Origin: Pseudotamlana agarivorans
GTDB lineage: Bacteria; Bacteroidota; Bacteroidia; Flavobacteriales; Flavobacteriaceae
Direction of reading: 5' to 3'
Assembly: GCF_001642835.1 (NCBI RefSeq)
Contig: NZ_LXEI01000003.1
Coordinates: 1-64,000 of the forward strand
Length of the DNA: 64,000 nucleotides
This document shows positions 1 through 64,000 of this stretch, in pieces; position 1 is the first letter of the stretch, and each line of letters opens with the position of its first letter. Under the pieces are notes generated by a model. It did no database searches. It was not told the origin of the DNA and saw only the letters and a program-made list of their open reading frames with translations. The position numbers were made by a program, and so were the translations under genes.

Positions 1-134
1 TACAGTAGGAGTAGGGTGATACCAAAGCGATTATCTGAGGTTGAATCGATTAAATGATCCATTTCATACTGTCCCGAGAGGATATTCTGTTTGGAGCTGT
101 CCCACAAATGTTTGTAATGCGCTTCTAAATTCAT
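1..134 (-). CDS. Partial N-terminus of a conserved protein, possibly 2'-5' RNA ligase-like
   Basis: The minus strand opens with ATG at 134 and reads without a stop to the window edge, giving about 44 residues that begin MNLEAHYKHLWDSS and include a DHLIDSTSDNRFGITLLLL stretch. The length and the RFGITLL pattern resemble the N-terminus of flavobacterial 2'-5' RNA ligase-superfamily proteins, but the catalytic HxT motifs would lie outside the window, so this assignment is from memory of the family only. The gene is separated from the upstream GH31 gene by a terminator hairpin, so it is probably transcribed on its own. Confidence 0.4.
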   Translation of the reverse strand, partial: MNLEAHYKHLWDSSKQNILSGQYEMDHLIDSTSDNRFGITLLLL

Positions 135-227
135 TAAAAATAAGCTATCTATAAAAGAGGTTGTAATTCATGAATTATTATGGTCTAAAATAAAAAAATT
201 AAGGAAGATGAATGTGTTTAAATAAAA

Positions 228-260
228 AGACCTTTCAGGTTTTTAAAACTTGAAAGGTCT
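228..260 (-). terminator. Terminator of the GH31 gene
   Basis: Ten-base arms AGACCTTTCA (228-237) and TGAAAGGTCT (251-260) flank a short AT loop. On the minus strand the hairpin is followed by a T-rich run. It lies 35 bases past the stop of the GH31 alpha-glucosidase gene. Confidence 0.75.
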
Positions 261-294
261 AGATGTTTAAAATATAAATTGGTATATAAAAAAT

Positions 295-2700
295 TTATTC
301 ACCAATAATATGAAGCTCTGTAAATTCCTTGGTAAGCTTTAAGCTTGTTCCTCCTTTAAAACGGAGTTCTTCAAATGGAATGATCACATTATCGATTTCT
401 ATTTCTTTAATTTTAAAAGGTAATCCGTGGAAGTGGATTCTAAAGGTTTTATAAGTGGTAATATATTTTCCAGACTTATGTTGTTGGATAATAATTTCCT
501 TTTCCTTGCCTTGAAACTTAAAGTTTCTTAAGCTATAACGGCCTTTAATATAATCGTAACCGTCGGTAGCATCTTCATAAACTTCTGAAATTTCGTTGCC
601 TACTTTGTAATACACATCTAAGGTTAATTCTTCTATCGTTTTTTCACCCACATATTGTTGTATCGGGTATTTTGGGATAATAGCACCTTCTTTTACAAAA
701 ATAGGCATGCTATCTAAATCGGCATCTACCCAAATTTCTTGTCCGCCACTAACCAATTCATCGGTCCAGAAGTTATACCATCTTCCAATAGGGATGTACA
801 TGCGTCTTCCTTTTTGGTTCGGCCCCGTAACTGGGCAGGCTAATATCTTCTCTCCAAAAATAAACTCATCGTTTCTGTAATGGGTTTGTGGATCTTTTTG
901 ATCGTAAAGCACTAAAGATTTTAAGATAGGCACACCTTCTTCAGCATAACGCCAAAAAGCGGTATATAAATAGGGTAGGAGTTGATATCTTAATTCAATG
1001 AATTTTCTAACCACATTGGTGATGGTATCTCCAAAAGCCCAAGGTTCTTGGTCGCCATGATCTCCAGAAGAGTGCGTTCTACAAAACGGATGGAATATCC
1101 CCAATTGAATCCAACGGGCATAAAGTTCGCCATTAGGTTGCTCGGCAAATCCACCAATGTCAGACCCTATAAATGAGAATCCAGACATACACATACGCTG
1201 TGCTTGTAAATTAGCAATGTTGAGGTGGTCCCAAGTCGCTACATTATCGCCAGTCCAACTTGAGGTATAACGTTGTGTTCCCGAATAAGCGGCTCTAGTA
1301 ATTACAAATGGACGCTTCGGATAAGAGAATTTTTTTAATCCTTGGTAAGTTGCACGAGCCATTTGCATGCCGTATACGTTATGCGCTTTTCTATGGCTAC
1401 ATTGGTTGCCGTCGTAATCATGGCGCACATCATTAGGGAATGTTTTACCTGGTACATCCATTACAGCAGGTTCGTTCATGTCGTTCCAAACGCCTTTAAC
1501 ACCAATCTCTTCAACGAGTTCTTTAAATAAATCGGCCCACCATTCTCTTACTTCCGGATTGGTAAAATCGGGGAAGTAACACTCTCCAGGCCATACTTTA
1601 CCTTTCATATAAGGGCCATCGGCACGCTTACAGAAGTAGTCTTTCTCTAGACCTTCTTTAAACACCGAATAATCCATGTCTATTTTAATACCTGGATCTA
1701 TAATCACGATCGTTTTAAAACCATCATCGGCCAATTCCTTTACCATACGTTTTGGATCTGGGAAATGTTGCTTACTCCATGTAAAGCATCTAAAGCCTTC
1801 CATATAATCTATGTCTAAATAAATAGCATCACAAGGAATTTGAAGCTCTCTAAATTTAGAAGTGATTTCTTTAACGTTCGATTCTGGGTAATAACTCCAT
1901 TTACACTGGTGGTATCCTAAAGCCCAAAGTGCAGGCATCGCATGAGGCTTTCCTGTTAAATCGGTATAATTAATCACAACATCGCCCATATCTGGACCAT
2001 AAATAAAATAGTAGTTCATTTCACCACCATGAGCCCAAAAACTGGTAATATTTCTACGTTCGTGACAAAAGTCGAAATACGATCTGAAGGTATTATCGAA
2101 AAATACCCCGTAAGATTTTTTGTTGTGTAAAGCCGTATAAAACGGTATGGTTTTATAAATAGGATCGGTATCGCGCCCATAAGCATACGAATCGGTTACC
2201 CAGTTTTCAAAACGCTTACCTTTTAAGTTATTATCTACAGGTTTATCACCTAGTCCGTAGTAACTTTCCCCGGGTTGTGCGGTTTTCGACATTTTAACCA
2301 CATCGCCCCCAAATTCATAACTCTCTTCCCAGTGAAAACCTAATTCGTCTTCACAAATTAGAGATTTATCAATAGCATCGTAAATAGATGTGCGTAAATC
2401 TAATTTTGAGATGTTACAGATTAATTTTGAGGTCGTTATAATATAGTGGTTATCGTCTTCGGTAACTTCTAGGTGGTTGTACCCACGACTAGCATATTTT
2501 GTAATGGCATAAGAAAAGTCATTTTCAAAAATGCCTGTAGTTGTAAAACGAAACCTTAAAATACTATCTCTGCGAACAGTCACTTGTAAAATGACACCAT
2601 TTTCGGTAGTGAACGACAGTACGTTAAGGTTTTTTTGGTATTTAATAATTTTTGTTGGAAAGAGATTTCCTTTATATTCTAATTCGGTATTTAAAATCAT
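295..2700 (-). CDS. Glycoside hydrolase family 31 alpha-glucosidase
   Basis: An 801-residue GH31 enzyme that would release glucose from alpha-glucans or oligosaccharides by retaining hydrolysis. The nucleophile motif WNDMNEP is at residues 405-411 (Asp407) and the acid/base motif SWTGDN at 481-486 (Asp485). The family signatures DAIYLDIDYM (near 291) and GSDIGGF (near 512) are present. There is no signal peptide, so the enzyme is probably cytoplasmic and acts on maltodextrins or glycogen breakdown products; this fits the glycogen operon about 5 kb away, though the two are not co-transcribed. The start ATG gives a normal family N-terminus. The exact substrate (maltose, isomaltose or xyloside) cannot be told from sequence alone. 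Confidence 0.93.
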   Translation of the reverse strand: MILNTELEYKGNLFPTKIIKYQKNLNVLSFTTENGVILQVTVRRDSILRFRFTTTGIFENDFSYAITKYASRGYNHLEVTEDDNHYIITTSKLICNISKLDLRTSIYDAIDKSLICEDELGFHWEESYEFGGDVVKMSKTAQPGESYYGLGDKPVDNNLKGKRFENWVTDSYAYGRDTDPIYKTIPFYTALHNKKSYGVFFDNTFRSYFDFCHERRNITSFWAHGGEMNYYFIYGPDMGDVVINYTDLTGKPHAMPALWALGYHQCKWSYYPESNVKEITSKFRELQIPCDAIYLDIDYMEGFRCFTWSKQHFPDPKRMVKELADDGFKTIVIIDPGIKIDMDYSVFKEGLEKDYFCKRADGPYMKGKVWPGECYFPDFTNPEVREWWADLFKELVEEIGVKGVWNDMNEPAVMDVPGKTFPNDVRHDYDGNQCSHRKAHNVYGMQMARATYQGLKKFSYPKRPFVITRAAYSGTQRYTSSWTGDNVATWDHLNIANLQAQRMCMSGFSFIGSDIGGFAEQPNGELYARWIQLGIFHPFCRTHSSGDHGDQEPWAFGDTITNVVRKFIELRYQLLPYLYTAFWRYAEEGVPILKSLVLYDQKDPQTHYRNDEFIFGEKILACPVTGPNQKGRRMYIPIGRWYNFWTDELVSGGQEIWVDADLDSMPIFVKEGAIIPKYPIQQYVGEKTIEELTLDVYYKVGNEISEVYEDATDGYDYIKGRYSLRNFKFQGKEKEIIIQQHKSGKYITTYKTFRIHFHGLPFKIKEIEIDNVIIPFEELRFKGGTSLKLTKEFTELHIIGE

Positions 2701-2908
2701 AAGGGTAAGTATTAGAATTCATTAACGAATTTAATAAATTTAAGTTGGCATTCATATCGCTTTTCATTAAAAAACAAATCGATATGTTACGTAATGAACA
2801 AATAATGAGTGTCTTAATTCCTGAATCCCTAAAAGGATATAAAATGAAAGAATTTTACTTCAATAAGTTTTGAGAATTCTAATAGAATGGCTTAGTCTTC
2901 AGATGAGT

Positions 2909-3874
2909 TTAAAAAGAGGTTTTAATTTTCATTTCTGAATTTATAATCTGACTTACCGCTTGTTTGTATTTTACAGGATTTGAAGCTTTTTTTATGGCTT
3001 TATAGGTTTTTTGTGGGTTGGAAGTAGATTGCGCAAAGTATTCCCAAAAACCTAGCATTTTCATTTTTATAGGTGTTGGTCCCGATAAATAAGCATCGTA
3101 GGCTTGATAGATGGTATCGTGAAACTCTGAGAAAATAGACCAGCGGTTTTCCGGGTATATCGTGGTATTATTTTTAATCATACTCGGAAGAAAAGGATCG
3201 GCAATTAACCCGCGGCCAATCATAAAATGATCGATTTGTGGAAAACGATTTGCTATTTCATTATATGAAGACACGCTAGTGATGTCACCATTGTAATAGA
3301 GCTTGTGTTTTGTGCCAGCCATACACTTTTCAAAGGCATCTAGATCTACAGGGCCTTTGTAAAGCTGTTTTCCAATCCTGGCATGAATGGCCACATTTTT
3401 AAGCGGATATTGATCTAAAATAGGAAAGGCCTCTAAAATTTCTTCAGCGTTTTCATAACCCATGCGCATTTTCATGGATACCAAAATATCCGTTTCCTGA
3501 TGCGCTTTTTGAAGCACTTCGTTAATTCTTTGCGGATTACAAATTAAGCCTGAGCCCATTCCAGACTTGGTCACCATGGGGTATGGGCATCCTAAATTCC
3601 AGTTAAGTTCTTTGTACCCTAAACTTTGAACATATTTAGCAACGTATACAAACTCCTCGGGATCGTTTGTTATCACTTGCGGGATAACCTCTAATGTACT
3701 GTTGTTTTCAGGTAATAAATCATTTTGATAAGACTGCTTTATTTTTAGCTTTCCATTGAGACGAATATAGGGTGCATAAAAAGTATCGATACCACCAAAA
3801 TAATGGTTGAAGGCATTACGAAACCTGAAATCGGTAAAACCCTGCAGGGGTGATGAAAGTAGAGTAGAAGCCAT
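2909..3874 (-). CDS. tRNA-dihydrouridine synthase, DusC-like
   Basis: A 321-residue FMN-dependent Dus enzyme that reduces a uridine in the D-loop of tRNA with NADPH. The N-terminal SSPLQGFTDFRFRNAF matches the FMN-binding start of the TIM barrel, and NWNLGCPYPMVTKSGMGSG (around 91-109) holds the catalytic cysteine, Cys96. The MRMGYEN and IGRGLIADPFL segments fit the second half of the barrel. It is distinct from the DusB-type gene at about 24 kb, so the genome carries at least two Dus paralogues. A TAnnTTTG promoter box lies 18 bases upstream of the ATG, and the gene appears monocistronic. The uridine position it modifies cannot be inferred. Confidence 0.9.
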   Translation of the reverse strand: MASTLLSSPLQGFTDFRFRNAFNHYFGGIDTFYAPYIRLNGKLKIKQSYQNDLLPENNSTLEVIPQVITNDPEEFVYVAKYVQSLGYKELNWNLGCPYPMVTKSGMGSGLICNPQRINEVLQKAHQETDILVSMKMRMGYENAEEILEAFPILDQYPLKNVAIHARIGKQLYKGPVDLDAFEKCMAGTKHKLYYNGDITSVSSYNEIANRFPQIDHFMIGRGLIADPFLPSMIKNNTTIYPENRWSIFSEFHDTIYQAYDAYLSGPTPIKMKMLGFWEYFAQSTSNPQKTYKAIKKASNPVKYKQAVSQIINSEMKIKTSF

Positions 3875-3891
3875 GTCTTTACAAAATGAGG

Positions 3892-3899
3892 CAAAGATA
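3892..3899 (-). promoter_or_regulatory. Bacteroidota -7 promoter box for the DusC-like gene
   Basis: The minus strand reads TATCTTTG, an exact TAnnTTTG match, 18 bases before the start codon at 3874, implying a very short leader. Confidence 0.6.
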
Positions 3900-3977
3900 G
3901 GATAAATGATTAGTCCTTGTTTACTACATGTTGTATTAATGATTTACCAATGACTTTTTATGGAACTTTTAAGACGT

Positions 3978-4676
3978 TTAAATATTATGATGCAGACTTA
4001 GTTGTAGCTGATTTTTATTCCAGTGATTTGTTGTTTGATTCATCACACCCAGTTGAACCTTGACGTTATCATTAATAACATAGCCTAAAGCGGCATAGAA
4101 TCGGTTTCGGTCAAAAATTTCAACATCTATACCGTTTCCAATGTTGCGTTGTCCGTTTATGAACAGTTCATTGTAAAAAGCTAGGTAAAGCGCATTTTTC
4201 TCAAAGGTAACTTTGTTTAGAGGTATGTTTAAGAACAGGTTATAACGGTAACGCGTTCTAAAATCTTGATGGTCTACAAAGCGTTGTTCGAATCGAAAAC
4301 GGTGATTGGTATAAACCCGCTTCCCGAATTTTACAGGAAATAAAGCTTCTTGGTAAATTCGACTTTCTGAAGTTTTATAATCTTCATCACCGTAGGTGCC
4401 AGTGGTGATATGTCCGTAACCAAGGGTAAATTTAATATTTGCTTGTTTAGGAGTGTAAGTGATACCGCCTCTAAGTAAAAGTTGCTCCAAGTCGCCACCC
4501 ATATTCCAATTTCGGTATTGAATATCCCCTTGAGCGCCCCATGAGCTTTCCTTAAAAGTGGTATTGAAAAAATACATATACCAAGCACCAAGGCTGCTTT
4601 CGTTAATTTGGGCATGTCCCATTTTTGGTATGAGAAATAAAACCGTGAAGGTTATTATTAAGCGTATCTTTTTCAT
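3978..4676 (-). CDS. DUF2490 family outer-membrane-type protein
   Basis: A 232-residue protein with a Sec signal peptide (about residues 1-23, ending GHAQ). The mature part is rich in alternating aromatic and polar strands (GAWYMYFFNTTF, KFTLGYGHITTG, RFRFEQRF), typical of DUF2490 proteins, which look like small beta-barrels of the outer membrane. No enzymatic motif is visible. It follows the DUF3995 gene after six bases, so both are probably one transcript. The function of the family is unknown. Confidence 0.8.
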   Translation of the reverse strand: MKKIRLIITFTVLFLIPKMGHAQINESSLGAWYMYFFNTTFKESSWGAQGDIQYRNWNMGGDLEQLLLRGGITYTPKQANIKFTLGYGHITTGTYGDEDYKTSESRIYQEALFPVKFGKRVYTNHRFRFEQRFVDHQDFRTRYRYNLFLNIPLNKVTFEKNALYLAFYNELFINGQRNIGNGIDVEIFDRNRFYAALGYVINDNVKVQLGVMNQTTNHWNKNQLQLSLHHNI

Positions 4677-4682
4677 AAAAAT

Positions 4683-5102
4683 TTAATTTAAGAACTGTAT
4701 GCCATATCCTAAACATGCAATTAGTAAACATAGAGGAGAAAATAATTTGGTATCGAGTTTTCCAAATGGCGTTTGCTTTACCTTTTTAAAAAAACCTACA
4801 TATTTAAATTCACCAATAGCTCGAACTAGAAAAATACTAGGAATAAGCCATGCACCTACCGACATCACCCAATGAGGTAGAGTATAAGGTATGAGTCCAG
4901 ATTGTAAAATATAAAAAAGACTAAAAAAGGACAAGCCTAGACCTACTATGACCGCATCTAGAGGTTTTGGGTTTAACACCCGTTTGCCTTCTAAATTGGT
5001 GGGTAAAGATGCATTTAACCCAAAGGTTCCACCAAAAATCCAGTTAAAATGAATGAGTGCCAAGATTAGGAAAATAGCGCTTAGAAAAAGAGGGATAATC
5101 AT
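4683..5102 (-). CDS. DUF3995 family integral membrane protein
   Basis: A 139-residue protein with four predicted transmembrane segments (around 5-25, 48-70, 78-96 and 118-138). The pattern LALIHFNWIFGG near the N-terminus and conserved charged loops match DUF3995, a small membrane family of unknown role. It is directly upstream of the DUF2490 gene with a six-base gap, which suggests co-transcription. Confidence 0.8.
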   Translation of the reverse strand: MIIPLFLSAIFLILALIHFNWIFGGTFGLNASLPTNLEGKRVLNPKPLDAVIVGLGLSFFSLFYILQSGLIPYTLPHWVMSVGAWLIPSIFLVRAIGEFKYVGFFKKVKQTPFGKLDTKLFSPLCLLIACLGYGIQFLN

Positions 5103-5197
5103 GTTTTTATTTTTTTCGTTGCATTAAAACGACTTCGCTTAAACATGAATAAAAATAAGAATTTTACGACATAAAAACACGTGATAGTCTGTATGTT

Positions 5198-5566
5198 TTA
5201 TTTTTCAGATCGTAAAATCTTTTCCATTTTCCGACCTTTGGCTAATTCATCTACCAATTTATCTAAGTACCTCACTTGCTGTGTTAGTGGTGTTGTGATG
5301 TCTTCAATGCGATACCCACAGATTACTCCTTTGATGAGGGTGGCGTTTTGGTTTAATGTTGCTTGTTGAAAAAACTGCTCAAAAGTGACGTTTTCTTCAA
5401 TGAGTGCTTTTATTTTGTTAGGTGTGAAACCTGTTAGCCACTCCATAACCTGATGAAGTTCGTCCACCGTTCGGCCTTTCTTTTCTATTTTGCTCACATA
5501 GTGCGGGTATACCGAAGCAAAAGTCATTTTCGCCATGCGTTGGTCGTGTTCTGGAGTTGTAATCAT
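5198..5566 (-). CDS. DUF2200 family protein
   Basis: A 122-residue cytoplasmic protein matching the whole length of the DUF2200 family: KMTFASVYPHYVSKIEKKGRT, then EVMEWLTGF-like, then a C-terminal GYRIEDITTPLTQQVRYLDKLVDELAKGR helix. The family is short, widespread and of unknown function, often single-copy. No signal peptide, cofactor motif or partner gene is evident. The gene is alone between the DUF3995 pair and a strong terminator hairpin. Confidence 0.85.
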   Translation of the reverse strand: MITTPEHDQRMAKMTFASVYPHYVSKIEKKGRTVDELHQVMEWLTGFTPNKIKALIEENVTFEQFFQQATLNQNATLIKGVICGYRIEDITTPLTQQVRYLDKLVDELAKGRKMEKILRSEK

Positions 5567-5634
5567 AACTTTAGTGTTTTATGCCAATAGGTTAAACGCT
5601 AATTTCAGCTTGCCAATAATTGAAAGTTTTGGTT

Positions 5635-5667
5635 ACTCCTAAGAAAAAAGCATTTTTTCTTAGGAGT
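5635..5667 (-). terminator. Terminator of the alginate lyase gene
   Basis: Perfect 15-base arms (ACTCCTAAGAAAAAA at 5635-5649 and its complement at 5653-5667) enclose a three-base loop, 43 bases past the alginate lyase stop. The A/T-rich inner arms give the U-rich tract, so it could work in both directions. Confidence 0.65.
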
Positions 5668-5709
5668 TATACTACTTGGTGTAATAAAGTTTATTGCCGT
5701 CTGAAAGTA

Positions 5710-6609
5710 TTATTCATGTTTGGTTACCACTTCATGAAGTACTACTTGAGCTGCTTTTTCGTAATCGTCATGCCATCCAAAATAGTTACCAGTTTTAAAG
5801 TAATTTTCATGGATATAGCCATTACCTACATAGTCATATATTTCTTGGTAATCGACATTTAAGCCTTTAGCATCACAAACTAAAGCACAGTACATTTTTC
5901 CGTTTTCTATTTTAATTTTGAATGTGAATTTCTCGTTATCTACACGTCCGAAATCCAGTTTAGCATCATATTTACTGGTCCATGGATCGTCGTTTTCAGG
6001 TTTTGTGTAGTAATCAATTTGAATCATACCACTGTTCCATCTAATTTTTACGGTTGCAGGATCGCCAGGAATACCATCTGAAGACTTACCATGAATTTGA
6101 GCCACAATAGTTCTACCATTACCTTCAACAAAATCAACATGCATTGTAGATTCTAAAATATGGATTCCGGTAGCCATCGACCAATTGTCTTTGGTGTCTT
6201 GGTTACCGCGCCAGTATTCTCTTAATTCCGTACGACAGTATTTATCGCCTAAGGCAGATTGTCCAGAAGTGGTAAAGCCTGTGAATTTGGTCCACAGCGT
6301 GTAGCTCCCATCGTCATTTTTGTAAAAGTATTTCGATTCATTACTACTAAGCTCGTTATTAATAATCTCATCAGGCTGAATGGAAGTTGCACTGCCATCT
6401 CCTCGGTTTATAGGCACCGAAAGGTACCAGTTTTTCCATGAAATATTTGTAGGTTCTTCTACCGGAGGATCAACTTCTTCAGGTGTGGTTTCCTCTTCTT
6501 TTTCTTCAGTAATTGTAGAATCAGAATCGTTATTGGCACTACAGGACATCATAAAAACAACGGTTAATAATATGCTGAATGAGTGTTTTAAAAATGCTTT
6601 TGTCTTCAT
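5710..6609 (-). CDS. Polysaccharide lyase family 7 alginate lyase lipoprotein
   Basis: A 299-residue lipoprotein that would cleave alginate by beta-elimination. Residues 1-22 are a type II signal peptide and Cys23 follows MMS. An acidic linker rich in Glu, Pro and Thr (about 28-54) leads to a PL7 domain with the three family motifs: RTELRE (126-131), QIH (171-173) and YFKTGNY (270-276). In PL7 enzymes QIH rather than QVH tends to go with guluronate-containing substrate. The last motif is followed by FGWHDD rather than the more usual Q, a mild departure. The acidic stretch after the lipid cysteine suggests surface export. No SusC/SusD pair or second alginate lyase is nearby, so it is not in a visible utilisation locus. 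Confidence 0.92.
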   Translation of the reverse strand: MKTKAFLKHSFSILLTVVFMMSCSANNDSDSTITEEKEEETTPEEVDPPVEEPTNISWKNWYLSVPINRGDGSATSIQPDEIINNELSSNESKYFYKNDDGSYTLWTKFTGFTTSGQSALGDKYCRTELREYWRGNQDTKDNWSMATGIHILESTMHVDFVEGNGRTIVAQIHGKSSDGIPGDPATVKIRWNSGMIQIDYYTKPENDDPWTSKYDAKLDFGRVDNEKFTFKIKIENGKMYCALVCDAKGLNVDYQEIYDYVGNGYIHENYFKTGNYFGWHDDYEKAAQVVLHEVVTKHE

Positions 6610-6780
6610 AAACTAAAATCTCTTTTTGTGATTTGTTTGCTAACTTTCCATTTGGGTAGCTTTAAAAGTTAACGGTTGTTTTTTTATTTATGAGTTGCTG
6701 TTATCATTTTGTAATGAATGTAAAAGTATACAATTTTAAGATATTGTTTTGATTGATTTACAACAATTAGGTGGGGTATA

Positions 6781-6808
6781 AAAAAAATGGCGCCATAAGT
6801 AGGCGCCA
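6781..6808 (-). terminator. Terminator of the peroxiredoxin-like lipoprotein gene
   Basis: A GC-rich stem TGGCGCC (6788-6794) and GGCGCCA (6802-6808) with a seven-base loop is followed on the minus strand by a run of seven T. It lies 66 bases past the stop at 6874. Confidence 0.8.
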
Positions 6809-6873
6809 AATATGTGTTGGAATTGAGTTATTTGGTTGTATTTAAGATTTAAATTATCCTAATAATCCCAACC

Positions 6874-7647
6874 TTAATGTTTTTCAAGAAAAGTTGTTAA
6901 CTCAGTAGGCTCAGCGCGATTGCGGTAATCGGCGTCCAGAAAGGCGTATTCAATAACGCCGTTTTGGTTAATAATGTAGGTGGCTGCTAAAGGCAGTTCG
7001 TTAGATTCATCACCATTATAACCATTCATATCGAAAGCCTCGTTATAAATTTCAGCAACCTCATCGGTAAGTTTAAAAACGATGCCGTATTCTTTAGCTA
7101 CAGTGTTTCCTATGTCGCTCAAGACTTCAAATTCTAGCTTATTCTTTTCAGCTGTAGTCATCGATTGATCTGGAAGCTCTGGAGTCAATGCTATTAAAGT
7201 AGCATCATTAGCTTTAAAATTTGGTAATTCCTCTTGTAATTCATGAAGGGTTAAGTTACAATATGGGCACCAACCACCGCGGTACCATGTTAAAATAACT
7301 TTGCCCTTTTTTAAATAATCGTTTAAGGAAACAGGATTACCTAATGCGTTCTTTAAAGTGAAATTTGGTGCTTGATCACCAACTTGTAGAGCTGTATTGG
7401 TAATACCACTGTTGTTAACCGATTCGATACCTTCTTTGTAGATTCTTTTTTTTGTGTCGTCTGCCTTCAATTCAAAATTAGCTTTTTTGGCGTCCAATTT
7501 TGATTTTAGAGAATGGTCTTCTTGTATCACTGTTTCTGTTTTTTCAATAACTTCTTGGTTTTCTGTAGTTGTTTTTTTTTCATTTTTTCCGCCGCAAGCG
7601 ACCAATAATCCACCCAGTAATAGGGCTGATACCATGTTAGTTTTCAT
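6874..7647 (-). CDS. Peroxiredoxin-like (AhpC/TSA) lipoprotein
   Basis: A 257-residue protein with a type II signal peptide (LLVAC, lipidated Cys18), a charged linker, and a thioredoxin-fold redoxin domain from about residue 88. The active-site stretch WYRGGWCPYCN (121-131) holds Cys127 and Cys130, which places it in the 'peroxiredoxin-like' group of AhpC/TSA proteins. It would reduce peroxides or disulfides on the periplasmic side of a membrane. It sits alone between the glycogen operon terminator and its own terminator. A role in envelope redox protection is inferred from the fold and the location, not shown. Confidence 0.85.
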   Translation of the reverse strand: MKTNMVSALLLGGLLVACGGKNEKKTTTENQEVIEKTETVIQEDHSLKSKLDAKKANFELKADDTKKRIYKEGIESVNNSGITNTALQVGDQAPNFTLKNALGNPVSLNDYLKKGKVILTWYRGGWCPYCNLTLHELQEELPNFKANDATLIALTPELPDQSMTTAEKNKLEFEVLSDIGNTVAKEYGIVFKLTDEVAEIYNEAFDMNGYNGDESNELPLAATYIINQNGVIEYAFLDADYRNRAEPTELTTFLEKH

Positions 7648-7751
7648 AAGTTAATTTTTTATTGGAATAAAGAACTTGAAAACCGAAGGAATCCAGGTAT
7701 AATGAAATGTTAATTTTAGACCTCCAGACGTTAAATTCCAGTTGAAGTAAA

Positions 7752-7791
7752 CACTTTTCATAGGATTCTAAAGGGAATCTTATGAAAAGTG
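7752..7791 (-). terminator. Hairpin after the glycogen operon
   Basis: Arms of 17 bases (7752-7768 and 7775-7791) pair with one mismatch around a six-base loop, just past the end of glgB. There is only a weak T tract, so it may end transcription or protect the mRNA 3' end. Confidence 0.5.
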
Positions 7792-7893
7792 ATATGTTTA
7801 TTTAGTACGAAAACGAGTCTTCAGTTTTGAATTCTCTTAGTATTATTGGATCATCATAAAAATAAAGAAAAGGCTAAATTCTAAATCGAAAAT

Positions 7894-9801
7894 CTATCCA
7901 ATTTTAAAAACTACTATCCCTAATGGAGGTAAGGTGATATCAGCAGAGAAATCTTTACCATTCCACGCTGTTTTTTTAATACTAATTGTTTTTTTATTTT
8001 TTACCCCACTACCGCCAAAGGCTTCGTCATCGCTATTAAAAATTTCAGATAACTTACCTTTTTGGTTAACACCAATTTTGTAATTCTCAATAAGGTTTGG
8101 TGTCATATTACAAACCACGACCACTTGATCTTTTTCTTTATGACCTTTTCTAATGTAAGATATCACTGAATTTTTGTGGTCATCGTAGCTAATCCATTCA
8201 AAACCTTCATGGCTAAAACCATTTTCGTATAGCGCAGGTGTGGTTTTGTAAAGTTTGTTTAAAGCTTTAACATAGTTTTGAGTGTTTTGGTGCGGATTAA
8301 AATCTAATAAGTTCCATTCCACGCTACCTTGAAAATTCCACTCGTTATATTGTCCAATTTCTCCACCCATAAATAAAAGTTTAGTTCCTGGGTGGGTAAA
8401 CATGTAGCCGTATAATAAACGCAAGTTGGCAAAACGTTGCCATTCGTCTCCTGGCATTCTACCTAGAATGGAGTTTTTACCGTAAACAACCTCGTCGTGA
8501 GAGAGAGGGAGCATAAAGTTTTCTGTAAAAGCATAAGCCAAACTAAAAGTGATATCGTTTTGATGATATTTTCTGTAAATAGGGTCTTTTTGGAAATATT
8601 CCAGCGTATCGTGCATCCAGCCCATCATCCATTTCATACCAAAGCCTAAACCGCCCATGGAGGTTGGTTTAGAAACCATAGGAAATGCTGTAGATTCCTC
8701 TGCTATGGTTTGCACATCGGGGAATGAAGCATATATTTCTTCGTTTAATTCCTTTAAAAAACTGATAACAGCAAGGTTTTCTCTACCGCCGTACATGTTG
8801 GGTTCCCATTCACCTTCTTCTCTAGAATAATCTAAAAATAACATAGAGGCTACGGCATCAACACGTAAGCCATCGGCATGGTACTGGTCTAACCAAAATA
8901 CAGCGTTACTAATTAAAAAGGAACGTACTTCATTACGCTCGTAATTAAAAATCAAACTTTTCCAATCTTGGTGATAGCCTTTTTTAGGATCTGGGTGTTC
9001 GTATAAATTAGAGCCATCAAAAAAGCCTAGGCCATGTGGGTCTTCTGGAAAGTGAGATGGTACCCAGTCTAAAATAATACCGATGTCGTTTTGGTGCAGT
9101 TTATCGACAAGGTATTTAAACTCTTCGGGATAGCCAAAACGTGATGTCGGGGCAAAGTATCCCGTAATTTGGTAGCCCCACGATGGGTCGTAGGGAAACT
9201 CCATAATTGGCATGAGTTCCACGTGGGTGAAATTCATGTCTTTTACATAGTTTACTAAATCGTCTGCAAGTTCATAGTAAGAAAGCGATCTGTCTTCTTC
9301 GATATTTTTTTTCCACGAGCCCAGATGTACTTCATATACTGAAAAAGGTGCATCAATAGCATTGTGTTTTTTACGGTTTTTCAACCAGGTTTTATCCTTC
9401 CACTTATAGGTGTCTTCCCAAACGACTGAAGCTGTTTTTGGAGGATGCTCACAGCGTCTGGCATAGGGATCGGCTTTTTCGGTTATGATACCGTTATTAT
9501 GACTTTCAATTTTATATTTGTATAGGTTGCCTTTACCAACAAAAGGAATAAAACCTTCCCAAATGCCACTAGAATCCCAACGTACATTAAGTTCATGTTC
9601 GTCTGCTTTCCAGTAGTTAAAATCACCAATTACCGAAACCTTTTTAGCGCTAGGCGCCCAAACGGCAAAATAAGTACCATCAATACCGTCGACGGTCACT
9701 ATATGTGAGCCAAATTTTTCGTATAATCTATAATGTTTCCCTGTTTTGAAGAGGTTAATATCGAAGTCTGTAAACAGACTGTAAACTTTCGTTTGTGCCA
9801 T
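7894..9801 (-). CDS. glgB: 1,4-alpha-glucan branching enzyme
   Basis: A 635-residue GH13 branching enzyme that makes alpha-1,6 branches in glycogen. An N-terminal CBM48-like segment (VTVDGIDGTYFAVWAPSAKKVSVIGDFN, about 35-62) precedes the (beta/alpha)8 barrel. The catalytic residues are visible: nucleophile in DGLRVDAVASML (Asp315), acid/base in TIAEEST (Glu368) and transition-state Asp436 in LSHDEV. It is shorter than E. coli GlgB (728 residues) because one N-terminal module is absent, as is common in Bacteroidota. It is the last gene of the operon, starting three bases after glgC ends. Confidence 0.97.
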   Translation of the reverse strand: MAQTKVYSLFTDFDINLFKTGKHYRLYEKFGSHIVTVDGIDGTYFAVWAPSAKKVSVIGDFNYWKADEHELNVRWDSSGIWEGFIPFVGKGNLYKYKIESHNNGIITEKADPYARRCEHPPKTASVVWEDTYKWKDKTWLKNRKKHNAIDAPFSVYEVHLGSWKKNIEEDRSLSYYELADDLVNYVKDMNFTHVELMPIMEFPYDPSWGYQITGYFAPTSRFGYPEEFKYLVDKLHQNDIGIILDWVPSHFPEDPHGLGFFDGSNLYEHPDPKKGYHQDWKSLIFNYERNEVRSFLISNAVFWLDQYHADGLRVDAVASMLFLDYSREEGEWEPNMYGGRENLAVISFLKELNEEIYASFPDVQTIAEESTAFPMVSKPTSMGGLGFGMKWMMGWMHDTLEYFQKDPIYRKYHQNDITFSLAYAFTENFMLPLSHDEVVYGKNSILGRMPGDEWQRFANLRLLYGYMFTHPGTKLLFMGGEIGQYNEWNFQGSVEWNLLDFNPHQNTQNYVKALNKLYKTTPALYENGFSHEGFEWISYDDHKNSVISYIRKGHKEKDQVVVVCNMTPNLIENYKIGVNQKGKLSEIFNSDDEAFGGSGVKNKKTISIKKTAWNGKDFSADITLPPLGIVVFKIG

Positions 9802-9804
9802 ATA

Positions 9805-11070
9805 TTATATTACAAATCCATGAGGGATAGTTGCTCCGTTTTTTATTACTACAATGCCATCTTTAATCACATAAGTGTCCGTTTCTATATCTTCTAGATG
9901 CGGTCCTCCGTTTATTCTCACATCATCTCCAATGCGGCAGTTTTTGTCAATAATGGCATTTTTTATGAAGCAGCGATCGCCAATACCCATTAATATTTCT
10001 ATTTTATTTTCTTCAATTTCCTGAAGCGTTTCATAATAGTCGCTACCCATCATATACGTTTTTATAATAGTAGTTTCCGTTCCTATTCTAGATCGAATAC
10101 CAATAACCGAGCGTTCAATTTTTGCAGCACCAATAATACAACCTTCAGCAATAACGGCTTTATCTAAGGTAGTTCCAGCAACTTTGGTTGTAGGAAGCAT
10201 ACGGGCTCTGGTGTAAATACGTTTGGTTTTATCGTATAAATCAAATTGTGGAATATCGTCTGTTAACCCAAGGTTGGCTTCAAAAAAGGAATCTATATTC
10301 CCGATATCTGTCCAGTACCCTTCATATTGAAAGCTTAGAGTTTTATGTTTTTCAATGGATTGCGGAATAATCTCTTTACCAAAATCTATAGTAGATTCGT
10401 CGGCCATTAGCTTCACCAATAAGTCTTTATTAAAAATATAAATACCCATAGAGGCTAAATAGTGACGGCCTTGTTGTTTCATTTCATCACTGACATCCGA
10501 AGTCCAATCAGGCAATAAGCTAGGGTCTGGTTTTTCAATAAACGAAGTGATAACACTTTCTTCGTTAGATTTTAAGATACCAAATCCAGGGGCGTCTTTT
10601 TCATTTACCGGAATAGTGGCAATTGAAATTTCAGCACCACTTTTTTCATGTGCTTCAATCATTTTATCGTAATCCATTTGATAAAGTTGGTCACCAGAGA
10701 GAATTAAGGCATATTCAAAATCATGTCTTAAAAAGTGGTGCATGCTTTGTCTTACGGCATCGGCAGTACCTTGAAACCAGCCTTTATTGGTTGGGGTTTG
10801 CTCTGCAGCCAATACATCCACAAAGGCACTACTAAAAAAACTAAAATGGTAGGTGTCTTTAATATGACGGTTTAAGGAAGCTGAATTAAACTGCGTTAAA
10901 ACAAAAATACGTTTGATATCGGCATTGATACAGTTTGAAATAGGGATGTCTACCAATCTGTATTTCCCAGCTATCGGTACTGCGGGTTTAGATCTTTGAT
11001 GTGTTAATGGATATAACCTAGAACCTTGTCCGCCACCTAAGATGATGGATAAAACCTTGTTGTTAATCAT
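9805..11070 (-). CDS. glgC: Glucose-1-phosphate adenylyltransferase
   Basis: A 421-residue ADP-glucose pyrophosphorylase that makes ADP-glucose for glycogen synthesis. The N-terminal nucleotidyltransferase motif GGGQGSRLYPLT starts at residue 12, followed by SKPAVPIAGKYRLVDIPISN, WFQGTADAVRQ, and FIEKPDP. The C-terminal third is a left-handed beta-helix of hexapeptide-like repeats (VIAEGCIIGAAKIERSVIGIRSRIG). This enzyme is the usual allosteric control point of the pathway. It is separated from glgA by a single base and from glgB by three, so the three are translationally coupled. Confidence 0.97.
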   Translation of the reverse strand: MINNKVLSIILGGGQGSRLYPLTHQRSKPAVPIAGKYRLVDIPISNCINADIKRIFVLTQFNSASLNRHIKDTYHFSFFSSAFVDVLAAEQTPTNKGWFQGTADAVRQSMHHFLRHDFEYALILSGDQLYQMDYDKMIEAHEKSGAEISIATIPVNEKDAPGFGILKSNEESVITSFIEKPDPSLLPDWTSDVSDEMKQQGRHYLASMGIYIFNKDLLVKLMADESTIDFGKEIIPQSIEKHKTLSFQYEGYWTDIGNIDSFFEANLGLTDDIPQFDLYDKTKRIYTRARMLPTTKVAGTTLDKAVIAEGCIIGAAKIERSVIGIRSRIGTETTIIKTYMMGSDYYETLQEIEENKIEILMGIGDRCFIKNAIIDKNCRIGDDVRINGGPHLEDIETDTYVIKDGIVVIKNGATIPHGFVI

Positions 11071-11071
11071 A

Positions 11072-12487
11072 TTAATTTAGTTTTATTAGAGAATTATATA
11101 AGTTTATGTAATCATGAGCTGAAACATCCCAAGAGTGGTCTATTTCCATGATTTTAGTTTGTATGGTTTTGTATTCTTTTTGGTCTTTATATAGTGCTAA
11201 TGCTCTTTCTATAGCCGTGAGAATGTCGGCTACACTGGTGTTATCGTGACAGATACCAAAACCACCTTCTTCGCTAATGTCGGTAACGGTATCTTTTAGT
11301 CCGCCAATGCTTCGTACCAATGGTATCGTACCATAACGTAAAGCATACATTTGATTTAAACCACAGGGCTCTACCCTAGAAGGCATTAGTAAAAAATCGG
11401 CGCCAGCATAAACAATATGCGATAATTGTTCGTCGTAACCGATATGGGCGTTAAAACGACCTTCAAATTGTGGTTTTAAAGCTTCAAGCTGATTTTGAGT
11501 TTCAGGATCCCCCGAACCTAAAAGCAGTATGGATATATCATGCTTCTCTAAAGCTTTTTTGAAAACTTCAGGGAAAAGGTCTGATCCTTTTTCATATACC
11601 AAGCGTCCTATGAAGGCAAAAAGTGGTTTTGTAGGATTCAGATTAAAACGTTCACATAGGTGACTTTTATTGGCTTTAGCTCCAGAAATTACGGTTTTAA
11701 CACCGTAGTTTTTTATTAAGTATTTATCGGTTTCAGGATTCCATTCGTGGTTATCAATACCGTTTAAAATTCCAACACATTTTTCATGTTCACTACTTAG
11801 TAAGTGCTCTAAACCGTTGGCCTGTAGTTTGAGTTCTTCCATATAGCTTGGTGACACCGTGGTTACGCCCCAAGCGCATTTTATAGCTGCCGCCAAAGGA
11901 TTTATGTTACCACCCCAATCTAACAACCCAACATGGTCGAAATTAAAAGGAGGGATTAAATTCACTTTGTCATGCGAAAACCAGCCCTGGTATTGGGCAT
12001 TATGTATGGTTAATAAATTCGGGATTTTTCTAAAGGCTTCATACTTATAACTTTCTTGTAGCATAAAGGGAATAAGCCCCGTATGGTGGTCATGGCAATG
12101 AATAATATCTGGATATATATCCCAGGTTAATATCCAATCTAAAGCCGCGATTTGAAAAGCTAAAAAGCGTTCGGTATCCGATGAAGAATACACATAGTCT
12201 TTAAATAACAGCTCAGGGATATCGATAAAAAACACATCAAAATCTAGTGGTTTTTCATCTAAAACTAAAATGTTTACAGGGTATGTGGTGTCTCCTAATA
12301 CGACGCTAGAATTATAAACGGGAGCAAAAGAATTTTCTCTTGTGAAGGCATTGTCGTAAAAGGGCATTACAACCTGCGACCTTATTTCAGATCCGTTCTG
12401 GTATTTAGGTAAAGCACCAACAACGTCTGCCAAACCTCCAACTTTAGCTATAGGATAACATTCTGCACTTATATGAATAATAGTCAT
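11072..12487 (-). CDS. glgA: Glycogen synthase (ADP-glucose, GT5)
   Basis: A 471-residue GT5 glycogen synthase that extends alpha-1,4-glucan chains from ADP-glucose. The N-terminal acceptor/donor motif KVGGLADVVGALP begins at residue 15, with a LTIHNAQYQGWF segment in the first Rossmann domain. The second domain holds PLFAFIGRLVYEKGSDL and the retaining GT motif RVEPCGLNQMYALRYGTIPLV. The length is typical. It is the first gene of the glgA-glgC-glgB operon, and a promoter box lies 45 bases upstream. No GlgP phosphorylase or debranching enzyme is visible in this window apart from the separate GH31 gene. Confidence 0.96.
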   Translation of the reverse strand: MTIIHISAECYPIAKVGGLADVVGALPKYQNGSEIRSQVVMPFYDNAFTRENSFAPVYNSSVVLGDTTYPVNILVLDEKPLDFDVFFIDIPELLFKDYVYSSSDTERFLAFQIAALDWILTWDIYPDIIHCHDHHTGLIPFMLQESYKYEAFRKIPNLLTIHNAQYQGWFSHDKVNLIPPFNFDHVGLLDWGGNINPLAAAIKCAWGVTTVSPSYMEELKLQANGLEHLLSSEHEKCVGILNGIDNHEWNPETDKYLIKNYGVKTVISGAKANKSHLCERFNLNPTKPLFAFIGRLVYEKGSDLFPEVFKKALEKHDISILLLGSGDPETQNQLEALKPQFEGRFNAHIGYDEQLSHIVYAGADFLLMPSRVEPCGLNQMYALRYGTIPLVRSIGGLKDTVTDISEEGGFGICHDNTSVADILTAIERALALYKDQKEYKTIQTKIMEIDHSWDVSAHDYINLYNSLIKLN

Positions 12488-12531
12488 TTATGAATAATTA
12501 TCATGGATATTTCGGTTCGATTATAAACTTA

Positions 12532-12539
12532 CAAAAATA
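12532..12539 (-). promoter_or_regulatory. -7 promoter box of the glg operon
   Basis: The minus strand reads TATTTTTG, an exact TAnnTTTG match, 45 bases upstream of the glgA start. Confidence 0.55.
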
Positions 12540-12880
12540 TTCATGTATAAAATGAGCTATTTTCAAATTTGTTATGAAAATTACATTTTTAAAATAATAT
12601 GTTTGTTACGTTGTTGAAATGTAGTAAAAACCACATGTCTTTTTGAGATATTTCGCTTTAAACTATAAATACTCCTTAAGTAGTTAGTGTTATTTTGTTA
12701 TAAATATTAGTCCTTTCAGGTTATTAAAACAGTATCCTTAAAAGTTTTTTTGGTGTCTAACAAAAGTTTAACGTAATTTTATTCTTACTTGTTAAAGTTT
12801 TGGGCTTACATGTTAAAATGTAATTTCCTTCAAAATTAACATGATACATTCGACATTCATTAATCAAAAAACGAACATTT
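12540..12880. other. AT-rich divergent intergenic region
   Basis: This stretch lies between the divergent glgA and small lipoprotein genes. No open frame with coding character and no RNA gene were recognised. It holds an 18-base palindrome (TTACAT and ATGTAA arms, 12806-12823) about 60 bases before the lipoprotein start, which might be an operator. No clear TAnnTTTG box was found for the plus-strand gene. Confidence 0.4.
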
Positions 12881-13129
12881 ATGAAAACATTTATTCTTGT
12901 TGGTACAGTAATCTCATCAGTTACTGTATTGGCTTGCTCGTCTGATGAAGGCGAAAAAACCCGAGGAAGTTGCACTTCCTGTGACTCTTATCAATTTCAA
13001 GGAGAAACACACCCTGCTGTAATGGTTTGTAAAAGCAAAAACGGTAATTCTATTGTAGATGGGGTTGAAATAAGGACAGATTATGATGCTTATGTCGATT
13101 CTTTAGAAAAAGTGACTAGCTGTAACTAG
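12881..13129 (+). CDS. Small cysteine-rich lipoprotein of unknown function
   Basis: An 82-residue product with a type II signal peptide ending VLAC, lipidated Cys19, followed by a serine/acidic stretch (SSDEGEK). The mature part of about 63 residues holds four further cysteines: a CTSC pair at 31 and 34, then Cys50 and Cys81, so two disulfides or a metal site are possible. No family was recognised. Similar tiny CxxC lipoproteins occur in marine Bacteroidota, but that comparison is from memory. It has its own strong terminator and no operon partner, so it is a single-gene unit. Confidence 0.7.
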   Translation: MKTFILVGTVISSVTVLACSSDEGEKTRGSCTSCDSYQFQGETHPAVMVCKSKNGNSIVDGVEIRTDYDAYVDSLEKVTSCN

Positions 13130-13166
13130 GGTTTAACTTTTTGTTGAAGAAAAAACATTTAAATTA

Positions 13167-13214
13167 AAAAACCATTTATCAAGTTAGTTTAGACTAAAAT
13201 GATAAATGGTTTTT
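13167..13214 (+). terminator. Terminator of the small lipoprotein gene
   Basis: Arms of about 15 bases (AAAACCATTTATCA type, 13167-13181 and 13200-13214) enclose an 18-base loop and end in a T run, 38 bases past the stop. Confidence 0.8.
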
Positions 13215-13218
13215 GTGA

Positions 13219-13238
13219 ATTCCTGCGAAAGCAGGAAT
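13219..13238. repeat. Short GAAA-loop palindromic repeat
   Basis: ATTCCTGC and GCAGGAAT arms enclose a GAAA tetraloop. The same type of hairpin occurs 78 bases further on in opposite sense (TTTC loop). Such palindromes are frequent interspersed elements between flavobacterial genes. Confidence 0.6.
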
Positions 13239-13315
13239 CTTATACATATTTTGTATTAAATATTCTTAATTAAAACGCAGTCAATAACTTAATGTTTAGA
13301 ACGCCTGTTAATGAG

Positions 13316-13335
13316 ATTTCTGCTTTCGCAGAAAT
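13316..13335. repeat. Short TTTC-loop palindromic repeat
   Basis: ATTTCTGC and GCAGAAAT arms with a TTTC loop abut the stop codon of the truncated lepA copy on its downstream side. It could act as the native terminator of that copy. It is the inverse of the hairpin at 13219-13238. Confidence 0.6.
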
Positions 13336-13801
13336 TTAGTCGTTCAATTTAAGAACAGCCATAAACGCTTGCTGCGGAATTTCAACATTACCAACTTGAC
13401 GCATACGTTTTTTACCTTTTTTCTGCTTTTCAAGTAATTTACGTTTACGAGAAATATCGCCACCGTAACATTTAGCTGTTACATCTTTACGCAGGGCTTT
13501 TATCGTTTCACGAGAAATAATTTTAGCACCAATAGCGGCTTGAATTGGAATATCAAATTGCTGACGCGGAATTAACTCTCTTAACTTTTCACACATTTTT
13601 CGTCCTATGGTTTGTGCGTTATCGGCGTGAATTAATGCTGAAAGCGCATCAACAGGTTGGGCGTTTAATAAGATGTATAAACGCACTAATTTTGAAACTT
13701 TCATACCTATTGGCGAATAATCAAAAGACGCGTAGCCTTTTGATACTGTTTTCAATCTATCGTAAAAATCGAATACAATTTCAGCAAGTGGCATTTCAAA
13801 T
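13336..13801 (-). pseudogene. lepA: Duplicated 3' end of lepA (truncated copy)
   Basis: This encodes the last 153 residues of LepA/EF4 (from [10 protein letters not shown] to LKLND), identical to the end of the full-length lepA at 21822-23618 except for one Asp-to-Tyr change (LDILL to LYILL). At the DNA level the copies differ at about a dozen scattered, almost entirely synonymous sites plus the last codons. Similarity stops at the stop codon on one side and near 13801 on the other. Upstream of the junction the frame runs into the C-terminus of a dead IS3 transposase (PKEYMPRFE). Lacking the GTPase and middle domains, it cannot be a working elongation factor. Confidence 0.92.
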
Positions 13802-14870
13802 CTGGGCATATATTCCTTAGGGGATTTATTACCTAAAGATTTATGCGGTTGATTAAAGTTATAGTCCTCCCTCTAGTTATCACTGATCCTTTGGGGTTGT
13901 TAGGTAGGTGTCATTGAAGTAATAAGCATCTATTATATCTTCTTAATGAAGCGATTGAAGCGTTCTATATATCCGTTTAGCATCGGTTTACTAGGTTGTG
14001 TGTATTTGATTTCTATAAAATTCCTATTGCATGAGCTCATAAAGGTCTTAGATATAAATTCTGAACCATTGTCACATCTAAATATATTTAGGTGTTCGTA
14101 TCTCTTCCTTTAAGAGCTCTAGTGTTTCAACAGCAGCTCTTGCTGGGTACGAAAGCCCTGCATCAATAGCTAGTGCTTCTCGATTACAATCGTCAATCAC
14201 ATTGAACACACGCACTTTTCTGCCATCGGTAAGGACATCGCTCATAAAATCCATGCTTCAACACTTACTGAGGCTAGAAGGTGTTTCTAAAAGTTGTTTT
14301 ACACGTTTAACCAAATGCTTTTTGTGCTTACGCCTTAAACTGAGTTTCATCTCTCGATAAACTTGCAGCACTAGTTTTCTATTCCATTGTAAGCCTTCGC
14401 GACGGATCTTATAATAATATTCATCAAAACCACTGGTCGGATATGATTCAGCAAGCTCGGTCAATTTATTTATAACTTCGCTATTATCTTTTTTACTATG
14501 GTAATACCATATCGATCTGCTAAGTCCTGCAACTTTGCAGGCGCGCATGACGGGGATAAAATATGCTTTGATGAGTTGCTTTGCACGAACTTTTTTGTCG
14601 GAAGGCTTTACTTTTTTGACAATACGTCCTTTAGCATCTTGTTATCTAGGCTCACATCTGCGTACATCAGTCTGAGCGTGTTGTTCTCGTCTTCGAGATC
14701 CTTCAGTCGTTTAAGCTGCTGCTGTTCAATACCTCCATACTTTTTCGCCAGTAATAGAACCTACTTTTGTCTATTCCTAATTCTCTCGATAGATCGCCTA
14801 CCGATCTTCCCTGTTCATTTTCCTTGTGAGCTTTTATGATCTGGCTCTCGCTAAATATGCTGTCTTTCAT
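13802..14870 (-). pseudogene. IS3-family transposase remnant (OrfA and OrfB, frameshifted)
   Basis: OrfA starts at 14870 (MKDSIFSESQIIKAHKENEQ) with a helix-turn-helix, then loses one base in an A run near 14741, so WRKSMEVL replaces the expected WRKKYGGIEQQQ; the correct continuation with its leucine-rich coiled coil follows in the next frame to about 14625. OrfB is open from 14548 to 14258 (VAGLSRSIWYYHSKKD, the HTH_21 part). The integrase core is then split by frameshifts and stops (pieces such as RVFNVIDDCNREALAIDAG are readable). The extreme C-terminus [19 protein letters not shown] is at about 13810-13865. It cannot make an active transposase. Confidence 0.85.
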
Positions 14871-14938
14871 TGTAACAGTATGAATTTAAAGTTAATAGAT
14901 TCGAATTTTTTACTGTTCTATTTTTAAGGAAACCTACA
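13802..14938 (-). mobile_element. Decayed IS3-family element
   Basis: One end is recognisable: reading on the minus strand the element begins TGTAGGTTTCC at 14938, a typical IS3-type terminus, about 70 bases before the OrfA start. The other end is missing. The transposase C-terminus runs straight into the lepA fragment near 13801 with no matching inverted repeat, so the element was cut at this junction. Confidence 0.75.
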
Positions 14939-15295
14939 CTTAAATCGAAATGAAAATCGATTCAATTTAGTATTAAATTACTATTTTCTGCATGTATTGC
15001 TCTATTGACTTTAAGCTAAGATTACATTTTGGTTCTTAAAAGATATAAATTCTTAAGTAGCCAAATGATCTTGTTATACAAACCTTGGGTTTTTATTTAT
15101 TAGTTCGAATGATTAATTCCGTTTTAATTTTGGCTTTACTAGTTTTGACAGAAACTACCTATGTGTAGTTAAGTTTGTTTTTAGTAAAGTTAGGTACTGC
15201 CAGCGATATAACATGTTTCAAGAGCTGTTAATAGTATTGAAATCCATGTCATTTTTCTCGCTATCAGGATTATTAGATTTGCAACCTAGTTGTGA

Positions 15296-15313
15296 GTAGA
15301 ATTTGTTCTACTT
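15296..15313. promoter_or_regulatory. Palindrome 1 upstream of the roadblock-like gene
   Basis: AGTAGAA and TTCTACT arms around a four-base TTTG spacer. The same half-sites recur at 15339-15354, suggesting a paired operator. Confidence 0.45.
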
Positions 15314-15338
15314 GTTTTTTGTTTCTGTGTTAAAAATG

Positions 15339-15354
15339 TAGAATAAATTCTACT
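15339..15354. promoter_or_regulatory. Palindrome 2 upstream of the roadblock-like gene
   Basis: GTAGAAT and ATTCTAC arms around AA. Its centre is 42 bases from that of the first copy, about four helical turns, and it lies about 32 bases before the -7 box. Confidence 0.45.
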
Positions 15355-15385
15355 AATACATAATGGTTTATGTTTAAATAAGATA

Positions 15386-15393
15386 TATATTTG
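15386..15393 (+). promoter_or_regulatory. -7 promoter box of the roadblock-like gene
   Basis: TATATTTG, an exact TAnnTTTG match, 31 bases before the ATG at 15425. Confidence 0.5.
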
Positions 15394-15424
15394 TTTCAAA
15401 TTATAATAAACCAAAATAATAAAC

Positions 15425-15799
15425 ATGTCAGACTTTTTAAAGCAATTCGGAGAGGATTTAAAAAACAATGTGCCAGGATTTATGGCAGTAGCAGTAACAG
15501 AAATTAAAAGTGGTATTTCGTATTTTTCGCTTTCAGCAGTTAAGGGTTTTGATCCAGAACTGGCTTCTGCTTTTAATTTAGAAGTTGTTAAAGCCAAATT
15601 AAACGCAATTAGTGCGTTGGGTATAAATGAGAAAATTGATGATATTCTTATTTCATTGAAAAATCAAATACACATAATAGATGTATCTGAAAACGCTGAA
15701 TATTTTGTCTATTTAGCAGTTGATTCTACTAAAGCAAATTTAGGAATGACAAAAGCTTTATTAAATAAATATAAGGAAGATATTAAATCTAAAATATAG
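15425..15799 (+). CDS. Roadblock/LC7-like domain protein
   Basis: A 124-residue single-domain protein. The order PGFMAVAVTEIKSGISYFS, FDPELASAFNLEVVKAKLNAI, DDILISLKNQIHIIDV, FVYLAVDSTKANLGMTKALL fits the beta-alpha-beta pattern of the roadblock/LC7 fold, especially the FDPELA...EVVKAK helix and the YLAVD...ANLG strand-helix near the end. Bacterial roadblock proteins (MglB type) often regulate small Ras-like GTPases, but no such GTPase is nearby, and stand-alone proteins of this type have no settled function. It has its own promoter and possible operators and faces away from the IS3 remnant. Confidence 0.6.
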   Translation: MSDFLKQFGEDLKNNVPGFMAVAVTEIKSGISYFSLSAVKGFDPELASAFNLEVVKAKLNAISALGINEKIDDILISLKNQIHIIDVSENAEYFVYLAVDSTKANLGMTKALLNKYKEDIKSKI

Positions 15800-15879
15800 T
15801 TATTGTATATTTTATTAAAGGAAATAAAGGCTAACTTAATTTGTTGGTCTTTATTACTCTTAAAATATAGTATATAATT

Positions 15880-16365
15880 TTATCTTCTTACCAAAGAATA
15901 ATCGTTTAGGCACATAGAGTAACAATTGTAATTACCTAAAAAATTAGATTCTTTAAAACCAAATTTTATATACAGTGCAATTGCAGGTAAATTATCTTCT
16001 GTAGTGTATAATGACAAATTGCCTGCCTTAGTTTTTGTTAAAAAGTTATAAACATGAGTAAGCATTTTATAACCTAATCCTTGACGCCTAAACAAAATAT
16101 CAGTATAAAAATAAGCTATATGCCAATCATATGCTGTATGATCATATAAGTTTTTATGCAAAACAATGATGCAAAAAGAAATAATTGTTTCTTTTTGATA
16201 ACCAACAAAAACCTTTAGTTTATTTCGATTAAAGTTATGTTTTAATTTCGAAAATGAATTAGAGATATTGTCTGTAAATTCCTCTCCTAGTAGTCCTGAT
16301 TTTAAGAGTAATGGCTCTATAGTTTTAAATTCCCCTTTTTTTAATTCAACAAAATTATTTAGCAT
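15880..16365 (-). CDS. GNAT family N-acetyltransferase
   Basis: A 161-residue GNAT protein that would transfer an acetyl group from acetyl-CoA to an unknown amine. Motif A is clear: FRRQGLGYKML with RRQGLG at residues 93-98, the pyrophosphate-binding loop. NLPAIALYIKFGFKES near residues 125-140 fits motif B. It is 37 bases downstream of the response regulator gene and on the same strand, so the two, and possibly the MFS gene before them, form one unit. The substrate is unknown; self-resistance acetylation is only one possibility. Confidence 0.8.
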   Translation of the reverse strand: MLNNFVELKKGEFKTIEPLLLKSGLLGEEFTDNISNSFSKLKHNFNRNKLKVFVGYQKETIISFCIIVLHKNLYDHTAYDWHIAYFYTDILFRRQGLGYKMLTHVYNFLTKTKAGNLSLYTTEDNLPAIALYIKFGFKESNFLGNYNCYSMCLNDYSLVRR

Positions 16366-16402
16366 TATAGATAGAAAATTTATTTAAAATTATACTTAGA
16401 AT

Positions 16403-16999
16403 TTACACTAAGCTTTTTGCAAAATAATTTGTTAATTCAATGTTGTTATTAACATTTAGCTTAATGAAAACGCGTTTCCTATAAGTTGAAATTGTTTCTT
16501 TTTTTAGATTAAGTTTCCAAACAATTTCTTTATTACTAAAACCCTTCGAGATTAAAATTGCAACTTCAAGTTCTCTTGGAGTAAGTTTTTTTAAATACAT
16601 TATAGAATTTTGGTTAATATCAGGGAAATAATCTGTATATCCGCTTGATACAAATTGAACTGCTCCGTGTAATTTTTTATCAATATCCTTTTTAGTTAAT
16701 GTGGCATGGATAAATTCTTTAATTTTAAAAAACTGAAAATAATTAATTACAGAAATTATAACAATAATTTTCATGTCAGGAAATTTCAGTTTTATTCTTT
16801 TAAAGTCATTAAAAAAATCTTCAGAGTTCATGTCAACATCCAATAACAATATGCTATTATGGTTAACCAAATTACTACTAGAAAAAACATCTTTTAGAGA
16901 TTCAAATTCTGTTATCTGAACAGTACCGTAGTTTTTTTCAATTAATATTTTCAAACCATTACGAGAAGCCCAGTAAGAATCAGTAATCAGAAAATCCAT
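16403..16999 (-). CDS. LuxR/NarL-type response regulator
   Basis: A 198-residue transcription regulator. Residues 1-120 look like a degenerate receiver domain: one acidic residue (Asp7 in LITDSYW) instead of the usual pair, phospho-acceptor candidate Asp54 in ILLLDVDMN, and Lys near 103. The C-terminal LuxR helix-turn-helix is clear: LTPRELEVAILISKGFSNKEI then ETISTYRKRVFIKLNV (about 138-185). No sensor kinase is adjacent, so it may be an orphan or atypical regulator. It lies 32 bases after the MFS gene and is a natural candidate to control the island cargo genes. Confidence 0.8.
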   Translation of the reverse strand: MDFLITDSYWASRNGLKILIEKNYGTVQITEFESLKDVFSSSNLVNHNSILLLDVDMNSEDFFNDFKRIKLKFPDMKIIVIISVINYFQFFKIKEFIHATLTKKDIDKKLHGAVQFVSSGYTDYFPDINQNSIMYLKKLTPRELEVAILISKGFSNKEIVWKLNLKKETISTYRKRVFIKLNVNNNIELTNYFAKSLV

Positions 17000-17031
17000 A
17001 TATAAATTTCACAAAGGTTTAAATAAAAATT

Positions 17032-18270
17032 CTACCCAAAAAATGATTTTATAATATGATTTTTCTTTTGTAGACTTTCCTTTTTAATATTAATAGAAAG
17101 TAAATAAGTTAAAAACATAGCTATAATACAAATTCCAAAATTCACGTACCAATTGGTTGCGTATCCAAATGTTGAAATTATTTCCATACCCGTCTTTGCA
17201 CTTAAAACATGAGCAAAACCATAACTCATCTGAAAAATAGACATAAAAAGACCTTCCTTACTTTTATGACTTCGTTTCATTACAATATCACTTGCAAACG
17301 GAAAAGTTAGCATAACACCGAAAGAAATAAAAACCATCATTAAAACCAATACGAAAGGATGATTAAAGAAACTAAGTAGTAGATAACCGATAGCCATTGA
17401 GCCTAATCCAAATGTCATGGCTACTGAACTGTGTATTTTCTTTCGCTGAATATAATTAACTAGAGGTATTTCAAAGAACATTATAAGTAAACCGTTAAAG
17501 CCTAGTAAAAGTCCACTGTAAAGTTCAGATAAATTAAAAAAATCTTTATGATAGATAGGTAATGTAGTAAAAATTTGAAAAAAGACAATTCCTGTAAGCA
17601 TTGCAATAAACCAATTTAGTAGATACAAATCATCTTTAAAAGGAGTAAATCGACTATTTTTTAAATATTCAAAATTAAGTTTATGCAATATTTTTACCTC
17701 CTTAATTAATAAAGTGAAAATTATTATTGATATAATACAACTAAGTCCGTCAATATAAAACAATAAACTATAACCAAATTGGAAAATAATTAGCCCACCC
17801 AAACTAGGTCCTACTAAAAACCCAAGATTTGTAGCAGATCTAACTAAAGCCAAGGCTTTTAAACGTTGATCTACTCCAACAAAAGAATTTAAGGTTATCA
17901 TCATGGCAGGACGATACATATCTGCAATGAATGTAAGAAGCATTATTCCTGCACACATAAAAATAAATGAAGTAATAAATTGTAGCCCAATAAAAATCAA
18001 TCCACTCCCAAAAAGACTGAAAACCATTACTTTGTATGGGCCTATTTTGTCGGAAATATTTCCACTAAAATAGGTGCCCAATAGGGATCCAATACCAAAA
18101 GAAAACATAACCCAGCCAATTTGAGTATAACTAAAACCTAAGTCATCCATTAAATATTTTGATAAAAATGGTATAACCATTGTTCCTGCTCTGTTAATAA
18201 AAGTCACAATAGCAATAAGCCAGATTTCGCGAGGTAGATTTTTAAAATTTTGTAGGTATTTTTGAAGCAT
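17032..18270 (-). CDS. MFS transporter
   Basis: A 412-residue major facilitator with about twelve transmembrane segments in two halves. The loop 2-3 signature is present as GNISDKIGPYKVM (about 69-81), and the N-terminal half resembles drug/proton antiporter members (FINRAGTMVIPFLSKYLMDDLGFSY). It would export a small molecule by proton antiport in the inner membrane. It is the first gene of the minus-strand trio MFS, regulator, GNAT, and has its own -7 box. A transporter next to an acetyltransferase and a regulator suggests an efflux/modification set, but the substrate is unknown. Confidence 0.88.
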   Translation of the reverse strand: MLQKYLQNFKNLPREIWLIAIVTFINRAGTMVIPFLSKYLMDDLGFSYTQIGWVMFSFGIGSLLGTYFSGNISDKIGPYKVMVFSLFGSGLIFIGLQFITSFIFMCAGIMLLTFIADMYRPAMMITLNSFVGVDQRLKALALVRSATNLGFLVGPSLGGLIIFQFGYSLLFYIDGLSCIISIIIFTLLIKEVKILHKLNFEYLKNSRFTPFKDDLYLLNWFIAMLTGIVFFQIFTTLPIYHKDFFNLSELYSGLLLGFNGLLIMFFEIPLVNYIQRKKIHSSVAMTFGLGSMAIGYLLLSFFNHPFVLVLMMVFISFGVMLTFPFASDIVMKRSHKSKEGLFMSIFQMSYGFAHVLSAKTGMEIISTFGYATNWYVNFGICIIAMFLTYLLSINIKKESLQKKNHIIKSFFG

Positions 18271-18286
18271 TTTTTGAAATTTTCAG

Positions 18287-18294
18287 CAAAAATA
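18287..18294 (-). promoter_or_regulatory. -7 promoter box of the MFS transporter gene
   Basis: The minus strand reads TATTTTTG (TAnnTTTG), 17 bases before the start codon at 18270. Confidence 0.55.
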
Positions 18295-18329
18295 ATTATT
18301 AAACATCACTTTAGATGTTAAAATATAAT

Positions 18330-18337
18330 TAACTTTG
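18330..18337 (+). promoter_or_regulatory. -7 promoter box of the exported Ppx/GppA-like gene
   Basis: TAACTTTG followed by C, an exact TAnnTTTG match, 54 bases before the start codon at 18392. It is back to back with the divergent MFS promoter 36 bases away. Confidence 0.55.
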
Positions 18338-18391
18338 CGAACCAATTTTAGGAGTGGTGATTTATAGCCATTTATCAAAATAAATATTGTA

Positions 18392-19474
18392 ATGTACAAA
18401 AAATCGTTTTTAAATAAGATAATAGTAACGGTGTTCTTTTTTAGCTGTTTAAGTTTAACAGCCCAAAATAAAGATTTTTATGCTGGAATGGAAATTGGAA
18501 GTAAAGGTATTAAAATGACTGTGTTAGATATTGATAACATTAAAAAAGGAAGGTATGAAATAATAGATTTTTGGACAGATAATGTTGGTATAGCTAAAGG
18601 TATTTCTATTAATGGGGAAATTAAGCAACAAGACATAGAATTAGCTGTAAAATCTATAAAAGATAATTATTTAAAAATAAAAAATGAGTTTGGTGTCATT
18701 GATGAAAATATATTTTTAGTTGGATCTTCAGGTGTTGCTATGGCAAGCAACACAGAAGATTTAATAGATATGATTGAATTTGAAATTAATAAGAAATTAT
18801 ATTTTATAGACGCTAGTGAAGAAGCTAGAATGCTTTTACGAGGCAGTATTCCTCCTGTAGATTATGAAGACTCTATGGTGTTAGATATTGGTGGGGGGAA
18901 TACAAAAGGTGGTTTTATAGATGAGATTAATGATAACCTCGTTTTTTTTCCTATTAATTTTAATTATGGAACAGTTACTTTAACTGAAGAAATATTAGAA
19001 TACCAAAAAGAGTCTCTGACAACAGCTGATTATAATGAAATACAATTTAGTTATTTGCCGAAGTTGAGACAACAAGTAAGAGATATGTATAATTCTCGAC
19101 CAAAGGCATTAGAAAAACAGAATGTTTATATGTCAGGAGGAGCCGTTTGGGCTTTTTATACTTTGTATATGAATTCAAATCCAGAAAAAAATTATAATTC
19201 ATTCAAACTAGGAGACGTAATTAGATATGATGCAATTGTTAAGAATGATTTTAGATATTTTGAAAGGTTAGCAAAACATGATAAAAATGTAGCTATAGTA
19301 TTAAAAGTTTATTCTCAAAAATATTTAATATCTGCTAGTAATTTGTTTTTAGTATGCTTAGAGGAAATTCCTAATATTGAAGAAAAAGAACTATATTTTT
19401 CAAAACAAGGACAAATAGCTTGGTTAGTGTCTTATGTGGTTGAAAATTCTAAGAAAATAAAAAAATTTTATTAA
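18392..19474 (+). CDS. Exported Ppx/GppA-like ASKHA protein
   Basis: A 360-residue protein with a Sec signal peptide (about 1-25, ending SLTAQ) followed at once by an actin-like ATPase/phosphatase domain. The phosphate-1 loop MEIGSKGIKM (33-42), the EEAR motif of Ppx/GppA enzymes in DASEEARMLL (141-149) and the phosphate-2 loop DIGGGNTKGG (165-174) are present. Departures from canonical Ppx are Glu for the loop-1 Asp, Lys for the loop-1 Asn, and Asn-Thr-Lys for Ser-Thr-Glu in loop 2. Ppx/GppA enzymes normally work on polyphosphate or pppGpp in the cytoplasm; this one should be periplasmic. It is divergent from the MFS gene. Whether it is catalytic is uncertain. Confidence 0.7.
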   Translation: MYKKSFLNKIIVTVFFFSCLSLTAQNKDFYAGMEIGSKGIKMTVLDIDNIKKGRYEIIDFWTDNVGIAKGISINGEIKQQDIELAVKSIKDNYLKIKNEFGVIDENIFLVGSSGVAMASNTEDLIDMIEFEINKKLYFIDASEEARMLLRGSIPPVDYEDSMVLDIGGGNTKGGFIDEINDNLVFFPINFNYGTVTLTEEILEYQKESLTTADYNEIQFSYLPKLRQQVRDMYNSRPKALEKQNVYMSGGAVWAFYTLYMNSNPEKNYNSFKLGDVIRYDAIVKNDFRYFERLAKHDKNVAIVLKVYSQKYLISASNLFLVCLEEIPNIEEKELYFSKQGQIAWLVSYVVENSKKIKKFY

Positions 19475-19513
19475 CACATTAAGAGGTGTTATAGAGTATT
19501 TTAAAATAAAAAA

Positions 19514-19541
19514 AGACACTATCCTGGTAACTGTATAAGTT
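19514..19541. repeat. IS256-type terminus-like sequence outside the IS
   Basis: GACACTATCCTGGTAACTG and the bases after it parallel the true IS256 terminus that begins 37 bases later (GACACTATCCCATAAAGTG), with the same GACACTATCC start and a shared AAGTTA tail. It may be the relic end of a second, related element. Confidence 0.45.
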
Positions 19542-19870
19542 AAAAATAACGACACTATCCCATAAAGTGTGTAAGTTATAAATCGAGGGTTTAACTTTTT
19601 TAAAGTTGAACCCTTTTTTCAAATATAGTTAATAACCGGCATGGATCATTTTTTAGTCGTCTCCTTTGTAGCCAAAAATACTGATTTCCTAACAGTATCG
19701 TCTGTCGGGAAGGATAACTTGTTCTTGGTGTACTTCCTGAGTTTGCCATGAAGGTTCTCTATTAGATTAGTGGTATAGATGATTTTGCGTATCTCGATGA
19801 GGAGATCAAGGAACACGGTGAGTTCCTCCCAATTGTCCCTCCAGCTTTTATCGCTCAAGAATATTTATCC

Positions 19871-19878
19871 TCTCATTT
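19871..19878. repeat. Target-site duplication of the IS1595 element, left copy
   Basis: TCTCATTT directly before the left terminus GGCGATTTCC. The identical octamer follows the right terminus at 20834-20841. Eight bases is the usual duplication of IS1595 elements. Confidence 0.9.
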
Positions 19879-20833
19879 GGCGATTTCCTAGGTAACGGCA
19901 ATTCTTCGTTCTTGTTGAATAATTCTAGTTATTAGAAGACTAAATAGATTCTCTTTACTATTATTGAACTTGAAGGCTATTTCATCTAAATAACTCTGTA
20001 AATGTTCAGGGCTTACTCGGTGATACTGACCCACAATAGCCCTTTTGATTGTTGTCCAGAAAGAATCCAATCTAGAAGTATTATATTTTCCTAATGACAT
20101 TATGTTTTTTGAATGATTGAGCTTAACATGTTTTGCATGTGTCTTATGAAGCATTCTATAAGCTCCAAACCCATCTATAACTACCTCGCTTGCAATATCA
20201 ATGTGCTTGTTTAGCAATGGTCTAATGGTTTTTGCATCAGCCTTATCAATCACTATAACCTTCACTAACCCTTCTCGCTGCATCATCCCAAGTACGGGCT
20301 TTTTGTGCTCCATTCCTCCAGGATAAATACCGAGTTTCTTTTTATAAGACTTACGCATATTAGTCATACTTCCTCCAACATAGCTCTCATCTACCTCGAC
20401 AATACCCTTTAATAGATCATCTGAATCAGAGTACATAGCTTCTCGTATGCGTTTTTGCATATACCATGCTGTATTTTTGTTAACATTAATATCACGAGCA
20501 AGTTGTAATGAAGAAATCCCTTTTTTAGCATTAACAATTAAAAATATTGCTGCAAACCATTTGGGTAATGGTAATTTTGAAGCGTGCATTACAGTGTCTA
20601 CCGTAACGCTAAAAGAACTATTACAGTCCCTGCACAAATGTCTATTTGAATTTTTTCGATTATGAATATGCATGCTTCCAGAGTGAGTGCAAACAAGCCC
20701 ATTAGGCCAACGAATAGACTCAAGGTGCTCTATACAGGCTTTCTGAGTACCAAAACGTGAGGCGATTGAAAGTACTGATTCTTGTTCCATTTATCTAAGA
20801 TATACATTTTTTGCCATATTCTAGGAAATCGCC
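19879..20833 (-). mobile_element. IS1595-family element inserted in the IS256 transposase
   Basis: A 955-bp element with inverted termini GGCGATTTCCTAG at each end and an exact 8-bp target duplication (TCTCATTT). It carries one full-length transposase gene. The clean duplication and open frame mean it inserted after the IS256 copy arrived, and fairly recently. Confidence 0.93.
19888..20790 (-). CDS. IS1595-family (ISXO2-like) transposase
   Basis: A 300-residue transposase of the ISXO2-like DDE type. The N-terminal zinc ribbon reads CTHSGS then CRDCNSSFSV, so one of the four expected cysteines is replaced by Ser. The catalytic core has VEVDESYVGG (first Asp, about residue 133), VVIDGFGAYRML (second Asp) and a C-terminal helix with HLQSYLDEIAFKFNN (candidate Glu). 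The frame fills the element almost end to end. It is probably able to transpose unless the changed ribbon cysteine matters. It would be the only intact transposase in the island. Confidence 0.92.
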   Translation of the reverse strand: MEQESVLSIASRFGTQKACIEHLESIRWPNGLVCTHSGSMHIHNRKNSNRHLCRDCNSSFSVTVDTVMHASKLPLPKWFAAIFLIVNAKKGISSLQLARDINVNKNTAWYMQKRIREAMYSDSDDLLKGIVEVDESYVGGSMTNMRKSYKKKLGIYPGGMEHKKPVLGMMQREGLVKVIVIDKADAKTIRPLLNKHIDIASEVVIDGFGAYRMLHKTHAKHVKLNHSKNIMSLGKYNTSRLDSFWTTIKRAIVGQYHRVSPEHLQSYLDEIAFKFNNSKENLFSLLITRIIQQERRIAVT

Positions 20834-20841
20834 TCTCATTT
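20834..20841. repeat. Target-site duplication of the IS1595 element, right copy
   Basis: TCTCATTT directly after the right terminus, identical to 19871-19878. Confidence 0.9.
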
Positions 20842-21740
20842 GTAGGTAAAATCTTTTAGGTGACCTCTACGGCGGCTTGTGTAGGTGCATTGAAGATGAG
20901 TTTTATATCCCGAGGTAAAGGCTTGTTTGTCTTTCCATTCTACATACCTACAGGCGTTCCTGATCTGGTGCACTATATATATCTGGATTTTGGATTCGGG
21001 AAAGACGTTTTTGATTGTATGTGTGAATCCATTCACGTTATCTGTAGCGGTGATCAGGATGTCTTCTGTACTCCTGGCGCGCATATCGGTAAGTACATTC
21101 ATCCAGAAAGCAGCCTGTTTGTTCTTTCCGAACCACAGACCCAGGACTTCTTTTCTATAGCCCTTCGCAGCCCTACGGCAATATTAAACGGTCTTATTAA
21201 CAACTTTCGAGTTCTTACGCACTACTGTCCATCCAAACAAGAAGATAAATAGGCTCTAGCTAGTCTGTTCTGTCAAGCTACGATATCTCTTGAGATCTTA
21301 TGGGGTATCCTTGATATGCCCGATGTGGAGACATCAAAGTTATAGACCTCGCGTATCTGTTCTTCGATATCGGCATTGATTATACCCTTAACATAAAGCG
21401 ACACGATCACATTCTCGATACCGTCGACCATATTGCCCCGTTTTGGCATTATCATTGGGTTGAAAGATTCATCGCGGTCTCTTGGAACCGTAATTTCCGA
21501 ATCCCCAAGAAGTACTCATCTTCTTTTTTGAATGGCCATTGCGTATATTGTTTTCTCTGGCCTTTTGATGTTTCTCGTAATCCATATGGGCATCGAACTC
21601 ACCTTTGAGCATCATTTCGATACCTCGCTTTTAAATCTGTTTTAAAAAGTTGCTGAGTTCGGCCTTAGTTTTGAACTGCTTTAAGAACTCGTACGTAAAT
21701 AACTCTTCTTTCTTCATAAGATGCAAATAATTTAAAGTTA

Positions 21741-21774
21741 AAAAAATAGCGTGGGCATGCCCACGCTATTTTTT
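21741..21774. terminator. Perfect 34-bp palindrome inside the IS256 end
   Basis: Arms of 17 bases with centre TGGGCATGCCCA and a T6 tail on both strands lie between the right terminus and the transposase start. As a transcript it is a strong terminator in either direction. It could block outside transcription into the transposase and lies just downstream of lepA on the same strand. Confidence 0.7.
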
Positions 21775-21802
21775 TTATTTACACACTTTATGGGATAGTC
21801 CT

Positions 21803-21820
21803 TATACTTTTAAAAGTATA
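21803..21820 (-). terminator. AT palindrome just past the lepA stop
   Basis: An 18-base perfect palindrome (TATACTTTTAAAAGTATA) one base beyond the lepA stop codon and one base inside from the IS256 terminus. It is too AT-rich to be a strong terminator but may be the insertion target or a weak 3' structure. Confidence 0.35.
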
Positions 21821-21821
21821 T

Positions 21822-23618
21822 TTAATCGTTAAGCTTTAAAACAGCCATAAACGCTTGTTGCGGAATTTCAACATTACCAACTTGACGCATACGTTTTTTA
21901 CCTTTTTTCTGTTTTTCAAGTAATTTACGTTTACGAGAAATATCACCACCGTAACATTTAGCTGTTACATCTTTACGCAGGGCTTTTATCGTTTCACGAG
22001 AAATAATTTTAGCACCAATTGCGGCTTGAATTGGAATATCAAATTGCTGACGCGGAATTAACTCTCTTAATTTTTCACACATTTTTCGTCCGATAGTTTG
22101 TGCATTATCGGCGTGAATTAATGCTGAAAGTGCATCAACAGGTTGGGCGTTTAATAAGATGTCTAAACGCACTAATTTTGAAACTTTCATACCTATTGGC
22201 GAATAATCAAAAGACGCGTAGCCTTTAGATACCGTTTTTAGTCTATCGTAAAAATCGAATACAATTTCAGCAAGTGGCATGTCAAAAATTAATTCAACAC
22301 GCTCTGGTGTTAAATAGGTCTGATTTATAATGTTACCACGTTTTTCGATACAAAGTGACATCACGTTACCTACAAAATCGGCTTTAGTAATTATAGTCGC
22401 TTTAATATAAGGTTCTTCTACACGGTTAACGGTAGAAGGATCTGGTAAATCGGAAGGGTTGTTTACTACAAAGGCTTCATCAGGATTTTTGTTTGTAAAC
22501 GCGTGGTAAGATACGTTGGGAACTGTTGTGATTACCGTCATATCAAACTCACGTTCTAAACGTTCTTGAATAATTTCCATGTGTAGCATTCCTAAGAAAC
22601 CACAACGGAAACCAAAACCTAAAGCCGCCGAACTTTCAGGAGCAAATACTAAAGACGCATCGTTTAGCTGCAGTTTTTCCATAGAGTTACGAAGCTCTTC
22701 GTAATCTTCGGTATCAACAGGGTAAATTCCAGCGAAAACCATTGGTTTTACATCCTCAAAACCTTCAACAATATTGGTAGTAGGTTTTGCAAAATCGGTA
22801 ATGGTATCACCAACTTTTACTTCTTTAGCAGTTTTAATACCTGTAATTAGATAACCAACATCACCTGCTTTTACACTTTGTTTGGCAACTTGAGTCAGTT
22901 TTAAAGTACCAACCTCATCGGCAAAATATTCTTTGTTGGTAGCAACGAATTTAATTTTTTGACCTTTTTTAATTTCACCATTAAAAACCCTAAAATAGGT
23001 TTCAATACCTCTAAACGTATTGTAAACCGAGTCGAAAATTAGAGCTTGTAAAGGCGCATTAGGATCACCTTTTGGCGCCGGAATACGTTCTATAATAGCC
23101 GCCAAAATATCATCAACCCCAAAACCTGTTTTTCCACTAGCATGTATCACTTCTTCAGGATCGCAGCCTAACAAATCTACGATATCGTCGGTTACTTCTT
23201 CAGGGTTTGCACTAGGTAAATCAACTTTATTAAGTACAGGGATAATTTCCAAGTCATTTTCTAAAGCTAAATACAAGTTAGAAATCGTTTGTGCTTGTAT
23301 GCTTTGAGCGGCATCAACAATAAGTAAAGCGCCTTCACAAGCAGCAATAGATCGAGAAACTTCATAAGAGAAATCGACGTGACCCGGAGTATCAATAAGG
23401 TTTAAAACGTATTTTTCACCTTGATATTCATAATCCATTTGGATGGCGTGCGACTTGATGGTAATACCACGTTCGCGCTCCAAATCCATATTGTCTAGCA
23501 ATTGATCTTGTTTCTCTCTGGCAGTTACCGAACCTGTATGATCTAATAATCGATCGGCTAAGGTACTCTTACCGTGATCTATATGTGCAATAATGCAAAA
23601 ATTTCTAATGTGCTTCAT
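21822..23618 (-). CDS. lepA: Elongation factor 4 (LepA), ribosomal back-translocating GTPase
   Basis: A 598-residue translational GTPase (E. coli LepA is 599), which acts on stalled ribosomes and in 30S assembly. The G1 loop AHIDHGKST (11-19), the G3 motif [11 protein letters not shown] and the G4 motif NKVDLP are intact. The LepA-specific C-terminal domain ends [21 protein letters not shown], rich in basic residues before it. The last 153 codons are the segment duplicated at 13336-13801. Its 3' end abuts the IS256 element, so this end may have been reshaped when the island formed, yet the protein is complete. Confidence 0.97.
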
Positions 23619-23647
23619 AAAAGAATCTAATACTTAGATTTAATTTG

Positions 23648-23655
23648 CAAATATA
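23648..23655 (-). promoter_or_regulatory. -7 promoter box of lepA
   Basis: The minus strand reads TATATTTG (TAnnTTTG) followed by C, 30 bases upstream of the lepA start. Confidence 0.6.
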
Positions 23656-23935
23656 GACGTTTTATCGGTTTATATCTATTGTTTTTATTAGCATCCTTGG
23701 GCTTGTTTAATCGTCTTATTTTTATGAATGTTTAAAATGGGGTATGAAAAGGGTTTTAAGTCGTGTTTAATAGATTACATGCATAATACTGTACCTGCTG
23801 TTGTTTGTAATGTTTTGTAAATAAGAGCTTTAGTTTTTAAGTGGTTTTGATGATAAATGAAGGTTTTTATGCTTTAAAAAGGTGATTTTATGAATTTCAT
23901 GGCTGTGAAATTCCTCAGTTTTAAGTAAAAAGCCG

Positions 23936-23943
23936 TAATTTTG
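23936..23943 (+). promoter_or_regulatory. -7 promoter box of dusB
   Basis: TAATTTTG followed by C, an exact TAnnTTTG match, 18 bases before the GTG at 23962. It decides the start, since codons upstream of about 23950 would not be transcribed. Confidence 0.6.
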
Positions 23944-23961
23944 CGGCCAATTTTATTTCTT

Positions 23962-24957
23962 GTGGTAAAAATAGACAACATAGAACTTCCAGATTTTCCA
24001 TTGCTTTTAGCGCCTATGGAAGATGTTAGCGATCCGCCATTTCGTGCCTTGTGTAAAGAACAGGGAGCCGATGTGGTATATACGGAATTTGTTTCTAGTG
24101 AAGGCTTAATTCGTAATGCTGCAAAGAGTGTTATGAAATTAGATATTTACGAGAAAGAACGCCCTGTAGGTATTCAAATTTTCGGAGCTAATTTAGATAG
24201 TATGTTGCAAACCATAGATATTGTAGCCGAGTCTAAACCTGATATTATCGATATTAATTTTGGATGTCCGGTTAAAAAAGTGGTGAGTAAGGGTGCCGGT
24301 GCTGGTATTTTAAAAGATGTCTGCTTAATGGAGCAACTTACCGCCGAAATGGTAAAGCGTACCAATATTCCCATTACTGTAAAAACGCGTTTAGGCTGGG
24401 ATCATGATTCAATTCGTATTGTCGAGGTTGCCGAGCGTTTGCAAGATGTAGGTTGTAAAGCGATAGCTATTCATGGCCGCACACGAGCCCAGATGTATAA
24501 AGGTGAAGCCGATTGGAAACCTATTATGGAGGTGAAAAATAATCCGCGTATGCATATTCCTGTTTTTGGAAATGGTGATGTTGATACACCCGAAAAAGCC
24601 ATGCTTATGCGTGATGCATTTGGTTTAGATGGTTGTATGATTGGTCGTGCTAGTATTGGAAACCCATGGTTTTTCAAGCAAGTGAAACACTTTTTTGAAA
24701 CTGGCGAACATTTAGCGCCTATTTCTCTAGAAGAACGTGTGGAAGCAGCGCGTAGGCACTTACAAATGTCTATCGACTGGAAAGGGGAAACCTTAGGCGT
24801 TTTTGAAACACGTAGACATTATACCAACTACTTTAAGGGGATTCCGCATTTTAAAGATTACCGTATGAAAATGGTCACTTCAGATCATTCCGAAGATGTT
24901 TTTGCTGCCTTCGATGAGGTTTTAGAGAAGTTTGCCGGTTACCAGTTTACGGAGTAG
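23962..24957 (+). CDS. dusB: tRNA-dihydrouridine synthase DusB
   Basis: A 331-residue FMN enzyme making dihydrouridine in tRNA. From GTG 23962 the product begins MVKIDNIELPDFPLLLAPMEDVSDPPFR, the normal N-terminus of flavobacterial DusB; the longer open frame would add seven codons that overlap the promoter. The catalytic loop DINFGCPVKKVVSKGAGAG holds Cys102. KTRLGWD, AIHGRTRAQMY and DGCMIGRASIGNPW fit FMN and tRNA binding in the barrel, and a helical C-terminal domain follows. It is a single gene, divergent from lepA. Confidence 0.94.
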   Translation: MVKIDNIELPDFPLLLAPMEDVSDPPFRALCKEQGADVVYTEFVSSEGLIRNAAKSVMKLDIYEKERPVGIQIFGANLDSMLQTIDIVAESKPDIIDINFGCPVKKVVSKGAGAGILKDVCLMEQLTAEMVKRTNIPITVKTRLGWDHDSIRIVEVAERLQDVGCKAIAIHGRTRAQMYKGEADWKPIMEVKNNPRMHIPVFGNGDVDTPEKAMLMRDAFGLDGCMIGRASIGNPWFFKQVKHFFETGEHLAPISLEERVEAARRHLQMSIDWKGETLGVFETRRHYTNYFKGIPHFKDYRMKMVTSDHSEDVFAAFDEVLEKFAGYQFTE

Positions 24958-25030
24958 GCTTTATGCCAAGCGATAAAATAACAAAAGTTTTACTTCTACT
25001 ATTTAATTTTGTACTTCTAACTTAAAATGG

Positions 25031-25054
25031 CCTTCGACACGCTCAGGCTGACAT
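25031..25054. repeat. Interspersed repeat (CTTCGACACGCTCAGGCTGA type)
   Basis: An intergenic copy of a sequence that recurs in inverse orientation at 35967-35988 with one mismatch over 21 bases. It is followed by a run of degenerate seven-base units (tatacgc, tataggc, tgtacgc, ataaggc) to about 25100. Such sequences are scattered between genes in many flavobacteria. Confidence 0.6.
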
Positions 25055-25194
25055 GTCTTAGCTATACGCTATAGGCTGTACGCATAAGGCATATAGGATA
25101 CAGCTTAAAGCATTATTTCCGCAAATATGTTAAATTCTTTAGAATTTCAAACGTTTTCGTGAAAAAACTCATTTTTTAACACTTTTTAATTAGT

Positions 25195-25202
25195 TACATT
25201 TG
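25195..25202 (+). promoter_or_regulatory. -7 promoter box of pgk
   Basis: TACATTTG (TAnnTTTG), 34 bases before the ATG at 25237. Confidence 0.6.
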
Positions 25203-25236
25203 TGTGTAAATTTTTAAAAAGATAATACATAGAGCT

Positions 25237-26424
25237 ATGAAAACGTTAAACGATTTTGATTTCAAAGATAAAAAAGCCTTAATACGAGTAGATTTTAATG
25301 TGCCTTTAAACGAGCAGTTTGAGGTTACTGATGCCACTAGAATTGTGTCGGCAAAACCTACTATAATCAAAATTTTAGAAGATGGGGGAAGCTGTATTTT
25401 AATGTCCCACCTAGGGCGTCCAAAAGGATTTCAAGATGAGTTTTCATTAAAACATATTGCTGGAAAGGTTGAAGAAATTTTAGGAGTTGAAGTAAAGTTT
25501 GTTGCCGATTGTATTGGTGATGAGGTTGAAGCCGCTGCTAATAGCATAGAGCCAGGTCAAGTTTTATTATTAGAGAACTTACGTTTTTATAAAGAAGAAA
25601 CTGCAGGAGATAAGGCTTTCGCCGAAAAATTATCAAAATTAGGTGATATTTATGTGAATGATGCCTTTGGTACAGCGCACAGAGCACACGCTTCAACAAC
25701 AATTGTAGCACAGTTTTTTGAAGGTAAAAAATGCTTCGGAAGTTTATTAGCACAAGAAATTGAAAGTATTCAAAAAGTTATGGAAACTGGAGAAAAACCA
25801 GTTTTAGCGATTCTTGGTGGTGCTAAAGTGTCTTCTAAAATTACCATTATTGAAAATATTTTAGATAAAGTAGACCATCTTATTATTGGTGGTGGTATGG
25901 CATTTACTTTTGTTAAAGCTCAAGGCGGAAAAATAGGAAACTCTATTTGTGAAGATGATAAAATGCCTTTGGCTTTAGAGATTTTAGAGCAAGCTAAAGC
26001 TAAAAATGTACAAGTTCATATTCCTATCGATACTATTGCAGCCGATGCTTTTAGTAATGATGCTAATAAACAAGTTGTTGATATTAATGCGATTCCTGAT
26101 GGTTGGGAAGGTGTAGATGCTGGACCAAAATCTATCGAAGCTTTTGATAAAGTGGTAAAGGAATCTAAAACGATTTTATGGAACGGTCCGTTAGGGGTTT
26201 TCGAAATGGAATCTTTTGCTAATGGTACTATTGAGTTAGGAAATTCGATTGCAGAAGCTACTAAAAATGGTGCTTTTTCACTTGTAGGTGGAGGTGATTC
26301 TGTAGCTGCTGTTAAGCAATTCGGATTTGAAAATAAAGTAAGTTATGTGAGTACAGGTGGTGGTGCCATGCTTGAGAGTTTAGAGGGTAAAACCTTACCT
26401 GGAATTGCTGCCATTCTAGAATAA
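25237..26424 (+). CDS. pgk: Phosphoglycerate kinase
   Basis: A 395-residue glycolytic kinase converting 1,3-bisphosphoglycerate and ADP to 3-phosphoglycerate and ATP. The signature RVDFNVPL (17-24) and the substrate-binding SHLGRPKG are in the N-terminal domain; [17 protein letters not shown] and the nucleotide loop GGGDSVAAV are in the C-terminal domain. Length and motif spacing are normal for bacteria. It has its own promoter, and the transglycosylase gene follows after 80 bases. Confidence 0.98.
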
Positions 26425-26504
26425 ATAGCGCTTAAGTTTTTAGTTTAGCGTAAAATACACGAATTTTGCCATATTATCGTTCAATAAGTATTGATATAGA
26501 TTAT

Positions 26505-28094
26505 ATGGCATTTCGTTTTTTTACACTTTTAGCACTTCTAAATATTGGCACTGGATTTTCTCAAGTGTCAGATTCAATTTCTCTTCAAAATAATATTATA
26601 AAAGACAGCTCTAAAGTCAGGAGTACTGTTGTTAAAGATACTTTATTAGATAGCAGGCAGGCCGCTGCTAAAACAGTTGCAGTGGATAGTTTTTCAATAA
26701 AAAATTTGAAAGACCACGAGTTGGCCGCACAATTTGATGCGAAATGGCATGATGAGTTGTTTAATAATAATCTTTACGATACCATTTCTAAATCGATTGC
26801 CGAGCTTGATTATGAGCCTGTAATTTATACAGAATTGCCTACCGATACACTTAAAGCACGATTAAAGGCGCTTAATGCAAGAACGCCTTTTAATGTAGAA
26901 TATAACCCAGCTTTAGAAAGTGTAATTAAATCTTATTTAAAAAACAGGCCCAAAACATTACAAAAGCTTATCAATTTAAGTGCTTTTTATTTCCCAATGT
27001 TCGAGGCTGAGTTAGACAAACATGATATCCCGTTAGAGATAAAATACTTAGCCGTGGTAGAATCGGCGTTAAAGCCCAGAGCGAAATCTAGAGTAGGAGC
27101 AACAGGATTATGGCAATTTATGTTTACTACTGGTAAAATGTACGGTTTAAATGTAAGTAGTTATGTTGATGAGCGTAGCGATCCTATCATGTCTACAGAA
27201 GCCGCTGCCAGATATTTGTCTAAACTTTATAAGATTTTTGGTGATTGGGATTTAGCTTTAGCCGCCTATAATTCGGGACCTGGTAATGTTACCAAAGCCA
27301 TTCGCCGTTCGGGAGGGTACCAAAATTATTGGAATATTCGTCATAATTTACCAAGAGAAACCGCGGGGTATTTGCCTGCCTTCTTAGCTAACATGTATAT
27401 TTTTGAATATGCTGAAGAACATGGTTTTAAACAAGCAAAGCCTGAAATTGCGTATTTTCAAACCGACACAGTAAAAGTGAAGCATATGATTACACTCGAT
27501 CAGGTTTCTGAAGTTACAGGGACATCTATTGAAGAGCTTCAATTTTTAAATCCATCTTATAAATTAGATATTATTCCGTATTTAAAAGAAGAAGATTATG
27601 TATTGCGTTTACCACTTGATGTGATAGGTGATTTTGTAAATAATGAAGATGAGATATATGCTTATGCAAAAGCTGAATTTAATAAACGCGAAAAGCCACT
27701 GCCTCAATTTTCAAAGGCCAGTGATAAAATTACTTATCGTGTAAAATCTGGCGATTATCTTGGTAAAATTTCTAGAAAATATGGTGTTCGAATAAGTGAC
27801 TTAAAGCGCTGGAACGGTTTAAGAAGTAACAATATTGATATCGGACAACGTTTAACCATATATCCTAAAAGACCACATACGAGCACCAAAAGTGCTACCG
27901 CAAGTACAAATAAAGCCGCCACAACAAAGCGTTTATCTGGTCCAGTATCAACCTATACTGTAAAACAAGGGGACTCGCTTTGGAGTATTTCCCAAAAATT
28001 TTCTGGAGTTTCTGTGCAAAATATTATAGATTGGAACGGTATTAGTGGGACTAAATTAAAACCTGGGATGAAATTAAAAATTGCCAAAGGTTAA
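26505..28094 (+). CDS. Lytic transglycosylase with two LysM domains, MltD-like
   Basis: A 529-residue secreted cell-wall enzyme that cleaves the MurNAc-GlcNAc bond. The chosen ATG gives a Sec signal peptide (MAFRFFTLLALLNIGTGFSQ); the longer frame would start at a TTG inside the promoter region. The SLT domain has VVESALKPRAKS with catalytic Glu186, GATGLWQFM and AAYNSGPGNV. Two LysM repeats at the C-terminus (about 412-460 and 482-529: YRVKSGDYLGKISRKYGV and YTVKQGDSLWSISQKFSG) bind peptidoglycan. The DUF4837 lipoprotein gene follows 30 bases later, probably in the same operon. Confidence 0.93.
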   Translation: MAFRFFTLLALLNIGTGFSQVSDSISLQNNIIKDSSKVRSTVVKDTLLDSRQAAAKTVAVDSFSIKNLKDHELAAQFDAKWHDELFNNNLYDTISKSIAELDYEPVIYTELPTDTLKARLKALNARTPFNVEYNPALESVIKSYLKNRPKTLQKLINLSAFYFPMFEAELDKHDIPLEIKYLAVVESALKPRAKSRVGATGLWQFMFTTGKMYGLNVSSYVDERSDPIMSTEAAARYLSKLYKIFGDWDLALAAYNSGPGNVTKAIRRSGGYQNYWNIRHNLPRETAGYLPAFLANMYIFEYAEEHGFKQAKPEIAYFQTDTVKVKHMITLDQVSEVTGTSIEELQFLNPSYKLDIIPYLKEEDYVLRLPLDVIGDFVNNEDEIYAYAKAEFNKREKPLPQFSKASDKITYRVKSGDYLGKISRKYGVRISDLKRWNGLRSNNIDIGQRLTIYPKRPHTSTKSATASTNKAATTKRLSGPVSTYTVKQGDSLWSISQKFSGVSVQNIIDWNGISGTKLKPGMKLKIAKG

Positions 28095-28124
28095 ATCAGT
28101 TCAATTAAAAAAGATACTTGTATT

Positions 28125-29105
28125 ATGAGAAACATGATTTGTTCAGTAGTTGTGCTATTGTTACTTAGCTCTTGTGGGAAAACTGAAAAAAAGGCTGATG
28201 ATGAATTTCTTCCTGATGCCTCTGGAGCCATTAATAACGTGTCGGTCGTTACCGAAAATGATTACTGGGATGGTCGCGTTGGTGATGCTATTCGATCGGT
28301 ACTAACAAAACCTATTTACGGACTACCACAGGACGAACCTATGTTTAGTATTAGCCAGATTCCACCATCTGTTTTTTCTGGTTTTGTAACTAAAAACAGA
28401 ACGGTTTTATTAATTAAACCTAATAAAGAACAAGGTCTTGAGATTCTAACCAATGTATACGCTAAGCCGCAAAAAGTCATTGTTGTTTCTGGAAAAACAA
28501 GGGAGGAAATTATCGAAGAGCTTTCTAAAAATGAATCTAAAATTATAGAAACATTTAGACATGAAGAATTAGCCGAGCGCCAACGTCAAATGATGAAATC
28601 GCCACATACTTTTAAATCGATAAAAGAAAAGTTAGGCTTAAGTATACAATTTGCTTCAATTTATAGAAAGGCTACCGAAACTGATAATTTTTTCTGGTTT
28701 AGAAAAGATATTACCACAGGAACAAATAACCTAATGATTTATGAGTTGCCTTTTGATGCTATTCAGAGAAATGATAGTGTGGTGAAGCAAATCATCAAAA
28801 TCAGGGATTCTATTGGAAAAGCATACATTCAAGGGCCTCTAGAAGGGTCTTATATGGTTACAGAAGACGCATATGCGCCATTTATAGAAGAAACGACCAT
28901 AGATAACAAACCAGCTTTTGAAACTCGAGGTATTTGGGATGTTAAAAATGCTTTTATGGGCGGACCGTTTATTAATTACGCTATTGAAGACAGCAAAAAC
29001 AACCGTTGGGTGGTTATTGAAGGTTTTTCTTTTGCGCCTTCAGTTGAGAAAAGAAACTACATGTTAGAATTGGAATCTATTATCCGTTCGGTTAAAATTG
29101 AATAA
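28125..29105 (+). CDS. DUF4837 family lipoprotein
   Basis: A 326-residue lipoprotein with lipobox LLSSC (lipidated Cys17) and a charged linker, then one domain that fills the rest: NDYWDGRVGDAIRSVL near the start, FWFRKDITTGTNNLMIYELPF in the middle and TRGIWDVKNAFMGGPFINYAI near the end. These match the DUF4837 family, limited to Bacteroidota and of unknown role. Its location after a lytic transglycosylase suggests an envelope role. Transcription ends at a strong hairpin shared with the convergent tatA gene. Confidence 0.85.
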   Translation: MRNMICSVVVLLLLSSCGKTEKKADDEFLPDASGAINNVSVVTENDYWDGRVGDAIRSVLTKPIYGLPQDEPMFSISQIPPSVFSGFVTKNRTVLLIKPNKEQGLEILTNVYAKPQKVIVVSGKTREEIIEELSKNESKIIETFRHEELAERQRQMMKSPHTFKSIKEKLGLSIQFASIYRKATETDNFFWFRKDITTGTNNLMIYELPFDAIQRNDSVVKQIIKIRDSIGKAYIQGPLEGSYMVTEDAYAPFIEETTIDNKPAFETRGIWDVKNAFMGGPFINYAIEDSKNNRWVVIEGFSFAPSVEKRNYMLELESIIRSVKIE

Positions 29106-29152
29106 ATAATAAGGGCTTTTTTAATGAAATTTTATTTATTAAAACCCCTTAA

Positions 29153-29193
29153 TACAAAAAGACCAGTACATGTGTTGTACTGGTCTTTTTGTA
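29153..29193. terminator. Bidirectional terminator between DUF4837 and tatA
   Basis: Arms of 18 bases with core AAAAAGACCAGTACA and its exact complement surround a five-base TGTGT loop. A run on one side and T run on the other serve both converging genes. Confidence 0.9.
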
Positions 29194-29211
29194 TTTTTTG
29201 AAGAGCTTTTT

Positions 29212-29400
29212 TTAGTCTTTTTTCTCGATTTTAGGGTCTTCTTCTTCTTCTTTGCTAGCATCTTTAAATTCTTTGATGCCACTACCTAAACCACGCATCA
29301 ATTCAGGAATTTTTTTACCTCCAAATAAAAGTAAAACAACCACCACAATTAAGGCTATTTGCCAAGGTCCGATGGCTAATGGTAACATATGTAAGTTCAT
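29212..29400 (-). CDS. tatA: Sec-independent translocase subunit TatA
   Basis: A 62-residue Tat pore subunit for export of folded proteins. It has a short periplasmic N-terminus, one transmembrane helix ([14 protein letters not shown], about 15-28), the [21 protein letters not shown] amphipathic helix and a charged, acidic tail. No tatB or tatC is adjacent, as is common in Bacteroidota. It is monocistronic with its own promoter box 20 bases upstream. Confidence 0.93.
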
Positions 29401-29419
29401 AGCTTGTAAATTTAAAAAA

Positions 29420-29427
29420 CAAAGTTA
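29420..29427 (-). promoter_or_regulatory. -7 promoter box of tatA
   Basis: The minus strand reads TAACTTTG (TAnnTTTG), 20 bases upstream of the start at 29400. Confidence 0.6.
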
Positions 29428-29523
29428 ATAATTAATGTTTAATAATATCGTTTTAAGGATAACTTTAGCATTTATATACCTTTTCTTGGGCTGTTACAAC
29501 CGTACTATCTCATAAATTCTATT

Positions 29524-29531
29524 TATTTTTG
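29524..29531 (+). promoter_or_regulatory. -7 promoter box of the M23 peptidase gene
   Basis: TATTTTTG followed by C (TAnnTTTG), only seven bases before the ATG at 29538, implying a nearly leaderless mRNA. It overlaps the TTG that opens the longer frame and so rules that start out. Confidence 0.6.
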
Positions 29532-29537
29532 CTGCGC

Positions 29538-30410
29538 ATGGCGGAAACAAAAAAGAAACAAAAAAGAAGAATAAGAAAACTACTGGATAAATACCGGTTA
29601 GTGATTCTTAATGAAAATACTTTTGAAGAGCGATTGTCTTTCAAATTGACGCGTTTAAACGTGTTTGTTATGGGGTCACTTATCGCGGTGTTTTTTATTT
29701 CGGTAACCTACCTGATTATCGCACTAACACCATTGCGGGAATATATTCCGGGTTATTCTTCTACAGCATTGAAAAAGAAAGCAACCGAACTTAGTTATAA
29801 AACCGATTCATTACAACAGGTTATACTTATGAATGATCGTTACTATAGTTCTATAAAAAAAGTATTAACAGGTGATGTGAGTCAGGTTGATTTTAATAGA
29901 GATTCTATAATTAATGCCGTAAAACTTGAAGCTAGTGAGGTGGATTTAAATCCGAGTGCCGAAGATTCTATATTACGTCAGAAAGTGGATAAAGAAGATA
30001 AGTACAATTTGTTTGAATCGGCAACATCGTCAACAAACTTTGTGTTATTTCCACCTGTTAGTGGGGCGATTAGCGCGTCGTATGATACTAAAGATAAGCA
30101 TTATGCTGTAGATATCACGGTTGCCAAAGATACGCCAATAAAAGCCACAGCCGATGGTGTGGTTATTTTTTCGGAATGGACGGCAAGTACTGGTTATGTG
30201 TTGATATTAGAACATAGCCAGGGGTTAATCTCTATTTATAAACATTGTTCGGCCTTGACTAAGGTTCAAGGTGATTTAGTAAAAGCAGGCGAGGTAATCG
30301 CAACCGCAGGAAATACAGGAGAACTATCAACAGGACCACATTTACATTTTGAACTTTGGAATGATGGATACCCCATTAATCCCACAAACTTTATCGATTT
30401 TAATAAATGA
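29538..30410 (+). CDS. M23 family metallopeptidase, membrane anchored
   Basis: A 290-residue protein starting MAETKKKQKRRIRKLLDKYR: a basic cytoplasmic tail, one transmembrane helix (about 46-66), a periplasmic coiled-coil-like stretch and a C-terminal LytM/M23 domain. The zinc ligands are visible as HYAVDITV (His and Asp, near 190) and GPHLHFEL (HxH near 272). It should cut peptidoglycan cross-links or activate other hydrolases. Its stop overlaps the next gene by four bases (ATGA), so it is coupled to the GH3-family gene. Confidence 0.93.
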   Translation: MAETKKKQKRRIRKLLDKYRLVILNENTFEERLSFKLTRLNVFVMGSLIAVFFISVTYLIIALTPLREYIPGYSSTALKKKATELSYKTDSLQQVILMNDRYYSSIKKVLTGDVSQVDFNRDSIINAVKLEASEVDLNPSAEDSILRQKVDKEDKYNLFESATSSTNFVLFPPVSGAISASYDTKDKHYAVDITVAKDTPIKATADGVVIFSEWTASTGYVLILEHSQGLISIYKHCSALTKVQGDLVKAGEVIATAGNTGELSTGPHLHFELWNDGYPINPTNFIDFNK

Positions 30411-31894
30411 TGTCAATAAAATCTGTTTTAGCAAAACCTTTTGCAAAAATTATATACAATAAAGTTCAAAAATGGGCTAATTACCCAGTGAAAACACAAG
30501 AAAAGGTGTTTCAGGATCTTATTGCCGAGGCCACAAGTACCGCTTTTGGTCGCGATCATGATTTTGTTAGTATTAACAGCCATGCCGATTTTGTAAAACG
30601 TGTCCCTATTCGTGACTATGAGGCTTTAAAGCCCTATGTAGACCGTGTGGTGGCAGGAGAATCGGATGTGCTTTGGAAAGGAAAACCGTTGTATTTTGCC
30701 AAAACCTCAGGAACAACTTCAGGGGCTAAATACATTCCGTTAACTAAGGAGAGTATGCCTAATCATGTAGAAGCAGCAAGAAATGCTATTTTGATGTATA
30801 TCCATGAAACAGGGAACAGTAAGTTTGTGGATGGCAAAATGATTTTTTTACAAGGAAGCCCCGAGCTTAAAGAGCAAAATGGTGTGAAATTAGGAAGGTT
30901 GTCGGGTATTGTAGCGCATTATGTTCCAAAATATCTTCAAAAAAACCGATTGCCTTCGTGGGAAACCAATTGTATTGATGATTGGGAAACTAAAGTTGAT
31001 GCCATTGTAGACGAGACCCTTAATGAAAACATGACCATCATTTCTGGAATACCGTCATGGGTTCAAATGTATTTTGAAAAACTTCAGCAAAAAACAGAAA
31101 AACAAATAGGGGATATTTTTAAAAATTTCAACCTGTTTATTTTCGGAGGAGTTAACTACGAACCTTATCGAGCGAAGTTTGAAAATCTTATAGGGCGAAA
31201 AGTAGATAGTATAGAGTTGTATCCTGCCAGTGAAGGTTTCTTTGCTTACCAAGACAAGCAGAATGAAAAGGGGATGTTACTCTTATTAAATTCTGGAATT
31301 TTTTACGAGTTTATTAAAGCTGATGAATTTTTTAATGAAAATCCACAGCGTCTTACTATTAAGAATGTAGAAGTTGGCGTAAATTATGTGATGATAATTT
31401 CTTCTAACGCCGGTTTATGGGGGTATAACATTGGTGATACCATTCAGTTTACTTCAACAAAACCGTACCGCGTTATTGTTTCAGGACGTATTAAACATTT
31501 TATTTCAGCTTTTGGTGAGCATGTTATTGGTAAAGAGGTTGAACAAGCCATTCAAGAAGCGACTGCTGGAACCGATGTTAGGGTTTCAGAGTTTACGGTA
31601 GCTCCAGAAATTACGCCAGAAACAGGACTGCCTTACCATGAATGGTTTATCGAGTTTGAAAATGAACCTGAGGATCTTTCCGCTTTAGCGAAAAAAATAG
31701 ATGAATCGCTGCAAAAACAAAACACTTATTATTTTGATTTGATAGTGGGTAAAGTTTTACAGCCATTAAAAATCACAAAAGTTAAGAAGGGCGGATTTCA
31801 AGCCTATATGAAGTCGCAGGGAAAATTAGGCGGACAAAATAAAATTCCGAGGTTGTCAAACGACAGAAAAATTGTTCAAGGTTTTCAAGATTAA
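30407..31894 (+). CDS. GH3 auxin-responsive-promoter family protein (acyl-acid-amido synthetase fold)
   Basis: A 495-residue member of the GH3 family, adenylate-forming enzymes related to plant hormone conjugating enzymes and conserved in Bacteroidota with unknown substrate. The ATP/AMP-loop AKTSGTTSGAKYIPLT (about 103-118), the FGGVNYEPYRAKFENL and YPASEGFFAYQD segments, and GYNIGDTIQFTS fit the family. No signal peptide. An ATG-ATG pair at the start leaves the exact first Met open; the first overlaps the upstream stop. It is coupled to the M23 peptidase gene. Plant-like conjugation of amino acids to a carboxylate is a family inference only. Confidence 0.88.
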   Translation: MMSIKSVLAKPFAKIIYNKVQKWANYPVKTQEKVFQDLIAEATSTAFGRDHDFVSINSHADFVKRVPIRDYEALKPYVDRVVAGESDVLWKGKPLYFAKTSGTTSGAKYIPLTKESMPNHVEAARNAILMYIHETGNSKFVDGKMIFLQGSPELKEQNGVKLGRLSGIVAHYVPKYLQKNRLPSWETNCIDDWETKVDAIVDETLNENMTIISGIPSWVQMYFEKLQQKTEKQIGDIFKNFNLFIFGGVNYEPYRAKFENLIGRKVDSIELYPASEGFFAYQDKQNEKGMLLLLNSGIFYEFIKADEFFNENPQRLTIKNVEVGVNYVMIISSNAGLWGYNIGDTIQFTSTKPYRVIVSGRIKHFISAFGEHVIGKEVEQAIQEATAGTDVRVSEFTVAPEITPETGLPYHEWFIEFENEPEDLSALAKKIDESLQKQNTYYFDLIVGKVLQPLKITKVKKGGFQAYMKSQGKLGGQNKIPRLSNDRKIVQGFQD

Positions 31895-31911
31895 GATTCA
31901 ACCAATAATGT

Positions 31912-31919
31912 TATCTTTG
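31912..31919 (+). promoter_or_regulatory. -7 promoter box of the DUF6909-type gene
   Basis: TATCTTTG followed by C (TAnnTTTG), 20 bases before the ATG at 31940. Confidence 0.6.
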
Positions 31920-31939
31920 CAGCGCATTTAACCGATTTC

Positions 31940-33628
31940 ATGTCAGGAAAAAATCATCATACTAGAACACGAGCGCAAGAGAGTTCCAACGCGATTGAGC
32001 GGTTGTATATCACGATGCGTCACCTGTTTAATCGTGGGTTTTACAAGCCTATGGGGATTTCTGGAGAAACTTTAAGAGAGGCTTTGTTGCTTTTAAGGCC
32101 AGAAATTTATGGTTCGGTTGGAGAAGAAAAAGCCGAGCTTGAAGGCTTACTTTATGTTATTGATCGTCTGCCTCAAGGGATTGAGGAGTGCACCTTTATA
32201 AACCTAACCAGTGATGAAGGTTATTCAAATTCACATTTTGAATCCATAGTTCCTAAAAAGCGTCGTCGTAATTGTTACCGCATTGACGATGAGCAGATGA
32301 ATATTGAGATAACCAGAGGTCGATCGGAAATCTACGATATTTTAACCCATCTTACATTTATATTCATTGAATCTCATAAAATTGGTCGACGTGTTTTAAT
32401 TGATGAAGACGGTGCGACTACAAGAGATTGGATGAAACTAGAAGCAGCAGTGCTTTCTAAAAAGAAGCTGTCACGGGAGCAGCGAGAAGTTGCTATTACG
32501 CATGCTGCGAATATTTTAGGGCGTACTTTTAATGAAATAAACACGATTTATAGCGCTTATGCTATGCCATCTCAGCCCGAACGGTTTTTGCATATTGTGT
32601 ATTGGTTGGGGAAGCTAGCAATTGAAGAGCTTACGAATAACGATAAAAGAACCATTACTTTTAGTCCAGTTTTAAGAGAACGTATTGGTCATCATATTCA
32701 TGGAGAAATATGGGCTGATACGATAAAAGAAACGCTTTTTAAAGCAGGTTTGTTAAACCGTCCTATTCATATTATTAGCGCTAATATGCATAGTGTCATG
32801 AATACGTTTTTTGCTAAAGAAGCTTTAAAGTTACAAAACTCTAAAAAAGATATTTTTGAAGTATACGAATCTTTAAGTCAGCCAGAAAACGAAACTTCAA
32901 GACATAAAATTTCCAAAGAAGCTTTGCAAAATGGAATGATTTATATCAAGGATACTTCGGGTGCTAATATTGATGTTCAGCTTTTTGATACAGCTAAATT
33001 TGATGCTTCAAAGTTAGGTGTTAAAGCTTCTGAAACCATTTTAAAAGAAGAGCAACCTGCTATTCTCGTTATGGATTATGCTTTCGGAGAGCAAGCCTAT
33101 GAAACTATAGATGAGTTACTCAAGCCTTATAAAGCAAAAGAATCTGAAATTCATTTAAATGTAGATTCTGTGTCTATTATGGGTAAAGCAGGTATTTTAG
33201 AAGGTGGTAAAGGGGATATTATGATTCCGTCTGCACACATTTTTGAAGGTACCGCCGATAATTACCCGTTTAAAAATGAACTTAAAAAGGAAGATTTAGA
33301 AGGGCAAGGCATTTCGGTTTATGAAGGCTCTATGATTACGGTTTTAGGAACATCACTTCAAAATAAAGATATTTTAAAATTCTTTTATAATTCCACGTGG
33401 CGGGTTATAGGACTAGAAATGGAAGGGGCGCATTATCAAAAAGCGATTCAAGCAGCATCAAAAGTTAGAGGCAGTATATCAGAAAATGTAAAAGTAAGAT
33501 ATGCGTACTACGCTAGTGATAATCCCTTAGAAACTGGAGCAACCTTAGCTTCTGGAGGTTTAGGAGCTTCTGGAGTAAAACCAACATATTTAATAACAAA
33601 AACTATATTAGAACAAATACTTAACTAA
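31940..33628 (+). CDS. Conserved Bacteroidota protein, DUF6909-type
   Basis: A 562-residue cytoplasmic protein. The N-terminal 330 residues are helical and basic (AIERLYITMRHLFNRGFYKPMGISG, PKKRRRNCYRID) with no family I can name beyond the conserved Bacteroidota group I recall as DUF6909. The C-terminal 230 residues resemble a nucleoside phosphorylase: SVSIMGKAGILEGGKGDIMIPSAHIFEGT, and GLEMEGAHYQKAIQAA, like the catalytic (V/L)xMEGA segment of the PNP/UDP superfamily. A nucleoside or nucleotide glycosidase role is therefore possible but unproven. The Wzz-like gene follows after eight bases. Confidence 0.6.
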   Translation: MSGKNHHTRTRAQESSNAIERLYITMRHLFNRGFYKPMGISGETLREALLLLRPEIYGSVGEEKAELEGLLYVIDRLPQGIEECTFINLTSDEGYSNSHFESIVPKKRRRNCYRIDDEQMNIEITRGRSEIYDILTHLTFIFIESHKIGRRVLIDEDGATTRDWMKLEAAVLSKKKLSREQREVAITHAANILGRTFNEINTIYSAYAMPSQPERFLHIVYWLGKLAIEELTNNDKRTITFSPVLRERIGHHIHGEIWADTIKETLFKAGLLNRPIHIISANMHSVMNTFFAKEALKLQNSKKDIFEVYESLSQPENETSRHKISKEALQNGMIYIKDTSGANIDVQLFDTAKFDASKLGVKASETILKEEQPAILVMDYAFGEQAYETIDELLKPYKAKESEIHLNVDSVSIMGKAGILEGGKGDIMIPSAHIFEGTADNYPFKNELKKEDLEGQGISVYEGSMITVLGTSLQNKDILKFFYNSTWRVIGLEMEGAHYQKAIQAASKVRGSISENVKVRYAYYASDNPLETGATLASGGLGASGVKPTYLITKTILEQILN

Positions 33629-33636
33629 AAATTATT

Positions 33637-34704
33637 ATGAGTAACGAAGGGCAGAAACCACAACAATCAGAGGAGGTTGACTTAGGACAATTGTTTAAGG
33701 TCATCGGAAGAGGTTTCGAAAAGTTATTTAAGTTTATAGCAAGCATATTTATTGGTTTGTACAAATTATTAATTGCTTTACTAGCGCATTTTTACAAAAA
33801 CATTATTTCGTATGGTGCAGCTATTATTATTGGTTTTGCTGCTGGTTTTGCTTTAGATGTAAATTCCGATAAATCATATGGCGCAAATATGTTTGTTGAA
33901 ACGAACTTTAATTCGGCTCGTCAAGTATATGAGAATGTTAAACAGTTACACCAATTAACTCTGGATGAGGATTCTATACGTTTAGCTGCGATTTTAAATA
34001 TAAAACCATCTCAGGCAGTAAAGTTAAAAGGGTTTTTTATTAACCCTTCAATTGATGAAAACCAAGTGGCAGAAATGTATTCCGAATTTTATTTGAAGCT
34101 AGATTCACTGTCTAGAACAGAAATGACTTACGATCGTTATGTGAACTCGCTAACGGCTACAAACTACCCGATACATCAAATTGGAGTGACTGCAACCGAC
34201 AAATCTTTGTTTAAAACGATCGAGCCAGGAGTGAAACATAAACTTATCGATAACCCATATTTAGAAAATTTGGTGCTCGCGAACAAAAGAAATTTGGAAA
34301 TGGAAGAAGCGGCATTGCGAAGTCAAATTCGAAAAACAGATTCTTTAGCCAATGAGTATTTAAAAATTAGAATAAACGAGTCTCGTAAGGAGCCTGTACA
34401 AGGTTCTGGAACGAACCTATATATGGCCGGAGATAGCGATTCAAATGGTTTGTTAGTGGATGAGTCTAAGGTGATTGAAAAGCGTTTGGATCTTGAAGAG
34501 TTACGACGTGAAGTTAATTTAAGAAAAGCTCAAGAGTTTGGGGTGATAAATATTGTAGCTGGTTTTCCAGAAACAGGATATGATACAAGAACTTGGACCG
34601 ACAAAAAGAAGTTTGTTTTACCGTTACTTTTATTTGGGTTAACACTTGCCGTTTTTGCATTTTTAGGCTTAGGAAAGTTTCTTAAACAGCAAAGTAAAAT
34701 TTAA
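33637..34704 (+). CDS. Wzz-like polysaccharide chain-length/co-polymerase protein
   Basis: A 355-residue inner-membrane protein with two transmembrane parts, one around residues 30-75 (with a helical re-entrant stretch) and one near 327-347, enclosing a large periplasmic region with coiled-coil character (LEMEEAALRSQIRKTDSLANEYLKIRINESRK). This topology, and the position at the head of a polysaccharide locus, match the Wzz/PCP type that sets O-chain length. It lacks the usual Pro/Gly-rich signature next to the second helix, so the family call is by topology. A terminator follows, separating it from rfbB. Confidence 0.5.
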   Translation: MSNEGQKPQQSEEVDLGQLFKVIGRGFEKLFKFIASIFIGLYKLLIALLAHFYKNIISYGAAIIIGFAAGFALDVNSDKSYGANMFVETNFNSARQVYENVKQLHQLTLDEDSIRLAAILNIKPSQAVKLKGFFINPSIDENQVAEMYSEFYLKLDSLSRTEMTYDRYVNSLTATNYPIHQIGVTATDKSLFKTIEPGVKHKLIDNPYLENLVLANKRNLEMEEAALRSQIRKTDSLANEYLKIRINESRKEPVQGSGTNLYMAGDSDSNGLLVDESKVIEKRLDLEELRREVNLRKAQEFGVINIVAGFPETGYDTRTWTDKKKFVLPLLLFGLTLAVFAFLGLGKFLKQQSKI

Positions 34705-34738
34705 GACTTAAATTGTAATGTTTATGTATTAGATATTG

Positions 34739-34770
34739 AAATCTCAGGTTACTTTTAATCTGAGATTTTT
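34739..34770 (+). terminator. Terminator after the Wzz-like gene
   Basis: AAATCTCAG (34739-34747) and CTGAGATTT (34760-34768) arms around a 12-base loop, ending in a T run. Confidence 0.75.
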
Positions 34771-34902
34771 AGTTTTATAAAAAACGGAGGTTTTTAGTGT
34801 TTTCAATTTAAATCTAAATGTGAAACTGGACAAAATAGGTGTTTGTAATATATACTTTTATGACATTTTATTAAATTGAGGAGCTATCAAAAGCAAAAAA
34901 TT

Positions 34903-35946
34903 ATGAATATATTAATTACTGGAGGTGCAGGTTTTATTGGTTCGCATGTGGTGAGGCTGTTTGTTGATAATTATCCAAACTATCACATCTTTAATTTAGA
35001 TGCACTGACCTATGCGGGAAACCTCGAAAATTTAAAAGATATTGAGGATAAACCAAATTATACCTTTGTTAAAGGTGATATCACCGATGAGTTTTTTGTT
35101 AACAATCTTTTTAATTCACATAAGTTTGATGGTGTGATTCATTTAGCAGCAGAATCACATGTTGATCGTTCTATAGTCGACCCTTTAGCCTTTGTGAAAA
35201 CGAATGTTATTGGAACCATGGTATTGCTTAATGCCTTTAAAAACATATGGCATGGTAATTATGAGAACAAACGTTTTTACCATGTAAGTACCGATGAGGT
35301 TTATGGAACATTAGGGGAAACAGGCTTGTTTACCGAAAACACATCCTATGATCCAAATTCGCCGTATTCTGCTTCAAAAGCGAGTTCAGATCATTTTGTT
35401 CGGGCTTATGGAGAAACGTATGGACTACCTTATGTCATATCCAATTGTTCTAATAATTATGGACAGTTTCAGTTTCCAGAAAAACTTATTCCATTATTAA
35501 TAAATAACATCATTCAAAATAAAGCGTTGCCTGTTTATGGTGATGGTAACTATACCAGAGATTGGTTGTATGTTAAGGATCATGCTTTGGCTATAGATTT
35601 AGTGTTTCATAAAGGCAAAAATACAGAGACTTATAATATTGGAGGTTTTAACGAATGGAAAAACATCGATTTAGTAACTCTATTATGTGCACAAATGGAT
35701 GAAAAATTAGGAAGAAAAGCGGGAACATCAGAAAAGTTAATAACCTACGTTAAAGATAGGCCAGGACATGATTTACGTTATGCTATTGATGCTTCTAAAA
35801 TTAATAAAGAACTAGGTTGGAAGCCATCCGTCACCTTTGAACAAGGTCTAGAAATTACTATCGACTGGTATTTAGAAAATGAAATCTGGTTAAAAAATGT
35901 TACCAGTGGAGCTTATCTAGAGTATTACGAGAAGCAGTATAGTTAG
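34903..35946 (+). CDS. rfbB: dTDP-glucose 4,6-dehydratase
   Basis: A 347-residue extended SDR that makes dTDP-4-keto-6-deoxyglucose, step two of dTDP-L-rhamnose synthesis. GGAGFIGSH (7-15) binds NAD; HLAAESHVDRSI, STDEVYG and YSASKASSDH give the catalytic Thr/Asp-Glu and Tyr-xxx-Lys set. The start was moved to ATG 34903, since the open frame from TTG 34876 adds nine unlikely residues. It begins the rfbBACD cluster, followed by rfbA after 131 bases that hold an interspersed repeat. Confidence 0.97.
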   Translation: MNILITGGAGFIGSHVVRLFVDNYPNYHIFNLDALTYAGNLENLKDIEDKPNYTFVKGDITDEFFVNNLFNSHKFDGVIHLAAESHVDRSIVDPLAFVKTNVIGTMVLLNAFKNIWHGNYENKRFYHVSTDEVYGTLGETGLFTENTSYDPNSPYSASKASSDHFVRAYGETYGLPYVISNCSNNYGQFQFPEKLIPLLINNIIQNKALPVYGDGNYTRDWLYVKDHALAIDLVFHKGKNTETYNIGGFNEWKNIDLVTLLCAQMDEKLGRKAGTSEKLITYVKDRPGHDLRYAIDASKINKELGWKPSVTFEQGLEITIDWYLENEIWLKNVTSGAYLEYYEKQYS

Positions 35947-35966
35947 GGGTAAGTAAGGGAAATGTA

Positions 35967-35988
35967 TCAGCCTGAGCTTGTCGAAGGG
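35967..35988. repeat. Interspersed repeat, inverse copy
   Basis: TCAGCCTGAGCTTGTCGAAGG is the reverse complement of the repeat at 25031-25054 with one mismatch over 21 bases. It lies between rfbB and rfbA. Confidence 0.6.
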
Positions 35989-36077
35989 CAATTTATCGTA
36001 AAAGTTAAATATTAGATATTAGAAGTTTAAAAGCCTACATCAGCCTAATATCACCATAACATCACAATAATAAACCA

Positions 36078-36944
36078 ATGAAAGGAATAATTTTAGCAGG
36101 CGGCTCGGGAACACGATTACATCCATTAACTTTATCGGTTAGTAAGCAACTCATGCCTATTTACGATAAACCTATGATTTACTATCCGCTTTCTACTTTA
36201 ATGTACGCAGGTATTCATGAGGTTTTAATTATATCTACACCTAAAGACTTGCCTTTGTTTAAAGATTTATTGGGAGATGGAAAAAAGTATGGTTGTACCT
36301 TTGAGTATGCTGTACAAGAAGAACCTAATGGTTTGGCAGAAGCCTTTGTAATAGGAGCCGATTTTATTGGCAATGATAAAGTGGCTTTAATATTAGGGGA
36401 TAATATATTTTATGGGACAGGTTTAGCAAAACTTTTGCAAGCAAATAACGATCCAGAAGGTGGTATTATTTATGCGTATCGTGTGCATGATCCAGAACGT
36501 TATGGGGTTGTAGAATTTGACGAATCGGGACAGGCCATTTCGATAGAAGAAAAGCCTGAGCAGCCTAAATCAAATTATGCTGTGCCAGGGATTTATTTCT
36601 ATGACAATTCAGTTGTAGACATTGCTAAAAATATAAAACCGAGCCATCGCGGTGAGTTAGAAATCACAGATGTAAATCGAGTTTATCTTGAACAAGGTAA
36701 GCTTAGTGTAAGCATTTTAGATCGTGGTACTGCTTGGTTAGATACCGGAACCTTTCAATCGCTTATGCAAGCGTCACAGTTTGTTGAGGTTATAGAAGAG
36801 CGTCAAGGTTTAAAAATTGGTGCTATTGAGGGCGCTGCTTTTGAAATGGGTTTTATAAACGAGGATCAATTTAGAGCCTTAGCAGAACCTTTGCTTAAAA
36901 GTGGCTACGGTAAAAATTTATTGGGTTTATTAAAAACGAAATAA
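36078..36944 (+). CDS. rfbA: Glucose-1-phosphate thymidylyltransferase
   Basis: A 288-residue nucleotidyltransferase making dTDP-glucose from dTTP and glucose-1-phosphate, the first step of dTDP-rhamnose synthesis. The N-terminal [11 protein letters not shown] (8-18) and [18 protein letters not shown] are the RmlA signature; [25 protein letters not shown] and TAWLDTGT complete the active site. The length is typical. It is the second gene of the rhamnose cluster. Confidence 0.97.
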
Positions 36945-37029
36945 AATCATATCAACACGATTAATTATATAAGGTATAATTATCACGTTTTTATAGATTG
37001 AAAATAATAATAGAATACAAAAACAACGA

Positions 37030-37575
37030 ATGATTGTAAAGGAAACAAAGCTGAAGGATTGCTTTTTATTAGAACCTAAAGTTTTTGGTGATGATCGTGG
37101 CTATTTTTTAGAATGTTATAACCAAAATACCTTTAATGAGCTAACAGGCTTAGATGTTCAATTTGTACAGGATAACGAATCTTTTTCGTCTAGAGGAGTT
37201 TTAAGAGGTTTACATTTTCAGCGTGCTGAACATGCCCAAGCTAAGTTAGTACGTGTTATTCAGGGTTCGGTGTTAGATATAGCGGTCGACCTCAGAAAGG
37301 ATTCAGAAACTTTTGGCGAATACATTGCTGTAGAATTAAATGCAGACAATAAAAAACAGTTGTTTGTGCCTCGGGGCTTTGCCCATGGTTTTGTAGTATT
37401 AAGTGAAACGGCCTTATTCTCTTATAAATGTGATAACTTTTATAATAAGGCTTCGGAAGGCGGTATTATTTACAACGACAATACTTTAAATATCGATTGG
37501 AAAATAGAGGCTTCCGATTTAATTATTTCAGAAAAAGACCTTATACTTCCTAACTTTGAAAATATAGTTTTATAA
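37030..37575 (+). CDS. rfbC: dTDP-4-dehydrorhamnose 3,5-epimerase
   Basis: A 181-residue cupin epimerase acting on dTDP-4-keto-6-deoxyglucose. Family motifs: VFGDDRGYFLE at the N-terminus, FVQDNESFSSRGVLRGLHFQ (catalytic His in GLHFQ), VRVIQGSVLDIAVDLRKDS and FVPRGFAHGFVVLSE. Its stop overlaps the rfbD start codon by one base (TAATG), so translation is coupled. Confidence 0.97.
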   Translation: MIVKETKLKDCFLLEPKVFGDDRGYFLECYNQNTFNELTGLDVQFVQDNESFSSRGVLRGLHFQRAEHAQAKLVRVIQGSVLDIAVDLRKDSETFGEYIAVELNADNKKQLFVPRGFAHGFVVLSETALFSYKCDNFYNKASEGGIIYNDNTLNIDWKIEASDLIISEKDLILPNFENIVL

Positions 37576-38420
37576 TGAGTGTTTTAGTAGTAGGAGCAAA
37601 CGGGCAGCTAGGAAGTTGTATCAAAGATTTAGAAGTTCAGTATAAGGATTTAAATTTTATTTATACTGATGCTACTTTATTAAATATTTGCAATTTAAAA
37701 GAATTACAAGCTTTTTTTCAAGGGAATCAATCCATTGATTACTGTATAAATTGTGCAGCATATACGGCGGTTGATCAAGCCGAAACAGAAAAAGAAAAAG
37801 CTTTTCAAATTAACGCTGAAGGCGCTAAAAATTTGGCTTCCGTTTGCAAAGAAAATAAAGCGATTTTATTACATGTTTCAACCGATTTTGTGTTCGATGG
37901 CAAAAAAACAACGCCTTATACCGAAGCCGATACCCCAAACCCAATAAGCGTATATGGAGCTTCAAAACTACAAGGTGAAATAGAAATTCAAAAGTTAATA
38001 AAAGAACATTTTATTATTAGAACTTCTTGGTTGTACTCCGAGCATGGGAGCAACTTTTTGAAAACCATGTTACGATTGGCTGAAACAAGAGATGAAATTT
38101 CAGTGGTTTCCGACCAAATAGGAACCCCAACTTATGCGGGCGATTTGGCTGAGGTTTTATTGAAAATTATTGTTACTAGTAACAATAATTATGGCGTATA
38201 CCATTTTAGTAATGAAGGGGAAACGAGTTGGTACGATTTTGCTAGAACCATTTTTAAATTCGCAAATAGTAAAGTAAACGTTATAGCAATCCCAACTGAA
38301 GCGTATCCAACCGCTGCAAAGCGCCCAGAGTATTCAGTACTGAACAAAGGAAAAATTGTACAGGCATTATCTATTCGTGTACCTCACTGGCAGAAAAGTT
38401 TAGAAAATCTTTTTATTTGA
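37575..38420 (+). CDS. rfbD: dTDP-4-dehydrorhamnose reductase
   Basis: A 281-residue SDR that reduces dTDP-4-keto-L-rhamnose to dTDP-L-rhamnose, completing the pathway. VVGANGQLG (5-13) binds NADPH, VDQAETEKEKAFQINAEG and VFDGKKTTPYTE are family signatures, and YGASKLQGE gives Tyr and Lys of the active site. It is the last gene of the cluster. About 275 bases without a recognised feature follow, then the convergent glycosyltransferase gene. Confidence 0.96.
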   Translation: MSVLVVGANGQLGSCIKDLEVQYKDLNFIYTDATLLNICNLKELQAFFQGNQSIDYCINCAAYTAVDQAETEKEKAFQINAEGAKNLASVCKENKAILLHVSTDFVFDGKKTTPYTEADTPNPISVYGASKLQGEIEIQKLIKEHFIIRTSWLYSEHGSNFLKTMLRLAETRDEISVVSDQIGTPTYAGDLAEVLLKIIVTSNNNYGVYHFSNEGETSWYDFARTIFKFANSKVNVIAIPTEAYPTAAKRPEYSVLNKGKIVQALSIRVPHWQKSLENLFI

Positions 38421-38694
38421 AGTGGATACAACTTGGTTGGACTTATATCAAAAAAATAGAGAATTGATTGAGTAACAAAGGCCTAGTGCTAGTTGAATAT
38501 AATTATAAATTTAAATTCATTAATTGTTTTGTTACCTAAGTATGGGACGTCGTATTATAGCATATATCAATTCACTCAAAAAACAGATAACTCCCCTTCA
38601 GGTATTAGTTTAATAAAGGTGTCTGGAATAACATTATTTTAACGGGTGCTTTGTTAAGAATTTGAATAAATTAAGTTTAATTATTCCTTGTTTG

Positions 38695-39837
38695 TTAACC
38701 GTGTTTAGTAGAATAAGTACGATACAAGTCTTCTAATTTAGAAATATTATTAATCATATTAAATTTATTTTCAAATAACTGTAGAGCCTTTTTTTCAAAA
38801 TTCATTCTTAAAATGTCGTCGGAATATAATGTTTGAATGTATTCTGCCATTTGATCAATATCTTCATTGTCTACCACAAAACCATTAAAGTTATGTTCAA
38901 CTAAATCCCGATTACCGTCACTGTTCGTTACTACACAAGCCTTTCCTAAAGATAAGCTTTCAATAATTGAATACGGTAAACCTTCGTATCGAGCTGTAGA
39001 AATATATAGTTTGGAACGTTTTATGATTTTAAATATTTCATTTCTATCTATCCACTCAATAAGTAAAACATTATTTTCGAGATCATATTTTTTAATCTTA
39101 TTTTTAACAGACTCAATATTAGGGCTATATTCTCCAACTCCTAATATTACCAAATTAACATTAAAGTTTTTTTGTTTAAGTTTATGAATGACCTCAATCA
39201 TCATCTCTATATTTTTTTGAAATGATGGACGACCTACAGTACAGATATAATCATCAAATAAACGATCAAGGATTTGGGAAGGATTATTTTTATTTAATTT
39301 TATAGGTAAGATAGAATTATTAAACAACAGGGCGTTTTTTGAGCTATAATTTACCTCCTTAAGGCCACGTTGTCTTTCTGATTCCGAAGAGGCAACTAAC
39401 ACCGAATTAAATTGTTTAAAAAATTGCTCAATAAATAAAAAAATGCGTTTTTTTAATTTAGACTCAGCACTTAAATAAGAGTATGCTTGAGGGGTGTGAA
39501 AGACTTTTGTTTTGAAAAAAATATTAGCAGCTCTGGCAACAACCCCACCTTTTGCGCTATGAGCATGTATAATTTCAGGTTTTTCTTTTTTAATGATTTT
39601 AAAAGTGGAATAGATAGATTTAAAATCTTTAAAAAAATTTAACTCCCTTTGTATTGGTAATTTATATTCCTTAATTGAATTCCCGTTTTTATCTAAAAAC
39701 ACCTTTTTGGTATCGCTATCACCATGAATAACAATAGATTCAAATTTATCAGGATTTATATTTTCTAGTATTAAACGTAGCGAAACGTCAACACCACCAA
39801 CCGAATTGAGTACATGAACTACTTTTATTTTATTCAA
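38695..39837 (-). CDS. Glycosyltransferase family 4 protein
   Basis: A 380-residue GT-B retaining glycosyltransferase. HVLNSVGGVDVSLRLILE at the N-terminus, EIIHAHSAKGGVVARAANI in the middle and the C-terminal donor site ISTARYEGLPYSIIESLSLGKACVVTNSDGNRDLVEHNFNGFVV give the GT4 signature (E-x7-E in YEGLPYSIIE). It adds a sugar to the lipid-linked repeat unit on the cytoplasmic face; the sugar is unknown. It has its own promoter box and is the last gene of the minus-strand polysaccharide block. Confidence 0.93.
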   Translation of the reverse strand: MNKIKVVHVLNSVGGVDVSLRLILENINPDKFESIVIHGDSDTKKVFLDKNGNSIKEYKLPIQRELNFFKDFKSIYSTFKIIKKEKPEIIHAHSAKGGVVARAANIFFKTKVFHTPQAYSYLSAESKLKKRIFLFIEQFFKQFNSVLVASSESERQRGLKEVNYSSKNALLFNNSILPIKLNKNNPSQILDRLFDDYICTVGRPSFQKNIEMMIEVIHKLKQKNFNVNLVILGVGEYSPNIESVKNKIKKYDLENNVLLIEWIDRNEIFKIIKRSKLYISTARYEGLPYSIIESLSLGKACVVTNSDGNRDLVEHNFNGFVVDNEDIDQMAEYIQTLYSDDILRMNFEKKALQLFENKFNMINNISKLEDLYRTYSTKHG

Positions 39838-39862
39838 TATGCTTCATATTAAGAAATTCATG

Positions 39863-39870
39863 CAAAGTTA
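39863..39870 (-). promoter_or_regulatory. -7 promoter box of the terminal GT4 gene
   Basis: The minus strand reads TAACTTTG (TAnnTTTG), 26 bases upstream of the start at 39837, in the only sizeable gap near this end of the block. Confidence 0.55.
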
Positions 39871-39935
39871 TCAATTACATAATAAATTTTGCTTACTAAT
39901 AAAAAAATAATTTTTAGCATAGACACCTCTTTGTA

Positions 39936-41171
39936 CTATGGTGTTGGTTCTAAATGAGATTTCTTTTCGGAAGTTAAAAGTTTTATGCCTTTAGAGAATA
40001 TTAGAACTATAGCACAAAGTACTACTCCCATTTGTCGAGTTAAAACATTCTCGAATACAAAAAATAAAAGCATGGAGAGGTTTATCACAAAGGCAAATAA
40101 ACTGTGGCGATTATCAATTAAGGTTGTAAATGAGAAAAATAGCATACTTATTAAACCTATAATACCAGAGCCTAGATAAAAATTAAAATATTGATTATGT
40201 GTATTAAATTTTTTATCTAAAAACCATTGTTTGTGCTCTTGGTTATTAAAGTTTTCACCTGCTAAAAAACAGCTGTTTAATTTTTCTTGGGTATTTTCAA
40301 AACCCAATCCCGTAAACTTAGGGGAGCTATTTGTTGTGATTTTATACACACAATTCCATATGTAATAACGTGGTTCAAACCTTAGAATTTTATTAAGTGT
40401 AACATTATCTTCTTTAAAACCAAGAGTTAAACGTTCTTTGAAGTTGTTGTTAAAATAGAGCATAGTGAAACAAATCGCGGTAAAACTTCCAATAGTGATT
40501 AACTTAATTCTTCGATCTTTTATATAGAATATTGCCGTAAGTATTGCAATAAATAAGGATAGCATTGATGCTCTGGCAGATATAAAAAATAAAAATAAAA
40601 CTAAAGAAAATGAAAACAGGAATAACAAATACCTTAAGGGTTTATTTTTAGTTACTGTCACTAAAAAAAAGGAAGTAAATATTCCTATTAAATACATAAA
40701 ACCCATATATGGGCGATCACCTAATAGAAAGGAATTAACATCACCAACAGCGATATTGAAATTATCATCTAATAAGTAACCTTTTACAATTAAAACTAAG
40801 GAGGAAATAAATAACACAAAAACTCCAAATAAAAAGCTAAGCATTAGTTTTTTTATTTCTTTTCTATCTAATAGAGGTATTGATAGAATGTAAAAAGCTA
40901 TAAATAACCATAGTTTTGAGCTGACTTTTAAATCTTCCCACCTTTTAAAAATTATTATTTCTAAAAGTATAATACAGGCTAAGGAAATTATACAAATTAC
41001 TCCTTTGTTCTGTTTTAAAAATATGAGATGTTTTTTTTTAATAACAAAAGGGAATAAAATAGCTAAGCCTAATATAAATAAGTTTGTAATCGCTTCTCCT
41101 AAATCAATAAAAGGTACGAGTACAAGTAATAAGCAAAATAAAAGTAAATAAATGGTGTTTATAATTTTCAT
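39936..41171 (-). CDS. O-antigen polymerase/ligase-like membrane protein (second copy)
   Basis: A 411-residue protein with about ten to twelve transmembrane segments and a large periplasmic loop near residues 255-320 (ITTNSSPKFTGLGFENTQEKLN, NTHNQYFNFYLGSGIIGL). The HNQYFN motif in the last loop is typical of the Wzy_C/WaaL superfamily. It either polymerises repeat units or ligates the glycan to lipid A. It overlaps the upstream GT2 gene by four bases and is one of two such proteins in the locus, so one of each role is plausible. Confidence 0.8.
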   Translation of the reverse strand: MKIINTIYLLLFCLLLVLVPFIDLGEAITNLFILGLAILFPFVIKKKHLIFLKQNKGVICIISLACIILLEIIIFKRWEDLKVSSKLWLFIAFYILSIPLLDRKEIKKLMLSFLFGVFVLFISSLVLIVKGYLLDDNFNIAVGDVNSFLLGDRPYMGFMYLIGIFTSFFLVTVTKNKPLRYLLFLFSFSLVLFLFFISARASMLSLFIAILTAIFYIKDRRIKLITIGSFTAICFTMLYFNNNFKERLTLGFKEDNVTLNKILRFEPRYYIWNCVYKITTNSSPKFTGLGFENTQEKLNSCFLAGENFNNQEHKQWFLDKKFNTHNQYFNFYLGSGIIGLISMLFFSFTTLIDNRHSLFAFVINLSMLLFFVFENVLTRQMGVVLCAIVLIFSKGIKLLTSEKKSHLEPTP

Positions 41172-41968
41172 TCTTTTGAATTAAAAACCTTTTTAATTAC
41201 CGTAGTTATATTTCGAGACATAAATAATAATAGAATGTTTCTAATTAATCCGTAAATAGGATAGATCCCAAACTTGAAATGATGAATGATTATTCGTATA
41301 CGGCTTTTTACCTGGATAAATCTTTTTTGTGAAGAAATAGAATTTTCGTCAATGATATAATCCAATAAGGCCTCAGGCATATTCTCTGCTTTATATTTAT
41401 GGATTAATTTAAAGAAAAAGGCATAGTCTTCGGCTGCTTTATAGTTGGTAGGATAGCCATTTATGTGTTTTAGAACTTCTGTTCTAAAGACCACAGAAGG
41501 GTGTACAAACATGCTGTTTATGTACATTTTGTTCTTAATATCATCATACTGGGTTGGGTGTTTTAAAACATATAAAAGCTTCCCTTGTGTGTCTTTTATA
41601 TTTGCCCAAGTCCCTAATAAAAATACATCTTTATTTTGAGTTAAATATTCAACTTGTTTTTTAAATCGATCTTTTAAACATAAATCACCACAGTCCAAGC
41701 GACCGATATACTCATAATCTAGTTTTTTTATGATATTTAGGCCTTCATTTAAAGCATTTTCAATACCACGATTTTTTTCAAGAACTTCCATAATAATTTT
41801 TCCACACGAATAATTTTGCTGAAGGTTTTTAAGTATTGGTGGATTTTTACTGCCATCATCAATAACTAATATGTCAACTTGGAGATGAGTCTCACTGATA
41901 GATAAAAGAGACTGTAACAACCCTTCATTATTGTTGTAATGCGGAATTAATACTATTATATTGTTCAT
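41168..41968 (-). CDS. Glycosyltransferase family 2 protein
   Basis: A 266-residue GT-A glycosyltransferase. IVLIPHYNNNEGLLQSLLSI and ILVIDDGS open the nucleotide-binding domain, YIGRLDCGDLCLKDRF holds the metal-binding D-x-D-like motif, and AAEDYAFFFKL the catalytic-base ED. The C-terminal helix is hydrophobic and may rest on the membrane. Its start overlaps the end of the upstream polymerase-like gene by 41 bases and its stop overlaps the next start by four. Confidence 0.92.
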   Translation of the reverse strand: MNNIIVLIPHYNNNEGLLQSLLSISETHLQVDILVIDDGSKNPPILKNLQQNYSCGKIIMEVLEKNRGIENALNEGLNIIKKLDYEYIGRLDCGDLCLKDRFKKQVEYLTQNKDVFLLGTWANIKDTQGKLLYVLKHPTQYDDIKNKMYINSMFVHPSVVFRTEVLKHINGYPTNYKAAEDYAFFFKLIHKYKAENMPEALLDYIIDENSISSQKRFIQVKSRIRIIIHHFKFGIYPIYGLIRNILLLFMSRNITTVIKKVFNSKE

Positions 41969-43361
41969 TATTCTTTTTTTGTAGTAATATTAAAATAGCT
42001 AAGCATATCCAAAACCCATATAAACGAAAGGAATCTATTTGTAGCCAATTAAAGAAACATCCAATAAAGGCTACATTAAGTGACATAGTGATATAGTTAT
42101 ATTTTTTATTGTTTTTAATTTGTTTTAGTAAACTTAGAATGATAGTAATTAAAAATAGCATAAATATGAAAAAACCAAATATTCCTGTTTCGGCTAAAAC
42201 CCTAAGATACATATTATACCCAGGGGGGAAAGATTTGACTTCTTCATTGAGATAACTTTCTCTAAATTCATAATTATTTTTAACGGCCCACTCTGGGTAA
42301 AACTGTTTAGAAACATAAGTTTGTTGTCCCCAACCAGTTCCTGTTAATGGATTTCTTAAAAAGGCTTGAAACATTGCATATTGTATGCCCAATCTTGATT
42401 TATTAGATACTGCATTATCAGATTTACCGTATTTTGTGTTTTCAACAAAATTTAAAGAGTCTAGTCTTTCTTCTATGCTTATAGCAATTTTTTTACCATT
42501 AAAAATGATTACAATAATAACTAATATGGAGGAAGAAATTAATCCTTTAGTTAGTATTGATCTAAACCTTAACGATTCTTTATATGCAAAATATACACCT
42601 ACTAATATTTGTATTATTATTACTACAAATGCGGTTCGTGATTTTGTTAAAAAAGCTAGAATTACAACTAATAAAAATGGTACAAATTTTTTTATTCCTA
42701 CAGAGGTTAAAATATAGCTAAACATAAAGCCAGATATTGTTATCAAAAACGAACCTAATGCAGGAGGCTCATAGGTGGTAGATGATATTCTTCCTAAGTT
42801 ATAATCTAAATGAACTTTGACAAAAGGAAAGAAATCGAAAATAGATAAAACTGATGTTAGCGATTCCGCTCCTAAGTTTATGATGAAAAACTCTAAAAAA
42901 CCATAAATACTAACAACTATCAAGCTTGCTAAAAATACTTTTCTTGTTTTCTTAAAAAAATGAGTCACACCATAATCATAGCATATGTTATAGAAAACAT
43001 AAAAAAATATAACTCCTGAAAGTATTACAGAAATTAATTGTTTAAAGAGCCGCTCAAATCCAGAAGTTTGTTTGAAATAATAAGAGGATATTTGGGATAT
43101 ATTTAAAAAAGAAACAAAAAGAGCATAGCAAACAAATATCAAAAAAAGAGCATATAGAATTGAATTTAGAGGTAACCTTAGCTTAGAACGAATAAGGTCG
43201 TGAGTTAGTAAAAAAATAAATGATAAAAGAAAAAATATAGGTGAAGAGTCATTTCCATATTCTCCTAGGACCATAAAAAAACTTGGTACATTTGAATTAA
43301 AAGGCAAAAAGAACAAACCTGTAAAAAATAAAGTTTTACTAAGTGATTTTAAGGATATCAT
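41928..43361 (-). CDS. O-antigen polymerase/ligase-like membrane protein (first copy)
   Basis: A 477-residue protein with about twelve transmembrane segments. The large periplasmic loop near residues 315-385 contains LRNPLTGTGWGQQTY and PPGYNMYLRVLAETGIFGF, the pattern seen before the last helices in Wzy/WaaL proteins. It probably joins repeat units at the periplasmic face. It follows the GT gene at 43375 by 13 bases and overlaps the next GT2 gene. Confidence 0.82.
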   Translation of the reverse strand: MISLKSLSKTLFFTGLFFLPFNSNVPSFFMVLGEYGNDSSPIFFLLSFIFLLTHDLIRSKLRLPLNSILYALFLIFVCYALFVSFLNISQISSYYFKQTSGFERLFKQLISVILSGVIFFYVFYNICYDYGVTHFFKKTRKVFLASLIVVSIYGFLEFFIINLGAESLTSVLSIFDFFPFVKVHLDYNLGRISSTTYEPPALGSFLITISGFMFSYILTSVGIKKFVPFLLVVILAFLTKSRTAFVVIIIQILVGVYFAYKESLRFRSILTKGLISSSILVIIVIIFNGKKIAISIEERLDSLNFVENTKYGKSDNAVSNKSRLGIQYAMFQAFLRNPLTGTGWGQQTYVSKQFYPEWAVKNNYEFRESYLNEEVKSFPPGYNMYLRVLAETGIFGFFIFMLFLITIILSLLKQIKNNKKYNYITMSLNVAFIGCFFNWLQIDSFRLYGFWICLAILILLQKKNNEQYNSINSALQQ

Positions 43362-43374
43362 TTATACTACAGTA

Positions 43375-44535
43375 TTATTCACTTTTAATTATAATTTCTT
43401 CAATCAATGCTTTGATATTAACTGAATTAAAAAGTTTTTTTGCCCCCGATGAAAATTGTGTATAGTTAGCTGAAATTTCTTTTACACATCTAGCAATTTC
43501 CTCAGGAGTAAATTCATTAGTACAGAGTCCAGCTTGAAATTGATCAAAACTACTTTTTAGTGCAGGAACATTATTGGAAATCATTGGGATATTATATCGT
43601 GAATATTCAAATAATTTATTTGGTGCACAATATAATACATTAATACATGCTTCTATTGAATTAGAGCGTTCTGGGAAGTAAGACAGAAAACCGATATATG
43701 CAATTTTAGTAATTAGCATATACTTAGGGGGTGAAATAAAGGGTAGAAAAATAACGCGTTCTGAAGCATATTTGTCGACCAATGATTGTCTTTCTGTATT
43801 ATCACCTCCCATAATGCATATGACATAACTTTCGTCTAAATATTCAATGGCTTGACAAAGTTCTTCCACTCTTCTTTCAGGAAAGTTAAGAATCCCTTGA
43901 TAAAGAATTACTTTTTTGTTCTTAACGCGCTCTAGAATGCTTTTAATCTCTGTATCCTGATTGAATGAATCTATGTGGTCTTCATCAATAAAAAACTTAT
44001 TAGGAATCACATGTGGATCTACCTCTAAATCATAATATGCTTTTACTATTTGCGCTCTATTATATTCGCAACAAATTACTTTCCAAGCTTTTTGTATTTC
44101 TTTTTTATACTGAAGAAATGGAACAACTACCCTTAACTGATTAGGTACATTTAAGGCATAAGGAAATTCAAATAAGTACAGGATACTTTTATATGATTTT
44201 ATTAATGAACCTAGTATGTATGAGTTTCTATTTCCAAAAAACCAAACTAATGTTTCATTCTCATAAGTTTCATCCAGATGTTTTTTTACTTCGTTCTTGT
44301 ATTTAAATGTAATCTTTGTTTTTTTTAATGTACTCTCGTTTTTTTCATATCCAGGTACTTTCTTATAAGTTACATCGTTTTTTTCAAAATTATCAATAAT
44401 ACTTTTAGAGCTACAATGACCTACATAAGTTAATTCACAGTGATTTGAGAGGAGAACGTTAATAACCGATAAGATTGGAGGACATTTTTTTAAATCATCG
44501 TCATAAACAAGTATATGTTTTTTATATATATTCAT
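43375..44535 (-). CDS. Glycosyltransferase, GT-B type
   Basis: A 386-residue protein. The second half reads as the donor domain of a GT4-like enzyme: VILYQGILNFPERRVEELCQAI, YVICIMGGDN, then APNKLFEYSRYNIPMISNNVPAL. The first half is divergent, and the family's E-x7-E is present only in part (PNKLFEYSRYNIP). It probably transfers a sugar to the repeat unit. It opens a sub-operon with its own -7 box. Confidence 0.82.
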   Translation of the reverse strand: MNIYKKHILVYDDDLKKCPPILSVINVLLSNHCELTYVGHCSSKSIIDNFEKNDVTYKKVPGYEKNESTLKKTKITFKYKNEVKKHLDETYENETLVWFFGNRNSYILGSLIKSYKSILYLFEFPYALNVPNQLRVVVPFLQYKKEIQKAWKVICCEYNRAQIVKAYYDLEVDPHVIPNKFFIDEDHIDSFNQDTEIKSILERVKNKKVILYQGILNFPERRVEELCQAIEYLDESYVICIMGGDNTERQSLVDKYASERVIFLPFISPPKYMLITKIAYIGFLSYFPERSNSIEACINVLYCAPNKLFEYSRYNIPMISNNVPALKSSFDQFQAGLCTNEFTPEEIARCVKEISANYTQFSSGAKKLFNSVNIKALIEEIIIKSE

Positions 44536-44583
44536 ATATTTTAGTATAAATTTAAAAGTACCATCACTCCAGTATAAAAACTA

Positions 44584-44591
44584 CAAAAGTA
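44584..44591 (-). promoter_or_regulatory. -7 promoter box inside the polysaccharide block
   Basis: The minus strand reads TACTTTTG (TAnnTTTG) in the 61-base gap before the glycosyltransferase at 43375-44535, splitting the block into at least two transcripts. Confidence 0.55.
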
Positions 44592-44596
44592 TTGGT

Positions 44597-45676
44597 TTAT
44601 TTATTACTTAGAAATTTACTTTTGTATTTTTCTACGAATAAATTCAACATTTCATCTGCTTTTGATCTAAGCTTAATGATATAATCTTCATGGGTACATG
44701 CTAATTTTGAATTCAAAATTTCGCCTAATTCATCTGTGTTAAATTCATTATTCCATAGGGCGAATGTGGGTATTTGTTTTGTAAGTATTTTTAATTTGGG
44801 CTCTATTTCTATACAAATTACTTTCTTACCAAGTAGCCCAGCAATAATAGCCCCGTGATATCGGGCAGTAATAAATGTTGAAAAGGAGTTTAAGACTAAA
44901 AGAAAGTCCTTAATTTTCATTTTTTCAGGCTCCCAAATAATATGTTTTTTGTTACTTATTTTTTCTATCCATTTTGAATCTTTGTCTTTTGAGAAAACGA
45001 TATAGGTAACATCAAGTTGTGGGTTAGAATCAACAAAAGTTATAATGCGATTCTGATAGTCAACCTTATTGTTATCCCAGTCCCAATCTCTAACTATTAT
45101 CCCTATATTGTCTTTTACTTCTAATGGATCAGGGGTTTTAAGGAATTTCTGAAAATATGATGAAAAAACTACATCAGCTCCTAAAATAGCGTTTAAGTTC
45201 CAATCACTGCAATATTCAAATGATTTTTCATCTCTTACTCCAATAAAAAATGAGTTTTTTAATTGTGATTTTGCAAAATTAATAGCTTTAGTATTCCCGT
45301 GAAAAGGCCCTAATCCAAAACCTAAAAAAACTTTTTCTCCTTCAACTTTCTGTTTTGCAGATCTAAATTTGCTAAAAAGTTTTGTAATCAATTCAATGGG
45401 GCTATTAGAAATAAGGCTTTTTAATTTTGCCTTTATAGTATATTTTTCAATAAATGCAAAAAATTGAGTGCCACCTCCATAGATGAGCATCTCGTTTTTA
45501 TGTTTATTATTATAACTAGAATTAACTAGAAATTTATAAACGTAATCATTTTCTTCACCTATAAAATTGAGTTGTTTTGTTTGTATGTTCGAATTAATAT
45601 AGTCTTCAAAAACAACCATTAGGAGGTCATCCCCGAAGTTACTCTCACCATAAGCACCTTTTATTGATATGTTCAT
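44597..45676 (-). CDS. Polysaccharide pyruvyl transferase family protein
   Basis: A 359-residue protein of the CsaB/WcaK/ExoV type, which adds a pyruvate ketal from phosphoenolpyruvate to a sugar of the glycan. Family features: KGAYGESNFGDDLLM at the N-terminus, FLGFGLGPFHG and GVRDEKSFEYC in the middle, and TARYHGAIIAGLLGKKVICIEIEPK near the C-terminus. It overlaps the acyltransferase gene by four bases. Pyruvylation would give the polymer negative charge; the target sugar is unknown. Confidence 0.9.
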   Translation of the reverse strand: MNISIKGAYGESNFGDDLLMVVFEDYINSNIQTKQLNFIGEENDYVYKFLVNSSYNNKHKNEMLIYGGGTQFFAFIEKYTIKAKLKSLISNSPIELITKLFSKFRSAKQKVEGEKVFLGFGLGPFHGNTKAINFAKSQLKNSFFIGVRDEKSFEYCSDWNLNAILGADVVFSSYFQKFLKTPDPLEVKDNIGIIVRDWDWDNNKVDYQNRIITFVDSNPQLDVTYIVFSKDKDSKWIEKISNKKHIIWEPEKMKIKDFLLVLNSFSTFITARYHGAIIAGLLGKKVICIEIEPKLKILTKQIPTFALWNNEFNTDELGEILNSKLACTHEDYIIKLRSKADEMLNLFVEKYKSKFLSNK

Positions 45677-46227
45677 CTTTCTGTTAAAGGTTTAATTTTT
45701 TTTATAAATTTATTTTTTAAATAAATAGCACCTTCAGATTTTAATTTATAATAATGATTAGAGTCCCTGGTTTTTATAATTCTACAAGGGTTACCTATAA
45801 TCACAGACAACGGGGGTATGGTGCCTGAAACCACACAACCAGCTCCTACAATACTTCCTTCTCCAATATGGCTTCCAGGTGTGATAATAACGTTTCCTCC
45901 AATCCAAACATTTTCTTCAATGGTTACTTTTTTAAAGTCGAAGGTTTCATCGTATGGGATATATTTAGAATTTACATAAGTGTGATTAGCTGAATGAATA
46001 ACCAAATTGGGACCTATAATCACACCGTCATGAATCTCCACATCACCTAATCCATTAATATCTGCATTCGGTCCTATGTAAACATAAGAGCCTATATGAA
46101 CGCTACTAGGAAATGCTATTTTTATACTTGAATGAATATCATTCAAGTCTCCAAAGTGCTTTAATTTACCTTTAATTCGGTAAATTTTAATTTTATTTAA
46201 TAATTTGTTATAAAACATGCACGACAT
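45673..46227 (-). CDS. Hexapeptide-repeat acyltransferase
   Basis: A 184-residue left-handed beta-helix O-acetyltransferase like WcaF/NodL. Repeats run from VHIGSYVYIGPNADINGLGDVEIHDGVIIGPN to GEGSIVGAGCVVSGTIPPLSVIIGNPCRII, with HSANHTYV (catalytic His) and a WIGGNVIITPGSHIG segment. It would transfer an acetyl group to a hydroxyl of a repeat-unit sugar. A Met at residue 4 is an alternative start; the first one overlaps the flippase gene by 20 bases. Confidence 0.92.
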   Translation of the reverse strand: MSCMFYNKLLNKIKIYRIKGKLKHFGDLNDIHSSIKIAFPSSVHIGSYVYIGPNADINGLGDVEIHDGVIIGPNLVIHSANHTYVNSKYIPYDETFDFKKVTIEENVWIGGNVIITPGSHIGEGSIVGAGCVVSGTIPPLSVIIGNPCRIIKTRDSNHYYKLKSEGAIYLKNKFIKKIKPLTER

Positions 46228-47518
46228 TATTCATTAATAAAACACTTAAATAACAGGCTATAGGGGCTGCCAAAATTAAATAAAAACAGGCATTATTAAG
46301 AGGCCTTTTGGTGATGTCTATATATCTTAGGAGTAGAACACTTAAAAACCCTAACATAAACGAAATTGAGATCCCTTGTAAGCCCATTGATTGTACTAAT
46401 ATAAAACTAAAAACAATAGAAACGATTGCTCCTACAAATGAGGTTGATGTAATTTTTAATGTTGTTTTCTTTTTTTGATATTTCAACCCCAAAAATCCTG
46501 CTATAGCATTAAAGCCTACGCCAAGGTATAAAAATGGAATATATTGCCAGGTTATAAAGTATTCCTCTGCTACTAATATTTTAGTCATTAATGGAGAAAA
46601 CAATGCCAACCCAAAAACAAGAATTATTTCAAAAACAATAAATTTGTTTAACATTTTATAAAATACAGTGTCTTTTTTTTCTTTTAACACACTGTCTTGT
46701 AAAGGCAATAATAAAACAGAGTTTACAACTAAAAGTAAACTAGAAAACCTCGTAGCTACTGCATACAAGCCATTAGCCTCAATACCTTCATAGTGTAAAA
46801 TAATAAATTTGCTAGCAGACGAAATAACCCACCAACTCATTAAGTTAGGGATTAAGGGTAAGCAATAGCCTACCATAGATTTTACTAAATTGAAATTCCA
46901 ATAACGTATTTTTAAATATTGAAATAATTTAAAATGATATACTATCATAGCACATGATATAGTATAGGCTATGATGTAGGCTAAAAATACGCCTTTTATA
47001 TTTAGTTTAAGGTAGTAAACAAATATGACATTAAAAATAACCACTAAGAAGGTGGTAATTACACCATTTGCTGCAAAATATTTTGTTTTGCCTAATCCTC
47101 TTAGAATACTCTGTAATAGTGGTAATAGCGAATTTAGAAAAATTAATAAAAGGAAGTAAATTTGATAATTAAAGCTTTTGAAGAAAGTATATACTACAAA
47201 ACAAGCAGAAAAAATTACCGCACCTATGACTAATATGAATATTGCATTGGCAATAACTTTTTGTTTATCTGATTCGGTAACGTATTCTTCCCCAATAAGC
47301 CACCTATATGTTGCATCAGATATTTGTAAAGAAACCAATGGTACAAAAAGAGTCACCAAGGTTATTAATAGATCATATTCTCCTAAATCATTTTGTGATA
47401 GAAAATAGGTGTAAAAAGGAAATAATAAAAAAGAGAGAACTTTAGACCCAAAACTACCAATAGAATAGGTTAAAATTTCTCTGAAAATCTTCTTTTTAAA
47501 TAGAGAAGATATATTCAT
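46208..47518 (-). CDS. Oligosaccharide flippase, Wzx-type
   Basis: A 436-residue MOP-superfamily membrane protein with about twelve to fourteen transmembrane segments. The N-terminal FREILTYSIGSFGSKVLSFLLFPFYTYFLSQNDLGEYDLL pattern is characteristic of polysaccharide flippases. It moves undecaprenyl-linked repeat units to the periplasmic side. It overlaps the stop of wecB by one base, so translation is coupled to it. Confidence 0.92.
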   Translation of the reverse strand: MNISSLFKKKIFREILTYSIGSFGSKVLSFLLFPFYTYFLSQNDLGEYDLLITLVTLFVPLVSLQISDATYRWLIGEEYVTESDKQKVIANAIFILVIGAVIFSACFVVYTFFKSFNYQIYFLLLIFLNSLLPLLQSILRGLGKTKYFAANGVITTFLVVIFNVIFVYYLKLNIKGVFLAYIIAYTISCAMIVYHFKLFQYLKIRYWNFNLVKSMVGYCLPLIPNLMSWWVISSASKFIILHYEGIEANGLYAVATRFSSLLLVVNSVLLLPLQDSVLKEKKDTVFYKMLNKFIVFEIILVFGLALFSPLMTKILVAEEYFITWQYIPFLYLGVGFNAIAGFLGLKYQKKKTTLKITSTSFVGAIVSIVFSFILVQSMGLQGISISFMLGFLSVLLLRYIDITKRPLNNACFYLILAAPIACYLSVLLMNNVVHVL

Positions 47519-48651
47519 TAGGTGTTTTTTATAAAAGATATGATTCGGTCACATGCTTTACCATCACCATATGGATTGTGTAATTTACTCATATTGAAAT
47601 AAGCTAATTCATCAGTTAATAAACGGTTTGTTTCTTCTATTATTTTATTCTTATTAGTTCCCACAAGTAAAACCGTTCCGGCTTCCACTGCTTCTGGGCG
47701 CTCAGTGGTATCTCTCATAACTAAAACAGGTTTTCCTAAACTTGGAGCTTCTTCTTGAACACCTCCACTATCGGTAATAATTAAATAAGATTTGTTCATT
47801 AACCACACAAAGGCAGGATAGGATAAGGGTTCAATTAAAATAATGTTGTTAATATCACCCAAAAGTTCATACACTGGCTTTTGGACATTTGGATTTAGAT
47901 GGACTGGGTAAATAATTTGAACATCCGAATGATCTAACGCAATTCTCTTTAAAGCATTGCAGATATTAATAAACCCTTGTCCATGATTTTCACGACGATG
48001 TCCAGTGACTAAAATTAATCGCTTATTTGTATCAACTATAGATTTTAGTTTGTCTACCTCTTCATCTTTATAGTTAGTTGTGCTTACCTTTTTGCTACTA
48101 AAATTTAAGGCATCAATCACAGTATTTCCAGTTACTAATATGGTAGAATCTAGTATGTTTTCATTCAATAAATTTTGTTTAGACGTTGTTGTTGGTGCAA
48201 AATGAAAATCTGAAATACTACCAGCAATACTTCTATTTACCTCTTCAGGAAAAGGAGAACGCTTGTTAAAAGTTCGTAACCCTGCCTCTATATGACATAC
48301 TTTAGCACCTGAATAGAATGCCGCGATACTTGCGGCCATTGTAGTAGTTGTATCTCCATGAACATAAACATAATCGGGATTAAATTCTTCTAAAATTGGT
48401 TTTAAATCAGTGATTATATCCGCAGTTAATGTATAAAGATTTTGATTTGGTTTCATCAAATTCAAATCATACTCGGGAGTTATTTCAAAAAAAAACAAGA
48501 CTTGATCCAACATTTCACGATGTTGCGCGGTAATACAGACTTTTGTTTCAAATATGTCTTTTTGTTTTTCAAACGCCTTTACTAAAGGTGCCATTTTAAT
48601 TGCCTCTGGACGTGTGCCGAAAACGATTAAATTTTTCTTTTTTAACCCCAT
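47518..48651 (-). CDS. wecB: UDP-N-acetylglucosamine 2-epimerase (non-hydrolysing)
   Basis: A 377-residue enzyme that interconverts UDP-GlcNAc and UDP-ManNAc. [12 protein letters not shown] at residues 11-22, [25 protein letters not shown] and [33 protein letters not shown] are WecB signatures. The start was moved to ATG 48651, since the longer frame (ten extra hydrophobic residues) overlaps the -7 box. It opens the minus-strand polysaccharide block; the product could feed a ManNAc residue. No wecC dehydrogenase was seen. Confidence 0.95.
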
Positions 48652-48669
48652 AATAATATTTACAAAGAG

Positions 48670-48677
48670 CAAAAATA
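48670..48677 (-). promoter_or_regulatory. -7 promoter box of wecB
   Basis: The minus strand reads TATTTTTG followed by C (TAnnTTTG), 19 bases upstream of the ATG at 48651. It favours the internal Met over the longer open frame. Confidence 0.6.
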
Positions 48678-49102
48678 ACACAATACTTTATCTAGGCAAG
48701 ACAAATCATTCCTATTAAAATATCTATTTTTATTTTGACAAAAAGTAAAAAGGTTTTCTAAATAATGTTTTTTTGTGTTAAATATAATTGTTTCTTCATT
48801 TTATTTAGTCTATTACATTGTGTTTTGCTTTTTTTTGTAAAATAATTTAGTTTTTTAGAGCTAGATACAAATTATATGTATTAGAAATTTAATTTTAAGG
48901 TTTTCTTACAAAATCAATCGAAGTTAGAGAAACAAACATAAAATTGATTGCAGAATAGGTATCGTTACTTTTGTATTAATTATGTAGGTGTTCAGATAAG
49001 TTCTGTTTGGTTGTGATGGGTAAGATTATTATAAAACAAGTATTAACATTAAAAGTTAAACCTTTACATTTGTCACTAATCAATTAATCGATATTTACAC
49101 AC
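48678..49102. other. AT-rich divergent region between polysaccharide blocks
   Basis: About 425 very AT-rich bases between wecB and the UXS-like gene, with no recognisable gene. It holds the promoter box at 49065-49072, and another TAnnTTTG-like match (TACTTTTG near 48966-48973). Such a region could hold regulatory sites for both blocks, but no repeated operator was clear. Confidence 0.45.
49065..49072 (+). promoter_or_regulatory. -7 promoter box of the UXS-like gene
   Basis: TACATTTG (TAnnTTTG), 31 bases before the TTG start at 49103. Confidence 0.55.
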
Positions 49103-50089
49103 TTGAAAAAAATCTTAATTACAGGAGCTGCAGGTTTTTTAGGTTCACATTTATGCGACCGTTTTATAAAAGAAGAATACTATGTTATTGGTATGGATAA
49201 TTTTATAACTGGAGACAGAAAAAACTTAGCTCATTTAGAAGACCATGCTAACTTTGAGTTTATTGAGCATGATGTTACCGAGTTCGTTGAGGTTACAGGT
49301 TCGTTAGACTATATATTGCATTTCGCTTCACCAGCAAGCCCGATTGATTATTTGAAAATACCAATTCAAACTTTAAAAGTTGGAGCTTTAGGGACTCATA
49401 ATTTATTAGGTTTGGCCAAAGCTAAAAAAGCTCGAATGCTTATAGCTTCTACCTCAGAAGTATATGGTGATCCGTTAGTACACCCACAAACAGAGGCTTA
49501 TTATGGAAATGTTAGTACCATTGGGCCACGTGGTGTTTACGACGAAGCCAAACGCTTTCAGGAATCTATAACCATGGCGTATCATCGTTTTCATGGTGTA
49601 GAAACCCGTATTGTTCGTATATTTAATACCTACGGACCGCGCATGCGATTAAACGATGGACGTGTGATTCCAGCTTTTATGGGGCAAGCCTTGAGAGGAG
49701 AAGATTTAACTGTTTTTGGTGATGGCTCTCAAACACGATCTTTCTGTTATGTGGACGATCAGGTTGAAGGTATTTATAGGTTGTTATTGAGTGACTATGT
49801 AGAACCTGTAAATATTGGAAACCCGAATGAAATTACGATTAAAGAATTTTCTGAAGAAATTATTAAGCTCACAGGATCCAATCAAAAAGTAATTTATAAA
49901 GATTTACCAGTTAATGATCCTATGCAAAGGCGACCTGATATTACTTTAGCTAAGGAAATTTTGGGATGGGAGCCTAAAATTGGTCGTGAAGAAGGCCTAA
50001 AAATAACTTTCGAATATTTTAAAAATTTATCTCACGAGGACTTGTACAAAAGTGAACATAAAAACTTTAATAATCATATAAAAAAATAA
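49103..50089 (+). CDS. UDP-glucuronate decarboxylase-like SDR epimerase
   Basis: A 328-residue extended SDR resembling UDP-glucuronate decarboxylase (UXS), which yields UDP-xylose. [11 protein letters not shown] (8-18) binds [29 protein letters not shown] and [12 protein letters not shown] (Tyr-xxx-Lys) are typical, with [15 protein letters not shown] after it. The start codon is TTG: no in-frame ATG lies between the promoter box and the NAD-binding motif. It abuts the next gene's GTG directly. A closely related dehydratase or epimerase role cannot be fully excluded. Confidence 0.88.
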
Positions 50090-51442
50090 GTGGATTATAA
50101 AAAAAGTAGATATTCTGGATTAATAAAACCTCTCTTCGGTTTTATAGATTTAGTTATTATAAACATAGCGGTTTTTTATTTTGATATTAATTTAACCAAT
50201 GTTTATGTGTTCTGTTTGTATATTTCATTGTTGTGGTTAATTATTGCTATAAAAAACCACTTTTATGAGGTGCAACGTCAAACCAGATTAATCCAAATAA
50301 TACCTTTATTATTTAGGCAAATTATTGCTTTTGCTATTGTACTTTACGCTTTTATAGGGTTTTTTAAACAGCCTAATATAAGTCGATTGTCCCTGGGGGC
50401 TTATTTAATTGCTGTATTTGTATCGATATCCTTATTTAAACTATTATCTACATATTTACTTAAAAAGTATCGATCGGTATTAGGTGGTAATATTCGAAAC
50501 GTTATCGTTATTGGAAATACCGATAAAACAAGGCAACTTATAAAAACATTTAAGAGCCGTACCGATTATGGTTATAATTTTAAAGCGAAATTTGATGTTG
50601 ATGATAAATCATTTTCATTAAAAAAATGCTACGATTATATCATAGAAAATAGCGTTGATGAAATTTATTTTTCGGTCGCCGAATTATCAAACAAACAGAT
50701 AAATAGTTTAATAGATTTCGCCGATAATAATTTAAGAGAATTAAAGTTTATTCCAGACAATAAGGATATATACTCCAAACGTCTTAAGTATGAGTATTAT
50801 AATTATATTCCCATTTTGTCTATAAGGGATATTCCGTTGCAAGAGCCTGTAAATAAGTTTGTAAAACGCTTATTCGACATCTTATTTTCTTCTTTTATAA
50901 TAATAGGGGTATTGTCTTGGTTAACACCAATTCTTGCCATTTTAATTCGATTAGAATCTAAAGGCCCTATATTTTTTAAGCAATCTAGAAATGGCTTTAA
51001 TTACCAGGAGTTTGATTGTTACAAATTCAGATCGATGAGGCCTAATGAAAATGCTCATTTACATCAAGCCACCAAGGGAGATATGAGGGTAACCAAGGTT
51101 GGTGCTTTTATTCGTAAAACAAGTATCGACGAGCTGCCACAGTTTTTTAATGTGCTTTTCGGTGAAATGTCGGTTGTGGGGCCAAGACCCCATATGGTAA
51201 GTCATACAAACATGTATGCGCAACGTATCGATAAGTTTATGGTACGTCACTTTGTAAAACCAGGCATTACAGGTTTAGCTCAAACAAGCGGATTTAGAGG
51301 TGAAGTAGAAACCGATAAAGATATTATCAATCGTGTGAAGTACGATATCTTCTATATTGAAAACTGGTCGTTATTACTCGATATCAAAATTGCTATACAA
51401 ACCTTTTTAAATGCTGTTCGAGGTGAAGAAAAAGCCTATTAA
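50090..51442 (+). CDS. Undecaprenyl-phosphate glucose phosphotransferase, WcaJ-type
   Basis: A 450-residue polyisoprenyl-phosphate hexose-1-phosphate transferase that starts the repeat unit on undecaprenyl phosphate. Four or five N-terminal transmembrane helices (about 15-125) are followed by a CoA-binding-like domain (NVIVIGNTDKTRQLI) and a C-terminal sugar transferase domain: VKRLFDILFSSFIIIGVLSW, GPIFFKQSRNGFNYQEFDCYKFRSM and SIDELPQFFNVLFGEMSVVGPRPH. The start is GTG, immediately after the stop of the UXS-like gene. It is likely the initiating enzyme for the whole locus. Confidence 0.94.
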   Translation: MDYKKSRYSGLIKPLFGFIDLVIINIAVFYFDINLTNVYVFCLYISLLWLIIAIKNHFYEVQRQTRLIQIIPLLFRQIIAFAIVLYAFIGFFKQPNISRLSLGAYLIAVFVSISLFKLLSTYLLKKYRSVLGGNIRNVIVIGNTDKTRQLIKTFKSRTDYGYNFKAKFDVDDKSFSLKKCYDYIIENSVDEIYFSVAELSNKQINSLIDFADNNLRELKFIPDNKDIYSKRLKYEYYNYIPILSIRDIPLQEPVNKFVKRLFDILFSSFIIIGVLSWLTPILAILIRLESKGPIFFKQSRNGFNYQEFDCYKFRSMRPNENAHLHQATKGDMRVTKVGAFIRKTSIDELPQFFNVLFGEMSVVGPRPHMVSHTNMYAQRIDKFMVRHFVKPGITGLAQTSGFRGEVETDKDIINRVKYDIFYIENWSLLLDIKIAIQTFLNAVRGEEKAY

Positions 51443-51460
51443 TAGTGATTTAATATAGCC

Positions 51461-52237
51461 ATGGAAGCACTGGTTTCTATTATAACACCCATGTTTAATT
51501 CTGAAGCTTTTATTTCAGAAACGATAAACAGTGTAATTAATCAGAAGTATAAAAACTGGGAGCTGATATTAATTGACGATAATTCTCAAGACGATACGCT
51601 AAAGGTTGTTCACCCCTTTTTAGAAAAACATTCAAATATCAAACTATTATCAAATTCTGAAAATTCTGGAGCAGCTGTTTCAAGAAATAAAGGAATTGAA
51701 TGCGCTAAAGGCGATTATATCGCGTTTTTAGATGCCGACGATGTATGGAAGCCTAATAAATTGGAAGTTCAAATTCAATTCATGGAAATCCATAACTGTG
51801 ATGTGTCTTTCTCTAGTTACAATTTAATGGATGAAAGCGGATCGCCAATACATAAAATGGTCGTGGCCTTGAAAACGCTATCGTACCAAAAGCTTTTAAA
51901 AAGCAATTACATAGGGAATCTAACAGGGGTGTACAACGCCAAAAGTTTGGGCAAAATGACCTCGCCAAATTTAAGAAAGCGCCAAGACTGGTTACTATGG
52001 CTTGCTGCGATTAAACAGTCTGGAAAACCAGCATTGGGTATTCCGGAGGCCTTGGCCTCTTATCGTGTTAGAAAAAATGGTATTTCTTCAAATAAAGTTG
52101 AATTAATAAAACATAATTATTGGGTGTATCACAAAGGCTTAGGTTTTTCTAAAACGAAGTCACTTTACTGTATGGTGATATTTTTAAAGGAACATTTTTT
52201 GGTGAAATCAAAGCAGACTAAAGTTATCAGAAATTAA
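51461..52237 (+). CDS. Glycosyltransferase family 2 protein
   Basis: A 258-residue GT-A enzyme: VSIITPMFNSEAFISETINSV, LILIDDNSQDDT, GAAVSRNKGIECAKGDYIAFLDADDVW (DxD metal motif) and LRKRQDWLLWLAAIKQSG near the acceptor side. It is typical of the GT2 proteins in wca-like clusters (WcaA/WbyL-like). It follows the WcaJ-type gene by 18 bases in the same operon and likely adds the second sugar, which is an inference from position. Confidence 0.93.
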   Translation: MEALVSIITPMFNSEAFISETINSVINQKYKNWELILIDDNSQDDTLKVVHPFLEKHSNIKLLSNSENSGAAVSRNKGIECAKGDYIAFLDADDVWKPNKLEVQIQFMEIHNCDVSFSSYNLMDESGSPIHKMVVALKTLSYQKLLKSNYIGNLTGVYNAKSLGKMTSPNLRKRQDWLLWLAAIKQSGKPALGIPEALASYRVRKNGISSNKVELIKHNYWVYHKGLGFSKTKSLYCMVIFLKEHFLVKSKQTKVIRN

Positions 52238-52254
52238 GGTTGAAAAATTGATAT

Positions 52255-52668
52255 ATGGAAGTTGAAAAGGATTTAATAAAGCGTGAAATTCAGAGGCTGA
52301 CTTTAATGTTAAGTGGTTTGGTAGAGAAAATCAGTGGATTAAACCCAAATAGTGCTAAAGGTGGTATTGATGAAGTAAATAATGCTCTAAAAACTCAGTT
52401 TGATCTGTCCTTAGAAGACATTGCTGAAATGAGTGCTTCTGATGTAATCAAAAAAATATCGAATCTTCACGAATCTCATATTGAGAAAATAGTAGAATTA
52501 ATTTATGAAATCATTTTAAAAATTGAATCGTCTGATGTAGATCTTAAGTTTGAAAAAACTAAAATTGCTGAAAAAGGCATTATAATCATTGATTTTTTGA
52601 ATGAAAACTCGAATACCTTTTCAATGAAAAGAATGCATATAAAAACGGCTTTTCAGCAAAGGGTTTAG
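52255..52668 (+). CDS. Hypothetical helical protein
   Basis: A 137-residue protein with no recognised family. It is almost entirely helical, with heptad-like spacing in the first 40 residues (KDLIKREIQRLTLMLSGLVEKI) and a basic end. No signal peptide, transmembrane helix or catalytic motif is visible. It starts 17 bases after the GT2 gene and is likely co-transcribed with it; the pattern LSLEDIAEMSASDVIKKISNL suggests a small regulatory or scaffold protein, without evidence for a function. Confidence 0.7.
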   Translation: MEVEKDLIKREIQRLTLMLSGLVEKISGLNPNSAKGGIDEVNNALKTQFDLSLEDIAEMSASDVIKKISNLHESHIEKIVELIYEIILKIESSDVDLKFEKTKIAEKGIIIIDFLNENSNTFSMKRMHIKTAFQQRV

Positions 52669-52728
52669 TTCATTTTAAAATAATCTTGCTCATAATTTCT
52701 ATAGGAAAAACCGCAAATTATTTCAAAA

Positions 52729-54036
52729 CTATAAATACGACGTAAACTGTTTCAGTTTGCCTCGGTTTGAACGGTCTAAGCGTTGGGTTTGTTCAAAAAT
52801 AATCATGAGATGAGGTTCTAAATATTTTGAAATCGCTTTTATAATAGCTTCCTTTTTTGATGGTGACAAGGGGTGTTCACTAACATAAATGATTTTAAAA
52901 GTGTCCAGTTTGAGTTGCTCAATAACAAATTCCTTTACCGAGCTGCCATCTTCAATTATGGTTTTAGTCACATAGTAAAAGGTGAGGCCTGCAGCGGTTT
53001 TTCCACTAGGGAGTTTCACTAAGTCACTGGTTCTGCCATGTAGGCTTTTCAACAAAAGGTTTCCTAGCGTGCTGCGTTCAGATAAAGCCCCTAAATCTCC
53101 TAAATCATAACGAATAAACGGATGCGCTTTATTGTAGAGTGCTGTTATTACAACACGTCCAATTTGTCCGTATGGCAGTATGTTATCATCATCGTCTAAA
53201 ATTTCTATGTATAAATCTTCGTGATTAACAACCCAATCGTCATTGTGGTTTTGAAAAGCAATAAGGCCCAATTCTGCCGCGCCATACTCATTGATGATTG
53301 GCACCCCAAATTGACTTTCTAATAACGTTTTATCCGATTCAAAAAGCATTTCCGAAGTTACAATACAAGCTTTAAGCGAGGGGCAAGCATTTTTTAAAAT
53401 GATGTTTTTCTTTTGAAGAAATTTAGCAAATTGCACAATGGCGCTTGTGTATCCATTAATGTAGTCAAACTGGGTAGATTGAAAGATTTTAAGATTCTTT
53501 TCAAACTGATGATCGCTTAAATCAAAAACAGAAAATCGAAACCGGTTGCTAAGTTTGTCTTTTAGACGTTCTTTATAGTACCCTTTTTTGTCTAAAGGAA
53601 TTCCGTAAAAGCGGGCCTGTTTAGAATGGTGTAAATCCAGGTTAAACCAGTTGTAGCGGTCTATAAAATTGGCCCAGTTTAGGGCATGACAAAATTTATC
53701 CTTGGCAAATAAAAATGGCGTTCCCGACGATCCCGAGGTTTTATTGATGTATATGTTTTTTTTAGAATATCCAGTCGATAATCGGTCACCTAAAGGACAT
53801 TGTAAATCCTTTTTAGTCATCACCGGAAGATCATTCCAAATGAAGTTATTATCCGTTTTAACTAAAGTCTTATAAAAAGGATTATGCTTCAGGTGATAGT
53901 TTACAATGTCTTGTTTTTTACTTTCAATATAACCTTGATAATCCGAAGCGCTCTTTTCCTGAATGGTTTTAAGCTCACGCATGGCGCTTTCTAAAGGAAA
54001 GCCCTTGAGTTGTAAAGAAAATTTAAATAAATTCAT
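52729..54036 (-). CDS. Phenylacetate-CoA ligase/CapK family adenylate-forming protein
   Basis: A 435-residue member of the PaaK/CapK group of adenylate-forming enzymes. The ATP-binding loop is NKTSGSSGTPFLFAKD (about 97-112), with NEYGAAELG and HPFIRYDLGDLG in the later motifs. CapK proteins are found near capsule loci and have no firm substrate; PaaK activates phenylacetate. No phenylacetate catabolic genes are adjacent, so the CapK reading is preferred. The start was placed at ATG 54036 because the longer frame opens with TTG beside the promoter box. It is a single gene. Confidence 0.85.
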   Translation of the reverse strand: MNLFKFSLQLKGFPLESAMRELKTIQEKSASDYQGYIESKKQDIVNYHLKHNPFYKTLVKTDNNFIWNDLPVMTKKDLQCPLGDRLSTGYSKKNIYINKTSGSSGTPFLFAKDKFCHALNWANFIDRYNWFNLDLHHSKQARFYGIPLDKKGYYKERLKDKLSNRFRFSVFDLSDHQFEKNLKIFQSTQFDYINGYTSAIVQFAKFLQKKNIILKNACPSLKACIVTSEMLFESDKTLLESQFGVPIINEYGAAELGLIAFQNHNDDWVVNHEDLYIEILDDDDNILPYGQIGRVVITALYNKAHPFIRYDLGDLGALSERSTLGNLLLKSLHGRTSDLVKLPSGKTAAGLTFYYVTKTIIEDGSSVKEFVIEQLKLDTFKIIYVSEHPLSPSKKEAIIKAISKYLEPHLMIIFEQTQRLDRSNRGKLKQFTSYL

Positions 54037-54060
54037 ATGCGAGAAGCGAAAAAACAAAAC

Positions 54061-54068
54061 CAAATATA
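54061..54068 (-). promoter_or_regulatory. -7 promoter box of the CapK-like gene
   Basis: The minus strand reads TATATTTG (TAnnTTTG), 25 bases upstream of the ATG at 54036. It overlaps the TTG of the longer frame and rules that start out. Confidence 0.6.
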
Positions 54069-54145
54069 ATTGATATTTTTTTGGAGTTTGGCGTAAAATT
54101 TAAGAAAAAAAGCAGCCCCTAGCGTTGCTAATTCTAAAAAGCCCT

Positions 54146-54153
54146 TATTTTTG
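54146..54153 (+). promoter_or_regulatory. -7 promoter box of purD
   Basis: TATTTTTG followed by C (TAnnTTTG), 62 bases before the ATG at 54216. The leader between them is AT-rich with no clear regulatory fold. Confidence 0.6.
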
Positions 54154-54215
54154 CAATCGTATAATGAAGCTATTCTTATACATATCAAATTAAAGAGAAT
54201 CTAAAAATCAATACA

Positions 54216-55487
54216 ATGAATATCTTAATTCTTGGTTCGGGTGGAAGAGAACATACTTTTGCTTGGAAAATTGCTCAAAGTCCGAAATGTGAAAATCTTT
54301 TTGTTGCACCTGGAAATTCAGGAACTGCAAATATAGCAACCAATGTAAATATTGGTGTTACCGATTTTCCTGCTATAAAAGCTTTGGTTTTAGAGCACAA
54401 CATCGATATGGTGGTTGTTGGTCCTGAGGATCCTTTAGTACAAGGTGTTCATGATTTTTTCTTAAATGACGATGCCATAAAACATGTGGCTGTTATTGGT
54501 CCGCAAAAAGTAGCTGCCGAGTTAGAAGGGAGTAAAGAATTTGCAAAGGAGTTTTTATACCGTCATAACATTCCAACAGCAGCTTACGAAAGTTTTACAG
54601 CCGAAACTGTTGAAAAAGGTTATGCTTTTTTAGAAACTTTAAAAGCACCTTATGTTTTAAAAGCAGACGGATTAGCAGCAGGAAAAGGTGTGGTTATACT
54701 CAATGATTTAGATGAAGCCAAGGCGGAACTAAAAAGCATGTTGGTTGATGCGAAATTTGGAGCAGCAAGTACCAAAGTGGTTATAGAAGAGTTTTTAGAT
54801 GGTATCGAATTAAGTTGTTTCGTTTTAACCGATGGTGAAAACTATAAAATATTACCAACGGCAAAAGATTACAAACGTATTGGTGAAGGTGATACTGGCT
54901 TAAATACAGGTGGTATGGGAGCTGTTTCTCCAGTGCCATTTGCAACCGATGAGTTTTTAAATAAAATTGAAGAGCGTATTGTGAAGCCAACAATTAGTGG
55001 CTTCAAAAAAGATAATTTACCTTATGTAGGTTTTGTATTTATCGGATTGATTAAAGTAGGTGATGACCCTAAAGTGATCGAGTACAATGTACGTATGGGT
55101 GATCCTGAAACCGAAGTGGTGTTACCAAGATTGAAAAATGATTTGGTAGATGTCCTTCAAGCTATGGCAGAAGGAACATTGGATAAAATCAACCTTGAAA
55201 TAGACGATCGTGCCGCTACAACCATCATGTTAGTATCTGGAGGATATCCTGAAGCTTACGAAAAAGGTAAAGAAATAACTGGTGTTGATGCGATTGAAGA
55301 CTCTATCCCATTTCACGCTGGTGCTGTGATTAAAGACGGAAAAATTGTAACCTCTGGAGGAAGAGTGATGGCGATTACATCATACGGAGATACGTACCAA
55401 GAGGCCATAAAAAAATCTTACCAAAATATAGAAAAACTACATTTTGATAAGATGAATTATCGTAAAGATATTGGTTTCGATTTATAA
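54216..55487 (+). CDS. purD: Phosphoribosylamine-glycine ligase
   Basis: A 423-residue ATP-grasp enzyme of purine synthesis that joins phosphoribosylamine and glycine. MNILILGSGGREHTFAWKI is the N-domain start; VVVGPEDPLVQGV, PYVLKADGLAAGKGVVI (ATP-grasp) and NTGGMGAVSPVPF, NVRMGDPETEVVLPRL follow in family order. It stands alone, with a promoter and a terminator that overlaps its last codons. Confidence 0.97.
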   Translation: MNILILGSGGREHTFAWKIAQSPKCENLFVAPGNSGTANIATNVNIGVTDFPAIKALVLEHNIDMVVVGPEDPLVQGVHDFFLNDDAIKHVAVIGPQKVAAELEGSKEFAKEFLYRHNIPTAAYESFTAETVEKGYAFLETLKAPYVLKADGLAAGKGVVILNDLDEAKAELKSMLVDAKFGAASTKVVIEEFLDGIELSCFVLTDGENYKILPTAKDYKRIGEGDTGLNTGGMGAVSPVPFATDEFLNKIEERIVKPTISGFKKDNLPYVGFVFIGLIKVGDDPKVIEYNVRMGDPETEVVLPRLKNDLVDVLQAMAEGTLDKINLEIDDRAATTIMLVSGGYPEAYEKGKEITGVDAIEDSIPFHAGAVIKDGKIVTSGGRVMAITSYGDTYQEAIKKSYQNIEKLHFDKMNYRKDIGFDL

Positions 55488-55507
55488 ATCGAAATCAAAT
55501 TTTTTTA
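55475..55507 (+). terminator. Terminator of purD, overlapping its stop
   Basis: A perfect 20-base palindrome (55475-55494, centre TTATAA) overlaps the purD stop and is followed by a T7 run. Confidence 0.65.
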
Positions 55508-55732
55508 TAAATATGAGTGTGAAGAGATGCTTTTATCTTCTTCGTTGTTATCGTTAAATCCTTTTAATTGGATCATCCAGTATACCATGGCAACAAAACC
55601 AATGATAATAAAGATCCAAGAAACAAGGTTTGCTAAAAACCAGTTTTCAAGCTCTAAAGCTCTAATCGCATCTAAAGGTTTTAAAAGAACGTTAACAAAT
55701 AAATCTTGTATCGCGTAAAAGAAATCTTTCAT
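55505..55732 (-). CDS. Small membrane protein, DUF6341-type
   Basis: A 75-residue protein with one strong transmembrane helix (about 33-53, LANLVSWIFIIIGFVAMVYWMI), an amphipathic N-terminal helix (MKDFFYAIQDLFVNVLLKPLDAIRALELENWF) and an acidic tail. It matches a small family kept next to purD in many flavobacteria, which I recall as DUF6341. No function is known. It is convergent with purD and has its own promoter box. Confidence 0.75.
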   Translation of the reverse strand: MKDFFYAIQDLFVNVLLKPLDAIRALELENWFLANLVSWIFIIIGFVAMVYWMIQLKGFNDNNEEDKSISSHSYL

Positions 55733-55785
55733 ATTGAGTTTGTTTATGGGTTGTTAAGCCCTATATAGTTAGTATATTTACGAAG

Positions 55786-55793
55786 CAAAAATA
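55786..55793 (-). promoter_or_regulatory. -7 promoter box of the DUF6341-type gene
   Basis: The minus strand reads TATTTTTG followed by C (TAnnTTTG), 54 bases upstream of the start at 55732. Confidence 0.5.
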
Positions 55794-55805
55794 CAAAAAC
55801 AGTTA

Positions 55806-56732
55806 ATGTTAACAAGCTTTTTTAATAAATCTAGACCAATAAATTTTATCATTGTATTTTTTATAACGCTTCTGGCGTTCGCAATACCTCGATTAAATTT
55901 ACAGTTTAAAGCTTTAGAGTATGTTTTTATTATAAAACAAGTAGGGATGTTGTTAACCATTTACGCATCCATTTTGCTCCTAAACTTTATAGTTATAAAA
56001 AACAGTTTAACCGAAAGCAATCACTTCGAAATCTTGCTTTTTAGTTTGTTTTTGCTGTTCCTAACCCCAACAACCGAGCATGCTAACGTTATTTATGCGA
56101 ACTTTTTTGTGTTGTTAAGTTTGCGGCGTATTATCAGTTTGCGATCGCAAAAGGAAGTTAAAAAGAAACTGTTTGATGCGGCTTTTTGGATAGCCATTGC
56201 TACCCTGTTTTATTTCTGGTCTATTTTATTCTTTGCTTTAATACTGCTGTCTTTAGCCTTGTATACCGATAATAACTTCAGGCATTGGGTAATTCCATTT
56301 TTAGGAGTTTTAGCCGTGTTGCTAATTGGTTCGGCAACTTCTTTAGTGCTTTACGATAACTATTTTCAAATTTTTAATATACCTTCGGTTGTTGTTAGTT
56401 ATGACTTTAGTCCGTATAATTCCATTAACTATTTGGTGGCAATAACCCTATTAGTTTCCTTCGGAATTTGGTCGACCTTCTTCTATTTAAATAATATAAA
56501 AAAGAAGAAAAAAGTATTTCGAGTGTCTTTTAAAGTTATTGTTCTTGCTGCGGTTATCGGATTTTTAATTGTTATTGTGGCTCCCGATAAGAATGGAAGT
56601 GAGTTTTTGTTTGCTTTCACCCCTTTAGCTATAATTCTGGCCAGTTACATCGAAACCATTGAAGAATTATGGTTTAAAGAGCTGTTTTTAGCCATACTTA
56701 TTTTGGTGCCATTTATTTTGTTAGTGCTGTAG
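55806..56732 (+). CDS. Polytopic membrane protein, DUF6427-type
   Basis: A 308-residue protein with eight to nine transmembrane segments and few charged residues between them (FFITLLAFAIPRL, LLLFLTPTTEHANVIYANFFVLLSLRRIISLRS, IETIEELWFKELFLAILILVPFILLVL). It fits a Bacteroidota family I recall as DUF6427, usually found between purD and upp. No transport or enzyme motif is visible. Its last 12 bases overlap the end of the convergent upp gene. Confidence 0.8.
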   Translation: MLTSFFNKSRPINFIIVFFITLLAFAIPRLNLQFKALEYVFIIKQVGMLLTIYASILLLNFIVIKNSLTESNHFEILLFSLFLLFLTPTTEHANVIYANFFVLLSLRRIISLRSQKEVKKKLFDAAFWIAIATLFYFWSILFFALILLSLALYTDNNFRHWVIPFLGVLAVLLIGSATSLVLYDNYFQIFNIPSVVVSYDFSPYNSINYLVAITLLVSFGIWSTFFYLNNIKKKKKVFRVSFKVIVLAAVIGFLIVIVAPDKNGSEFLFAFTPLAIILASYIETIEELWFKELFLAILILVPFILLVL

Positions 56733-57380
56733 TTTTGCACCAAAGGCTAAGTCGCCGGCATCGCCTAATCCAGGGATGATATAGCCTTTTTCATTAAGCT
56801 TGTCATCTATGGTTCCAATCCATAATTTAGTGTGCTTACCAAAATGTTTTTTCAAAAAATTCACACCTGGTTTTGCGCCAATAACGCTTATAAGATGAAT
56901 GTCTTTTGGGGTTCCAAAAGCTTTTAGAGCTTCAAAAGTGGCCACCATCGATTGGCCTGTGGCTAACATAGGATCGGCTAGAATAAGTGTTTTGTTCTCT
57001 AAACTCGGGCAAGCCAAATACTCCACCACAATTTCAAAAGTTTCAGGATTATCTTTATGTTGTCGGTATGCGGAAATGAAAGCATTTTCAGCACGATCAA
57101 AATAGTTTAGTAAACCATTGTGAAGTGGTATGCCAGCTCTTAAAATGGAACATAAAACAATCTCGTTTTGGGGCAGTTTTGCTGAGCTTGTTCCTAGAGG
57201 TGTTTGTGTGTTTTCTGAGCGATAATTTAAACTCTTACTCATTTCGTAAGCTAAAATTTCTCCAATGCGTTCAATGTTTCTCCTAAAACGCATGGCATCC
57301 CTTTGAATGTTTACATCTCTAAGTTCCGAAAGGAAGCTATTTAATATGGAGTTTTGCTTTGATAAATCGTGAATTTCCAT
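56721..57380 (-). CDS. upp: Uracil phosphoribosyltransferase
   Basis: A 219-residue salvage enzyme forming UMP from uracil and PRPP. The PRPP loop DPMLATGQSMVATFEAL begins at residue 136, SILRAGIPLHNGL (78-90) is a second substrate segment, and GYIIPGLGDAGDLAFG at the C-terminus is the uracil-binding signature. It is convergent and overlapping with the DUF6427-type gene, and divergent from the DUF4254 gene with only about 70 bases between starts. Confidence 0.96.
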   Translation of the reverse strand: MEIHDLSKQNSILNSFLSELRDVNIQRDAMRFRRNIERIGEILAYEMSKSLNYRSENTQTPLGTSSAKLPQNEIVLCSILRAGIPLHNGLLNYFDRAENAFISAYRQHKDNPETFEIVVEYLACPSLENKTLILADPMLATGQSMVATFEALKAFGTPKDIHLISVIGAKPGVNFLKKHFGKHTKLWIGTIDDKLNEKGYIIPGLGDAGDLAFGAKLQH

Positions 57381-57424
57381 GGCTTCAAATTAGGTATTCT
57401 TTAGTAAAGTTAGTGAATTATAAG

Positions 57425-57432
57425 TATCTTTG
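57425..57432 (+). promoter_or_regulatory. -7 promoter box of the DUF4254 gene
   Basis: TATCTTTG followed by C (TAnnTTTG), 19 bases before the ATG at 57452. It shows that the longer open frame from 57359 is not the start. Confidence 0.6.
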
Positions 57433-57451
57433 CATTTTAAAAATTGAGACT

Positions 57452-58057
57452 ATGTTTACAGATAAAGCAAATGCTATTTTTCAAGAAGTTATAGAGAAGT
57501 ATCACGTTATAAATACGGTTGATCAGCCTTTTGAAAATGCATATCCAGAAAGTGATTTATTAGAGCATTTATTATATAGAAAATGTTGGATTGATACGGT
57601 GCAATGGCACTATGAGGATATTATTCGTGATCCGCAAATTGATCCAGTAGCCGCTTTAACTTTGAAGCGTCAAATTGATGCTTCAAATCAAGATAGAACC
57701 GATATGGTAGAGTATATCGATAGCTATTTTTTAGAAAAATATAAAGAGGTAAAAGTTAAAGATGATGCCACTATTAATACCGAAAGTCCTGCTTGGGGGG
57801 TTGATAGATTATCAATTTTGGCTTTAAAAGTATACCATATGCATGAGGAAGCGACTCGTGAGGATGCTTCTCCTGAGCACAAATCTGCATGTCAGAAAAA
57901 ATTAGACATTTTACTAGAGCAACGCGTAGATTTGTCTACCGCAATCGATACGCTTTTAAATGATATCGCCAACGGTGATAAGTACATGAAAGTGTATAAG
58001 CAAATGAAAATGTATAATGACGACGAGTTAAACCCAGTACTTCGTTCTCAGAAATAA
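57452..58057 (+). CDS. DUF4254 family protein
   Basis: A 201-residue helical protein from MFTDKANAIFQEVIEKYHV. The family markers LLYRKCWIDTVQWHYEDIIRDP, RQIDASNQDRTDMVEYID and WGVDRLSILALKVYHM are clear. DUF4254 proteins are Bacteroidota-specific and often lie next to a GT9 glycosyltransferase, as here, which hints at a role in LPS core synthesis. No enzymatic motif is visible. Confidence 0.85.
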   Translation: MFTDKANAIFQEVIEKYHVINTVDQPFENAYPESDLLEHLLYRKCWIDTVQWHYEDIIRDPQIDPVAALTLKRQIDASNQDRTDMVEYIDSYFLEKYKEVKVKDDATINTESPAWGVDRLSILALKVYHMHEEATREDASPEHKSACQKKLDILLEQRVDLSTAIDTLLNDIANGDKYMKVYKQMKMYNDDELNPVLRSQK

Positions 58058-58081
58058 GAGGCTTTTAAAAATTAAGTTTTC

Positions 58082-58161
58082 CGTCAACCTGAACTTGATT
58101 CAGGTTCTCATTATGATTGATTTTCAATAAGATGAGATTTTGAAATAAATTCAGAATGACG
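58082..58161. repeat. Long imperfect inverted repeat, MITE-like
   Basis: Arms of 30 bases (58082-58111 and 58132-58161) begin CGTCAACCTGAAC and end AGAATGACG, pairing with about seven mismatches around a 20-base loop. The CGTCA...TGACG ends and CTGAA core are of a type repeated between genes in many flavobacteria. It lies between the DUF4254 and GT9 genes and could fold in RNA as a processing site. Confidence 0.6.
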
Positions 58162-58205
58162 AATTTTAACACTTTTTAGACAGCCTTCTCATCCTTAAAG
58201 TTGAG

Positions 58206-59210
58206 ATGCCAAATTCAAAACATATATTAGTGATACGTCTCTCTGCTATGGGAGACGTTGCTATGTCTGTACCTGTGTTACGTGCAGTTATTGAACAATA
58301 TCCTGAGGTAGAAATAACGGTTTTAACACGAGGCTTTTTTAAGTCTTTTTTTAGAGATATTCCACGGGTAAAAGTCTATACGGCCGAAGTTAAAGGAACT
58401 CATAAAGGTGTACTCGGACTCTATAAATTGGCAAAAGAACTTAATGAATTTGGGTTTTATGCGGTTGCCGATTTACACCATGTATTAAGAAGTAAAATTT
58501 TAAAACAGTTTTTAAAATGTAAACGTTTTGTGGCGCTTGATAAAGGTCGCAAGGAAAAGCATTTATTGATTTCAGGTGAAAAATTTGAACCTTTAAAAAC
58601 AACACATCAGCGCTATGCAGATGTTTTTCAGAAATTAGGTTTTCCTATCGATTTATCAAATCCGAACTTTCCGGAACGCGTCGTTTTAAATGATAGGTTA
58701 TTAAAACTGCTAGGTCATGATTCTAAAAAATGGATTGGTATAGCACCTTTTGCTGCACACCAAGGGAAGGTGTATCCATTAGATTTAATGAAAACAGTAG
58801 TGCGGCAATTAACACCGCATTATAAAGTTATTTTATTTGGAGGAAAAGCAGATCGCGAAGCCTTAAATCATTTTGAAAATACGATAAATCTTGCTGGCAA
58901 ATTGTCTTTTGACGAGGAGTTAGATATCATATCAAATCTGGATGTGATGCTTTCTATGGACTCTGGAAATGCGCACTTAGCTGCCATGTTGGGGGTTCAA
59001 GTAGTCACTATCTGGGGTGTTACACATCCCTATGCAGGCTTTGGACCTTTTAATCAGCCGGAAGAAAACGCGTTGTGTGCCGATAGAGCACAATTTCCAA
59101 AAGTGCCAACCTCTGTTTATGGCAACAAATATCCTGATGGCTATGAGCATGCTGCAGGCAGTATTTCGCCAGAAACTGTAGTAGCAAAATTAAAAAGTTT
59201 ACTTTCTTAA
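58206..59210 (+). CDS. Glycosyltransferase family 9 (heptosyltransferase-like)
   Basis: A 334-residue GT9 protein. ILVIRLSAMGDVAMSVPVLRAV is the N-terminal signature, IGIAPFAAHQGKVYPLDLM the donor-domain start, and VMLSMDSGNAHLAAMLGVQVVTIWGVTHPYAGFGPF holds the GT9 consensus. It would add a heptose or related sugar to the inner core of lipid A. The DUF4254 gene precedes it. Confidence 0.9.
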   Translation: MPNSKHILVIRLSAMGDVAMSVPVLRAVIEQYPEVEITVLTRGFFKSFFRDIPRVKVYTAEVKGTHKGVLGLYKLAKELNEFGFYAVADLHHVLRSKILKQFLKCKRFVALDKGRKEKHLLISGEKFEPLKTTHQRYADVFQKLGFPIDLSNPNFPERVVLNDRLLKLLGHDSKKWIGIAPFAAHQGKVYPLDLMKTVVRQLTPHYKVILFGGKADREALNHFENTINLAGKLSFDEELDIISNLDVMLSMDSGNAHLAAMLGVQVVTIWGVTHPYAGFGPFNQPEENALCADRAQFPKVPTSVYGNKYPDGYEHAAGSISPETVVAKLKSLLS

Positions 59211-59244
59211 CTACTTAACTTCCTCACATCATCACAATCCCAAC

Positions 59245-60300
59245 TTAAACATCATCAAAGTCAACGGCAATAGTTGCAGTCGTAGGATGTGCTTGGCAGG
59301 TTAAAATTAAGCCTTCAGCAACTTCACTTTCTGTTAAAATATTGTTTTGTCTCATAGTGGCTTCGCCTTCTGTAATACGTGCTAAACAGCTACTACAAAT
59401 ACCTCCTTGACAAGAGTATGGTGCGTCTAAATCTTCATCTAAAGCCGCCTCTAAAATGGTTTGTTTTTGAGACATCTCGAAAGTGGTTGTTTCATCATCA
59501 ACCGTAACCGAAATTTTTGAAGTACCACTAGCAACGTCTTCAGTTTTAACTTCAACAGGTTTAGCCGCTTTAAAAAGCTCGTAATGGATACGAGAAGCTT
59601 CCGTGTTATGCTCGGTTAATACGTCTTTTACAGTATGAATCATGGCTTCTGGACCACATAGGTAATAAGCATCGACATCGATGTGTTTGTGCTCATTTTT
59701 CATCACATAGTTCACCGTGCTTTTTTCTATACGACCAAAAATGGCATCTTCTTCGTCTTGTTGACTGAAAACGAATTGAATAGAAAAACGATCTTTATAA
59801 GCATGTTGTAACTCTAAAAGTTCGTTTAAAAACATAGTGTCTTTAGTTGTTTTGTTACCGTAAACCAGAATAACTTTGCTTTGAACTTCTTCTTCTAAAG
59901 CACATTTTATAATGCTTAAAATAGGTGTAATACCACTTCCTGCAGCAAAAGCTGCGATATTTTTTGTTTTTGAGTCATTAGGTTCAAAAACAAAACGACC
60001 TTTTGGAGGTGCCACTTCTAAAGTATCTCCAACTTTTAAAGTTGAATTCGCATAAGCGGAAAAAGTGCCGTCTTGAACTTCTTTAATAGCTACTTTTATT
60101 TCGCCACTTTTAGGCGATACACACAATGAGTAGTCACGACGTACTTCGTTGCCATCAATTTCAGTTTTTAAAGTGATGTATTGTCCCGCTTTAAATTGAA
60201 AAGTTTCTTTAAGGTTTTCAGGGATATTAAAAGAAATACTTATGGCTTTTGAAGTTTCTCTAGTTATATTTTTTACTGAAAGTTTATGGAATGATGACAT
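59245..60300 (-). CDS. PaaE-like ferredoxin-NADP reductase with 2Fe-2S domain
   Basis: A 351-residue three-domain flavoprotein. The FAD-binding barrel (about 1-100) has RRDYSLC; the NAD(P) domain has AAGSGITPILSIIKCAL and YLCGPEAMI; the C-terminal plant-type ferredoxin has cysteines in YSCQGGICSSCLA and LTCQAHP. It moves electrons from NAD(P)H to an oxygenase or desaturase. Phenylacetate monooxygenase reductases (PaaE) look like this, but no paa oxygenase genes are in the window, so the partner is unknown. It has its own promoter box. Confidence 0.9.
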   Translation of the reverse strand: MSSFHKLSVKNITRETSKAISISFNIPENLKETFQFKAGQYITLKTEIDGNEVRRDYSLCVSPKSGEIKVAIKEVQDGTFSAYANSTLKVGDTLEVAPPKGRFVFEPNDSKTKNIAAFAAGSGITPILSIIKCALEEEVQSKVILVYGNKTTKDTMFLNELLELQHAYKDRFSIQFVFSQQDEEDAIFGRIEKSTVNYVMKNEHKHIDVDAYYLCGPEAMIHTVKDVLTEHNTEASRIHYELFKAAKPVEVKTEDVASGTSKISVTVDDETTTFEMSQKQTILEAALDEDLDAPYSCQGGICSSCLARITEGEATMRQNNILTESEVAEGLILTCQAHPTTATIAVDFDDV

Positions 60301-60315
60301 GTGTATTAATTTTTA

Positions 60316-60323
60316 GCAAAAAT
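60316..60323 (-). promoter_or_regulatory. -7 promoter box of the PaaE-like gene
   Basis: The minus strand reads TATTTTTG followed by C (TAnnTTTG), 16 bases upstream of the ATG at 60300. Confidence 0.6.
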
Positions 60324-60381
60324 AGTGAAGCCTTTAAAATTTAAGATGTTTTTTAAGAAAATAATATGTATGAATATTGTG

Positions 60382-60389
60382 TATATTTG
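60382..60389 (+). promoter_or_regulatory. Possible -7 box of the DUF2059 gene
   Basis: TATATTTG (TAnnTTTG), 89 bases before the ATG at 60478. The leader would be longer than at most other genes here, so the call is less sure. Confidence 0.4.
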
Positions 60390-60477
60390 ATTGATTCGAA
60401 ATTTAAATCTTATTGTAACATATATTAAAATACAAAAACCTAATAAATAACTGATATTAATTTAATCCCTTAACAAA

Positions 60478-60879
60478 ATGAAAAATTTCCTTTTAGCATC
60501 CCTTTTACTTGTTGTGAGTTTTGTAAACGCTCAAACTAATGAAGATTTTAAAAATGAAGCCATTGAGTTTATAAAGCTTACGGGAGCAACATCGGCTTTT
60601 GATGCTGCCATAGATCAATTAGGTACATCAGTGCCTGCAGACAAAAAGGAGGCCTATACTATAGAAGCCCAAGAGACCTTAACAGGGTTATACAATCAGA
60701 TGGCCGATTTGTACATGAGTGAATTTACCCATAAAGAAATAAAAGACTTAATAGCTTTTTATAATACGCCATTAGGTAAAAAATTAGCCTCAAAACAATT
60801 ATCAATAACTCAAAAAGCCATGAATCTTGGACAAAATTGGGCTGTAGAGGTGCGTGATGTAGCCAATAAGTACCAGTAA
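60478..60879 (+). CDS. DUF2059 family secreted protein
   Basis: A 133-residue protein with a signal peptide (1-18, SFVNAQ) and a helical mature domain. LMADLYMSEFTHKEIKDLIAFYNTPLGKKLASKQ-like sequence (about 78-103) is the DUF2059 signature. The family is widespread, periplasmic and without a known role. Its stop is one base from the DUF5687 start, so it is in an operon with the transport pair. Confidence 0.85.
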   Translation: MKNFLLASLLLVVSFVNAQTNEDFKNEAIEFIKLTGATSAFDAAIDQLGTSVPADKKEAYTIEAQETLTGLYNQMADLYMSEFTHKEIKDLIAFYNTPLGKKLASKQLSITQKAMNLGQNWAVEVRDVANKYQ

Positions 60880-60880
60880 T

Positions 60881-62359
60881 ATGCTCAAACTTTTTTTAGG
60901 TTTAGAGTGGAAGTCTTTTTTTAGATCGGCAAGTTTTGGTAAAACCTTAGGGTTGAAAATAATAATGGGCTTTTTTGCATTATATTTTATTGTAATGTTT
61001 TTAAGCCTTGGTATTTCAGCTTTTTTTATTTTAAAAGAAACCTACCCTAACCAAGAGCCTTTATTTGTTGTAAATAGCTATTTGTTTTACTGGTTTTTGG
61101 GCGATTTGGTTGTGCGCTTCTTTTTTCAGAAACTTCCGGTTATGTCTGTGAAGCCTTTATTAACCTTACCTATAAAACGCCATAAAATCGTAAATTATGT
61201 TTTATGGAAGTCAACCGTAGCATTTTTTAACTTTTTACCTTTATTTGCCGTAATTCCTTTTGGGTTAACTTTAATTTTTAACGGTTATCCAGCTGGGAAT
61301 GTCATCATCTGGATGTTAGCATTGCTGCTACTCACGTTAATAGTTAACTTCTTAAATTTTATTATCGAAAGTCTTAGTGCTCAAAGCGAACTGTCGGCCT
61401 TGCCAATAGTTGTCATTTGTTCCGTATTATTTGGCTTAGATTATTTTCAAATTTTATCTATTTCAAACCTTTTCGGAAGGGCGTTTTATGCGATTTATGA
61501 AAGCCCAATATTTATAGTAGTTCCTATTTTGGTTTTAGGGGTTTTATATCGTATAAATTTTAAGATGCTTTGCCAAAAATTATTCTTAGATAGCGGATTG
61601 AAAACCAGGGTTGAAGAGGTGAAGTCGTCCAATTTAGAATGGACTAATTATTTTGGAGATATGGCACCATTTATGCAGCTGGATTTGAAATTAATCTGGC
61701 GTAATAAACGCACAAAATCTTCCGTTTGGATGCTAGTTCTAGGGTTGTTTTATGGGTTGTTTTTTTATACGAATGAAAAGTATATTAATGCACCATGGAT
61801 GTATATCTTTATAGGTGTTTTTTCTACAGGGAGTTTTTTAATCAATTTCGGGCAATTCATTCCGGCTTGGGATAGCACATATTACAAGCTTTTAATGAGT
61901 CAGAATATTAAATATGAAAAGTATTTAAAATCGAAATTTACCTTAATGGCACTTAGCGTGATTATCCTTTTCGTATTAGGTATTCCTTACGTGTATTTTG
62001 GGTGGAAAATTCTATTGGCTCATTTTGCTTCAGCCATTTATAATATTGGGGTGAATACTCATGTGATGCTTTATGGTGGTTCATATAATCGAAAAAAGAT
62101 AGATCTTAATCAAAAGGCAGCGTTTAACTATCAAGGTACAGGCGCTATGCAATGGTTAATAGGTATTCCTCTGCTTGTGGTGCCTATGGTTGTTTTCGGG
62201 CTACTTTATTACTTTTTAAATTTTGAGTATGCCTGTGCAATTATTGCTGGCTTAGGGGTTGTAGGAATTGTTTTACACGACAAGTTATTGGGTATAATAA
62301 CCTCGAAATATTTAAAATCAAAATACGAAATGATTCATGCTTTCGAGCAAGATAACTAA
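60881..62359 (+). CDS. DUF5687 family ABC-type permease
   Basis: A 492-residue protein with about ten to twelve transmembrane helices. The early GLEWKSFFRSASFGKTLGLKIIMGFFALYF and the cytoplasmic segment LKLIWRNKRTKSSVWMLVLG fit DUF5687, a Bacteroidota family of ABC-2-like permeases. It is directly followed (eight bases) by an ABC ATPase gene, which supports a transporter role, probably export. The substrate is unknown. Confidence 0.87.
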   Translation: MLKLFLGLEWKSFFRSASFGKTLGLKIIMGFFALYFIVMFLSLGISAFFILKETYPNQEPLFVVNSYLFYWFLGDLVVRFFFQKLPVMSVKPLLTLPIKRHKIVNYVLWKSTVAFFNFLPLFAVIPFGLTLIFNGYPAGNVIIWMLALLLLTLIVNFLNFIIESLSAQSELSALPIVVICSVLFGLDYFQILSISNLFGRAFYAIYESPIFIVVPILVLGVLYRINFKMLCQKLFLDSGLKTRVEEVKSSNLEWTNYFGDMAPFMQLDLKLIWRNKRTKSSVWMLVLGLFYGLFFYTNEKYINAPWMYIFIGVFSTGSFLINFGQFIPAWDSTYYKLLMSQNIKYEKYLKSKFTLMALSVIILFVLGIPYVYFGWKILLAHFASAIYNIGVNTHVMLYGGSYNRKKIDLNQKAAFNYQGTGAMQWLIGIPLLVVPMVVFGLLYYFLNFEYACAIIAGLGVVGIVLHDKLLGIITSKYLKSKYEMIHAFEQDN

Positions 62360-62367
62360 TTGAAAAT

Positions 62368-63063
62368 ATGATTACGACTTCTAATTTAACTAAAAAATAT
62401 GGAGGCACTCAGGTTTTAAGTATTGCGTCTCTAGAAATTCCTAAAGGTCAAAGTTTTGGCTTAGTAGGAAATAACGGCGCTGGAAAAACCACATATTTTA
62501 GTTTGTTACTCGATCTAATTAAGCCTTCGACAGGCTTTATAAATTCTAATGGCGTTCAAGTTAGTACGAGTGAAGATTGGAAGTCTTTTACGTCATCCTT
62601 TATAGATGAAAGCTTTTTAATCGGGTATCTTACTCCCGAAGAATACTTTTATTTCGTTGGGGAATTGCGAGGGCAGAATAAAGCTGATGTAAATAAGGTT
62701 TTGCTTCAGTTTAAAGATTTTTTTCATGATGAAATATTAGGAAAAAGAAAATATTTACGCGATTTAAGTAAAGGAAATCAGAAGAAAGTGGGTATTGTAG
62801 CAGCTTTAATAGGGAATCCTGAAGTGGTTATTTTAGATGAACCCTTTGCTAATTTAGATCCAACAACCCAGATCCGTTTAAAATCTATAATCAAAGATAT
62901 TGCCGAAACACAAGGGGTTACCGTACTTATTTCAAGTCATGACTTATTGCATATTACCGATGTTTGTGAGCGTATTGTTGTTCTAGAAAAAGGTGAAATT
63001 ATTAAGGATTTAGAAACCAATACAGAGACTTTAAAAGAATTGGAAGCGCATTTTGCAAATTAG
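62368..63063 (+). CDS. ABC transporter ATP-binding protein
   Basis: A 231-residue ATPase subunit. Walker A is GNNGAGKTT (34-42), the signature motif DLSKGNQKKVG (about 133-143), Walker B VVILDEPFANLDP, and the switch His in SSHDLLH. It is paired with the upstream DUF5687 permease, with which it should form an exporter. The signature has KGNQ rather than SGGQ, common in this permease group. Confidence 0.95.
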   Translation: MITTSNLTKKYGGTQVLSIASLEIPKGQSFGLVGNNGAGKTTYFSLLLDLIKPSTGFINSNGVQVSTSEDWKSFTSSFIDESFLIGYLTPEEYFYFVGELRGQNKADVNKVLLQFKDFFHDEILGKRKYLRDLSKGNQKKVGIVAALIGNPEVVILDEPFANLDPTTQIRLKSIIKDIAETQGVTVLISSHDLLHITDVCERIVVLEKGEIIKDLETNTETLKELEAHFAN

Positions 63064-63180
63064 TTTCCTTTTTAAAAGTGATTACATTATTTAGGTTAAT
63101 TCAAAAAGATGCTTATTTTTACCCCTATATATAATAATTACAAGCCTTTGTAGTTATTATTAAGACTAAAAAAACCAGCG

Positions 63181-64000
63181 TTGAAAACATTTTTTAAAGT
63201 CTTAGTAACCTGTGTATTTTGTGCCTTATTCGCCTTAAGTTGCTCCAGGAAAAAAGACAAATTTATTAGTAGAAATTATCATGCCGTTACAGCCGAATAC
63301 AATGTGCTTTTTAACGGTTATAATGCTTTAGAGGCTGGTAAATCTACTTTAAATGCTTCTTATTTTGATAATTATTGGGACGTTCTGCCTGTAGAGCGCA
63401 TGCAGATTTCTGAGGAAATTTTACTTCCTGGTCAATCTCGAAACGAAAATTTCACCATCGCTGAAGACAAAGCGGCAAAAGCCATTCAAAAGCATAGTAT
63501 GCATATTGATGGTAAAGAAAAAAATCCGCAAATGGATGAGGCTTACCTGTTATTAGGTAAGGCACGATATTTCGATCAGCGTTTTATTCCAGCTCTAGAA
63601 GCATTCAATTACATTCTCTACAAATACGCGGCTAGCGATAAAATTAATCAGGCGAAAATTTGGCGCGAAAAAACCAATATGCGCTTAGATAATAATGAAT
63701 TGGCTATTAAAAATCTAAAACGCTTGTTGCGATATGCCGATATAGAAGGTCAAGATTTAGCCGATGCCAGCTCAACTTTAGCTCAGGCATACATTAATAC
63801 CCAAGTTATAGATACTGCAATTACAAAATTAGGTGTTGCAGCGCAGGCTACTAAAAGCCATGATGAGCGTGGTCGTTATCTTTTCATTCAAGGGCAGTTG
63901 TATAATGAATTGGGGAAAAAGGATAGTGCTAATATGGCTTTCGATAAGGTTATTGCTCTCAAACGTAAAACACCAAGAGTATATTGGGTAGTAGCACACC
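63181..64000 (+). CDS. sprE: Gliding motility/type IX secretion lipoprotein SprE (PorW), partial
   Basis: The open frame runs off the window end; about 273 residues are seen. From TTG 63181 it has a type II signal peptide (FALSC, lipidated Cys21) then SRKKDKFISRNYHAVTAEYNVLFNGYNALEAGK, the conserved start of SprE/PorW. Helical tetratricopeptide-like repeats follow (EAYLLLGKARYFDQRFIPALEAFNYILYKY, then DLADASSTLAQAYINT). SprE is a component needed for type IX secretion and gliding in Bacteroidota. No ATG is available upstream of the lipoprotein signal, so a TTG start is preferred. Confidence 0.88.
   Translation, partial: MKTFFKVLVTCVFCALFALSCSRKKDKFISRNYHAVTAEYNVLFNGYNALEAGKSTLNASYFDNYWDVLPVERMQISEEILLPGQSRNENFTIAEDKAAKAIQKHSMHIDGKEKNPQMDEAYLLLGKARYFDQRFIPALEAFNYILYKYAASDKINQAKIWREKTNMRLDNNELAIKNLKRLLRYADIEGQDLADASSTLAQAYINTQVIDTAITKLGVAAQATKSHDERGRYLFIQGQLYNELGKKDSANMAFDKVIALKRKTPRVYWVVAH

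Follow-up and report, generated by a model that had tools for sequence, protein, structure and literature searches.

Homology-facilitated illegitimate recombination is described for S. pneumoniae, A. baylyi and P. stutzeri as a process with one homologous border and one microhomology border, in which no integrase is needed (PMC3240628). According to this account a microhomology of 3–10 bp is usual, and the average insert is 1 kb. The authors of PMC5361080 propose the same process for Vibrio cholerae, where the ends of T6SS effector/immunity genes are displaced stepwise. A different route to a duplicated gene end is represented by prophage e14 of E. coli K-12, which integrates site-specifically at icd. 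In e14, 165 bp are duplicated with 12 changes and two conservative Glu/Asp replacements, and the reading frame is left intact (PMC11148124, PMC6379469). Finally, transformation of S. pneumoniae can yield merodiploids, reported in PMC3784515 as tandem duplications of about 100–900 kb that arise via unequal crossing-over.

We compare with these systems a genomic island at lepA in Pseudotamlana agarivorans. The window, i.e. the whole stretch of DNA that was analysed, comprises 64,000 nucleotides.

Results

Two lepA ends enclose five cargo genes and three IS elements

A repeat search and an ungapped comparison revealed two lepA ends in the same orientation, at a constant offset of 8486 and with 444 of 466 bases identical. 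The positions and the shared orientation are as given in the preliminary description, except that the truncated copy (the stub, which lacks the 5' part of lepA) has 154 codons plus a stop codon and not 153. Apart from two chance matches (25 and 32 bases), a DNA search of the genome against itself returned only these two ends. The 22 differences fall on codon position 3 (18) and codon position 1 (4). Synonymous changes account for 16 of the 18 differing codons; the others are an E/D exchange at codon 446, adjoining the junction, and D486Y in the stub. Since nearly all differing codons are synonymous, the copies seem to have diverged mainly as working genes. Judged by its predicted sequence, the LepA product is kept almost unchanged despite the gain of the island.

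Table 1. Positions of the lepA copies, the island genes and the border sequences within the window
Feature	Position	Strand	Remarks
82-aa ORF	12881..13129	+	Ancestral lepA neighbour in G003 and G004
Truncated lepA end (stub), 154 codons + stop	13336..13801	-	Putative original 3' end; runs on into ancestral downstream sequence
TTTGA microhomology	13796..13800	-	At the illegitimate junction; occurs both in lepA and in IS3 relatives
IS3-family remnant	13796..14938	-	5' end present, last 86 bases gone, reading frame broken
Cargo ORF, 124 aa	15425..15799	+	No Pfam, NCBIfam, PHROGs or PADLOC match
Cargo ORF, GNAT acetyltransferase	15880..16365	-	Family match
Cargo ORF, LuxR-type regulator	16403..16999	-	Family match
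Cargo ORF, MFS transporter	17032..18270	-	Family match
Cargo ORF, Ppx/GppA-like protein	18392..19474	+	Family match; N-terminal signal sequence apparent on visual inspection
Decayed IS256/Mutator-family element between inverted repeats	19551..21801	-	Ends without visible target duplication
IS1595-family element inside the IS256 remnant	19880..20832	-	CTCTCATTTG flanking both sides
Palindromic AT-rich spacer behind complete lepA	21802..21821	.	Differs from native downstream sequence of G003/G004
Complete lepA, 598 aa	21822..23618	-	Putative native 5' part and imported 3' tail (at least last 18 nt)

ORF and family matches recovered the IS remnants and the five non-core genes that had been noted between the two copies. 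The IS elements are three in number (Table 1), and the IS1595-family element encodes a transposase ORF of 300 aa. The cargo genes are AT-rich: in 1-kb bins, the GC content is 25–28% in the four between 15 and 19 kb and 31–41% in the others of 9–28 kb. Against PHROGs the five cargo proteins gave generic matches alone (acetyltransferase, sigma/HTH and one MFS-like family of unknown function), and the PADLOC matches were weak and confined to the HTH part of one cargo protein. A phage or defence island was therefore rejected. Within the window no tRNA was found that could mark an integration site.

The genome is a draft of 50 contigs, which might raise the suspicion of an assembly artefact. However, contig C22 (302 kb) runs through the island, the island is single-copy in the genome apart from two short matches (36 and 43 bases), and completeness and contamination are reported as 99.96 and 0.42. 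We therefore hold an artefact to be barely credible.

The stub is the putative native lepA end

The close relatives were inspected for an empty site, as the preliminary description had proposed. Such a site is present at lepA in G004, and all five congeners have a single lepA end without any cargo, which supports an insertion of foreign DNA at this gene. The arrangements named beforehand as contrary evidence, an island-free relative with the stub or the cargo beside a single lepA end, were not seen in any of the five.

The final 30 nt of lepA are the same in the stub as in G003 and G004, and behind them the stub runs on into the downstream sequence of these two genomes. In the tree of lepA tails it pairs with G003 (85/86), and the tail of the complete gene lies outside this pair; support is moderate, and no fork reaches the starred level of the tool. 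Because the stub leads into the ancestral downstream sequence and groups with the lepA end of G003, the direction of the event can be read: on these comparisons, it is the truncated copy that represents the original lepA end of this lineage. In the tree of the 5' part, the complete gene groups with G003 (support 89/87). Six changes in the last 30 nt of the complete gene are common to none of stub, G003 and G004, and neither its final 18 bases nor the adjoining spacer match the native sequence. Since the tail falls outside the stub/G003 pair and is followed by a non-native spacer, the 3' end of the complete gene probably arrived with the island, with moderate support, and the complete gene would be a hybrid. 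The lepA end had been described as either restored or left over. Both hold true for different copies: the stub was left over and the end of the complete gene was apparently brought in.

These data also bear on a tandem duplication of the lepA end within the genome, followed by cargo insertion between the copies and mutational divergence. Genome G363, with a tandem copy of the lepA end and the next gene, the second copy being decayed, demonstrates that such duplications occur. However, a free copy should change at all codon positions, in contrast to the mostly synonymous differences seen here, the tail tree (moderately supported) joins the stub to G003 and not to the complete gene, and the six terminal changes of the latter are missing from the stub, G003 and G004. 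An internal duplication with neutral decay was rejected because of codon pattern and tail topology, and we consider this origin very improbable.

The far border is a probable microhomology joint inside a broken IS3 gene

Mapping of the exact breakpoints, also proposed in the preliminary description, was successful at one border: the IS3/lepA joint could be placed at TTTGA, as read from IS3 relatives and congener lepA and not from the IS3 copy of the donor. A homologous crossover inside lepA left no visible breakpoint in the sequence comparison. The IS3 relatives in G056 and G095 extend 86 bases past TTTGA. Thus the junction is located inside the IS3 element and, on this alignment, is not a transposition end. 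Joints sharing at least 5 bp by chance were obtained in 0.7% of 200,000 random trials, and 5 bp is within the approximately 3–10 bp expected for homology-facilitated illegitimate recombination.

IS elements are present at both borders, as would be required if they had carried the block to lepA. Yet they belong to different families (IS3 and IS256), the outer end of the IS3 element is missing and the IS256 ends are without target duplication, and a composite transposon was rejected for these reasons. Furthermore, both transposase genes are broken while the stub has three private changes beyond the junction base, and transposition alone gives no second lepA end. An IS-mediated insertion thus deserves very little credence.

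The absence of an integrase or recombinase from the island, as previously described, was upheld by a Pfam scan of 9 of the 17 ORFs that reach 60 aa in the island; the remaining eight are the stub, one fragment of the IS256 element and ORFs that for the most part are antisense or overlap others. The genome-wide search was directed at tyrosine recombinases (PF00589) and gave ten matches, none of them on C22. An integrative element may be imagined that targeted lepA near codon 445, carried a replacement for the last 154 codons, similar to e14 at icd, and lost its integrase gene. The anatomy is indeed that of e14 (here 466 bp, 22 changes and E/D at the junction), and a gene end restored by an imported copy and a displaced native end are both seen. 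Against such a remnant stand the lack of a recombinase among the scanned ORFs and of a tyrosine recombinase on C22, the far border inside the broken IS3 gene and the failure to find a second island of this kind among the few doubled lepA ends of 397 family genomes (with G157 as a contig-edge case). We regard it as unlikely, and site-specific integration at lepA is accordingly not the favoured route. The routes had initially been rated as equally likely. The evidence favours homologous recombination at the lepA border and illegitimate joining at the opposite one, and the IS-mediated route is disfavoured by the missing IS3 end.

Other doubled lepA ends and the source of the cargo

Two LepA-end matches were detected in 4 of 397 family genomes, this genome included. 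Besides the tandem copy in G363, these comprise G157, with a lepA end of 88 aa situated at one edge of contig C13, and G349, in which one lepA is apparently split over two contigs. Islands of the same form, with other cargo between lepA ends, had been suggested as a check; none was shown by these three (G157 being a contig-edge case). A literature search, judged in part by title, gave no report of a genomic island at lepA. Within the genus, one type of lepA end and downstream arrangement is common to the stub, G003, G004 and G005. A second type is found in G001 and G002, with an extra small lipoprotein-like gene adjoining lepA, and a third downstream sequence lies behind the complete lepA of the island. 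The lepA ends of G002 and G005 differ, although the two are sister genomes in the tree of the 5' part of lepA. Tentatively, downstream genes might enter repeatedly at the lepA 3' end in this genus, without an integrase and through ordinary recombination that is anchored in the conserved gene.

A plasmid source was considered and rejected, as the island DNA has no match among plasmid records. The Ppx-like protein matches six plasmid records, five of which are listed at 24–27% identity, and no match was confirmed in viral contigs. Of 396 other family genomes, 51 gave matches to the 1.3 kb of DNA around its gene, all of them short (23–73 nt). The other cargo genes were absent from the 20 kb examined in G335, which encodes a strong relative of the Ppx-like protein, and from the loci of nine MFS relatives (about 4.2 kb each). 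Because of these ten loci, the cargo appears to be no known conserved set.

The plasmid result touches on a Campbell-type single crossover between the resident lepA and a circle with the cargo and a 5'-truncated lepA end pre-fused to the IS3 fragment. This would yield the identical order of parts, and for E. coli, PMC3240628 names single crossover after circularisation among the main fates of linear DNA that enters the cell. In that case, the 5' part of the stub should be donor DNA and the 3' part native. However, at lepA sites 1378, 1386 and 1392, near its 5' end, the stub has the G003 alleles (the complete gene has those of G004), suggesting that it is native from near its start, and the island DNA is not matched in plasmid records. 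This explanation is rather doubtful, albeit less so than an integrative remnant.

Discussion

We favour homology-facilitated illegitimate recombination, in a single event with linear donor DNA, and judge it somewhat better than an even chance. The donor would be a close relative with the cargo and already decaying IS elements downstream of lepA. After its DNA had entered the lineage, homologous recombination inside lepA may have formed one end, giving a complete gene with a native 5' end and a donor 3' end. At the other end the broken IS3-family gene would have been joined at codon 445 to the resident lepA via TTTGA, leaving the original last codons and their own downstream sequence behind as the stub. 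Resident DNA lost between the two joints, if any, would lie in the part of lepA upstream of codon 445, with lepA of the donor in its place.

In many acquired blocks without an integrase the entry route leaves no clue. In the present case the two joints can be read, and so can the empty site, the displaced native end and the apparently imported end; for this reason the locus indicates that unrelated genes can be gained with a housekeeping gene as their anchor. A search for displaced stubs at conserved gene ends would gauge how frequent this route is.

In comparison with known systems, the island looks like an unusually readable case of a known kind of event, DNA uptake without a dedicated integration enzyme. 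It resembles the transformation events of PMC3240628 in its two kinds of border, one putatively homologous and the other with a short microhomology. In contrast to those, it is deduced from one genome, the insert of about 8 kb is far above the average given there, and the resident DNA was mostly retained, whereas that account describes deletion. The S. pneumoniae merodiploids (PMC3784515) share partial duplications adjoining partial IS copies with the island, but differ in scale and origin and gain no new cargo. The e14 prophage (PMC11148124, PMC6379469) likewise has a near-synonymous imported 3' end with the original end displaced to the far side; unlike e14, the lepA island has no integrase that was found, and one of its borders is a broken IS gene. 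As with the V. cholerae T6SS genes (PMC5361080), a conserved upstream part anchors the incoming DNA and the older downstream part stays behind. In V. cholerae, what is displaced is an immunity gene that is thought to be useful, whereas the lepA stub is a housekeeping gene end with no apparent use.

Layout of the island

The window, positions 1-64000, lies on the 302-kb contig C22; the assembly comprises 3.83 Mb in 50 contigs, and its nearest named relatives suggest a place in the Flavobacteriaceae. A repeat search and an ungapped comparison set the two lepA ends 8486 bases apart throughout, with 444 of 466 positions identical. The GC content is 25-28% in the 1-kb bins at 15-19 kb, versus 31-41% in the remaining bins of 9-28 kb.

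Features of the lepA region, in plus-strand order
Feature	Position	Strand	Remark
Second lepA end, 5'-truncated (truncated copy)	13336-13801	-	
IS3-family remnant	13796-14938		first after the truncated copy
ORF for 124-aa protein			no family match
GNAT acetyltransferase			cargo ORF
LuxR-type regulator			cargo ORF
MFS transporter			cargo ORF
Ppx/GppA-like protein	18392-19474		cargo ORF
IS256/Mutator-family element	19551-21801		decayed; last before complete lepA
IS1595-family element			nested within the IS256/Mutator-family element; CTCTCATTTG on either side
Complete lepA	21822-23618	-	

An empty site in a congener

The preliminary description had proposed that the lepA locus of close relatives be inspected for an empty site. 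Such a site is present in congener G004, where window 9000-13242 is followed by a short indel and then by 13328-13800 and the remainder of lepA. An extra lepA fragment in relatives without the island, named there as a counterexample, was not found, as all five congeners (G001-G005) have a single lepA end. When the truncated end was used as DNA query, 39 of 40 genomes including our own were matched. Among the 39 other genomes this search gave one lepA end in 38 and none in G010; an extra 32-nt match in G003 was due to chance. Window 13820-19500, searched in six genomes of the genus, was present only in our own, and G001 contained two short IS3 pieces. G003 matches the window from 12736 onward, with gene order diverging further out.

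Two neighbouring differences were also observed. About 90 bases between an 82-aa ORF and the truncated copy (13243-13330) are absent from G003 and G004. Inverted arms of 26 nt flank them, and since pieces of these arms, 25-41 nt long, are also present at four further genomic locations, the stretch may represent a small hairpin repeat dispersed in this genome. On the other side of lepA, G003 (L034:11994-14807) has a 937-aa ORF before the next gene, which we take to be dusB-like, where the window has about 320 bases (23619-23940).

The truncated copy as the native lepA end

Judged from sequence, the truncated copy is the original lepA end, because it runs on into downstream sequence present in G003 and G004, is identical to both in the last 30 nt, and pairs with G003 in the tail tree (85/86), with the complete gene's tail outside the pair. 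Support in this tree is moderate, with zero starred forks and the fork of F, G004, T and G003 (92/95) drawn open. Over the 466 positions, 14 differences separate the truncated copy from G003, against 26 between the complete gene's end and G003 and 22 between the two lepA ends of the window. The 5' tree, built from the first 1331 nt, groups the complete gene with G003 (89/87). The complete gene differs from an allele shared by G003 and G004 at 37 sites; of its 1797 nt, the final 30 contain six of these (binomial p 3e-5, for a span picked after looking). What was imported is the 3' end of the complete gene, at minimum the final 18 nt plus the 20-nt palindromic spacer that follows. This end shows 22, 26 and 32 differences within the group of our genome, G003 and G004, versus 49 to G002, so the donor would be a close relative. 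Whether the duplicated end was restored or left over, undecided in the preliminary description, is thus answered by context and trees: the truncated copy was left over and the complete gene's end imported.

Relative age of the parts and the IS3-lepA junction

Among the 18 codons that differ between the lepA ends, 16 differ synonymously, so most of the divergence arose while each end belonged to a functional gene. Past the junction base, the truncated copy has three private changes versus G003 and G004, one being Asp486 to Tyr. Residue 486 is Asp in 61 of 61 sequences where the motif placed it (76 LepA sequences read). The E/D difference at codon 446 seems unremarkable, with D in 35, E in 19 and N in one of 55 located sequences. 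The IS3 transposase gene contains a stop and is broken in frame relative to a 303-aa relative, and the IS256 transposase is fragmented. By this qualitative comparison, the ISs were probably broken before arrival in this genome, which argues against transport of the block by these ISs.

IS3 relatives in two further genomes (G056 and G095) extend 86 bases beyond TTTGA to their ends. The window departs from the IS3 sequence at TTTGA and continues as lepA TTTGAAATGCC. TTTGA is common to IS3 and lepA; the next base is T in both IS copies and A in congener lepA. When a stretch of the G056 locus and G003 lepA were joined at random 200,000 times, at least 5 bp were shared in 0.7% of cases. In G056 the corresponding position lies close to the IS end, within a palindrome's left arm. 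If a circle that already held the IS3-lepA joint had been integrated by a single crossover, the outcome would be nearly the same. We consider this route unlikely; mildly against it, the truncated copy shares alleles with G003 near its 5' end (lepA 1378, 1386, 1392).

Cargo

Across the 396 remaining genomes of the family, the Ppx/GppA-like protein has a single strong relative, in G335 (43%, E 1e-87), and weak matches in at most 35 more genomes. The other four cargo genes were absent within the 20 kb examined in G335. For the MFS protein, the best relatives reach 46-47%, and at nine MFS loci examined the other cargo genes were absent. The cargo proteins gave no informative match to defence or phage families. 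The family names would be compatible with a small transport unit under regulation. Judged by eye, the N-terminus of the Ppx/GppA-like protein resembles a signal peptide; the Ppx/GppA family is normally cytoplasmic, and an exported member would be odd.

Doubled lepA ends in family and genus

With a threshold of E 1e-10, 385 of 397 family genomes gave a LepA-end match, and four of them, our own included, gave two. The preliminary description had envisaged lepA-flanked islands with other cargo; the search yielded three further doubled ends, with no demonstrable second island of this form among them. In G363, from another genus (L172:6379-12479), the 3' end of lepA and the gene after it have been duplicated in tandem behind lepA. 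The copies are 83% identical over 1483 bases, and stops mark the decay of the second lepA end. G349 looks like one lepA split over two contigs. G157 has an 88-aa lepA end at the edge of contig C13 (L173:9631-9895) and a complete lepA on contig C19; the former may represent contamination or a further displaced end.

Within the genus, lepA end type and adjoining gene vary together. G001 and G002 share one end type plus an extra small lipoprotein-like gene; G003, G004, G005 and the truncated copy have the other in common. Since G002 and G005 group as sisters in the tree of the lepA 5' part (99/98) yet differ in end type, lepA-anchored exchange may have occurred more than once, a bolder reading from few genomes.

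Comparison with known systems

No recombinase was found in nine scanned ORFs out of the 17 island ORFs of at least 60 aa (the other eight being the truncated copy, a piece of the IS256 element, and ORFs that mostly overlap others or lie antisense). C22 had no tyrosine-recombinase match, against ten elsewhere in the genome. The island's anatomy matches that of e14, for which PMC11148124 and PMC6379469 describe a duplication of 165 bp of icd with 12 changes and an intact frame. An integrase is the defining part of that class, but none was found here in these scans; an integrative element of this type is improbable. Homology-facilitated illegitimate recombination fits these negative results and the two borders, one of which would be homologous recombination in lepA and the other microhomology joining of the IS3 remnant to lepA. 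According to PMC3240628, 3-10 bp of microhomology is usual for this process and inserts average 1 kb, whereas the insert here is about 8 kb. For displaced gene ends in V. cholerae, the authors of PMC5361080 propose homology-facilitated illegitimate recombination.
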